A stretch of 36,909 nucleotides of DNA. Origin: a virus. Location: positions 1-36,909 of IMG/VR virus record IMGVR_UViG_3300025645_000193, one strand, 5' to 3'. The notes under the pieces are model-generated. The model saw nothing but the letters and a program-made list of their open reading frames with translations. It was not told the origin of the DNA and ran no database searches. The position numbers were made by a program, and so were the translations under genes. Positions within the stretch are counted from its first letter, which is position 1, and each line of letters begins with the position of its first letter. Positions 1 through 36,909 of this stretch are shown here, one piece after another.

Positions 1-54
1 ATATATACGCTACAGCGCATAACTACTATATATACGCTACAGCGCATAACTACT
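1..54. repeat. 27-bp perfect tandem direct repeat, two copies
   Basis: Positions 1-27 and 28-54 are identical. Each copy contains an interrupted dyad, CGCT-AC-AGCG, flanked by AT on both sides, and ends in ACTACT. The first copy begins at the window edge, so more copies may lie upstream. The position before the late operon suits an RNA polymerase or repressor binding site, or part of a terminal repeat. None of these roles is shown by the sequence itself. Confidence 0.85.
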
Positions 55-70
55 ATACCTTATAGGGGAC
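42..70 (+). promoter_or_regulatory. Possible T7-type phage promoter for the late operon
   Basis: The run CTATACCTTATAGGGGAC resembles the 3' half of T7-family promoters (CACTATAGGGAGA), with a possible start at G65. It lies just upstream of the whole + strand late operon. The phage encodes a T7-type polymerase at the right edge of the window, which would be the natural reader. The match is short, and I found no clear second copy in other intergenic gaps, so this is a candidate only. Confidence 0.3.
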
Positions 71-120
71 CACTACATATAGTATACGATAATCTCCGTT
101 ATACCATATATACTGTCCCC
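65..120 (+). other. Long imperfect hairpin in the leader of the late operon
   Basis: GGGGAC at 65-70 pairs with GTCCCC at 115-120. Most of the AT-rich sequence between also pairs (the ...CATATAGTATA arm against the TATACCATATATA... arm), leaving a loop near 87-99. If transcription starts at G65, the hairpin would form the 5' end of the late mRNA, where it could protect the RNA. A terminator for upstream transcripts is less likely because no T-tract follows; the next bases are TTAAAGAG. Confidence 0.55.
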
Positions 121-157
121 TTAAAGAGAGTAACAAAATTGGTACTGAAATAATATG

Positions 158-176
158 CACTCATGCGATATGAGTG
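158..176 (+). other. Perfect 7-bp hairpin before the first gene
   Basis: CACTCAT (158-164) and ATGAGTG (170-176) are perfect inverted repeats around a GCGAT loop. The structure ends four bases before the AGGAGA ribosome site of the first gene. It could be an RNA processing site or a protein-binding dyad. No function is shown. Confidence 0.5.
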
Positions 177-191
177 AATAGGAGAACTCTT

Positions 192-431
192 ATGACTAAA
201 ATAGTATTAGATAAGCTTGACGAATATGAAGAAATGAAGAAGCGTATAGCTATCTTAGAAGAGAGTTTACTAGATGCTGAAGAAGACCTATTGATAAAAG
301 ATGTACAACTTACATTAGCCCTAGAGGCTTTAAACGCTAATAGAGAACTGAAAGATACGATTGAGTTACTGCGTCCATATAATTACGAGCAGTACCCCAC
401 GGTAGTTGAGGATCGAGTCTACGGTAAATAG
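192..431 (+). CDS. Small coiled-coil protein upstream of terminase, function unknown
   Basis: This 79-residue, charged, helix-rich protein carries heptad-like spacing of I, L and V through residues 5-65, consistent with a coiled coil. I use ATG 192 because AGGAGA lies about six bases upstream. A GTG at 174 in the same frame would sit before the ribosome site. It is the only gene before the terminase large subunit, so a small-terminase role is possible by position. However, no helix-turn-helix or known TerS signature is visible and it is shorter than usual. It could equally be a small late accessory protein. The next start lies nine bases after its stop. Confidence 0.65.
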   Translation: MTKIVLDKLDEYEEMKKRIAILEESLLDAEEDLLIKDVQLTLALEALNANRELKDTIELLRPYNYEQYPTVVEDRVYGK

Positions 432-439
432 GACAATTA

Positions 440-2098
440 ATGGACAACAACAAAGCATTACTGTTGGCTAAAGAGAAGTGGCGTAGGGATAAAGAAAAAG
501 CCTACGAAAATGACTACAAACTCTTTGCCGAAGAACAAGTTAAGATCAGACCGAAGGATGTAACTCGAGGTATGGTCCCCTTTGTGTTCAATGAAGCTCA
601 GGATTTGATCCACGAGAAGATTGAAGAACAAAGAAGTAAGACAGGAAAGGTACGAGCCATTATACTCAAGGCCCGACAGCAGGGGATAAGTACCTACTGC
701 ACTGGGCGAGTTTTCTGGAAAACCAAATATATGCCTCTGTCAAGGTCGGTCGTAATGGCTCACGACTCGGCTACTTCTGAAGCACTCTTTACGATGTCTA
801 AGGATGTACATGCTAATGTACAACCAATCTTCCAACCTACACTGGCTAGATCAAACGCTAAAGAGATTATCTTCGTAGAACACAGAGAAGACGCAGATGG
901 AGTAAGGTACGAAGAAAAGCGCGGCTATCGCCTATACACGGCTGGTTCGCCAGAGGCTGGTCGGGGTACTACTCCAACAGTTGCTCACCTATCAGAAGTT
1001 GCCTTTTGGCAATTCGATGAGAAGATACTTGCAGGTATGTTCCAAGGTATCCCCAATTCCCCCGGAACTGAGGTTATCCTTGAGAGTACCGCTAATGGTA
1101 TCTCAGGTGAGTTTTACCGTCTATGGAAGTCTGCTGAAAAAGGACTAAATGAATATGTACCTATCTTCATACCTTGGTTCATAACATCTGAATATAGAAT
1201 GGATGCACCGGAAGGGTGGGAGTTAGAGGAAGACGAACAGGGATATGCTGATACTTACGGTCTTAACCTAGATCAGATGTATTGGAGAAGAATGAAGATC
1301 GGAGAGTCCGGTCCAGTTAAGTTTCAACAGGAGTATCCAGCTACGGCTGAAGAAGCGTTCGTAAGTACAGGATCAAATGTATTTGACGTTCCAACACTCA
1401 ATCTGTATGAATCTAAAGCTCCAATAGCACGAAGGCGTCTAATGGAAGGTTCTACATATTTCGATCTGCATCCACAAGGAGAGCTAACAGTTTTCAGAGA
1501 ACACAAGCACAATGAGAAGTTTGTCATTGGTGCTGATGTAGCACTTGGAGTAGGTCAAGACTACTCGGTAGCTGTTGTAATGGACTCTGAAAGAGAGATT
1601 GTAGCTAAGTATAGAAACAACCGCATGGACCCAACGAGGTACGGCGAATTGCTATTCTACTTGGGTCGAATGTATAACCACGCATTACTTGTCGTGGAAA
1701 GTAACAGTATAGGCGTAGCTCCACTAGCTCGTATTAAGAGCATGAACTACCCAAATCTATATTACCAGACTAACCTTGCAAAGATGATTGATGAAGAAGG
1801 CGACAGACCGGGATTCAAAACTACGGTAAGTACTAAGCCAGCCATCATATCAAATCTTAAAAATGCAATCAAGGAGAGAGACATTAGGATCAACGATCAA
1901 GAAATTATCGATGAACTTAAATGCTTCATAGTTACCGATGGAGGTAAAATGGAAGCGATGAGCGGAGAGAATGACGACCAAGTCATGGCTCTAGCCATCT
2001 GCCTTGAAGGTTACAGAACTCATCAACATAGACTATCTGCTACCCGACAAGGGTTCGTGCAGACAGCTTTGCTTGCTGACGAAACAAGCTGGTTCTAA
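440..2098 (+). CDS. terL: Terminase large subunit (DNA packaging ATPase-nuclease)
   Basis: TerL powers genome translocation into the procapsid at the portal and cuts concatemers. Visible ATPase features are a deviant Walker A (KARQQGIST, 77-85), a Walker B region ending in SE instead of DE (HLSEVAFW, S185-E186) and a coupling motif (LEST, 214-217). The RNase H-like nuclease domain follows, with its acidic residues at D366 (GADVALG), E420 (VVESN) and D512/D513 (ENDDQVMAL). The length of 552 aa is normal for a complete large subunit. The start at ATG 440 has a weak AGG-type site and may be translated in coupling with the gene upstream. It heads the packaging and head genes, as in many podoviruses. 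The family assignment is secure; the packaging mode (cos, pac or terminal repeat) cannot be read from it. Confidence 0.95.
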   Translation: MDNNKALLLAKEKWRRDKEKAYENDYKLFAEEQVKIRPKDVTRGMVPFVFNEAQDLIHEKIEEQRSKTGKVRAIILKARQQGISTYCTGRVFWKTKYMPLSRSVVMAHDSATSEALFTMSKDVHANVQPIFQPTLARSNAKEIIFVEHREDADGVRYEEKRGYRLYTAGSPEAGRGTTPTVAHLSEVAFWQFDEKILAGMFQGIPNSPGTEVILESTANGISGEFYRLWKSAEKGLNEYVPIFIPWFITSEYRMDAPEGWELEEDEQGYADTYGLNLDQMYWRRMKIGESGPVKFQQEYPATAEEAFVSTGSNVFDVPTLNLYESKAPIARRRLMEGSTYFDLHPQGELTVFREHKHNEKFVIGADVALGVGQDYSVAVVMDSEREIVAKYRNNRMDPTRYGELLFYLGRMYNHALLVVESNSIGVAPLARIKSMNYPNLYYQTNLAKMIDEEGDRPGFKTTVSTKPAIISNLKNAIKERDIRINDQEIIDELKCFIVTDGGKMEAMSGENDDQVMALAICLEGYRTHQHRLSATRQGFVQTALLADETSWF

Positions 2099-2099
2099 T

Positions 2100-2154
2100 A
2101 GATTCACACATGTCCTCGGTCGATGAGGGGCGACTGATGTGAAATCTACCCCTC
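2100..2154 (+). promoter_or_regulatory. Intergenic RNA structure with two competing stems before the endolysin gene
   Basis: The gap between terminase and endolysin can fold in two ways. In one, AGATT/AATCT (2100-2104 with 2143-2147), CACAT/ATGTG (2107-2111 with 2137-2141) and CCTC/GAGG (2114-2117 with 2125-2128) form a long broken stem. In the other, GAGGGG (2125-2130) pairs with CCCCTC (2149-2154), close to the GGAG ribosome site at 2164-2167. The two folds share 2125-2128, so they are partly exclusive or form a pseudoknot. There is no T-tract, so this is not a standard terminator. Confidence 0.4.
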
Positions 2155-2173
2155 AATTAATTCGGAGAAACAT

Positions 2174-2746
2174 ATGAAGTACTTTGGAGAAGAAGGAAAA
2201 CAAATCTTAATCGATAAACTCTTCTATGGCTCTCTACCTGAGTTCCAAGCTGGTCCACTCTTGACACTTATAGATAAGTCTCTAGAGGTTGGTGTCAAAG
2301 ACATCAAGCAGATCGCTTACATACTTGCTACGGCTTATCATGAGTCAAACAGGTTCAAGGCGAAGGAAGAGTACGGTAAGGGAAAAAACAAACGCTATGG
2401 CTCGTATAACTGGCTATGGAATAATAAGAAAGAAAGGTATCATGGTCGTGGTTGGGTACAACTAACTTGGCTTGGTAACTATGGTCAGATGACTGCCAAA
2501 CTGTCCGCAGTACTAGGTAAGGAGATTGACCTAATTAATAACCCAGATATCATTCTAAAAGATGATAACATTAACGCGTACATTATTGTCGTAGGAATGC
2601 AAGAAGGTCTATTCACAGGAAAGACTCTTAGCGACTACCTTGGTGATGACTACATTGGCGCAAGACGTATCGTTAACGGTACTGACAAGGCTACACTCAT
2701 TGCAGGGTACGCTAAAACATTTGAAGAGGCTTTAAGATATGGCTAA
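2174..2746 (+). CDS. Endolysin, GH19 chitinase-like lysozyme
   Basis: This 190-residue muralytic enzyme is predicted to cut the glycan strands of peptidoglycan at the end of infection. The pattern is that of the GH19-like phage endolysins: a helical start, AYILATAYHES with the likely catalytic E57, a second acidic site at EEYG (E65/E66), then the conserved GRGWVQLTW (91-99) followed by NY, and the C-terminal GARRIVNGTDKA segment. There is no signal peptide or separate wall-binding domain, so release would depend on a holin. The start is ATG 2174, with GGAG seven bases upstream. Its place between terminase and portal, about 17 kb from the holin-like genes, is unusual. Its C-terminus overlaps the next gene by eight bases. 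Confidence 0.88.
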   Translation: MKYFGEEGKQILIDKLFYGSLPEFQAGPLLTLIDKSLEVGVKDIKQIAYILATAYHESNRFKAKEEYGKGKNKRYGSYNWLWNNKKERYHGRGWVQLTWLGNYGQMTAKLSAVLGKEIDLINNPDIILKDDNINAYIIVVGMQEGLFTGKTLSDYLGDDYIGARRIVNGTDKATLIAGYAKTFEEALRYG

Positions 2747-3032
2747 TGGATTACTAGACAAACTATTCGCGCCACTCGGACAACAGGTAGTTGATCCTAA
2801 TGGACAGGTATCAGGAATGATTAACCCACAGGCTGCAGCTATTGCTGAAGCTAAAAGGTTAGCGGAACTAAAGAAACAAGAAGAGATGTTAAGACAGCAG
2901 TCCCTTATGGAAGCTGCAGCACAAGCATCACCCGCACCAGTAGGTGCTGGAAAATCTTCTAGGTTTAACCCATTTGTAATGCTGTTCGGTGATCCAAGAG
3001 ACCCGAGTAATACTGGCCTACTGGGCAAATAA
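2739..3032 (+). CDS. Small putative virion protein, function unknown
   Basis: The product has 97 residues. A short hydrophobic start (GLLDKLFAPL) is followed by an Ala/Glu/Lys-rich helix (about 32-65) and a Gly/Pro-containing tail ending in NTGLLGK. It overlaps the endolysin gene by eight bases and ends 10 bases before the portal start, so it is translated with the head genes. Composition and position suggest a minor structural or portal-associated protein. No family was recognised. The - strand reading frame opposite it is a shadow, because this frame has the ribosome site and the operon direction. Confidence 0.65.
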   Translation: MANGLLDKLFAPLGQQVVDPNGQVSGMINPQAAAIAEAKRLAELKKQEEMLRQQSLMEAAAQASPAPVGAGKSSRFNPFVMLFGDPRDPSNTGLLGK

Positions 3033-3042
3033 GGAGATACCA

Positions 3043-5292
3043 ATGGCTCATAAGAAGCTCACAGATGAAGAGTTTCTGGCAGAGATCGAACAGGTACGCA
3101 CTTCAGTATCTGATTATACCCTTGGTAACTCCTCTCTAGAGGATGTACGTAACCAAGCTACATATGAGTATGCTGGTCTAGCTAAAGGTCACTTAACACC
3201 TCAAGGCGTTTCCACCATTGTTGACTCTTCCACTACGGAAGTTGTAGATGGGTATACTGCGATCTTGTCAGAACTGTTGTTCGACAATAACAAAATAGCT
3301 AACTTCACACCACTATCTGAAGAACCTAAAGAGGTAAGCCTAACCAAGAAAGCTGAAGACCTAACTAACTATGAGATATTCACAGTTAATGAAGGTTGGG
3401 TGAAGCTTAATACTTGGACCAAGGCTGGACTACTCTGGAAGAACTCCATAATCCGTTGGGATTGGTGTGAGGACTTTAGGTACGAATTCAAAGAGTATGA
3501 TGAAGTTACTGAAGAAAAGCTAGACGAATTACTTGGTGATGATAATGTAGAGATCGTAGGGGACCTAGTAGCGGAACCTTCTTCCGTAGAAGTGTCTCCG
3601 GGTGAGTTTGAACAGATTATCGTATACAAAGATGTTAAGCTTAAGTGTAAGTATGATGAGTCAGGTGTACGTTTCAACGTAGTGCCACATGAGAACTTCT
3701 CTATTGACCGTAATGCTAAATCACTTGATGACTTCTCGTACATAGGTATTGATGAGGATGATGTAACTAAGAGCGATCTTCGTGTCAGATTCCCAGATGT
3801 ATTCACAAAGGACTTCGACAAGTGGGATGAACTAGATGGAGATTCATCTAAGACATTCTGGACAGAACGTTCTATCCGTAAGGAAGTTGTAGGTGAATCA
3901 TACAATTCAGAACTTAATAAGCATATCTCCAACCTAGATGAGAACATGTCCTTCAATGTTACTGAGTGTTGGGTATTTGCTGACAGAGATGGTGACGGTA
4001 TCTCAGAAATGAGACGTGTTGTATACTCTGGGTCTATGATTATACTTGATGAGTATGCGGAAGAAGTGCAACTAGCATCACTATGCCCAATCGAGATACC
4101 ATATGAGTTCTATGGCCTATCTATGCCAGACGTTACACGCTCATCCACACTTACTTCCACAGCGATCCTTCGGGGTTTCGTTGAGAACGTATATCTGACT
4201 AACTTCTCGCCAAGAATGGCTGATCCAAATGTAGTTGACTTCTCTGCGCTTCAAAATATGAAGCCTAAGTCTATTATTCCTACTGTTGGTAACCCAGCTG
4301 GCGCAGTTCAAATGTTACAGCCTGAAAATATAGCTCCCGGAACAGTTCCACTGCTGGAAACCATGCAAGTTCAAAAAGAACAAGCCACTGGACTATCAAA
4401 AGCAGCTCAGGGACTGAACGATGACCTATATGTATCGGGAAATTCAGAAAGTAAGGTAGCAAGGGTACAGTCTGCCGCTCAAACACGAATTCAGCACGTT
4501 GCAAGACGCTTCGTACAGACTGGAATTAAGCGTTTTGTAAAAGGTGTCTACAAAACTATCAAGAAGAATGCTTCTGGTAACCGTGGATACATTGATCGTG
4601 GCGGTGTATACCGTACACTAGACGTAAAGGACCTCCCAGATACAATTAATTTTAATGTGACTGCTAACCTAGGGGAAAACTCTAACCAGAATCTCCGAAT
4701 TAAGTATGAAGCCGTAGCTGCAGTTCTGCAGAGGCTCGCTGAGGGTGGTCGTCAAGTTGTAATTAAGGAGACAGCTGATGCAAGGCTCGCCTCTATGGCT
4801 ATTGCTGCACTCGATCTTGATCCTTTGGACTTTATCGAAGATTATAACGATCCAAGTTTCGGTGAGAGAGCACAAAAAGCTCGTGAAGAGACTGAATCGG
4901 TTCAGAAGAAACAGCTCGAAATCGAAGAGCTTAAGGCTTCCTACGATGTCTTGGCTAAAGAGGCGAATGCGCGTCTTCTAGCTACTCAAGCTGACAATGC
5001 TATGCAAGATAATGCGAAGCAGTTGGCTATCGCTATGGATACTCACTACCAGAACTGGGCTGAACTGGCGCTCAAGGCCGATAAAGAAGGCACTGCACGT
5101 CCAGAGAAACCTAAGATAGAAGAACTGATACAAGCCGCGTATACTCTTATATCACAGTACGGTCCTTCAAACCTATCTGGTATTCAGGGAAGACTTAACG
5201 AACTAGCTAGTAAACAAGCTGGTTCCGGTAACGACACTGAACGGTCTATGCCGCAACAGCAAGGTCCTCAAGAGGGACCTCAAGGATACTAA
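3043..5292 (+). CDS. Portal protein (P22/podovirus type)
   Basis: The portal forms the dodecameric ring at the head vertex through which DNA is packaged and ejected. It binds terminase during packaging and the adaptor afterwards. At 749 aa it has the size of the large P22-type portals. The N-terminal region LTPQGVSTIVDSSTTEVVDG fits the family's typical S-x-V-x-S/D-x-V-x-[ED] segment. A long helical C-terminal region (about 600-740) rich in Glu, Lys and Ala matches the crown or barrel part, and the last 25 residues are Gln/Gly/Pro-rich and probably disordered. I use ATG 3043, preceded by AAGGAG. The frame is open back to GTG 2989, but that would overlap the upstream gene and lacks a ribosome site. 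Confidence 0.88.
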   Translation: MAHKKLTDEEFLAEIEQVRTSVSDYTLGNSSLEDVRNQATYEYAGLAKGHLTPQGVSTIVDSSTTEVVDGYTAILSELLFDNNKIANFTPLSEEPKEVSLTKKAEDLTNYEIFTVNEGWVKLNTWTKAGLLWKNSIIRWDWCEDFRYEFKEYDEVTEEKLDELLGDDNVEIVGDLVAEPSSVEVSPGEFEQIIVYKDVKLKCKYDESGVRFNVVPHENFSIDRNAKSLDDFSYIGIDEDDVTKSDLRVRFPDVFTKDFDKWDELDGDSSKTFWTERSIRKEVVGESYNSELNKHISNLDENMSFNVTECWVFADRDGDGISEMRRVVYSGSMIILDEYAEEVQLASLCPIEIPYEFYGLSMPDVTRSSTLTSTAILRGFVENVYLTNFSPRMADPNVVDFSALQNMKPKSIIPTVGNPAGAVQMLQPENIAPGTVPLLETMQVQKEQATGLSKAAQGLNDDLYVSGNSESKVARVQSAAQTRIQHVARRFVQTGIKRFVKGVYKTIKKNASGNRGYIDRGGVYRTLDVKDLPDTINFNVTANLGENSNQNLRIKYEAVAAVLQRLAEGGRQVVIKETADARLASMAIAALDLDPLDFIEDYNDPSFGERAQKAREETESVQKKQLEIEELKASYDVLAKEANARLLATQADNAMQDNAKQLAIAMDTHYQNWAELALKADKEGTARPEKPKIEELIQAAYTLISQYGPSNLSGIQGRLNELASKQAGSGNDTERSMPQQQGPQEGPQGY

Positions 5293-5649
5293 ATGAATAC
5301 TGAGGACACTAAATCAGAAATGAGGGAGCGCTTCTTCCACGTCATGAAGAAAGGTGATATGGAAGGGCGTAAACCACATTATCAGGCCATCTTTGCCCAT
5401 CGTGGTGAAGTTGCTAATCGAGAGAGGGAAGCTTTCTTCGATGAAGCATACGCCGAAATACTTCTGGACCTATTTCTAAGATGGACCCAGACTAACCTAC
5501 ACGAGACCGATCTAAGAGAAAGTCTATTTCACAATGTACTAGCTCTTGGTTCTGTTAAGGGTAAACTAGCTGAGTATGATATGTATGCTCGCAATGCTCC
5601 ATTCTTGATGGAGAACAACGATGAGGACAATGAAGATGGCACTAACTGA
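5293..5649 (+). CDS. Hypothetical protein after portal
   Basis: This 118-residue charged protein starts directly after the portal stop codon (TAA then ATG). Its ribosome site, AAGGA, lies inside the end of the portal gene. It is predicted mostly helical and ends in an acidic tail (NNDEDNEDG). It overlaps the next start by about 14 bases, so the three genes around it are probably translated together. Position between portal and scaffold suggests a head-assembly accessory factor. I do not recognise a family. Confidence 0.7.
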   Translation: MNTEDTKSEMRERFFHVMKKGDMEGRKPHYQAIFAHRGEVANREREAFFDEAYAEILLDLFLRWTQTNLHETDLRESLFHNVLALGSVKGKLAEYDMYARNAPFLMENNDEDNEDGTN

Positions 5650-5983
5650 TAACCTAAAAGGTAGAGGCATTACGGTAGCTATGCTTAACAGGGCTATTGA
5701 TAACACAGAAAAGGTTCTGGCTATTGTTATTAGTAATTCTGCAAAGAATGTAACCAATGCACAAGCTATGAAGGGAAATATCTCTACAATAGCTAATGAC
5801 CTAGAGACCCTCTATAAGTCAAGAGAAGAACTTAAAGCTATTGAAGATGAAGCTTCAAATGCAGCTAAAATTAAAGAAGATCGTAAGGTAGCTATGGAAG
5901 TAGCCCTTAAGAAAGATCAAGAAACTAAAGCTCGTAAAGCAGAGGTTTCTAAAGAAACACCTCCTGCTTCAGACGAAGTATAA
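5636..5983 (+). CDS. Hypothetical helical protein before scaffold
   Basis: The product is about 115 residues and almost entirely helical. Its Lys/Glu/Ala-rich C-terminal half (about 60-105) looks like a coiled coil. The N-terminal part, GITVAMLNRAIDNTEKVLAI, may form a small helical bundle. Three ATGs lie close together (5621, 5630 and 5636); I choose 5636 because GAGG at 5622-5625 is then at a suitable distance. It lies inside the head gene cluster and probably assists head assembly. No family was recognised. Confidence 0.65.
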   Translation: MALTDNLKGRGITVAMLNRAIDNTEKVLAIVISNSAKNVTNAQAMKGNISTIANDLETLYKSREELKAIEDEASNAAKIKEDRKVAMEVALKKDQETKARKAEVSKETPPASDEV

Positions 5984-5994
5984 GGAGATAAGAC

Positions 5995-7107
5995 ATGGCA
6001 CAATCTGGAAGCTCTCTACCCGCAGACCTTATGGGTCTCTCGGATGACACAGCATCGGATAACAACTTGGACCTAGCCTTTGATGACATACTAAATCGCT
6101 CAAGTGTTTTGGGTGACGCAGGTATTTCTACCAGTGATGGCAAGGATCAAGGTGTGGACAACGCATCGGACGACGACCTAGATGATGATGAGTCCAGTGA
6201 CGGAGAAGATAAAGCAGACGGTGATGATACTACCGGAGAAGACGACGACGTTGGAGATGATGATTCTACCGAAGGCGACGACGACGACAACGATAGTGAC
6301 GATGATGAGGAAGGCGATATTGATTTTGAATTCGAAGTTCCAGTTAAAGTGGATGGAGAAGAGTCAAAGGTAAATATCGGAGAACTCGTCAAAGGTTATC
6401 AGACCAGCCAGCATTTGTCGAAGAAAGGTCGGGAACTAGCTAACGAACGTAAAGAGTTTGAAGCTACTCGCGATACAGAACTTAAGCAAGTAAAAGAAGC
6501 TGCTAAGGTTCTTAAAGCACAGAGTGCGATTCAAGAAGAATCGTTAGCTAAAGAATACTCTGAATTACAAGAAGCCGCTAAGGCTGCTAAGAAAGATGGT
6601 GACCGTTACAAATCAGACGAGATCAAGGACAAGATGGAAGAGATTCAATCTGAGTACTGGAAGGCTCGTAATACTCGTGAAAAAGTAGCTGAGGCTATCG
6701 CCGCTCAAGAGGCTAAAGTAGCCGATGAGAAATTCGACGCAGACGTAGCTCGGTTCAACGAAGAGATTGGTGATTATATCCCAGACTTCGATGCCGAGAA
6801 GGCTACCGCTATCAGAGAATTCGCAATCTCGAAGGGCATCCCAGAGGAAGTTCTATCTACTCTAGCAGACGCACGTATTATTGGTGCTCTGAATGAGTTC
6901 ATGGAAATCTCAACGAAGGTCCAAAAAGGAAGTGCAAAGCGCAAAGCTGCGCCTAAACGCACTCCATCAACGACAAAGAAGGCTACACCAACATCTGAAA
7001 AAAGGAAAGCAGCCCAGTCAAAATCATCTTCACGCCTGAAAACGGGTGAGGCTGATAGTAATGACGTGGACTCTGCTCTCGATGCTCTTGTTGGTAAGTA
7101 CTTCTAA
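5995..7107 (+). CDS. Scaffolding protein (capsid assembly)
   Basis: Scaffolds fill the procapsid, guide capsid polymerisation and leave before DNA packaging. This 370-residue protein shows the usual signs. There is a disordered, very acidic segment (about 58-108, long runs of Asp and Glu). Next comes a long helical and coiled-coil middle (about 140-260, starting near GYQTSQHLSKKGRELANERK). The C-terminal tail is basic (about 305-350, rich in Lys, Arg, Ser and Thr) of the type that binds the capsid. It lies immediately before the major capsid gene, the normal order. GGAG precedes the start. The identification rests on position and composition as well as sequence pattern. Confidence 0.85.
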   Translation: MAQSGSSLPADLMGLSDDTASDNNLDLAFDDILNRSSVLGDAGISTSDGKDQGVDNASDDDLDDDESSDGEDKADGDDTTGEDDDVGDDDSTEGDDDDNDSDDDEEGDIDFEFEVPVKVDGEESKVNIGELVKGYQTSQHLSKKGRELANERKEFEATRDTELKQVKEAAKVLKAQSAIQEESLAKEYSELQEAAKAAKKDGDRYKSDEIKDKMEEIQSEYWKARNTREKVAEAIAAQEAKVADEKFDADVARFNEEIGDYIPDFDAEKATAIREFAISKGIPEEVLSTLADARIIGALNEFMEISTKVQKGSAKRKAAPKRTPSTTKKATPTSEKRKAAQSKSSSRLKTGEADSNDVDSALDALVGKYF

Positions 7108-7128
7108 TATAACCTAAGAGGTATATTA
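7105..7128 (+). promoter_or_regulatory. Hairpin covering the ribosome site of the major capsid gene
   Basis: TAATAT (7105-7110) pairs with ATATTA (7123-7128) and ACCT (7112-7115) pairs with AGGT (7119-7122), with one bulged A and the triloop AAG. The stem includes the scaffold stop codon and most of the AGAGGT ribosome site of the capsid gene, and ends two bases before its ATG. It could tie capsid translation to ribosomes finishing the scaffold gene, or mark a processing site. Confidence 0.55.
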
Positions 7129-7130
7129 AT

Positions 7131-8174
7131 ATGGCTACTGGCGCATACGTCACAGGCGGTCCCAAGCAAGGTCTTGGTACTGCTGCAGGTGCTTCCGAAA
7201 GAGAAGACCTTACTAACCTGATCTCATTGATCTCTCGTGAAGACACACCCTTCATGACATCGATTGGGAAAACTAAAGCTAAAGCCGTTCTTCACGAATG
7301 GCAGACTGATGCTCTCCGCGCTCCTGCGGCTAACATCCGTGCAGAAGGCGTCGACTTCGACGACATCACTGAGACAACTCAGTTCCGCACACGTCTGGGT
7401 AACTACACCCAAATCTTTGGCGACACGCTCTCCGTATCGAATACGAAGCAGCACGTTGACCAAGCTGGCGTCAAGGACGAATTCAAATACCAGATCAAGA
7501 AGATCGGTACTGAAATCCGTCGTGACCAAGAATGGACTTGCGTTCATTCGTGGGCTGAAAAGGGTGCCTCTAGCCCCCGTACTGCTGGTTCCGTTATGTC
7601 CTACGCTGTAGACGCTAACGTATGGAACGCTGCACTGGGTGCATTTGAATCCGGTGGAGTATTCGCTGGTAACGGTACTTTCGGTGCAGCTATCCCAGCT
7701 ACTACCGAAGTCGCTATTGACTTGGCTGACATTGACGAAGTACAACAGAAGGTATATGAGGAAGGTGGTAAGTCCACTCGCGTCATGGTATCTCCATTGA
7801 ACCGTCGGAAGATTTCTGCCGCTGCCCAACTGGCTAACGCTAACGTCCGTCGTGACATTGGTGAAAGCGGTAAGCTCCGTCAGTCTGTTGACCTGTACGA
7901 GTCTGACTTCGGTGAAGTATTCATTGTTCCTAACTGGATCATGGGTCTTGCTGGAGTTCTGGGTGCTGGCGCTCTGGACATCCTAGACGAAGCTGGTGAT
8001 TTCACTGCAATCTGTTATGACCCAATGTGGTTCAGCACAGCTATTCTGCGTCCAATGCAGGAAGTTGATGTTGGTCCTCGTGGTGACTCGACAGTCGGTA
8101 TGTTGATCGAAGAATCTACACTTGAGGCTAAGAACCCAAGTGGCTTCGGACTGATCATTGGTGTTGGTGCTTAA
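7131..8174 (+). CDS. Major capsid protein, SU10/DUF5309 type
   Basis: This protein forms the capsid shell with the HK97 fold. The 347-residue sequence has the features of the SU10-type head protein family. These are an N-terminal LTNLISLISREDTPFMTSIG segment, then RLGNYTQIFGDTLSVSNT, a helical segment with the YQIKKIGTEIRRDQEW pattern, a GSVMSY motif, and the C-terminal half with VMVSPLNRRKIS and the strand-rich P-domain-like end. It lacks the long N-terminal delta domain typical of HK97 itself, which fits the use of a separate scaffold protein. The terminator directly downstream suggests it is expressed at a higher level than the genes that follow. The ribosome site is AGAGGT inside a hairpin. 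Confidence 0.9.
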   Translation: MATGAYVTGGPKQGLGTAAGASEREDLTNLISLISREDTPFMTSIGKTKAKAVLHEWQTDALRAPAANIRAEGVDFDDITETTQFRTRLGNYTQIFGDTLSVSNTKQHVDQAGVKDEFKYQIKKIGTEIRRDQEWTCVHSWAEKGASSPRTAGSVMSYAVDANVWNAALGAFESGGVFAGNGTFGAAIPATTEVAIDLADIDEVQQKVYEEGGKSTRVMVSPLNRRKISAAAQLANANVRRDIGESGKLRQSVDLYESDFGEVFIVPNWIMGLAGVLGAGALDILDEAGDFTAICYDPMWFSTAILRPMQEVDVGPRGDSTVGMLIEESTLEAKNPSGFGLIIGVGA

Positions 8175-8195
8175 TAAGCATTAACCAAATAATTA

Positions 8196-8226
8196 GGGGA
8201 GAGGTCCAAGTGATCTCTCCTCTTTT
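8196..8226 (+). terminator. Factor-independent terminator after the major capsid gene
   Basis: GGGGAGAGGT (8196-8205) pairs with ATCTCTCCTC (8213-8222), including two G-T wobbles. A short loop separates the arms and TTTT follows (8223-8226). It would end part of the late transcripts after the capsid gene, as the T-phi terminator does in T7, keeping tail gene expression lower. Confidence 0.8.
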
Positions 8227-8243
8227 CATTATTGAGGACTAAT

Positions 8244-8690
8244 ATGGAAAACAAATTAACTGAAGATAGTAGTGTATTTGATGATCCTATGATTATGCAA
8301 GCTCTTAATCAAGCTATGCAGGAAGTTATAGAAGAAGAGAGTATCGGTAATAATGTATTCAATAAGGATACCGATGGTGTATCTGGATATGAAGATAACG
8401 ATGGGTTTCACTTAGAACAAGACATCAAAGAAATTCTAGATGATGCACAGATGGAACGTGATATGCGAAACGACGGACTAATGGTCCCTGAAAAGGGAAC
8501 CCGTAAGTTTGCAACCGTACCTGTAGGTGTTATGATCGAATACGCCAATAAAACTGGCATAGATATTATGGGAGAGGAAACCTCCCGAGATAAGTGGGAG
8601 ATGTCTAAATTCCGTATGTGGATTCAGACTAACTATCCTGCACTTATGGTGCGCGATATTGGTAAAACAAAATTCCACACGTTAAGCTAG
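8244..8690 (+). CDS. Hypothetical acidic protein between capsid and adaptor
   Basis: The product is 148 residues with an acidic, probably disordered N-terminal half (about 1-75). A more ordered C-terminal half contains VPVGVMIEYANKTG and a basic end (RDIGKTKFHTLS). I choose ATG 8244, with AGGA at a good distance. A TTG at 8232 would lie before the ribosome site. The gene sits between capsid and adaptor, a place where small head-completion or regulatory proteins occur in podoviruses. I do not recognise a family. Confidence 0.65.
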   Translation: MENKLTEDSSVFDDPMIMQALNQAMQEVIEEESIGNNVFNKDTDGVSGYEDNDGFHLEQDIKEILDDAQMERDMRNDGLMVPEKGTRKFATVPVGVMIEYANKTGIDIMGEETSRDKWEMSKFRMWIQTNYPALMVRDIGKTKFHTLS

Positions 8691-8699
8691 GAGAAAAAG

Positions 8700-9542
8700 A
8701 TGACAGATTACACTAAGTTCGTAGATACAATTCATAAGTACACGAACAGAGACTCTACTGTTCTGCCTAACGACTTGATACGATACTTTGCGGACTTAAC
8801 TTGTGATAACATCTATAAGGATATCAGAGTAGCACCGCTAGAGTATGTATACACATATGACGCACTTACGGTAGCTACCGATAAACTAGCTGTTCCCGGT
8901 GATGCAGCATCATTCATTCAGCTAAGAAAGCTGGATTCTAATGGTGATATAGCTTGTGTGTTCAATTCTAAGGCTGACATGAGATCGTTCTACTCCCCCG
9001 GACATAAGAATTACTCGGAAGCTCACTATACTCGAGAGAGTAATAACTTTGTGATCTATCCAAAGGGAAAGGTAGGGGACGTATATGAGTTGTTCTATTA
9101 CAGACGACTCCCATCAGTATACGCTAGGTATGCGATTACAGAGGACAACTATGCCCTCGGAATCCTATACTATGGCGCAACAGCTCAAGACGCAGAAGAC
9201 GCACTATTAGCTGCTGAACTTGACACAACGGTGAATGAAATTGCAACAATTGCTGATCCTACAATTACTAATTCTATTACTTTCGTCGATGGTACTGGCG
9301 CGATCCCAGTCGGTTATTACGTTGGTCTTCTCGCGCCTAACTGGATACGAGATGAGAACCAGTCAATGCTCCTCTACGGAACTCTACGAGAAGCATACAT
9401 ATACCTACAAGACTCTGCAAGAGCACAAGAGTACCACGCCCTACTTACTAACCAAATTAGTGAGTTGAATGACGAAGACAGAAGGTCTAAGATCAGTGGT
9501 GGTATCTCATGTACGCACTTCTCTGGTGGGTATCTACTTTAA
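8700..9542 (+). CDS. Head-tail adaptor protein (T7 gp11/P22 gp4 functional class)
   Basis: The adaptor binds under the portal and forms the platform for the nozzle and fibres. This 280-residue protein has the layout seen in podovirus adaptors. A helical start (YTKFVDTIHKYTNRD and LPNDLIRYFADL) leads to a sandwich-like middle with YELFYYRRLPSVYA. The closing segment, SMLLYGTLREAYIYLQDSAR, matches the family's LLYGxLxEAxxYLxD pattern, followed by a helix with regularly spaced Tyr and Leu. AGGAG precedes the start. An insertion at about 165-205 (rich in Ala, Asp and Thr) is larger than usual. The position after capsid and before the tail proteins supports the call. Confidence 0.72.
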   Translation: MTDYTKFVDTIHKYTNRDSTVLPNDLIRYFADLTCDNIYKDIRVAPLEYVYTYDALTVATDKLAVPGDAASFIQLRKLDSNGDIACVFNSKADMRSFYSPGHKNYSEAHYTRESNNFVIYPKGKVGDVYELFYYRRLPSVYARYAITEDNYALGILYYGATAQDAEDALLAAELDTTVNEIATIADPTITNSITFVDGTGAIPVGYYVGLLAPNWIRDENQSMLLYGTLREAYIYLQDSARAQEYHALLTNQISELNDEDRRSKISGGISCTHFSGGYLL

Positions 9543-9554
9543 CAGGAGATAGAT

Positions 9555-10028
9555 ATGGCTTTTGAAGCAGACGTAGACGTACCAGCTATAGGCGGTTCGT
9601 TCGCTGGGGCTACCACACAAAGGGGTAGAACTCCCGGTGGTAGATTTACTGGCGATGCTATTGATGGCTTCGTGTCTAATAGCCTTAGTGAGACAATATT
9701 ATGGGTTGGACCTAATGCTCCAGCTGGAACTACATACCTATTATGGGTTAATACAACAGATAGTAACATATACGGATACATAAGTGGTGTCTGGGTAAGC
9801 CTATCAACTGTTGGTGCATATAATTGGAATGATTATGTTATGAATTGGTCTTCCGAGCCTACGTTGGCTGGTAGTACTACAGAGGGTGATGTATACCTAT
9901 ATACATACGACAATGGCACTGCATACAGGCTTGTGCCGACTGACGGTATATCTACTGATGGTTTCTATGAAACATTTATAGGTAGTGTGCTATCTAATTT
10001 AATAATCGAAAGAGGGTTAACTATATAG
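9555..10028 (+). CDS. Short tail protein with a duplicated fibre-anchor module
   Basis: The first 85 residues closely match the first 85 of the large fibre protein at 14979: both share VPAxGGxFAGATTxRGRTPGGRF and the ILWxGxNxPxGTxYxLWxNTxDxxxYG pattern (x marks differences). This N-terminal module probably docks onto the particle. The rest (about 90-157) is beta-rich and does not match the larger protein. It could be a short adaptor or capping subunit for a branched fibre. Family function is unknown; the relationship between the two genes is visible directly. Confidence 0.7.
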   Translation: MAFEADVDVPAIGGSFAGATTQRGRTPGGRFTGDAIDGFVSNSLSETILWVGPNAPAGTTYLLWVNTTDSNIYGYISGVWVSLSTVGAYNWNDYVMNWSSEPTLAGSTTEGDVYLYTYDNGTAYRLVPTDGISTDGFYETFIGSVLSNLIIERGLTI

Positions 10029-10050
10029 CCCCGAATAAAGGAGAAAGCAT

Positions 10051-11982
10051 ATGGCTTTTATCGCAGCCGACTGGTCCTTCGCACTAAATGGAGATATCCG
10101 TTATATAGGAGACGACCACAATGGTGCAGCACCGTCATACACAACCGCTATCGATCTTCACAGGGAGATTCAAAACTTTGCGGATGATGCAGCAGCATCT
10201 GGTGATGACCTAGTTGACATTACAAGTGACACTCCGTCTGAAAGATCGACGGATAACATTATCACCCTTATTAATGGGTACAACATTGACGCTAATGCAT
10301 CAGAACACATCTACGATGGTACTATCGCTCAAGGCTCTGGTGCAGAACGTTGGGACGGTGTTACTAACTTTGGTAACCCAGAAGTAGAACTAGGTATCCT
10401 CCAAGACGGAGCAGTACTTTCTGACGACTGGTGGAACCTCGGTGGATTTCATGGTATAGTTACCAGCGGTTCAACATCCACACTTGTAGACACTGGCTCT
10501 GGATGGACTGTTGACGAGTGGGTTGGGTATGTTGTTCGTAACACTACTGATGGTTCTCAGGGACTAGTCACATCTAACACGGCAGACACACTAACAATCG
10601 CAAATTTGATGTATGGTGGTACTGCTAACACTAACGCAGCATCTGATGTATTCTATATCGCTAAGGGACTTAACGCTTCTGCAGCTGATGGTATCTCACA
10701 CAGATTCATGATCAAAACAATTACTGGAAGCGCAGATATCGACAATCGTAAGGTTGTAGGGTTTGCTCGTACATTCGGTAATACTTATTCCGAGTTCTCG
10801 ATTAACGCTGCAGCATCCGGTATTAACGTGCTTGCTGTATCTGATGGTAATGACTTGAACAATGCCACAGTTCCAAACTCTGTGTATAGCTCCGTAAGCT
10901 CATTGTTTATTTCGCCATTCACAACTATCTCTAACACAACTGCTGGATACGCCCCTCTCGATGTCAACAATGACACTGTAGATGAGTTCTTCTACTCAGA
11001 GTGGAATAGAGGAACGGCATCTATCAACCAGTTCTATGAGTACTCCAAGTATATAACACGGTATAAGGGTGAAACAGGAACAGTCTATGGACTTGCTGCT
11101 GACCTATTCCGTGGTATTACTCACCAACTTACTATCACTGGTATCGGTGGTACTTGGGTTGAACCAGAGTCAGTCTCTTGGACTGGTGGTACTGGACAAC
11201 TACTTGCAGTAAATAATACAGCTGGTGCTTCGACTACAGCTATGTGGATTCAGGTACTTACTGGCTCTGCTCCTACTTCCGGCACTATTACTGGTGCAGG
11301 TGGTGCTACTGGTACTGTAACTGCAGCTACTGCACGAGCATTATCTTATCCATTCTCAGGACAGTCTACTGGTTCCGCTCTAATCGGTTCCTATGGACTA
11401 GGACTTGAAACTGCTGATCTATCAGCTTCTGATCTACTTCGTGGATTGGATAACGTAACCTACAATCCACCTAACAACGTTACATTTAGTGTTGCTGGTT
11501 TGGTGTCTGGTGAAGATAGAGTTCTAGTTTCCCCAGAGTCCGGTGGTGGAATTGAGACCACACAAATGCTACTTAATACATCCCTCGTTGGTGCAGCGGA
11601 AACTGAAGTTGTAGTAACAACGGCTATTCCATCTGATACACCAGCTTCTGGTACTATCAGAGTTGTCAACGATCAAGGGTTCGAAGTATTCCTACCTTAC
11701 ACAAGCTGGGCTACATCAACATTCACACTGACTTCACCTTATAACTTCTCTGGAGTAGATGAAAATGATTCAGCAACTGCTGGAGTAGGTGTGTATATTA
11801 CATATATCGATAAACTAGCTGGGGCTACAACTGAAAGTATAACGGTCGTCTACAATGCTGATAGGCCGCTGTTTATCAGGGTGCGCGATGGTGCAGGAAC
11901 TCCTATTAAGACTTTCGAGACTACTGGCACGATTGGCTCTGCTGGTGGGTCAGTTACCGCAATTCGTACTCCAGACGCTTAA
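10051..11982 (+). CDS. Large tail-surface/fibre-like protein
   Basis: This is a 643-residue beta-rich protein, high in Gly, Ser and Thr. The N-terminus contains IRYIGDDHNGAAPSYTTAID and STDNIITLINGYNIDANASE, a module found in many environmental phages and often annotated as virion structural. The C-terminal 80 residues (VxFSVAGL, then LFIRVRDGAGTPIKTFETTG) resemble the end of the next gene and probably form a shared trimer or head domain. The Gly/Thr-rich middle has no clear enzymatic motif. It is probably part of the tail apparatus that contacts the host. The start has GGAG upstream. Confidence 0.68.
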   Translation: MAFIAADWSFALNGDIRYIGDDHNGAAPSYTTAIDLHREIQNFADDAAASGDDLVDITSDTPSERSTDNIITLINGYNIDANASEHIYDGTIAQGSGAERWDGVTNFGNPEVELGILQDGAVLSDDWWNLGGFHGIVTSGSTSTLVDTGSGWTVDEWVGYVVRNTTDGSQGLVTSNTADTLTIANLMYGGTANTNAASDVFYIAKGLNASAADGISHRFMIKTITGSADIDNRKVVGFARTFGNTYSEFSINAAASGINVLAVSDGNDLNNATVPNSVYSSVSSLFISPFTTISNTTAGYAPLDVNNDTVDEFFYSEWNRGTASINQFYEYSKYITRYKGETGTVYGLAADLFRGITHQLTITGIGGTWVEPESVSWTGGTGQLLAVNNTAGASTTAMWIQVLTGSAPTSGTITGAGGATGTVTAATARALSYPFSGQSTGSALIGSYGLGLETADLSASDLLRGLDNVTYNPPNNVTFSVAGLVSGEDRVLVSPESGGGIETTQMLLNTSLVGAAETEVVVTTAIPSDTPASGTIRVVNDQGFEVFLPYTSWATSTFTLTSPYNFSGVDENDSATAGVGVYITYIDKLAGATTESITVVYNADRPLFIRVRDGAGTPIKTFETTGTIGSAGGSVTAIRTPDA

Positions 11983-12016
11983 AGAGCTTCTAGAGAGACT
12001 ATTAGGGGGAGCCAAT

Positions 12017-13594
12017 ATGGCCGTACCATCGTATACAGAAGACTTGACTGATATCGACCTAGCAGAGTCCACCCTAGGGTGGGTTGCTTATGGTGGTGGT
12101 GGTGCTGGTCTGTCGGCATCCCCTGACTTTTCTATGCAGGGAACAAATTGCCTAGACAAACAGATTACTAATGCTGACAAAGGAACCATGTTCGATAATG
12201 GTTCTGGAATTACACTAGGTGCTGGTGATCACGTATTCATCTGGCACTTCTGTGCTACACCCGGACTTACAGATACTCTTGCTAATAAAGGAGCATCAGT
12301 ATTGGTCGGAAGTGGAACTGGTGCTTATTGCCAGTATCACGTAGAGGGAAATAATACATATGGGGCATCGGGCAGAGTTGCTCGGTGCTACCCCATCGAC
12401 TACGCCGTTAGAACCGCTAATGCGTCGGCTCCATACAGAACCATAACTGGTTCTCCTGCAGCTAACCCACAAGTGTTCGGTGGTGGTCTGGTTACTACTG
12501 GGTCAGTAAAGGGTCCTAACGTAGGTATCGACGCAATTAGATACGGTACAGGGGCATTCCTAACAGCTGGGGAACTTATCTCTGCTGGAGATGGATCAGA
12601 TAACCCATGCACCTTTGCCGGATTCCAGACACAGAACGATGCTCCTTCTAACAGATGGGGAATTCTTACATCAGTCGGTGGCTCGTATGAGCTTCAAGGG
12701 AGGTTCGTAATCGGACAGAACAATGCTGGTACTGCTACACTAGCTAGGTTCGAGGATTCAGATGTTAATATAGCACTTGTTGATACTGCACATGCTGCGG
12801 CTGACTTCACTCAGATAATCATAGACCATGCATCAACAGTATGTAATATGACAAACATCAACATACAAGCTCTGGGAACTACAAATCCCGGTAGGTTCAT
12901 TGTTAACTCTGCTAACCCAGAGGTTAATGTTACTGGTGGTACGTGGACAGCTATAGGTATCATAACACTACGTTCCAACTCTACGTTTGATGGTACTGTT
13001 CTAAGGAGCACTGATCAGATCACACAGAATGGAGCTACACTTACTAATTGTACTATAGATCAGAATAGTGCAGCATCTGCTCTACTATCTGATAACCCCG
13101 GACTAGTGTCTGGATGTACATTCGTATCCGACGGAACTGGTCATGCTATAGAAATAACTACTCCTGGGACTTATACATTTACAGACAATATCCTTAGTGG
13201 ATATGCTGGAACTGACGGAAGTACAGGTAACGAAGCCATCTACAATAATTCAGGTGGAGCAGTTACTATTAATAACTCTGGAAGTTCTGGTATTACGGTG
13301 AGAAATGGGACTTCGGCTACAACTACTGTTAATTCCGCAGTAACACTAGAGTTGACAGGACTAATAGCTGGCTCTCGTGTATACGTTGAGAATACTACAG
13401 ATACTGTTGTACTCTTCAATGAGATAGAGGCCACTACTACCTTCACTGATAGTGTAAACTACACAGCAGATAAGGCGCTAAGAGTAAGAATCAGGAACGC
13501 ATCTGGCGTAACAAAGTATAAACCATTTGAGACTACGGGAACTCTTACGAGTTCTGGTTTCTCTCTGGTTGTAAATCAGGTATTGGACGAATGA
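12017..13594 (+). CDS. Tail-surface/fibre-like protein, beta-helix type
   Basis: The product is 525 residues. Regular short repeats of Asn, Thr, Gly and Ile-Val strands (about 250-420) look like a right-handed beta-helix, as in tailspikes. The C-terminus (ALRVRIRNASGVTKYKPFETTG) is paralogous to the end of the gene before. I use ATG 12017 because AGGGGGAG lies just upstream. The open frame reaches back to 11855, but that 54-residue extension lies inside the previous gene and is Leu/Arg-rich shadow sequence. It is probably a tail fibre or spike part; enzyme activity on glycans is possible but not shown. It overlaps the next gene as ATGA. Confidence 0.7.
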   Translation: MAVPSYTEDLTDIDLAESTLGWVAYGGGGAGLSASPDFSMQGTNCLDKQITNADKGTMFDNGSGITLGAGDHVFIWHFCATPGLTDTLANKGASVLVGSGTGAYCQYHVEGNNTYGASGRVARCYPIDYAVRTANASAPYRTITGSPAANPQVFGGGLVTTGSVKGPNVGIDAIRYGTGAFLTAGELISAGDGSDNPCTFAGFQTQNDAPSNRWGILTSVGGSYELQGRFVIGQNNAGTATLARFEDSDVNIALVDTAHAAADFTQIIIDHASTVCNMTNINIQALGTTNPGRFIVNSANPEVNVTGGTWTAIGIITLRSNSTFDGTVLRSTDQITQNGATLTNCTIDQNSAASALLSDNPGLVSGCTFVSDGTGHAIEITTPGTYTFTDNILSGYAGTDGSTGNEAIYNNSGGAVTINNSGSSGITVRNGTSATTTVNSAVTLELTGLIAGSRVYVENTTDTVVLFNEIEATTTFTDSVNYTADKALRVRIRNASGVTKYKPFETTGTLTSSGFSLVVNQVLDE

Positions 13595-13818
13595 CCGAAG
13601 AAGAGAAAAGGGTACAGGAGATTGCGATCAAGACTGTAACACATGACAACGTCCTAAAGTTGGTAACAGCAATAAGGGACGAGAGAGAACTAAGGGCAGT
13701 CCTACAATCTAGGGTTACAGCCCTTGAGAACACCGTACAGCAGATGGTAACTAAGGTTATGCATGCTGAACAGAAAGCCAATGTGGCTATGGCGGTGGCA
13801 CAGCAAGGGAGGCTCTAA
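13591..13818 (+). CDS. Small coiled-coil protein
   Basis: This 75-residue protein is almost all helix with clear heptads (about 30-70: LQSRVTALENTVQQMVTKVM). It overlaps the previous gene as ATGA and the next as TAATG, so all three are probably translated in a coupled way. A small trimeric or dimeric coiled coil between two tail-surface proteins could act as a linker or assembly chaperone. No family was recognised. Confidence 0.68.
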   Translation: MTEEEKRVQEIAIKTVTHDNVLKLVTAIRDERELRAVLQSRVTALENTVQQMVTKVMHAEQKANVAMAVAQQGRL

Positions 13819-14966
13819 TGGCCATAACAATTGATTGGGGTACGCGGATTATATCCGTACCTAAAGCTGATACGCTGCTAGTTCAGTCAGTGCCTACAGA
13901 GATCAGGCAACTTGACCTAGACGCCTTCAGACTAGAGTTAAAATCTCTAGAAGATGATGCAGCTGGTATGCCGTTCCCTGTTACGCATAACCATGTATCC
14001 CCTATCACAGTTGGTGGGGTTACCCTCGCACGAGTTGTTGAAATTCTAAATGGATATACGGTAACCTTCGAGGATGGACAGTACGCTGTTAACCTAGTTG
14101 GGGCTAACTCTAATGTAGGTGACGTTGTAAACGTTAACCAAGTATCAATTCGTTCTGCTAACTCTGCAGGTCTTACATTCTCTGAGCAGATTAACGATCA
14201 GAGTTTTATTGGTGCGGCTGTTTATGTAAATTCCAATTCGGGTCTATCTGGTACTTCGTTTCCTAGAGGTACACCAACAAGCCCTGTAAATAATCTTACA
14301 GATGCATTATCTATTGCAGATATAAGGTCCCTTCAGAATGTAATCCTTACTGGATTTATTACTGCTAACGGAACTCACATATTGGATTACCATAGCTTCG
14401 AGGCTGGAGCTGGGGCTTCTAACGTTATCCTTCTTTCAGGAGCATCAACTGTTAACTCATCCTTTAATAGATTGATCCTTGTTGGTGCTCAAAATGGTCT
14501 TTCTAGGATCAATAGCTGTATACTCGGAGTCACTGGACTCGGTGGGTTTACAGAGGCAGAGGGAAGAATTGTAGACTCTATAATTAACACAGTAGCAGGT
14601 ATAACTCAATATACTTCTGGTGCAGGGTGTTTACTAGATAATTGTTCATTCATAGCACCGGACTCACCACAAATTGAGTTCAATGCGAACGGTAAGGGTT
14701 TCGGAATGAGGTCGTGTACTGGTAATCTTATTATAACTAATCAGACGATATCCGAGGAGCTAGAACTAAACTTTGCTGGAGCAAGGGTGGAGATAGCACC
14801 TTCTTGTACAGCTGGTACTCTTAACATCTCAGGTAACGCTACAGTAGTGGATAACTCAGGTGTTGGTTGTACAGTAGTAGATAATACTCTAGATGTTAAT
14901 CAGAACACTATAAACGAAGGTGTACAGAAGGCTTCTCTTCTTATCCCCCATACAACAAACTTATAA
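13818..14966 (+). CDS. Conserved phage tail-surface protein with beta-helix-like C-terminus
   Basis: The product is 382 residues. The N-terminal 125 residues (WGTRIISVPKAD, EIRQLDLDAFRLELKSLEDD, ILNGYTVTFEDGQYAVNLVG, NVNQVSIRSANSAGL) form a module I recognise from many marine phage structural proteins. There it often attaches a variable host-contact domain. The rest (about 130-382) consists of short strands with Asn/Ser turns that look like a beta-helix. The ribosome site is GGAGG, inside the end of the preceding gene. The function is probably fibre or tail-collar; the exact role is unknown. Confidence 0.7.
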   Translation: MAITIDWGTRIISVPKADTLLVQSVPTEIRQLDLDAFRLELKSLEDDAAGMPFPVTHNHVSPITVGGVTLARVVEILNGYTVTFEDGQYAVNLVGANSNVGDVVNVNQVSIRSANSAGLTFSEQINDQSFIGAAVYVNSNSGLSGTSFPRGTPTSPVNNLTDALSIADIRSLQNVILTGFITANGTHILDYHSFEAGAGASNVILLSGASTVNSSFNRLILVGAQNGLSRINSCILGVTGLGGFTEAEGRIVDSIINTVAGITQYTSGAGCLLDNCSFIAPDSPQIEFNANGKGFGMRSCTGNLIITNQTISEELELNFAGARVEIAPSCTAGTLNISGNATVVDNSGVGCTVVDNTLDVNQNTINEGVQKASLLIPHTTNL

Positions 14967-14978
14967 CAGGAGCATAAT

Positions 14979-17240
14979 ATGGCCAAAGTTAATGTACCAG
15001 CACCCGGAGGAACTTTCGCGGGTGCAACCACTGACCGTGGTCGTACTCCCGGCGGGAGATTCAATGGAGATGGTATCTCTGGTTTCGTATCAACCGTACT
15101 AACCGATAGCATCCTATGGATCGGTACTAACCCACCCACTGGTACACAATACATATTGTGGATAAATACAGAAGATGGTAGGTGGTATGGAAGATGGAAC
15201 GATGGAGACTCAACACAATGGGTTGATCTATCGCTACCCTTCGGAGAAGGACTTCCCGGACCACAAGGACCTACTGGAGATCGTGGTATCACTGGATCAA
15301 GTGGTCAGGGTATTCCAACTGCTGGTACGGCAGATCAAATTCTACTAAAGGTAGATGGTACAGATTACAATACATACTGGGGTGATAGGCCAGCGGACGG
15401 ACTAAACGTCTTGACAGGTACTATAGACCCAGTTGACTTATCAGATGGAGTAGATGGAGAGTTCTTCATAAATACGACATCTTATGATATCTTCGGACCT
15501 AAAGCTGGCGGTGCTTGGCCAGCGGGTGTTTCACTCATTGGTCCAACTGGAGCAGCGGGTACGGATGGGAGAACAATCCTAAACGGAGTCGTTGCACCAA
15601 CTACAGAAGGTGTAGATGGAGACTTCTATATCGATACAGTTACTGACACTATCTATGGACCTAAAGCTGGTGGCTCTTGGCCATCTGGAGTACCATTAGT
15701 TGGACCTACAGGTTCAGCTGGAGCTGATGGAAGTACAGTTCTAAATGGAGTCGTTGCACCAACTACGGAAGGTGTAGATGGGGACTTCTATATCGATACA
15801 GTTACTGATATATATTATGGACCAAAGTCAGGTGGCTCTTGGCCAGCTGGGACATCGTTAGTAGGACCTGCAGGTGGTGGTGTTCCCACTGGTGGTACTG
15901 CAGCTCAAGTACTATCTAAGATAGATGGCACTGACTACAACACAGAGTGGGTAACACCTAGCGGTGGTGGTACTGGTATAGTAGCTGATGATGAGTACCT
16001 AGTGACTGGTGATGCTACCAGTGGCTATGAAACTATTGAAGATGCCATTACACAAGTAAATACGGACGGACCATTTACATGGGACGCTCCAGCTAAGATA
16101 AAGATTCTAACAAGAGCGATAACCATTGCGGCTACAGTAATTATACCTCAGTTTGTAAGTGTTATAGGTCAGAATGTACATGTACATACTACACATGCTA
16201 CTGGTCATACGTTTCAGCTATCTGGTTATAATAGAATGTATGGTTTGGAGTATGTTGGCGGTAACGCTTCTAATACTACTAACTACTTCTTCTACGCAGG
16301 TAATAACACTGATATAACAATTATCAATTGCCACCTATACGGTAATGATACAGATGGATTTATGAGATTTCTATTCGCTGAAGGTGGAGCATTTGCCCGT
16401 ATCAATGCTGAGAGATGCTTAATAAACTACAGAGGTGTAGCTGGATACGCATTCAACTTCAACAATACAGGAACATCTACTCGTTTCGTTGATTGCTGGC
16501 TTGAGAATGTATTCACAGACTCTTATGCAAACTTCTCTGGCTCCGCTACCTTTGGTGGTAATATTCAGACAACTAATTGTCGTGACTTTAGAGTAAAGCG
16601 TTGTACAATCAGAGGACGTAATGCTAACTATACTGGTGTTAGACTTAGCGGTGCTTCTGACATCATGACTATGAATCACTGTAACTTAGACTCCTACGAA
16701 GACGTTACTCAGACAGGTTTTGACATCTATGGGGTATCAGGGTCTAAACTTATATGGTCAGATTCAACAGCTAAGGTTGTTGATATGTCATTGGGTACAG
16801 AGGAACAATTAATACAGATAAATGGAAATAAGACTGGATTCAGGGGTTTCTCAGCTAAGAGAATATCCACTGCACAGACTATCGCCGCTGATACTGAAGA
16901 TACAATCGTTTGTAACTCTGAAACATTTGATACTGAATCTGGATATAGTACAGGTACAGGTGAATTTACTGTACCAGCATCTTTGGATGGACAGTACATG
17001 AGGTTCGAAGGTAGTTGTAGAATAAATGCATCAGAAGAGTTTCTAGTTAGCATATATGTAGGTAGCACAAAGATAGCTCAACAAGGGTCTAATGTTGACA
17101 CTAACTTATTTCAACAAGTATCATCTGGACCAAGATTGGTATCTACTGGTCAGGTATATTCCTTTAGGATATTTGTTTCTAGTACATCTAAGGATGTATC
17201 TGTAGATGAAAGAACTTGGTTCGCAGGTTACGTATTGTAA
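14979..17240 (+). CDS. Large tail fibre/spike: anchor, collagen-like linker, repeats, beta-helix, C1q-like tip
   Basis: This 753-residue protein is modular. Residues 1-85 are the anchor module also found in the gene at 9555. About 88-107 is a collagen-like stretch (GLPGPQGPTGDRGITG). About 140-300 holds three copies of a 52-56 residue repeat with GxxGxxGPxG ends. About 325-620 is a beta-helix-like region of the pectate-lyase style (YETIEDAITQVN, VSVIGQNVHVHTT, TIINCHLYGND). About 625-753 looks like a C1q/TNF-like jelly-roll (STGTGEFTVPASLDGQYMRF, then WFAGYVL). The layout suggests a trimeric host-recognition fibre. No catalytic residue can be assigned. GGAG precedes the start. Confidence 0.8.
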   Translation: MAKVNVPAPGGTFAGATTDRGRTPGGRFNGDGISGFVSTVLTDSILWIGTNPPTGTQYILWINTEDGRWYGRWNDGDSTQWVDLSLPFGEGLPGPQGPTGDRGITGSSGQGIPTAGTADQILLKVDGTDYNTYWGDRPADGLNVLTGTIDPVDLSDGVDGEFFINTTSYDIFGPKAGGAWPAGVSLIGPTGAAGTDGRTILNGVVAPTTEGVDGDFYIDTVTDTIYGPKAGGSWPSGVPLVGPTGSAGADGSTVLNGVVAPTTEGVDGDFYIDTVTDIYYGPKSGGSWPAGTSLVGPAGGGVPTGGTAAQVLSKIDGTDYNTEWVTPSGGGTGIVADDEYLVTGDATSGYETIEDAITQVNTDGPFTWDAPAKIKILTRAITIAATVIIPQFVSVIGQNVHVHTTHATGHTFQLSGYNRMYGLEYVGGNASNTTNYFFYAGNNTDITIINCHLYGNDTDGFMRFLFAEGGAFARINAERCLINYRGVAGYAFNFNNTGTSTRFVDCWLENVFTDSYANFSGSATFGGNIQTTNCRDFRVKRCTIRGRNANYTGVRLSGASDIMTMNHCNLDSYEDVTQTGFDIYGVSGSKLIWSDSTAKVVDMSLGTEEQLIQINGNKTGFRGFSAKRISTAQTIAADTEDTIVCNSETFDTESGYSTGTGEFTVPASLDGQYMRFEGSCRINASEEFLVSIYVGSTKIAQQGSNVDTNLFQQVSSGPRLVSTGQVYSFRIFVSSTSKDVSVDERTWFAGYVL
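15396..15881 (+). repeat. Three tandem repeats (about 162 bp) inside the fibre gene
   Basis: Copies lie at about 15396-15563, 15564-15725 and 15726-15881. The second and third are nearly identical at the DNA level over their first 70 bases, at a spacing of exactly 162 bases. Each encodes DG-x-x-x-LNG, then a DGDFYIDTVTD-like strand, YGPKxGGxWPxG and a GPxG turn. Copy number could change by recombination and so alter fibre length. Confidence 0.85.
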
Positions 17241-17267
17241 TTTAACAAAAAAACATAGGAGAATATC

Positions 17268-17735
17268 ATGGCAGCTATTAACTTTCCAGCTAGTCCAATT
17301 ACTGGAGATAAACTAACGAACGCTGACTCTGGTATAACTTATGAGTGGCAAGCTGCTGGCTACTGGAAATCAATTAAATATGATGTACCAGAGCTAACAC
17401 CAGCTATGTTGTGCTTTCGTCAGGTCGGTCCACCACCTAATGATACTACTAGATTACTACATCTATTTGTACCATTAGGTTACGAGGTGGACCTATCTAC
17501 GTTCGAGTATTCACTGTCAGCTAACCCATCTTCTCAGATGGAATTTGATATACTAGTAAACAATGTAAGAGCTGCCGACGGTATAACAATTACAACAGGT
17601 GGCATAGTAACAGTAGATGATACTCGTGGTCCATATACAGGTCCTCTAGAACTATCTATATACTACGAGTTAGGTGGTACACCAGATGCTGGCTTCGGTA
17701 CGTTTACCCTAGTAGCACCTGTAGGGGTTGTCTAA
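17268..17735 (+). CDS. Small tail protein with INFPASPxxG-type N-terminus
   Basis: The product is 155 residues. The first 40 (INFPASPITGDKLTNADSGI, then YEWQAAGYWKSI) form a short domain seen at the start of many phage fibre and tail-tip proteins. The gene after it starts with a related version (IPNTPAVDEEFQAPNKFVYK). The remainder is beta-rich without a known motif. It is translationally coupled to the next gene by a TAATG overlap. It is probably a tail-surface or fibre accessory protein. Confidence 0.65.
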   Translation: MAAINFPASPITGDKLTNADSGITYEWQAAGYWKSIKYDVPELTPAMLCFRQVGPPPNDTTRLLHLFVPLGYEVDLSTFEYSLSANPSSQMEFDILVNNVRAADGITITTGGIVTVDDTRGPYTGPLELSIYYELGGTPDAGFGTFTLVAPVGVV

Positions 17736-19483
17736 TGGTAACAGACGTTATAAATGGCGACGAAATGGATATCCCAAACACTCCAGCCGTAGACGAGGAG
17801 TTCCAAGCACCTAATAAGTTCGTATATAAGTGGACTGATGAGAATAGGTGGAAGAACATCCATAGACCTCTATACATACCAGACTACATATGGCCTGACA
17901 CATCAGATCAGGATGACCCATATGGTACTGGTACAGGCCTACCTAATACTGATGGTGGCGGTGGTGACGATTGGACGAAGAGTGTATTTGATATAGATGT
18001 ATCTAATGGTAACTCTATAATTCAGTTCTCACCTACAATGAACATAGACGTGGCTACATTTGACGCCCCATATCCTAATACTTGGGGTATTCTAGAAGTG
18101 TCTGGCTCTGTACAGGGTGGTGGTATGCTTGGTTCACCGTTCTTAAATGATCCAATAGCACAATACCCATTGATAGCTAATAAGGGAACGGTCTTCGCAG
18201 AAAACAGGAATGCAGTAGGTGTAACTAGTACCCCTCCACTAGGTTTCTACACAGGTGGTTCTAAGGGAGATGCTTGGTTTGTTTACCCTCAGTTCGCTAC
18301 CATTGAGTTCGACTCTGCTGGTCCATGCATGTGGATTAAGCTAGAAGACTACCTATCTACATACGCCCTAGCTAATAAGACCGAGTGTAATATGCGTATA
18401 ACCGTAACAGGTCAGTACGTTGGTAAGAATTCAGGTGCATCTTCGAGAAGTGTATCGCTAAATCTAAGACCTGATAACAATATTAATCCGAATTCACTAT
18501 CTGACTCTGTAGTGACAGTATGTCCAAAGGGTGTAAATGGTGGGGTCAATAACCCAGAAACAAATACATCTGCTTGGAAGGCCCTACAATCTTGGGGTAC
18601 TTATGTTACATTAGAGGGACAGATTCAGGGTGGTTACGGATTTGGTGATGTTCTTATAGAAATTACTGATCCCGGAGCGGCAGAGCGTTTGAATCCACCA
18701 GTCGGTATGTGTTGTGATCCGAATATGCATTTCACATTCGTAGCATTTGATGGTCCACTAGGTCCTTGGTTGAGAACGATTCGTCATTCTGATCCACAAG
18801 CTATAAGTAACTCTGCGTTTGATAATCTAAATCAGACTCAGGGGGTTGAAGTTCTTAGTCTAGTAGATGGTACTCCTAGCGCACTCGCATGGACTTGTCT
18901 ATGGATTCGCAGTGATGGGTATCAGCTTCTTTCCGTTGACTCAGTAGACACTGGTGTAGTTGTATCTAGGCATTTATATAATGCTTTTGACATGACATCA
19001 CACTCAGAGGTATATAACGACCCATCTAATGGTATATATGACTATAAAGATTATGGTACGGTTACTCCCGACTTGGGGTTTGCGGTTACTGATATATGTA
19101 TGTCAAACGATGGAACTAAACTATTCACTCAGGACTCTTCTGGAAATATGAGGTCTTATGCTGTATCTCCCGCTTGGGATTTAAGCTCTGTAGATGAAAA
19201 TACATATGATACGTTCAACCCAAACTGGGGTGGATCGTGTTTTGAAATGACTAAGGATGGTAGGGCTATACTAATGGCCAAGGCCGGATTTGGTAAACAG
19301 TTTATCCTAACTACACCTTGGGATTTAACAACAGCTATTGATACAGGAATAGAAAGGGCGTTCGCAATAGAGAACCCCGTTGACCTATCTATATCAGCAG
19401 ATGGTTATTCGTTAATGGTACTTGACATACCAGCAGATATAACTGAAAGCTTCAAACTGTATAACTGGACTAGGAACAATTAA
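17735..19483 (+). CDS. Tail-surface protein with beta-propeller-like C-terminus
   Basis: The product is 582 residues. After a short N-terminal anchor related to the previous gene and an acidic Gly-rich linker (about 60-85), a large beta-rich domain follows. From about 365 there are repeats of the form x-x-[MI]-S-x-DGx-x-[LM] and PWDL (AWDLSS, PWDLTT; NDGTKLF, KDGRAIL, ADGYSLM). These look like blades of a propeller of the type common in marine phage virion proteins. It may bind surface sugars or a receptor. It is unlikely to be an enzyme, since no catalytic motif is visible. Confidence 0.65.
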   Translation: MVTDVINGDEMDIPNTPAVDEEFQAPNKFVYKWTDENRWKNIHRPLYIPDYIWPDTSDQDDPYGTGTGLPNTDGGGGDDWTKSVFDIDVSNGNSIIQFSPTMNIDVATFDAPYPNTWGILEVSGSVQGGGMLGSPFLNDPIAQYPLIANKGTVFAENRNAVGVTSTPPLGFYTGGSKGDAWFVYPQFATIEFDSAGPCMWIKLEDYLSTYALANKTECNMRITVTGQYVGKNSGASSRSVSLNLRPDNNINPNSLSDSVVTVCPKGVNGGVNNPETNTSAWKALQSWGTYVTLEGQIQGGYGFGDVLIEITDPGAAERLNPPVGMCCDPNMHFTFVAFDGPLGPWLRTIRHSDPQAISNSAFDNLNQTQGVEVLSLVDGTPSALAWTCLWIRSDGYQLLSVDSVDTGVVVSRHLYNAFDMTSHSEVYNDPSNGIYDYKDYGTVTPDLGFAVTDICMSNDGTKLFTQDSSGNMRSYAVSPAWDLSSVDENTYDTFNPNWGGSCFEMTKDGRAILMAKAGFGKQFILTTPWDLTTAIDTGIERAFAIENPVDLSISADGYSLMVLDIPADITESFKLYNWTRNN

Positions 19484-19484
19484 C

Positions 19485-19751
19485 ATGGAACAAATAAAAG
19501 TAAATCCAGAAGGATACATGTCAGACATTATGATACGAATGACTCGATTAGAGGCTGGTCATAGGGATATAGTAGAGAAACACTATCAGTTCGACAAGGA
19601 ACTTTCTGGGGTCAATATTGACTTAAAGTACATCAGAGAAGGACTAGATCAGACGAAGGGTGGTATACAAAAGCTACTCTACGGAATTGCCGCTATCTTC
19701 ATTACCTACATAGTTGGGTTTATCGTTAGTGGTGGACTGACTGTCCCATAG
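19485..19751 (+). CDS. Small membrane protein with coiled coil, holin-like (XhlA-like layout)
   Basis: The product has 88 residues: a soluble helical N-terminal part (about 10-60, IMIRMTRLEAGHRDIVEKHY) and a single C-terminal membrane segment (about 66-85, YGIAAIFITYIVGFIVSGGL). The layout matches XhlA-type hemolysin or holin partner proteins. It lies next to a second membrane protein gene, so the two probably work together in lysis. The ribosome site is weak (AGGAA). Confidence 0.6.
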   Translation: MEQIKVNPEGYMSDIMIRMTRLEAGHRDIVEKHYQFDKELSGVNIDLKYIREGLDQTKGGIQKLLYGIAAIFITYIVGFIVSGGLTVP

Positions 19752-19762
19752 GAGAACACAAC

Positions 19763-20236
19763 ATGTGGATACCAATATTTACTCCCCTTATCAGTGCTAT
19801 ATCTGATATCGGTGGTAAGTGGCTAGATAAACAAAGAGCAGTGGCAGACGGTGCTATTACAGTAGCTGTAGCCACTGCACAAGCCAAGGCTACTATCGCT
19901 GTCGCCAAGGCCACCTCTGAAATAGAGTGGGAAGCTCAGATGGCTAGGAACTCCGCTACTTCGTGGAAGGACGAGGCTTGGACTATCTTCTTCATAGCAG
20001 TACTAACACTATCATTTATACCCGGAATGGATAAATACATTCAACAAGGGTTCTCAAACATAGCACAACTCCCCGACTGGTTCGGTTACGCAGTTATGCT
20101 TGCAATCTCTGCCGCATTTGGTAAGAACATAGTTAAGGACTTCCAGAGCCTAGCGAATAATCGTCGTGGCTCCACAATGGATAGGACTGTACTACACCAA
20201 CTAGACGTGGAAACAGAAATTGATAAACGACCATAG
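19763..20236 (+). CDS. Probable holin (3-TM GTA-holin-like)
   Basis: The product is 157 residues. An N-terminal hydrophobic segment (WIPIFTPLISAISDIG) is followed by a long Ala-rich helix (about 25-55). The conserved ARNSATSWKDEAWTIFF pattern follows, then membrane segments at about 72-90 and 107-125 and a charged C-terminus. This order is typical of the 3-TM holin family found in gene transfer agents and many phages. It would make the membrane lesions that let the endolysin (2174-2746) reach the wall. GGAG precedes the start. Confidence 0.72.
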   Translation: MWIPIFTPLISAISDIGGKWLDKQRAVADGAITVAVATAQAKATIAVAKATSEIEWEAQMARNSATSWKDEAWTIFFIAVLTLSFIPGMDKYIQQGFSNIAQLPDWFGYAVMLAISAAFGKNIVKDFQSLANNRRGSTMDRTVLHQLDVETEIDKRP

Positions 20237-20245
20237 GAGAATGGA

Positions 20246-22018
20246 ATGCCTATTGCACCTTTAGAGAATGTAGGGAAGGGTGGTCTTAATACTGATCAAC
20301 CCCGAGAGTCCTTGGACTTATCATTCTGGGACACTGGCCTCGATATGCGCTCATTCGAAGGAGCTCTAACGGGCGTTCCAGACTTCACGACTGTAGTAGA
20401 TACTGTAAGACTCTTTCAGAATACGACTGATGGTGGATCATATCCAACTAATATCGTATCCATTAGACCTATCGAGATAGTACAATGGACAGCCGCTGGT
20501 ACAGATGAAGTAAATATTCTGACTATCGGTCTTGATAATACAGACACTGGTGAAGTTCAGATTACTGGCGGTGGGCTAGACCCAGCGGTTGTTACTGAGC
20601 CTACAACTACATATACGTTTACATACGACCAACGATACGGTATGCAAGCATTCATCTTCAATGAGATTGCTGTACTAAATACCACTACCACTGGACCTAT
20701 GTACTCATTTGATAGAGAAGTATTCTACCCGCTACCTAACTGGTTCGGTGAGGTTACAGGCTCTGCTATTACTACACTCGTTCAGTATGATGTGTACACG
20801 GTAGAAACTATTGTATCACCTGACTGGACTTCTGTTGGTGGTACTACTAATATGGTAGTGGGATCAGTATTCACCGCATCAGTAGCTAGTGCTGACATAA
20901 CTGCGCTTGGCTCTGTTAAGGTAATGGACCCATACCTGACTAAGAAGATGACTACATACAACGGACGACTTGTTGCGCTAAACCTATTCAATGATTTGAA
21001 TGATGGCGATCCAGCTAATGATATATCGTCACCACTGGAACTGGTGTACTCATCCTCAGTTTCAGATATTGGAACTATCGTAGACCTTGAATGGTACGCG
21101 TCCTTCAGGAACACTGCAGGTAACGCATTTCTAACTCAGACTCCCGGTCGAGTTACTGATGCAGCACAATTGGGTGAATTCCTGATGGTGTATAAGACAG
21201 ATGCAGTTATCCGAATGCAGGATACTGGGGAACCTCTATTCGTAGTAGGTGACACAGCATTCTTGGATGATGGTATTCTAGCTGAAGGTTGTGTAGTTGA
21301 TATCGGCTCTAACAGACACTTTGTTGTTGGTCAATATGGTATATACATCCACTCAGGTGGACCAGAGAAGCAGGGAGTGTCTAACAAAGTAGTAGAGAAA
21401 TTCTTCTACGGTGATCTAGCTGCATCCGTAGCTGATCGTGGATTAACATTTGTATTCCATGACTCACTAGATAAGGAATGTTGGGTATGCTATCGTAACG
21501 CTGCAGCTAATGCTGGTGACTCCTATAAGGGATGTAACAGAGCCCTAGTTTATAACTATGAGCAGGGTACATGGTATCTTAGATCACTACCTAACATAAC
21601 ATCGATGGTAGAGACAGAGATTGAGGGTAGCATCCGTATCTTCGGAGCATCAGTTGATGTAGCTCCAAACTCAGCATCTGTAGGATCACTATATGAACTA
21701 GATAAGTCTACATTGATCTCTGATGGATACATTCAGTGGACCTCTCGTGGTCTGGGGAACATACATCAAGTAAAGGCAGTAGATGGGTTGTACCCAACGT
21801 CCGGTGGATCATTCAATATACGGATAGAGACATCAAAGACACCTACTCCACCTGACATAGCGTCAGCAACACCTAAGAACTTCGATCCAGACAGTGCATA
21901 TAAGGTTGACTGGCGTAAGCTTGGAAGATACTACACTATGCGTTGGGCTATGGATGGTACTATCGATCCGGATATCTCAGCATGTCTAGTAGATCAAAGG
22001 TTCGAGGGTAATCGTTAA
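20246..22018 (+). CDS. Tail nozzle / tubular protein (T7 gp12 functional class)
   Basis: This 590-residue beta-rich protein starts PIAPLENVGKGGLNTDQPRE, a start typical of podovirus tail tubular B or nozzle proteins. It has further family-like patterns: YNGRLVALNL with a following VYSSSVSD, EFLMVYKTDAVIRMQ, HFVVGQYGIYIHSGG, and a late block of KKL-type strands ending in DQRFEGNR. Nozzles form the distal tube through which DNA and ejection proteins pass. It is preceded by GGAG and overlaps the next gene as TAATG. Confidence 0.78.
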   Translation: MPIAPLENVGKGGLNTDQPRESLDLSFWDTGLDMRSFEGALTGVPDFTTVVDTVRLFQNTTDGGSYPTNIVSIRPIEIVQWTAAGTDEVNILTIGLDNTDTGEVQITGGGLDPAVVTEPTTTYTFTYDQRYGMQAFIFNEIAVLNTTTTGPMYSFDREVFYPLPNWFGEVTGSAITTLVQYDVYTVETIVSPDWTSVGGTTNMVVGSVFTASVASADITALGSVKVMDPYLTKKMTTYNGRLVALNLFNDLNDGDPANDISSPLELVYSSSVSDIGTIVDLEWYASFRNTAGNAFLTQTPGRVTDAAQLGEFLMVYKTDAVIRMQDTGEPLFVVGDTAFLDDGILAEGCVVDIGSNRHFVVGQYGIYIHSGGPEKQGVSNKVVEKFFYGDLAASVADRGLTFVFHDSLDKECWVCYRNAAANAGDSYKGCNRALVYNYEQGTWYLRSLPNITSMVETEIEGSIRIFGASVDVAPNSASVGSLYELDKSTLISDGYIQWTSRGLGNIHQVKAVDGLYPTSGGSFNIRIETSKTPTPPDIASATPKNFDPDSAYKVDWRKLGRYYTMRWAMDGTIDPDISACLVDQRFEGNR

Positions 22019-22425
22019 TGGCTTATAGTGTACAAGTTAGTACAAGTATTAAGGACAGGCAGATATATCAGACATTGCAGAAGATGTCTAAGGGTATAGC
22101 TGATTCTAACAGGTTCGTGGAAAGGGCAACTGGTAGTACATCATTCGCTGATGCTACCGCCAGTCCCGCCGCCCCTACCCTGATAGAGACTGTTGCAATA
22201 AATACTGGGTACATACCACAAAGTGAACAGAGAAATTCGTTCATGATCGGTAATCTATACAACTTTAATAATACTACTTTCACTGGCACAATAGGTGCTG
22301 AGGCAGTTAGGGTTGTTTTCAATACTACTGGTGAGTTAATTCTCCTAGTTGAGTTGTGGACAGCAGACAACTACAGCTTCACAGGATTAACCGCAGATTG
22401 GGTTCTGCTTGAAATAAAACCTTAA
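22018..22425 (+). CDS. Small structural protein, function unknown
   Basis: The product is 135 residues. The N-terminal third is helical (DRQIYQTLQKMSKGIADSNRF); the rest is Thr/Asn-rich and beta-like, ending WVLLEIKP. It is coupled to the nozzle gene by a one-base TAATG overlap, and GAGGGT serves as ribosome site. Position suggests a nozzle- or tail-tip-associated protein. No family was recognised. Confidence 0.62.
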   Translation: MAYSVQVSTSIKDRQIYQTLQKMSKGIADSNRFVERATGSTSFADATASPAAPTLIETVAINTGYIPQSEQRNSFMIGNLYNFNNTTFTGTIGAEAVRVVFNTTGELILLVELWTADNYSFTGLTADWVLLEIKP

Positions 22426-22434
22426 GGACACAAA

Positions 22435-22935
22435 ATGACTAAAACACTTCTAGAAGTACCAACTAACAAGGTACTAGAGTGCATGCCAATAATTGATAAG
22501 TACGTCAAACCTGCGTATGATCACGGTATTGGGGAAACAAAGTGGGAAACCTTAGTAGCTAGGTCACTAGTTGGTGAGGTACTCATATGGATCGCATTCT
22601 TGGACGGTCAAGTAGTTGGTGCAGCCTCTACAGAAATCATAGAGTTTGATGGATATAGATGCATACACCTTATAACATCAGCGACTGATAATCATGTTGG
22701 CTTCGAGGACTTTCACCCAAGACTTTACGAATATACCAAGTCACAAGGCTGTAGGAATATTCAGTTCTGGGGTAGGAAGGGATGGAGCCGAGCTATCGAT
22801 AAGGTATCAGGTGCTAATAAAGAGAAGTACAAAGAAGTGTACCGAGTCTTTTCAATGGAGATAGACTATGAGTCTAATGACAAGCTTACTGAACCCAGTG
22901 ATGAAACATATAAATCAATGGGAAGCCGCACCTAG
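22435..22935 (+). CDS. GNAT-like acetyltransferase-type protein
   Basis: The product is 166 residues. The order is that of a short GNAT fold: VLIWIAFLDGQVVGAAS (strand pair), then YRCIHLITSATD, a helix around FHPRLYEYTKSQGCRNIQFW, and a final VYRVFSMEIDY strand. The usual acetyl-CoA loop (Q/RxxGxG/A) is not clear, so activity is uncertain. Similar proteins occur beside internal protein genes in many podoviruses, where their role is unknown. It overlaps the next gene by 68 bases. It contains three cysteines, unlike nearly all proteins encoded after it. Confidence 0.6.
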   Translation: MTKTLLEVPTNKVLECMPIIDKYVKPAYDHGIGETKWETLVARSLVGEVLIWIAFLDGQVVGAASTEIIEFDGYRCIHLITSATDNHVGFEDFHPRLYEYTKSQGCRNIQFWGRKGWSRAIDKVSGANKEKYKEVYRVFSMEIDYESNDKLTEPSDETYKSMGSRT

Positions 22936-23620
22936 AAAGGGCGGTGGTGGTAGTAGCTCAGGAACTACCACATCTAAAACTACAATTAATAAAGACTTCA
23001 AGCCAGTAGTTGATACTGGTCTAGATGATCTAAAATCTATGTACGATTCAGGAGCACTCGGTAGAGTAGCTGGTGAGTCTGACCTACAGAGTATGGTATT
23101 CGGACGTGCTGAGGATAGCCTAGATTCTGGTATGGACGCTATGGAAGCAGCTCGTAGATCATATACTGATGCTATGGCTGGTACTGGTCTATTCGACCCT
23201 ACCGACAATGCAGCTATCAAACAAGCCGCTATCGACCAAGCTAAACTTGAGTCAGGTCTTCAGAATGACAACATGGCTAAAGCAGGTATGATGGGATCAT
23301 CGAGATCAGCTATTGCAGCTGGTGATAGAGAAGCTCAGATGGCGAATGTGATGGCACAGCTCGATTACGACCAAAGCAATCTTACCAAGGAACGTGCTAT
23401 GTGGGGTGCAGACTCCATGATGAACTCTGGTACAGGAGAAGCTGGTCTACTGGATGCCTACCTGAATATGGGTGGCGTACAGAGAGATATCGCTCAGGAA
23501 GGACTTGACTCCGAAGCTAAAGGACTTGAGAACTACCTAACTGGTATGCAAGTATTTACACCACTCATGACAGATCAAAAGCAGGTCTCCAATACTAAGT
23601 CTAAATCTGGAGGTAAGTAA
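22868..23620 (+). CDS. Putative internal/ejection protein 1
   Basis: The product is 250 residues: a Gly/Ser/Thr-rich linker at about 24-40, then a long Ala/Met-rich helical region (about 60-215). It resembles small internal virion proteins of podoviruses in composition. The start at 22868 has GGAG seven bases upstream, inside the GNAT-like gene, giving a 68-base overlap. It contains no cysteine. It opens the ejection module and is coupled to the next gene by TAATG. Confidence 0.62.
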   Translation: MSLMTSLLNPVMKHINQWEAAPRKGGGGSSSGTTTSKTTINKDFKPVVDTGLDDLKSMYDSGALGRVAGESDLQSMVFGRAEDSLDSGMDAMEAARRSYTDAMAGTGLFDPTDNAAIKQAAIDQAKLESGLQNDNMAKAGMMGSSRSAIAAGDREAQMANVMAQLDYDQSNLTKERAMWGADSMMNSGTGEAGLLDAYLNMGGVQRDIAQEGLDSEAKGLENYLTGMQVFTPLMTDQKQVSNTKSKSGGK

Positions 23621-24039
23621 TGCTAAAGTGCTTAAACCCCTATAATGTTATAGCTATGGGTGGTGGCGGCGGGACTGGCGGTGGAAGTGCATCTGGTACG
23701 ACATCAAATTTAGCTAAGGCCACTTCCACTACTGCACCACTAATGTCACTAGGTAATACTGGTGGAACAGATATGTCCAATGTAGACTCAACCCTTAATG
23801 GGTTTAATAACTTCATGGATCAACAACAAGCTCAAGAGCAGGAACTTATATCTGGCTCTGACTATGTTAAGAATGCTATGGCTACTGCAGCGCGTCAAGG
23901 CGCTAATGAACGTAGACCAGCTATGGCAGCACTTGGTGGTGGTACTATGGCTCCGAATGGTCCAGTAATGAAACCTATGGGTCTATCTTTAGCACCAACG
24001 CCTACAACTGGTAGGCCTATATCAACAGGAGGAAAGTAA
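23620..24039 (+). CDS. Small Gly-rich internal virion protein
   Basis: This 139-residue low-complexity protein has a poly-Gly stretch at 14-22 and a helix around NFMDQQQAQEQELISGSDYV, with a Met/Pro/Gly-rich tail. GGAGG precedes ATG 23620. A later ATG at 23656 would remove the first 12 residues, including the only cysteine (residue 4). Position within the ejection module suggests a minor internal protein. Confidence 0.58.
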   Translation: MLKCLNPYNVIAMGGGGGTGGGSASGTTSNLAKATSTTAPLMSLGNTGGTDMSNVDSTLNGFNNFMDQQQAQEQELISGSDYVKNAMATAARQGANERRPAMAALGGGTMAPNGPVMKPMGLSLAPTPTTGRPISTGGK

Positions 24040-24456
24040 ATGGCTTTCGAAAAATTAAAACAACGAGGTCCAGCCGCTCCTCTTATGCCAACAATGCAGC
24101 ATAATGCAGCACAGGCAGAAGCACCTACACGTCAGGTAGGACCTGCAGAGAAAATCGCTATGCAAGCTGCATCGGCAGGAGCAAGTAAACTTGCAACTAA
24201 AGGCGCTGAAGCACTCTTCGCTAAGCTGGCTCCAACTGCCGCATCTGCAGCTGCCCCACTCGCTACTGGTGCTGCTGGTGCGTTAGGAGCAGGAGCCGCT
24301 GGTGCAGGAGCCGCTGCAACCGGAGCCGCTGCTGGTGGCGCTGCTGCATCTGGATTAGGCTCTGGACTTATGGCCTCTGCAATGACTAACCCCATCACTG
24401 CTCCACTAGCTATTGGTGCTGCTTTGATTGGTGGTAAAAAGCTGGCAGGTAAGTAA
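24040..24456 (+). CDS. Ala/Gly-rich membrane-active internal protein
   Basis: The product is 138 residues. From about 45 to 135 it consists almost only of Ala, Gly, Thr and Ser with small hydrophobics (AGALGAGAAGAGAAATGAAA). This is a GxxxG/AxxxA-rich sequence able to pack helices in a membrane. It ends in the basic KKLAGK. Such proteins fit the channel-forming core or ejection proteins of podoviruses (T7 gp14 role), though no sequence match to gp14 is claimed. It has no cysteine. GGAGG precedes it. Confidence 0.6.
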   Translation: MAFEKLKQRGPAAPLMPTMQHNAAQAEAPTRQVGPAEKIAMQAASAGASKLATKGAEALFAKLAPTAASAAAPLATGAAGALGAGAAGAGAAATGAAAGGAAASGLGSGLMASAMTNPITAPLAIGAALIGGKKLAGK

Positions 24457-24457
24457 C

Positions 24458-25219
24458 ATGGGTAAACCATCAGCAGAAATGATTGAAGCCGTAAAGGCAG
24501 AAGCAGCAGCCAGAGGATGGTCACCACAAGACCTACTCGGTATTATCGGGTATGAGACTGGTGGAACCTATGATCCTTGGCAGAAAGGCCCTACTACAAG
24601 GTGGGGTGAGCATCGTGGTCTTATCCAATGGGGTGAACCACAACGAAAACAATATGGTGTATCTAAGGATATGTCTGTATCAGACCAAGTTAAGGCTGCA
24701 GGACAGTATCTATCTGATCGCGGACTGAAGTCTGGTATGGGAACACTGCCAATGTATGCTGCTATTAATGCTGGTAATATTGATGCAGTTAACGCATCTG
24801 ACGAGAATAGTGGTGGTGCTCCGGGATCAGTTACCGATAAAGTTCTATCGTCTAACTTCCAAGACCACTTGAGAAACTCAGCAAGCTATCTGGGGGAAGA
24901 CTATGTTCCACCTATTGTAAGTGGAGTTCCGAGAGAAGGTCGTGCATCTGATGAATACAATTCAGCAGAGGGAGTTCCACCAGTACCAGATTCAGTACCA
25001 CCAGTACCAGATTCAGTACCAGTTATAACAGGTAATGAGACTATAGACGGAATTCTGGTTTCAGCCAAAGATTTGGCTATAGAGTCGGCTGTGTCCTCAC
25101 TATTCGGAGGTGGCCAGTCTGACCCACCGCCAAGGGTAGCTGCACCACCACCCCTAAGACCTGTCCAATTCTCTGGACCAGTGTCATTCAAAATTAAACG
25201 TAAGAAGGAGAAAGAATAA
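24458..25219 (+). CDS. Virion lysozyme-like (transglycosylase-type) protein
   Basis: The product is 253 residues. The first 120 have the lysozyme-like pattern of virion transglycosylases: LLGIIGYETGG with likely catalytic E33, then WGEHRGLIQWGEPQRKQYGV (GLIQWGE at 54-60) and a helical end. This would open the peptidoglycan during DNA entry. The rest is a Pro-rich linker with a duplicated VPPVPDS unit and a basic C-terminus (FKIKRKKEKE). I use ATG 24458; the frame is open to 24428, but that overlaps the previous gene without a better ribosome site. It contains no cysteine and is coupled to the next gene by TAATG. Confidence 0.72.
   Translation: MGKPSAEMIEAVKAEAAARGWSPQDLLGIIGYETGGTYDPWQKGPTTRWGEHRGLIQWGEPQRKQYGVSKDMSVSDQVKAAGQYLSDRGLKSGMGTLPMYAAINAGNIDAVNASDENSGGAPGSVTDKVLSSNFQDHLRNSASYLGEDYVPPIVSGVPREGRASDEYNSAEGVPPVPDSVPPVPDSVPVITGNETIDGILVSAKDLAIESAVSSLFGGGQSDPPPRVAAPPPLRPVQFSGPVSFKIKRKKEKE
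24977..25018 (+). repeat. 21-bp tandem repeat, two copies, in the Pro-rich linker
   Basis: 24977-24997 and 24998-25018 are identical and encode a repeated PPVPDSV unit. It is a local duplication in a flexible linker between the lysozyme-like domain and the basic tail. Confidence 0.9.
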
Positions 25220-27123
25220 TGGACTTTTCTAAAATGATTGGTAATATATTCCAGAGGGAACAAGTACCAATGAATCAATCTCCTTCTATGGTAAAACTGG
25301 AGGAAGGGGAAGAGTTAGTCACACCTAATATGATTAACGAACAAATGGCAACTCCGTATCAGGTTCCTATGCCACAGGGTCAAGGGAATGATATTGTACT
25401 ACCACCTAGAGAGACAAACCCACTAGTTCAACTACGGAACCTAGGGCTTAAGGGAGTAGATGCGATGAACAGACAGGTAGAAATCAAGAACTCTACATAT
25501 GATGAAGTTCCTAAGATAGCTACTGGTATCCCAGACCTTGAAGCACCTGAATCACCTGTAGTACCAGAGATGTTCGAAGAGAGCGTCATTCCACCAGAAA
25601 AGAATGAGACAATTAAGGATTTATCAACTGATGAGGGTATTCAGAATTACCTAGACCAGTATAATATGGAATCATTCGGCTCCTCAACGCTCTCAATGGG
25701 AGACTATGAGGGTGTATATGGTGGCTACAGTGATCTACAGCATGAAACTAGAAATCCTAAAACTCGTTCAAGAGTTATCGATGAGAATGGTGATCGTGTA
25801 AATCCCGGAAACATGGAAGATATTGAAGAGGCTAACAAAGTACGTCAGCGTCAGCGAGCTATCATGGAAGGTAAGCCAGTAGTTGATACTGATATCGATC
25901 CATCTTCTATTACTGCTGAAGAGGCTGAACAGAGCCAAATGGTAGCTGATGAGCTTGTTACTCCACAGGGACCAGATGGTATTCCTATGGTAGACTCCGA
26001 GCCGCCTGTCCCAACACCAAGCGGTGGTAATGTTAAAGTTACTGCGGCAGATGTAGATACAGTAAAGAAAGAAGACCCATCTGGTTGGGCTAAGGCTATG
26101 TCTTGGATCAATCGTACATTCGGGATCACAGGTCAGGACCTTAATCGTTTTGCCCTACTGTATGTTGGTAGTCGTATTGCTGGTTACGACCACGGGGTTT
26201 CCATGAGTTGGAGCTTCGGTGTAGCTGCAGAGGGACTTACTAATCGTTCTGACATCTCCAACAGACTAGCTGGTCAGGGTAAGTACACACCCAAGTCTAT
26301 CGAGAAGTATCGCCTATCTGGTAATATAGGTGAACTTGTTGCTGTAACTGATCCTGCTAAGTCTGGTGTTACATATGATCGCACTAAGCGAAAGGTAACT
26401 AAGAATGGTAAGATCGTTTACGAAGCTACTAACAACGCAACTGGTAATAAGACTTACATCGACTTCCAAGGAAACGAGGTTGGCGCTGAGATGGTTTATG
26501 ATCCAAACGATCCAAAGGATGCAACTGGTATCGCGGCTATCCGTAAGAAGTCAGTTGACCTTCATAGTAAGGTTATTACTCAGAAGATTAGTGCAGATGC
26601 TGAAGTGGAAGGTGAATACAATACTCCATTCCTACAGGCATCAGCAGAAGCAGAGGCTAATATAGCTGAAGACTATATTGAATCATTCCGTCAGGAACTT
26701 GGAATTGATGTGGACTCTGGTGTTAGTTCTCGTATTATAGCTAATGCTTATGACTCAGCTAAGAGTTGGTCACAAGCTAATGGTAATGCTCCAGTAAAGA
26801 GCTTACTGCCATTCATCGACTCCCAGATCGTGTATATGCGTCCAGATGTTAAGTGGACACAGGAACTACGTTCTAACGGAGACAAGCTACAGCCAGATCA
26901 AATTGCTGGACTGAATAGGGACATCATTAATTGGTTGTCTCAAGAAGAAGAGTATGTAGCTAAAGAAGGTAAGCTAGATCGTGGTACTGTTATTAATACA
27001 TTCATGACTGATGCTTATAAGGCATATCAAGCTCTCGATCCTGTAGATAAGAATGAGTATACAAAGAAGGATGGGTTCTACTCATTCCTCAAGGTTACTC
27101 TTACTACAAATTCTGAGAAATAA
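25219..27123 (+). CDS. Large internal/ejection protein 2
   Basis: The product is 634 residues. The N-terminal 290 residues are Pro/Glu-rich and probably extended. About 293-360 is a helical block with WINRTFGITGQDLNRFALLY and GSRIAGYDHGVSMSWSFGVA, which may contact membrane. The rest is mixed and mainly helical. It contains no cysteine. Its place between the virion lysozyme-like gene and the nuclease-bearing ejection protein supports an internal virion role. No family was recognised. TAATG overlap with the gene before gives coupled translation. Confidence 0.65.
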   Translation: MDFSKMIGNIFQREQVPMNQSPSMVKLEEGEELVTPNMINEQMATPYQVPMPQGQGNDIVLPPRETNPLVQLRNLGLKGVDAMNRQVEIKNSTYDEVPKIATGIPDLEAPESPVVPEMFEESVIPPEKNETIKDLSTDEGIQNYLDQYNMESFGSSTLSMGDYEGVYGGYSDLQHETRNPKTRSRVIDENGDRVNPGNMEDIEEANKVRQRQRAIMEGKPVVDTDIDPSSITAEEAEQSQMVADELVTPQGPDGIPMVDSEPPVPTPSGGNVKVTAADVDTVKKEDPSGWAKAMSWINRTFGITGQDLNRFALLYVGSRIAGYDHGVSMSWSFGVAAEGLTNRSDISNRLAGQGKYTPKSIEKYRLSGNIGELVAVTDPAKSGVTYDRTKRKVTKNGKIVYEATNNATGNKTYIDFQGNEVGAEMVYDPNDPKDATGIAAIRKKSVDLHSKVITQKISADAEVEGEYNTPFLQASAEAEANIAEDYIESFRQELGIDVDSGVSSRIIANAYDSAKSWSQANGNAPVKSLLPFIDSQIVYMRPDVKWTQELRSNGDKLQPDQIAGLNRDIINWLSQEEEYVAKEGKLDRGTVINTFMTDAYKAYQALDPVDKNEYTKKDGFYSFLKVTLTTNSEK

Positions 27124-27141
27124 TTATAAAGGAGATACGCA

Positions 27142-30100
27142 ATGGGCTCTACCCTAGACCCTAAGAAAATTGTAGGAAAGTTGTTCGACGCTTCTGCTGG
27201 TGACAACATGTTCATCGATGGTGATACAGTCCGTACTTCAAGCGGAGAGTCCATTCGTATTGACAACATCAACACACCAGAGGTAGCTCACTCAAGTGAC
27301 TACACTGATGATACCGACTACCATGCAGCAGGACAAGCTTACCATCAAGGTGTGGCTAAGATTGCTCAGGAAGGTGGTTTCACAGATGTCTACAGATCAG
27401 GAAAGAAAGATAAATATGGCCGTTCTATCGGTGATATGGTTAACCCTGATACTGGTGAGAGACTCAGCTACAAGCTGGCCTCTGAAGGATTAACACGAGC
27501 TAACCCATACTCTGACGAAACCTACATCGATCAGAAGATTATTGGTACAGCACAGAGAAACGCGGGAGCCGAGAGAGATGAAGCATCTCAGGAAGCTTTC
27601 GACGTTATCTCAGACTCAATACGTGATAGTAATGGTGATATTAACTTCAAGACACTGGCTCTAGATGAGTCAGAGTATGATCCTGACCTACATGCTGGCG
27701 TAACACTTCGTCATCTTGATAGAACACTGGACAATGAGGCGCTATCACCACTTAGTACTTCCTTCGACACAGCCCTACTCGGTATGAGTGCTGGATTCTC
27801 TGGCATGAAACAAGCTATAGGGTTCGCTACGGGAAACCGTGAGAAGGAGCTACAAGGACAAATAGCTGTAGCTTATAAGCAGGGAGAGCTTGCTAAGAAG
27901 CCTGAAGTACTTATCGACTACAAGGATGTTGACTCTATTAGTAATGCATTTAGTTATGTAGCTAACAACGCAGCAATGTCCTCACCATACATGGCCAATA
28001 CGATTGCAACAGCAGTCGCAGGTAGTGTTGCTGGTTCAGTAATTGGTACAGCGGTAACTCCAGTACTTGGTACTGCAGTCGGTGGTGTCCTAGGTGCAAT
28101 CGGTGGTACAATCGTCGGACTTTCGTCAACTACAGCAGTCTATGCTGGTCAGGTCTACAACTCACAAGATGAGAAGAACTGGCAGGTAGCTATGTCCTCT
28201 GGACTGGCACAAGCAGCTATGGATAGAGTAGGTCTGAAAGGTCTTCAGGTTGGTGGTAAGACACTTAAGGCGGTACTTAAGGAAGGGGAAGATGTACTTA
28301 CGGCTAGATTAGTTGCTAAGGGTGTATCGTCTGCTTCTGCTCGTACACAGGCTAGAGCCACTATCGGTAAGGCTACAAAAACAGAACTAATGGGATTGGT
28401 ACAAGATGCAGATAACATCATTGCTAAACAACTTAGTGCAAGAAATGTTACTCGTGCTCTGCTCAATCGTGCTGCTAAGGGTGCTGGGTCGGAGGCAGTT
28501 ACTGAAGCTGCTCAAGAAACTCTGGCTCAGATTGGTGAAGACTGGAACGAGGAGAATTTCGGTATCCTTGACCACGGTGAATTCAATTCTGAATTCCTTG
28601 ATCGTATCACCAACGCAGCGGTTGCTGGTGGGGCGCTTGGTGGCTCACTTGGCGGTGCTGGTGGCGTGGCTGAAACTGGTTCTTGGGCCAATGCTGCTTG
28701 GAACCGTGGAGAATCAAATAGAAGTTCTTTCGAAGGTGAGTTGGCTAAACTAGAAGGTAACTCTGAGATAGGGGAAACCTTGGACAGTATGAAGCGTAGT
28801 GATGAGACTGGTACTGAGATTATTGACATGGCTTCGGAGCACGTACTCGAGAATAAGGGTCGCGATATGACCGAGAGAGCCGTAGACTCATTCAAGAACT
28901 TACCTATGCTATGGCGTGGGATGATGCGGGCTAGAATGGCTAAGGACTCTCTGATAAAGAGTACCTCTTACAGACAACTAGGTGCTATGTTTGGCGCAAC
29001 AGTTGGTCGCTTTAAGGCTGGTAGAACTTACGAGGAGTCTATGCACTTCCTCAATCAGTCCTATGTTAACCTAATTGGTGATAGTAGCTCTGAGAAGATA
29101 TTCTACAGAGGACTAGCTAAAGGTAATCCAGTTATTGGTGCTAGAGACTCTGCGTCTAAGGCTAAGTTTGGAAGTATCATAAATCAAGTAGATACAGCCT
29201 ACAATGCTTTCCTAGAAGCTAACCCTAAGATGTCAGAACAACAAGCTAATGCTGCATTCGACTGGTCTCGGTGGGACGGAGTTGAGAGCGATGTATGGCA
29301 CAAGTACTCTAAGGACCCTAATAAGAACATGGTTCGTCATTTTGTTGAGCAACGACAGAAGGCAGCTTCTATCATGCGTCAACGTCAGAACATTGCATGG
29401 AACAAGAATGGTAAGGATTCTATCGACCCGATTACTGGAATGACTATACCTTATCAACCACAAGAGAAGATCAAGCGGCTTAGAAACTACTTCGGTAAGT
29501 TCAAGGCCATAAACAGAGAGATCGTCTCAGATAAACGTGCTGACTTCGAACTGCTACTTCGTTCTGAGGCATCCATGTCTAAGTCTGCTGCTACAGACCT
29601 TACTAATAAGATACTAGATGGTGAACCACTAGATGGTCTGGATGAAGGAGTATTCGATCTACTTACTAAAGGCATTCCAGCTACACAAGCTAAGAAGCGT
29701 ACTATGGCACTCTCACAGCACCCTAAGTTCACTGAGTTCTTCCATCAAGACCCATTCCATAACTTCAAGGAAGGGGCTCGTATGGCTGCACGATTTGAGA
29801 CATTCCACAATTATGTGGGTAAGGATAACTGGAGAGTAACACAGCTACTCAAGGAAGCTGAGAAGCAGGGTGTCCCTAAGAAAGAAATCAATATGATGGC
29901 TAAGTCCATCCAGCAGTATCTAGAGGCTCAGTCTGGTAACTATAAGAGACCACCTAAAGGTTCATATGGTGAACGTGCTATTGGTGTTCAACGTACTATA
30001 TTGTTGTGGTCACTAGCTACATCACTACCACTATCAGCACTCTCCTCTACTGTAGAGTTGATGTTGACAGCGGGTGGACTAACCCAGAAACAAATCTTTG

Positions 30101-31164
30101 GTAATATCATGCCTATGAGTATGGAGCTTGCTAAGGGTATGGGTAGGTATCTACATAGAGTAGGTAATGAAGTCTTTACAGGAAGAGAGTATATCCCAGA
30201 GGGGGAGAACATGAAGGTTCTACAGCATCTTGGTTATATGACACAAGAGGCTGGTGCAGCATCTACAGTTGGTGCTACAGAGCAGAGCGATTGGGCCAAG
30301 ACTTGGGTTGATCGTTTCTTCAAGGCTAACTTCCTACACGACCTTACCAACGCTAACCGAGCTATGAGACTAGCTCAATTTGGTGACTACACACGAGATC
30401 ACATAGAGATCATTAAGAATAGTGATCCCAAGAGTGAGATGTATAGGTTCTCTAGACAGGAGCTACTCAATCTCGGTGTACCAGTTGATAAGTATATCAC
30501 TCTCTACGCTATGGACGAAGGTTCTATGACTCCTAAGCAGAAACAACAGTACCAAGAGTATGAAGATCAGGCTATGTACAACTTCATTAATCAGACAGTG
30601 GCTCTTCCCGGCACGGCTAATCGCCCTCTGCTATACCAAGACCCAAGGTTAGCACTATTCACTCAGTTCAATGGTTATATAGCTACCTTTACAGCTAACC
30701 ACATCCCTAGACTCTGGGGTGACTATGTGAAACGTGGTAGTCCTGCAATGAAGTACAATACGTTTGCAATGATGACATCCATGATCTTCATGGGTTTCGC
30801 ATCACAGTATCTGAAAGACTGGTTGAAGTACGGTGAACCATCACCTTACCTTAACAGTACTGAGAAACTTCGTCGTGCTGTCAATTCATCTGGCCTACTT
30901 GGTCAGTCAGAAAGAGCACTAAACTTCATATGGCCAACCTTCGAGAAGAGGGATAATGGAATGATTCAGAATACGTTCGAGATGGTTACGGATGAGATGC
31001 CAGCAATGGGTCCTATGCGTAGACTACTCAAGGCCGCTGATTACGCATATGAAGGCAACACTGACATGGCACAGTACAACGCTATGAGGGCAACACCTGT
31101 TCTCGGTCCATTCACTAAGATGGTCCAGAATGCAGCAGGAGTTGACTTTGACATCAAACGTTAA
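27142..31164 (+). CDS. Giant ejection protein with N-terminal staphylococcal-nuclease-like domain
   Basis: The product is 1340 residues. About 15-135 is an SNase-like (thermonuclease) domain: IDGDTVR (D26, D28), RIDNINTPE (R39, N44, E47) and KDKYGR (R94), then LSYKLASEGLTRA. Relative to staphylococcal nuclease, D21, R35, E43 and R87 are present, but the Ca-binding D40 is N44. About 284-342 is a Gly/Ala/Thr-rich hydrophobic stretch that could insert in membrane. A second Gly-rich stretch lies near 490-515, with further hydrophobic helices near 950-975 and 1208-1228. The rest is helical. It contains no cysteine. AAGGAG precedes the ATG. Size, position and composition fit an ejected virion protein (T7 gp16 functional class); the nuclease fusion is unusual. 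Activity is uncertain because of N44. Confidence 0.8.
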   Translation: MGSTLDPKKIVGKLFDASAGDNMFIDGDTVRTSSGESIRIDNINTPEVAHSSDYTDDTDYHAAGQAYHQGVAKIAQEGGFTDVYRSGKKDKYGRSIGDMVNPDTGERLSYKLASEGLTRANPYSDETYIDQKIIGTAQRNAGAERDEASQEAFDVISDSIRDSNGDINFKTLALDESEYDPDLHAGVTLRHLDRTLDNEALSPLSTSFDTALLGMSAGFSGMKQAIGFATGNREKELQGQIAVAYKQGELAKKPEVLIDYKDVDSISNAFSYVANNAAMSSPYMANTIATAVAGSVAGSVIGTAVTPVLGTAVGGVLGAIGGTIVGLSSTTAVYAGQVYNSQDEKNWQVAMSSGLAQAAMDRVGLKGLQVGGKTLKAVLKEGEDVLTARLVAKGVSSASARTQARATIGKATKTELMGLVQDADNIIAKQLSARNVTRALLNRAAKGAGSEAVTEAAQETLAQIGEDWNEENFGILDHGEFNSEFLDRITNAAVAGGALGGSLGGAGGVAETGSWANAAWNRGESNRSSFEGELAKLEGNSEIGETLDSMKRSDETGTEIIDMASEHVLENKGRDMTERAVDSFKNLPMLWRGMMRARMAKDSLIKSTSYRQLGAMFGATVGRFKAGRTYEESMHFLNQSYVNLIGDSSSEKIFYRGLAKGNPVIGARDSASKAKFGSIINQVDTAYNAFLEANPKMSEQQANAAFDWSRWDGVESDVWHKYSKDPNKNMVRHFVEQRQKAASIMRQRQNIAWNKNGKDSIDPITGMTIPYQPQEKIKRLRNYFGKFKAINREIVSDKRADFELLLRSEASMSKSAATDLTNKILDGEPLDGLDEGVFDLLTKGIPATQAKKRTMALSQHPKFTEFFHQDPFHNFKEGARMAARFETFHNYVGKDNWRVTQLLKEAEKQGVPKKEINMMAKSIQQYLEAQSGNYKRPPKGSYGERAIGVQRTILLWSLATSLPLSALSSTVELMLTAGGLTQKQIFGNIMPMSMELAKGMGRYLHRVGNEVFTGREYIPEGENMKVLQHLGYMTQEAGAASTVGATEQSDWAKTWVDRFFKANFLHDLTNANRAMRLAQFGDYTRDHIEIIKNSDPKSEMYRFSRQELLNLGVPVDKYITLYAMDEGSMTPKQKQQYQEYEDQAMYNFINQTVALPGTANRPLLYQDPRLALFTQFNGYIATFTANHIPRLWGDYVKRGSPAMKYNTFAMMTSMIFMGFASQYLKDWLKYGEPSPYLNSTEKLRRAVNSSGLLGQSERALNFIWPTFEKRDNGMIQNTFEMVTDEMPAMGPMRRLLKAADYAYEGNTDMAQYNAMRATPVLGPFTKMVQNAAGVDFDIKR

Positions 31165-31178
31165 CAAGGAGATAGCTA

Positions 31179-34100
31179 ATGGCTAGAATAGGCGCTGGGC
31201 TCGAAGCTCAGAAACTACAAAGAGGCGAGACATCCACGCCAACACCTAGTGAATCATTAAAGACTATTTTACAAAGCACAATCGGTTCTCTCTCTGAGTC
31301 AGTAGACCTTCAGGGAGAGGCCGAGGCTGCTCCTGTAGAACAGGAAACTCGTGAGCCACTAAGCCCTCGTGTTACTGGTTTCAATGAGGATGATACACTT
31401 GTTCCGATTAGTCAGCGCGTGGGTCCAGCTAGTACTGGAGAGTTAAATCCTACGTTCGATGATTGGAGGTCAACTGGTCAACAGACAGAGGGTAGTATAC
31501 CTCAGCCACAGGCACCAGCTTACAAACTAACCAACGAGTCACCACCCGCTGCAATGCTCAACCGAGCCAAGCGGACTGCTGCTCGTATGGACCCATCAAA
31601 TAGCTCTGAGGGTAGCGTTACATTCTCAGGGACACAGGTGGACACGGCTAACCGTGAGGCTTACATCGCTGCCAATAAGAAGATTGATTTGGCTCTAGAT
31701 GAAGAAGAACGTAATGCAGCTAAGAGAGAGCGGTACAAGATCGTTAAGAGTGTCGAAGATAAGAAGAATACAATTCTTCAGACAATGTCTGGTAATCTTG
31801 ATGCTCTAGTTGTCGATCCTACTTCTGGCTTCGCCACACCTGATCCTCGTTTCTTGATTACAGCTCAGATCGCCACAGAGAACGAACTCGATATGATGTT
31901 CCTAGGTGCTCAGGATGAGGTTAATATCCTCGATGAGGATGATATCATCGATGATAATGATCAAGAAGGTAAGGGTATGTACTCTACCGAGCTTATCAAC
32001 CCAGCCGATGCTGCAGAACGCACAGGTAGGGCTATAGGTACTTGGTGGAATGCTGAAAAGGAAGGTAAGACTACAGCATCTAAGATGTCTGGTCTACAGA
32101 ACAAAGATTTAGGTATGCAACACCTTCTGGCGTTCGCTGAAGCTAATCCTGAGATGGTATCAATGGAAAAGGTACGAGTAAATGATAAGGGAAGACCCGA
32201 TGCAAATGGTGAGATCGCACCTTGGAGATTCAGACTGACTCCTTATGGCGCTGATGTACTTGAGCATACAAGGGAGTTCCGTCAGAAAGCACTCGGTATC
32301 AATATTGCTCCAGAGAGCCACCCAGCACATGACGGTCTACAAGCTGATAAGGCGCAGCTTAGACCAGCTTTCCGTAAGAAGGGAGCTATTGGTGGTAATA
32401 GTAAAGACCCATCGTATTCAACACTATCAGAGATTGAAGAAGCCATCTATAACCAACAAGGTGTTGGTCACGTAGTGGATAATCGACGTATGCGTGTAGC
32501 AATGACGTTGCTGTTTCCCACTCTATTTGGTAAAATAGGCGATCCAAATGATGTGTTTGGTGATGGGTTTGGTCTTGGCCGTGAATCCTTCGATACACTA
32601 GTCCGCGAAAAGATGGACCTCGATGGTATGGAACACGCTCAGGCTGTTGATACAGCGGTCAAGATCACCGGGATGAAGAAGAATGATGCAGCATCAGATA
32701 TTAAGACACTATCTATGTATCGTAAAGGTGTAAACTACCTGACATATGCTATGCAACCTCTCGCTGGTCGTCAAATGGTACAGCAGACTGAGTTCAATCC
32801 TACTCGTAAGAAGATTGTTCGTGCTGTTACTCGTGCCATACAGCCAGCTATCATAAGAGGTAGGAGTGGTAGAGTGTATGATGCATACATGAACATCGCA
32901 GCACTTAACTTCGGTAAGGATAACCTTCTTCCAAAGGGTAGAATGGCTGATCTACAAGATAACCGAGCTATGTACTATAGCTGGGGTAAGATTCTTGAAG
33001 ATGCTCTCAATGAGGCATTCCCAGCTAGTTCCTTGGAACCTGCTATGGAAGCTATTGCTAATGGTACTGCCACACCTGATATGGCTCAGAGTCTACAGAA
33101 GTTCACTATGCTCATTAAGAAAGATGAGAACCTTACACCCTTCCTAAAGAGAAAGGGAGAGGATGCTATCGCAGCTATTGATGCCCTGATAGACTTCAAG
33201 AACTTCAACGATGCTATGGATCAAGGTAAGCCATTCAAGACACACTTAAACGGTTATATAGACGGTAAGACCAACGGTGTCGCTAACCAAGGCGCTATGT
33301 TGGGTAACTTGCAGTTGGCGTACAGGGTAGGTGTTCTTCGTGATGATGGTTCTGAGGAAGCAGTTAATAATGGTGACCTCAGAGATTGGATGGAAGAGAT
33401 AATTCTTGATAGACTTATCGCTACACCTACTCCTACTATACCTTCTGATAAGGCTTCTGGTAAAACAGAGAACATCAGAGATGTCCTTAAGGCTGTAGCC
33501 TCATTTAGACCAATCAACAAGACAGTTACTATGGTATTCCCATATGGTAAAGAGCTTGCTGGCCTAAAGGCAGAGATCAGGAAGCACATACCTGAACTTC
33601 GTACAGCACAGCCAGATATCAATTCCAAGATTGAATCTCTTGAAGCTTCTGGTATCACTCTGGATAACTTAGTGGACGCTGCACATGATAGTGTAGTACA
33701 TGCTCTGTTCGAAATCTTTGGAACTGATACATTTAATGCTAGAGGCGTTATGCGCTCCGTGGGTTACATGCATGCCATGTTCGACAAGCTGTTCTCTATC
33801 AGAGGTCCATCTGGACACCGTATTCTTCTCGGACAAGGTCGTCCTGATGAGTCACAAACTCAGACTTCTAAGATCAGAGTTCGTAGTGATAATGTCGATG
33901 CAACAATGAATCTACAAGATTCTCCAATGAGAGCATCTAGTGCTGCTAAGAAGGACGGTGAGGCCGCTGGATACGTTCGTGGTCGTTCGTCTGTTATCCC
34001 TACGCAGTCTATGGATGCCGCAGTTGTAACTCGTACATTCTCAGGTAACTCTTGGAAAGTTATTACCGATGACTCTGTGAATGGTGAGCCTTATGTGTTC

Positions 34101-34805
34101 CAAATCTATGATGCGTATAAGGTTGATGCTAATAGCTATCATTCAGTGTTAAAAGAAGTCAATAAGAACTTCGTAGATATTACTACTCGTGATTGGAACT
34201 TCATTGAAGAGGCTAAGAAAGAGTACCAAAAGTTCAAGGATGATACAAAAAGAGTCCTTGAGTCCGCTCCTGATAAGACGTGGACGTTTAAAGATGGTAC
34301 ATTCGATTACATGCACTCTCTTATGGACCCAGAGTGGACTCCTGTTGGTGGTAATCTTATAGCCCGTAGGAGCGCCATGAAGGCGTTTATTTCTGCGGCA
34401 TTCCCAATCGATCCTGATCGTAATGTCGTCTATAGAGATAATAATATTATGGCTCGTAAGGATAGCGATAAACCTCAGATAGCTAAGGATAGAGTTAGTG
34501 AGTATCAGAAGTACGTCAGTACTCAGGCTTCAATCCTACAAGCTGAACTCTATGAGATTTTCAATGAAATCAGTTCTAGTAATATAAATAGTGATTCTTT
34601 CCTGAATGGTGATTCCATCCCAGAGTTAATTACTTCTAGAGAGGCTTTAGCAATTATTTCTGCTGTTGAAAAGAGGATTCAACTCATGGGTAGACTTCAG
34701 CTGTTCACTGAGAAAACTAATCGTAATCGTAAAATTCTACGAGATAAGGTTCTATCTCAGGAACAGAGAACCGGACTGGGAGCACTTCAATTCTGGGCGC
34801 ACTAG
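31179..34805 (+). CDS. Virion-type single-subunit RNA polymerase (N4 vRNAP-like), compact form
   Basis: The 1208-residue product has an N-terminal region (1-about 430) rich in Pro, Glu and Ser that is not recognised. The C-terminal part has the ordered motifs of T7-family RNA polymerases. GRVY (564-567) matches the xxGR motif, with G in place of the usual D/T. Motif A is DGKTNGVANQGAM (D695). Motif B is RPINKTVTMVFPYG with exact T7 spacing R777-x3-K781-x7-Y789-G790. QSMDAA (943-948) corresponds to the HSQDGS region, and motif C is YDAY with D978 (Y977 replaces His). Separations are close to those of T7 (GR to motif C is about 410 residues, against about 390). It is the last gene of the ejection module, is preceded by an AAGGAG site and has no cysteine. 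By analogy with N4 it may be packaged and injected. N4 vRNAP is about 3,500 aa, so this is far shorter. Packaging is inferred. Confidence 0.78.
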   Translation: MARIGAGLEAQKLQRGETSTPTPSESLKTILQSTIGSLSESVDLQGEAEAAPVEQETREPLSPRVTGFNEDDTLVPISQRVGPASTGELNPTFDDWRSTGQQTEGSIPQPQAPAYKLTNESPPAAMLNRAKRTAARMDPSNSSEGSVTFSGTQVDTANREAYIAANKKIDLALDEEERNAAKRERYKIVKSVEDKKNTILQTMSGNLDALVVDPTSGFATPDPRFLITAQIATENELDMMFLGAQDEVNILDEDDIIDDNDQEGKGMYSTELINPADAAERTGRAIGTWWNAEKEGKTTASKMSGLQNKDLGMQHLLAFAEANPEMVSMEKVRVNDKGRPDANGEIAPWRFRLTPYGADVLEHTREFRQKALGINIAPESHPAHDGLQADKAQLRPAFRKKGAIGGNSKDPSYSTLSEIEEAIYNQQGVGHVVDNRRMRVAMTLLFPTLFGKIGDPNDVFGDGFGLGRESFDTLVREKMDLDGMEHAQAVDTAVKITGMKKNDAASDIKTLSMYRKGVNYLTYAMQPLAGRQMVQQTEFNPTRKKIVRAVTRAIQPAIIRGRSGRVYDAYMNIAALNFGKDNLLPKGRMADLQDNRAMYYSWGKILEDALNEAFPASSLEPAMEAIANGTATPDMAQSLQKFTMLIKKDENLTPFLKRKGEDAIAAIDALIDFKNFNDAMDQGKPFKTHLNGYIDGKTNGVANQGAMLGNLQLAYRVGVLRDDGSEEAVNNGDLRDWMEEIILDRLIATPTPTIPSDKASGKTENIRDVLKAVASFRPINKTVTMVFPYGKELAGLKAEIRKHIPELRTAQPDINSKIESLEASGITLDNLVDAAHDSVVHALFEIFGTDTFNARGVMRSVGYMHAMFDKLFSIRGPSGHRILLGQGRPDESQTQTSKIRVRSDNVDATMNLQDSPMRASSAAKKDGEAAGYVRGRSSVIPTQSMDAAVVTRTFSGNSWKVITDDSVNGEPYVFQIYDAYKVDANSYHSVLKEVNKNFVDITTRDWNFIEEAKKEYQKFKDDTKRVLESAPDKTWTFKDGTFDYMHSLMDPEWTPVGGNLIARRSAMKAFISAAFPIDPDRNVVYRDNNIMARKDSDKPQIAKDRVSEYQKYVSTQASILQAELYEIFNEISSSNINSDSFLNGDSIPELITSREALAIISAVEKRIQLMGRLQLFTEKTNRNRKILRDKVLSQEQRTGLGALQFWAH

Positions 34806-34870
34806 TTATTGATTGTTGTCGGGCTTCTAAATAAATCTAAGGGATCAACTCCCATCTATCGAAAAAAAAC

Positions 34871-34917
34871 TGGACCTACTAGTACTCGCAATGAGTATCA
34901 GTAGGTCCATATTTTTT
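34871..34917. terminator. Bidirectional factor-independent terminator between convergent operons
   Basis: TGGACCTACT (34871-34880) and AGTAGGTCCA (34900-34909) are perfect inverted repeats. Inner pairing of TACTC/GAGTA extends the stem around a GCAAT loop. On the + strand it is followed by TATTTTTT (34910-34917). On the - strand it is followed by G and eight T (34862-34869). It therefore ends the + strand late operon and the - strand RNA polymerase operon. The rest of the 34806-34870 gap holds no gene, only a small GGGA/TCCC dyad. Confidence 0.9.
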
Positions 34918-35105
34918 CATTTGTTCGCCATAGTAGCCTTAAGTCCTTCGGATATCTTTCCTCGAACTGTATTAGCTACATCTCTAAGTACTTTCTCATC
35001 CTCTGGCCGAGGTGATCTAGCCTTACCAATAGTAAATCCATGAGTTAGTCCATGTTCATACGCTGCCTGAATTAGCCACTCAAGGTCTTCTTCTGCACTA
35101 CTCAT
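34917..35105 (-). CDS. Small hypothetical protein, last gene of the minus-strand operon
   Basis: The product is 62 residues, charged and helical (EEDLEWLIQAAYEHGLTHGF, then a basic middle KARSPRPEDEK). It overlaps the upstream gene by four bases (ATGA), with AAGGGGA as ribosome site. Its stop codon lies within the flank of the bidirectional terminator. Probably a small early phage protein acting on the host or regulation; no family was recognised. Confidence 0.62.
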   Translation of the reverse strand: MSSAEEDLEWLIQAAYEHGLTHGFTIGKARSPRPEDEKVLRDVANTVRGKISEGLKATMANK

Positions 35106-35374
35106 TTCAGTAGTCCCCTTTCAGCCACCATTTGTCTAATTTCGGCTCTACTTGCATCTCTGCTCTTATTCGCACGAGCGATAGCCTCTGACTCAGTAAG
35201 TCCCGCTTCTTTCAGTTCTTGTACATCTCTGTCGAATGCGTAGTTAAGCATCCAGTTATTCAATTCTGGAGTGTATGCTAGATTAGGTGGTGCTCCAAAC
35301 TCTTTGGCGTACTCTTCATCATCGATATCAATTCCTTGCAGAGCCATGAAGTTATAGTTTACATGTTCTTTCAT
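35102..35374 (-). CDS. Hypothetical protein in the minus-strand operon
   Basis: The product is 90 residues and acidic (GIDIDDEEYAKEFGAPP), with a C-terminal helix ESEAIARANKSRDASRAEIR. I use ATG at 35374 with an AGAGGAAAG ribosome site upstream. The frame is open to TTG 35392, but that is less likely. Start and upstream stop overlap as TAATG, and the downstream gene overlaps as ATGA. No family was recognised. Confidence 0.62.
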   Translation of the reverse strand: MKEHVNYNFMALQGIDIDDEEYAKEFGAPPNLAYTPELNNWMLNYAFDRDVQELKEAGLTESEAIARANKSRDASRAEIRQMVAERGLLK

Positions 35375-35670
35375 TATTCTTTCCTCTTCCAATTTTTTCT
35401 CTTAAGTTGTTCCGGTTGTTTATTCACTGGGAATAACCATCGTTTTAGCGACATTAACTCGAACACAGGTATGTCAGCTCGTTTTATCTCTACAACCCTG
35501 CTCAAGTGGCTTGGATTAGTAGGTATAGCCTTCAATAGCTGATTAATTATGAATCCATTACCCCTGAATTCCAACTTGAACTCTTCACAAGTTGCTTTTG
35601 ACTCTGTTGTCCACTCTTGTTGGTTCTTCTTCTTGATTACTGTATCTAGTTTGATTTCTATGTTATTCAT
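35374..35670 (-). CDS. Hypothetical basic protein after the RNA polymerase gene
   Basis: The product is 98 residues with a strongly basic C-terminus (KQPEQLKRKNWKRKE). The N-terminal part has alternating hydrophobic residues (IEIKLDTVIKKK, FKLEFRGNGFIINQLLKAI). The basic end suggests nucleic acid contact, but no domain was recognised. It starts 16 bases after the RNA polymerase stop codon and overlaps the next gene by one base, so it belongs to the same transcript. Confidence 0.6.
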   Translation of the reverse strand: MNNIEIKLDTVIKKKNQQEWTTESKATCEEFKLEFRGNGFIINQLLKAIPTNPSHLSRVVEIKRADIPVFELMSLKRWLFPVNKQPEQLKRKNWKRKE

Positions 35671-35686
35671 TATCTATCCAACTGTT

Positions 35687-36909
35687 TCAAGCGAAGAAGT
35701 AATCTGAGTCTCGTATCTCTGAAACATCAAGTTCACCAATACTTGGCTGCTCGACTGTGAGACTCTCACTGTTACTGAGCATTGTTTGTTCGATTTCATC
35801 ATAGTAGTTTTCCTTATTATACATCATTATGAATGCTTCTTTTGTTACTCTCAGCAGTTCATCCATGTCTGATGCATGTGATGCAAAGGCGTCATGTACT
35901 GCTGTGAATGTACCTTCCCAGTTATCAATTATGATAGCCATGTGGGCAGCATCCATTGAGTGTACGAAGTTAGGACTGATACCACTCATGTATCCTTTTA
36001 CATTAGGCATCTCAGTTCTTTCGAAGGCTACGTGTGTAATCCTTCCGATGCCATTAATAGTCCCTTTACACTTTATTGATCTCTGAATGAAGTTCTCATA
36101 GATCACATAGAACCCTGATGGAGTAACCCACCTCAGTGTATTAGAACCATTACCATGTACAAGTCTAGATTCAAACTGTGATTGTTCGTTGATTGCATCT
36201 GACAGAGAAATTAGTTCTTCTTCTGACTTAATCTTCTTCCATTTGAGTTCCTTGATTATCTTCTTGATCTTCTGGTAGGCTTTAGATGCTACCTTCCCAT
36301 CTCGATATATTGTGTACGTTCCTATCTCAAATGATGCAAGCTTCTGTAGGTATGACATAGTTTCCAGAGGTCCGGGACATACTCTGTTGATGGCCGTTAT
36401 CAGGTTATGTGATAGTTTATTACAATCATCAACACTGATCCCATACTTCTCTGTGTAGTCCTCTTGGTAACAATCGGCATACATATTGGTAGCCATAGTC
36501 TTTTCACCAGCCGAGTAAGCCCTTGTCATACTACCACGTTTACTAATTCCCTTACGAATATGCTTCATTGGCATCTGCTTCTCAGCGAACCAATCAGGCA
36601 TAATTTTTATTAGTTCTTTAGCAGTAGATACATAGAAGTCCCTTTGGATTTTAGACGGAACGAGGCCCACAAGTGAACCAGTTTTACTGTCTTTCGACAT
36701 CGCTCCAAGATGCTGCCATCCATTGTTTGAACCATCAATTTGGATTGGAAGTCTTGACATGTGACCTGTGGGATCATCAAGATAGTCTGTCCATTCCACA
36801 CAGCATGCATAGAACACAACAGGTTTTTCTGCTTTAATTGGTATTTCTTTTCGGTTGACATAACCCTTTATCCTCTCATAATTGTTCTCTGTCCAATTAG
36901 CTCTATCAT
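35687..36909 (-). CDS. T7-type single-subunit RNA polymerase, C-terminal part (cut by the window edge)
   Basis: About 407 residues are visible. The frame stays open to the right edge, so the start lies outside; the GTG at 36817 is internal. Motifs: AEKPVVFYACCVEW (the T7 region just before motif A), motif A DGSNNGWQHLGAM (catalytic Asp codon at 36734-36736), motif B KGISKRGSMTRAYS (Lys codon 36539-36541, Tyr codon 36515-36517), TPSGFYVIYENF, NFVHSMDAAHM, and motif C AVHDAFASHA (Asp codon 35891-35893). The chain ends DSDYFFA, like the FAFA end of T7 polymerase, which shapes the active site. It would transcribe phage genes from phage promoters. It carries several cysteines, in contrast to the second polymerase at 31179-34805. 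Confidence 0.93.
   Translation of the reverse strand, partial: DRANWTENNYERIKGYVNRKEIPIKAEKPVVFYACCVEWTDYLDDPTGHMSRLPIQIDGSNNGWQHLGAMSKDSKTGSLVGLVPSKIQRDFYVSTAKELIKIMPDWFAEKQMPMKHIRKGISKRGSMTRAYSAGEKTMATNMYADCYQEDYTEKYGISVDDCNKLSHNLITAINRVCPGPLETMSYLQKLASFEIGTYTIYRDGKVASKAYQKIKKIIKELKWKKIKSEEELISLSDAINEQSQFESRLVHGNGSNTLRWVTPSGFYVIYENFIQRSIKCKGTINGIGRITHVAFERTEMPNVKGYMSGISPNFVHSMDAAHMAIIIDNWEGTFTAVHDAFASHASDMDELLRVTKEAFIMMYNKENYYDEIEQTMLSNSESLTVEQPSIGELDVSEIRDSDYFFA

Follow-up and report, generated by a model that had tools for sequence, protein, structure and literature searches.

A compact predicted RNA polymerase at the end of the ejection cassette

In the 36,909-nt window (the whole stretch of viral DNA that was analysed), the series of large + strand genes closes with one for a 1208-aa protein, P0001, which by structure prediction is a single-subunit RNA polymerase (ssRNAP) and which probably travels inside the particle and enters the host along with the DNA. 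As the preliminary description had stated, the gene follows those of the ejection proteins: its ORF starts 14 nt after that of a 1340-aa ejection-type protein, a homologue of CRP-7 gp34 whose glycine-zipper part weakly resembles the N-terminal domain of the N4 virion RNA polymerase (vRNAP). Opposite-strand genes lie beyond it (Table 1), among them that of a T7-like RNA polymerase (RNAP), of which a full 792-aa copy is present on the near-identical contig L001. The size of P0001 and its sequence distance from this T7-like RNAP had also been given correctly. The replication-side module is absent from the window. In 72 loci with a P0001-family gene, the slot downstream was always occupied by a convergent T7-like RNAP (72/72) and the slot upstream by a directly adjoining ejection-type protein in 53 of the 56 testable loci. 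The ORF lengths were 1117-1386 aa (stop-to-stop ORFs of at least 1000 aa), shorter ones being found at contig ends.

Table 1. Coordinates of the genes and of the polymerase features in the window
Feature	Position	Strand	Remark
Terminase large subunit	440..2098	+	
Portal protein	2989..5292	+	Pfam SU10_portal; best isolate match roseophage CRP-7, 46%
Cassette ORF, 250 aa	22868..23620	+	no cysteine
Cassette ORF, 263 aa	24428..25219	+	no cysteine
Cassette protein, 634 aa	25219..27123	+	no cysteine; without notable family match
Ejection-type protein, 1340 aa	27142..31164	+	no cysteine; N-terminal SNase-like domain
Putative compact virion-type ssRNAP gene (P0001), 1208 aa	31179..34805	+	no cysteine
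Residues 211-1208, part modelled with ssRNAP fold	31809..34802	+	AlphaFold2
R531, DxxGR/TxxGR motif	32769..32771	+	conservation and profile alignment
K545 to R548	32811..32822	+	K545, R548 align to N4 K437, R440 (T7: D438, K441)
GRVY 564-567	32868..32879	+	not conserved in family
D695, motif A metal-binding aspartate	33261..33263	+	
R777, K781, Y789, motif B	33507..33545	+	
D946 in QSMDAA	34014..34016	+	aligned to T7 D787 / N4 D929
D978, motif C metal-binding aspartate	34110..34112	+	
T7-like RNAP, 3' part	35687..36907	-	cut by contig end

Predicted fold and sequence searches

AlphaFold2, supplied with 45 sequences, modelled residues 211-1208 with a pLDDT of 86.4 and a pTM of 0.87, and the predicted model has the right-hand ssRNAP fold of the T7-type superfamily. 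The preliminary description had proposed a Foldseek comparison with the structures of T7 RNAP and N4 mini-vRNAP; the model matched both (E 5e-15 and 2e-14, respectively), as well as yeast mtRNAP (E 8e-16). With VIA, the model gave Z 28.5 over 544 residues for T7 (8dh5_E) and Z 21.9 over 721 residues for N4 (3c3l_A). As assigned by DSSP, D695 directly follows a strand (model residues 481-484), K781 lies within a helix (model residues 567-576) and D978 is located at the turn of a strand pair (model residues 763-773). At the level of predicted fold, secondary structure and profile pairing, neither a different fold nor scattered motifs were found: the ssRNAP fold was confidently predicted, and the catalytic residues were paired in profiles with those of T7 and N4.

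When P0001 was searched alone, Pfam gave one irrelevant match (E 0.017), the PDB sequences gave no relevant match, and PHROG 414 'RNA polymerase' was reached at E 0.0025 only. Among 31 family members, 18 matched PHROG 414, one matched PHROG 2206 (virion RNA polymerase) and two matched Pfam PF00940. A PDB profile search led to three matches, none of them an RNA polymerase. The phage collection contained no BLAST-level match to P0001, and no relatives of it or of the L106, L120 and L097 proteins.

Catalytic motifs

Conservation was counted in 45 non-redundant family sequences, in which the mean column identity is 25%. D695, K781, Y789, G790, D946 and D978 were invariant (45/45), while position 777 was R in 38, K in 6 and S in 1. 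Profile-profile comparison with T7 paired D695 with D537, R777 with R627, K781 with K631, Y789 with Y639, D946 with D787, and D978 with D812. N4 R424, K437, R440, D559, R666, K670 and D951 were all aligned to the family profile, and N4 Y678 was two residues off in the global profile alignment. Motifs A, B, C and DxxGR of the T7-type superfamily, with the catalytic D, K, Y and D, are present in the family. The motifs initially picked out, DGKTNG from 695, R777-x3-K781-x7-Y789-G790, QSMDAA from 943 and IYDAYK from 976 (containing D978), read as written and go beyond chance, since they occupy invariant or near-invariant columns in the 45 sequences and pair with the T7 profile. One proposed landmark had to be replaced. 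GRVY at 564-567 is present but unconserved (G564 in 4/45, Y567 in 3/45), and family conservation rules it out as the DxxGR motif (T7 R425 / N4 R424). The true equivalent is R531, in AGRQMVQQTEFNPTRKKIVR, which is R in all 43 ungapped sequences and is paired with N4 R424 and T7 R425 in the profile alignments.

Comparison with N4, T7 and other described virion RNA polymerases

The suggestion that P0001 is a virion RNAP of the N4 type was supported by fold, motifs, gene slot and absence of cysteine, but the protein is not demonstrably nearer to N4 than to T7, and several N4-defining features are missing. As in N4 gp50, the residues of the ssRNAP domain can be aligned, there is no cysteine, and the gene closes the late module, with ejection-protein genes next to it and opposite-strand genes converging on it. 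Unlike N4 gp50 (3500 aa), P0001 (1208 aa, about a third) is a separate protein with no fused N- or C-terminal domains, and its length falls outside the range of Schitoviridae gp50 (2842-3820 aa; PMC10654107). The ExDGxxxG motif, a feature of Schitoviridae vRNAPs (PMC10654107), is also lacking, the position of N4 E557 being Y693 (Y in 42, M in 2 and T in 1 of the 45 sequences). The RNAP module of vRNAPs is almost always fused to a metallopeptidase domain (PMC5512222), whereas P0001 has no HExxH protease motif, which was present in 1 of 72 family members. An alignment of group a, to which P0001 belongs, gave no match to the N4 N-terminal domain (Prob 0.3). Because it is too short and lacks both ExDGxxxG and a fused protease, P0001 is not a Schitoviridae gp50. 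The second RNAP differs as well, being a single T7-like chain in the P0001 loci and a gp15/gp16 heterodimer in N4, according to the available part of PMC4496689.

With the RNAPs of T7 and the Autographiviridae, P0001 shares the predicted fold and the catalytic residues. Unlike them, its family is encoded in the late ejection cassette and is nearly always cysteine-free. The Autographiviridae-type combination of H811-D812 in motif C with D438 is not found in the family: the H preceding the motif C aspartate (21/21 in the T7-like set) is replaced by Y977 (43/45), and the D at the T7 D438 position (21/21) by K545 (43/43). In small first alignments, profile scores seemed to make N4 the nearest kin (Prob 97.4, versus 10.9 for the lineage's own T7-like set), but we gave this up when widening the T7 set and adding members brought the two level (Prob 97.1 for T7 and 96.8 for N4 with the A6 alignment; 96.4 and 97.2, respectively, with the A4 alignment). 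Since the larger alignments score level, profile scores do not settle the kinship. P0001 is probably a virion RNAP like that of N4, though much smaller, in a group of mostly uncultivated phages that have a second, T7-like RNAP.

Alteromonas phage R22Y, known to us by its published description, resembles the P0001 loci in combining a shorter vRNAP with a second RNAP in one genome; its vRNAP has 2083 aa, unlike P0001, and is compared with an Alteromonas schitovirus in the available part of PMC11705849. Large ORFs of the podophages StenR_269, DES1 and Zobellviridae have been proposed as vRNAPs outside Schitoviridae because of their size and helical content and because they have no cysteine; in the portion of PMC10747016 available, their AlphaFold models are called low-confidence and no motif evidence is given.

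Cysteine absence and packaging

No cysteine was found in 41 of the 45 P0001-family members, as compared with 0 of 46 T7-like RNAP ORFs from the same loci. The 11 N4 vRNAPs that we compared (11/11), N4 gp50-gp52 and T7 gp15 and gp16 are cysteine-free too. Such absence is not exclusive to ejected proteins, because cysteine is scarce in CRP-7 late proteins overall (16 in 6049 aa), and the N4 capsid protein and gp57 are likewise devoid of it. The fixed gene slot, together with a lack of cysteine common to known ejected proteins, indirectly supports packaging and ejection.

Promoters and the T7-like RNA polymerase

T7-type promoter-like repeats (at most one mismatch to strings derived from the same contigs that were scanned) lie within 600 nt of terL and point towards it in 9 of 10 contigs, and in 8 of 10 a match at the same threshold is directed at the replication-side module, close to where this begins. 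CRP-7 has two matches inside this module. The limit was kept at one mismatch, because at three mismatches base-shuffled contigs gave 0-6, compared with 4-11 in the actual ones. Since matches face or lie in the replication-side module, the T7-like RNAP appears able to serve it itself. Its gene sits at the far end of this module, beyond those for DNA polymerase and helicase, and is 13-15 kb away from the module start in the five contigs readable without joining ends (G002, G005, G007, G008 and G009). Because of this position, it would not be a first-minute gene, unlike in T7.

No shared promoter-like hairpin of the N4 type was recognised in 11 contigs, and the numbers and clusters of hairpins in these were not generally above those of Markov-resampled sequence. 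Hairpin arrays were seen in four contigs (a conserved four-hairpin array in G001-G003 and a five-hairpin array in G007). Their stems differ from one another, and the arrays are not promoter-like. An Rfam search of L153 matched no family, and a scan of 31100-36909 for sigma-70 promoters and terminators gave results at chance level.

Proposed role

We consider it reasonably likely that the ssRNAP acts as a virion RNAP. A catalytically competent 1208-aa enzyme would enter the virion with the other ejection-cassette proteins, pass with the DNA as a threaded chain through the tail to the host interior, refold there and transcribe the first phage genes. Once produced, the T7-like RNAP would transcribe both modules from its own promoters. 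Counting for this are the predicted fold, the invariant catalytic residues, the gene slot, the absence of cysteine and a second RNAP with promoter-like repeats; counting against it are the lack of a recognised N4-type hairpin promoter in the contigs scanned, the T7-type promoter matches facing the replication module, the far-end position of the T7-like RNAP gene, the rarity of cysteine in CRP-7 late proteins and the replacement of N4 E557 by Y. We infer that the protein is packaged and injected, and likewise its template (ssDNA or dsDNA), its promoter, its activity early in infection and the order of the first genes. The same packaging evidence (cysteine absence and gene slot) would fit an ssRNAP that is ejected mainly to pull in the DNA by transcribing it, early expression being secondary or due to host RNAP. 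T7 uses host RNAP in this way, the work on N4 leaves room for vRNAP to act likewise (in the available part of PMC12633501), and a long distance separates the T7-like RNAP gene from the beginning of its module; the present evidence does not separate entry from early transcription, and we hold a mainly motor function to be unlikely.

That P0001 is instead a second intracellular RNAP, a late product of the structural operon that stays out of the particle, seems improbable. It is a full ssRNAP by prediction, but such an enzyme would have no evident job beside the T7-like RNAP, and neither its fixed place behind an ejection-type protein nor the near-general lack of cysteine, which is present in 46/46 T7-like RNAP ORFs of the same loci, would be expected. 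Slightly more improbable still is a structural or ejection protein that kept the ssRNAP fold and lost polymerase activity: rapid divergence has produced groups with little resemblance in this gene slot, and CRP-7 and 8 aligned relatives carry R where motif B has its lysine, but the catalytic residues of the P0001 family have stayed invariant despite its low column identity.

CRP-7 and the diverged groups

The closest isolate is roseophage CRP-7 (portal 46% and T7-like RNAP 37% identical). Its gp33, annotated as hypothetical, occupies the same gene slot and contains no cysteine, but is diverged, with no significant BLAST similarity to P0001. The profile of the CRP-7 group (b) matched that of P0001 weakly (Prob 5-6); K781 was aligned to an R and D695 had no aspartate partner. 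Structure prediction for this group, with 8 sequences, failed at a pLDDT of 40.7. A further search for group b members yielded 10 loci, none from a new contig. The identification of gp33 as an ssRNAP rests on gene slot, similarly spaced motif-like strings and this weak match. Groups d and e have catalytic residues aligned at the D, K, Y and D positions, and the counterpart of D946 in them is L and E, respectively. The group c alignment covers K and Y alone among the catalytic positions. The global mode of hhalign gave meaningless alignments for groups b, c and d.

Possible split or fusion, and significance

With less confidence, we raise the possibility of a third phage RNAP lineage, in which a stand-alone ejected ssRNAP lies beside a separate ejection protein resembling the N4 N-terminal domain. 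The N4 giant would then be a later fusion, or P0001 a split product, and a small ejected RNAP handing over to a T7-like one could be the basic state. The larger alignment of the upstream ejection-type protein weakly matched the N-terminal part of N4 vRNAP (Prob 86-89, compared with 0.1 for T7-like and 1.4 for polymerase-family controls), and the subgroup alignments gave Prob 65.6 (a), 1.0 (b), 14.6 (c), 9.4 (d) and 6.7 (e).

To our knowledge, the experimentally studied virion RNAP of the ssRNAP type is the 3500-residue chain of N4, whose passage through the narrow tail is unexplained. If our reading is true, a virion RNAP of about 1200 aa without fused domains would offer a much simpler system in which to study the threading and refolding of an enzyme, and would help to show what the extra N4 domains do. 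It would also suggest that an injected polymerase followed by a T7-like RNAP is a wider strategy, with 45 non-redundant members here. Proteins of the P0001 type would be discarded by the length and motif filters of the survey of N4-like viruses (PMC10654107).

A predicted RNA polymerase at the end of the late module

The window (36,909 bases) contains a tailed phage's late module. The closest isolate to this lineage in the phage collection is CRP-7, a short-tailed phage (PMC6918029). P0001, the gene product of interest, starts 14 nt past the end of the neighbouring ORF, and a check of its sequence found the T7-family motifs where a preliminary description had placed them.

Features of the late module
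Feature	Position	Remark
Terminase	440-2098	
SU10-type portal	2989-5292	
Fibre gene		between the portal and the large ORFs
Large ORF	25219-27123	
Large ORF	27142-31164	upstream neighbour of P0001
P0001 ORF	31179-34805	1208 aa
Small ORFs, then T7-like RNAP		opposite strand, beyond P0001; RNAP cut by the contig end

By single-sequence searches P0001 was hardly recognisable. Pfam gave one irrelevant match, the PDB sequence search nothing relevant and a search of 50,697 phage records no match; PHROG 414 (RNA polymerase) was found with an E value of 0.0025. A first scan for relatives gave two contigs, with 100% and 57% identity. A search with an alignment of the T7-like RNAPs of contigs L001 (full copy) and L002 and of CRP-7 retrieved 47 loci, and all 24 in which 3 kb or more followed the RNAP had a convergent ORF of at least 650 aa within 2.5 kb. 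Phmmer sorted these ORFs into five groups, a (with P0001) to e; c, d and e were linked, and a and b each stood separate. A profile built on five group a members found 70 viral loci and two in genome bins, reduced to 45 once copies at ≥92% identity were removed. The group a gene was convergent with the T7-like RNAP gene in 72/72 loci. An ejection-type protein of about 1300 aa lay directly 5' of it in 53 of the 56 loci with more than 200 nt upstream, the other three having 274 to 728 nt, too little for such an ORF to be listed. Of 11 records picked for detailed inspection, for the most part long ones, eight measured 55-61 kb.

AlphaFold2 modelled residues 211-1208 from the 45 sequences with a pLDDT of 86.4 and a pTM of 0.87. 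With Foldseek against the PDB, this model matched, in order of rank, yeast mitochondrial RNAP (8e-16), T7 RNAP (5e-15) and N4 mini-vRNAP (2e-14). VIA-align gave a Z score of 28.5 over 544 residues (3.9 Å) with T7 and of 21.9 over 721 residues (5.0 Å) with N4. Matching predicted viral structures were T7-type RNAPs and annotated virion RNAPs, e.g. that of phi50-12 (2.9e-15). On the DSSP line, D695 follows a strand (481-484), K781 lies in a helix (567-576) and D978 at the turn joining two paired strands (763-773); in the model, this placement is as expected for motifs A, B and C. P0001 is thus, by prediction, an RNA polymerase.

Mean column identity over the 45 sequences was 25%; D695, K781, Y789, G790, D946 and D978 never varied, and position 777 was R in 38, K in six and S in one. 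Profile alignment equated R531, D695, R777, K781, Y789, D946 and D978 with T7 R425, D537, R627, K631, Y639, D787 and D812. In global mode, R531, D695, R777, K781, D946 and D978 corresponded to N4 R424, D559, R666, K670, D929 and D951, and Y789 came out two residues away from N4 Y678; the N4 numbering was verified. The preliminary description was right in substance, but GRVY (564-567), which it had read as a T7-family motif, is a coincidence (G564 in 4/45, Y567 in 3/45).

In CRP-7 gp33 (L004:17859-21566) the motif B-like R-x3-K-x7-YG is replaced by K-x3-R-x7-YG. The same string occurs in contigs L022, L018, L050, L037, L019, L027, L016 and L029, and its K and R are both invariant across the eight aligned relatives. 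Among the window's late genes, a 166-aa ORF (22435-22935) resembles, by eye, a GNAT acetyltransferase. The ORFs at 24428-25219 and at L002:3429-4199 (the 57% relative) share a cassette slot and by eye appear unrelated, both looking like cell-wall-degrading enzymes.

Relation to N4 and T7

The diagnostic positions of group a are divided. K545 equals N4 K437 (11/11 N4-type sequences), where T7-like RNAPs have D438 (21/21), and T698 equals N4 T562 (10/11), where they have C (14) or N (7). Y977, at the position of T7 H811, was also counted as N4-like; N4 has F there. Unlike N4, group a has Y693 at the position of E557 (E in 11/11). In N4, E557 is said to stabilise the phosphates of the +1 NTP, and the same figure legend has K437 and R440 drawn with the initiating nucleotides (PMC4496689). 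With broad sets, N4 and T7 profile scores were level. Because of these mixed positions and level scores, we make no sister claim to N4 vRNAP; group a is a single-subunit RNAP whose context, along with some of its residues, is of the N4 type.

A single N4 chain combines the RNAP with an N-terminal domain and a C-terminal domain that is autoinhibitory (PMC12633501). The 1340-aa protein upstream of P0001 has an SNase-like N-terminus. An alignment of 30 such proteins matched the N-terminal part of N4 vRNAP over columns 185-445 (Prob 86-89, E 2e-6 to 5e-6) and had no match with the RNAP and C-terminal parts; smaller subgroup alignments gave Prob 1 to 66 with the N-terminal part. Part of the fused N4 chain may thus correspond to two genes in the window lineage, although the likeness is no more than suggestive.

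According to one paper, virion RNAPs of the N4 kind are confined to phages and prophages that are N4-like, and a metallopeptidase is almost always part of the same chain (PMC5512222). An IMG/VR survey of N4-like viruses excluded vRNAP-related proteins below 2500 aa or without ExDGxxxG (PMC10654107); group a falls outside on both counts. Published reports give R22Y a vRNAP of 2083 aa besides a second RNAP (PMC11705849), Poorviridae an N4-type RNAP detected by PSI-BLAST (PMC11654794), and StenR_269 a large cysteine-free ORF guessed to be a vRNAP (PMC10747016). For CRP-7, the text consulted names no RNA polymerase other than ORF30 (PMC6918029). Among the matches listed from the open literature, none describes the group a family. 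The P0001 gene is a compact, unfused, new version of the virion RNA polymerase idea, its packaging, threading and early transcription being inferred.

Evidence bearing on packaging

The virion-type reading rests on the gene slot, the absence of cysteine and the presence of a second RNAP. N4 gp50 ends the late module, convergent with opposite-strand genes; partial views of ten other N4-type records showed opposite-strand genes after the vRNAP gene in nine and tRNA genes in one. The group a slot behind the ejection-type protein is of the same kind.

Cysteine was absent from 41/45 group a proteins and 32/34 upstream ejection-type proteins (never more than one in either), from 18/18 proteins of groups b to e, from 11/11 N4-type vRNAPs (3024-3760 aa each) and from N4 gp51 and gp52 and T7 gp15 and gp16; T7 gp14 has one. 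None of the 46 T7-like RNAP ORFs of group a loci was cysteine-free (14 per 1000 aa), and 29/132 other ORFs of at least 250 aa at these loci were, spurious ones still included. From 22868 to 34805 of the window, six of seven ORFs lack cysteine (23620-24039 has one). Thirteen other late ORFs, selected by hand, hold 52 cysteines in 6168 aa, a rate at which ten would be expected in P0001 (Poisson chance of none, 4e-5). As a virion mark, the absence of cysteine is strong against the T7-like RNAP and weaker against structural proteins, because N4 capsid and gp57 are cysteine-free too, and the late proteins of CRP-7 contain few cysteines (16 in 6049 aa).

The second RNAP and its promoters

T7-type promoter-like repeats, e.g. 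CTAAGTTCCTTATAG in contigs G001-G003 and G007, face terL (identified by phmmer with window and CRP-7 proteins) from less than 600 nt in 9/10 contigs. Late transcription therefore already has an enzyme, the T7-like RNAP. In 8/10 contigs, a T7-type match close to the start of the replication-side module is likewise directed at that module. At its far end the module closes with the T7-like RNAP gene, which follows DNA polymerase and helicase and, in the five contigs that can be read directly, is 13-15 kb away from the module start. The enzyme that begins transcription, be it virion or host RNAP, must therefore traverse the module before the T7-like RNAP is made. These two facts limit the proposal of an early RNAP. 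According to this proposal, the P0001-type RNAP would be packed in the virion with the other cassette proteins, threaded into the host cell together with the phage DNA, and would there transcribe the first genes; the T7-like RNAP would afterwards serve both modules from its own promoters, as the repeats support.

A hairpin scan of 11 contigs recognised no shared promoter-like hairpin. The hairpin-reading residues of N4, K114, R119 and W129 (PMC4496689), precede the stretch locally aligned with group a. Perfect hairpins with loops of 3-5 nt form arrays of four or five on the replication side at L153:3348-3439, L147:9810-9898, L151:19396-19484 and L136:16383-16546. In L153, L147 and L151 four stems, unlike one another, keep a constant order. 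An Rfam search of L153 gave no match; the arrays are possibly a structured RNA or control element.

The promoter-like repeats are lineage-specific (CTAAGTTCCTTATAG, GTATATACCCCTTATAG, CGCTAGTCCCTATAG, TAGTCCATTATTAAAAGG; contigs G001-G009, i.e. L136-L144 and L147-L164, and CRP-7, L004 and L005), and in CRP-7 one lies 9 nt ahead of the T7-like RNAP gene. A direct repeat of 28 nt around CCTAGAGTACACTTAGGGATACTTATA occurs in G009 (L142:10198-10225 and 10327-10354), 3' of a T7-type promoter match where the replication-side module begins. The T7-like RNAP is a single ORF of 731 aa in L095, and two ORFs (342 and 390 aa, about 330 nt apart) in L094:10767-13293, L097:10766-13292 and L135:8359-10885, which may reflect an insertion or else an enzyme in two parts, as N4 RNAPII is.
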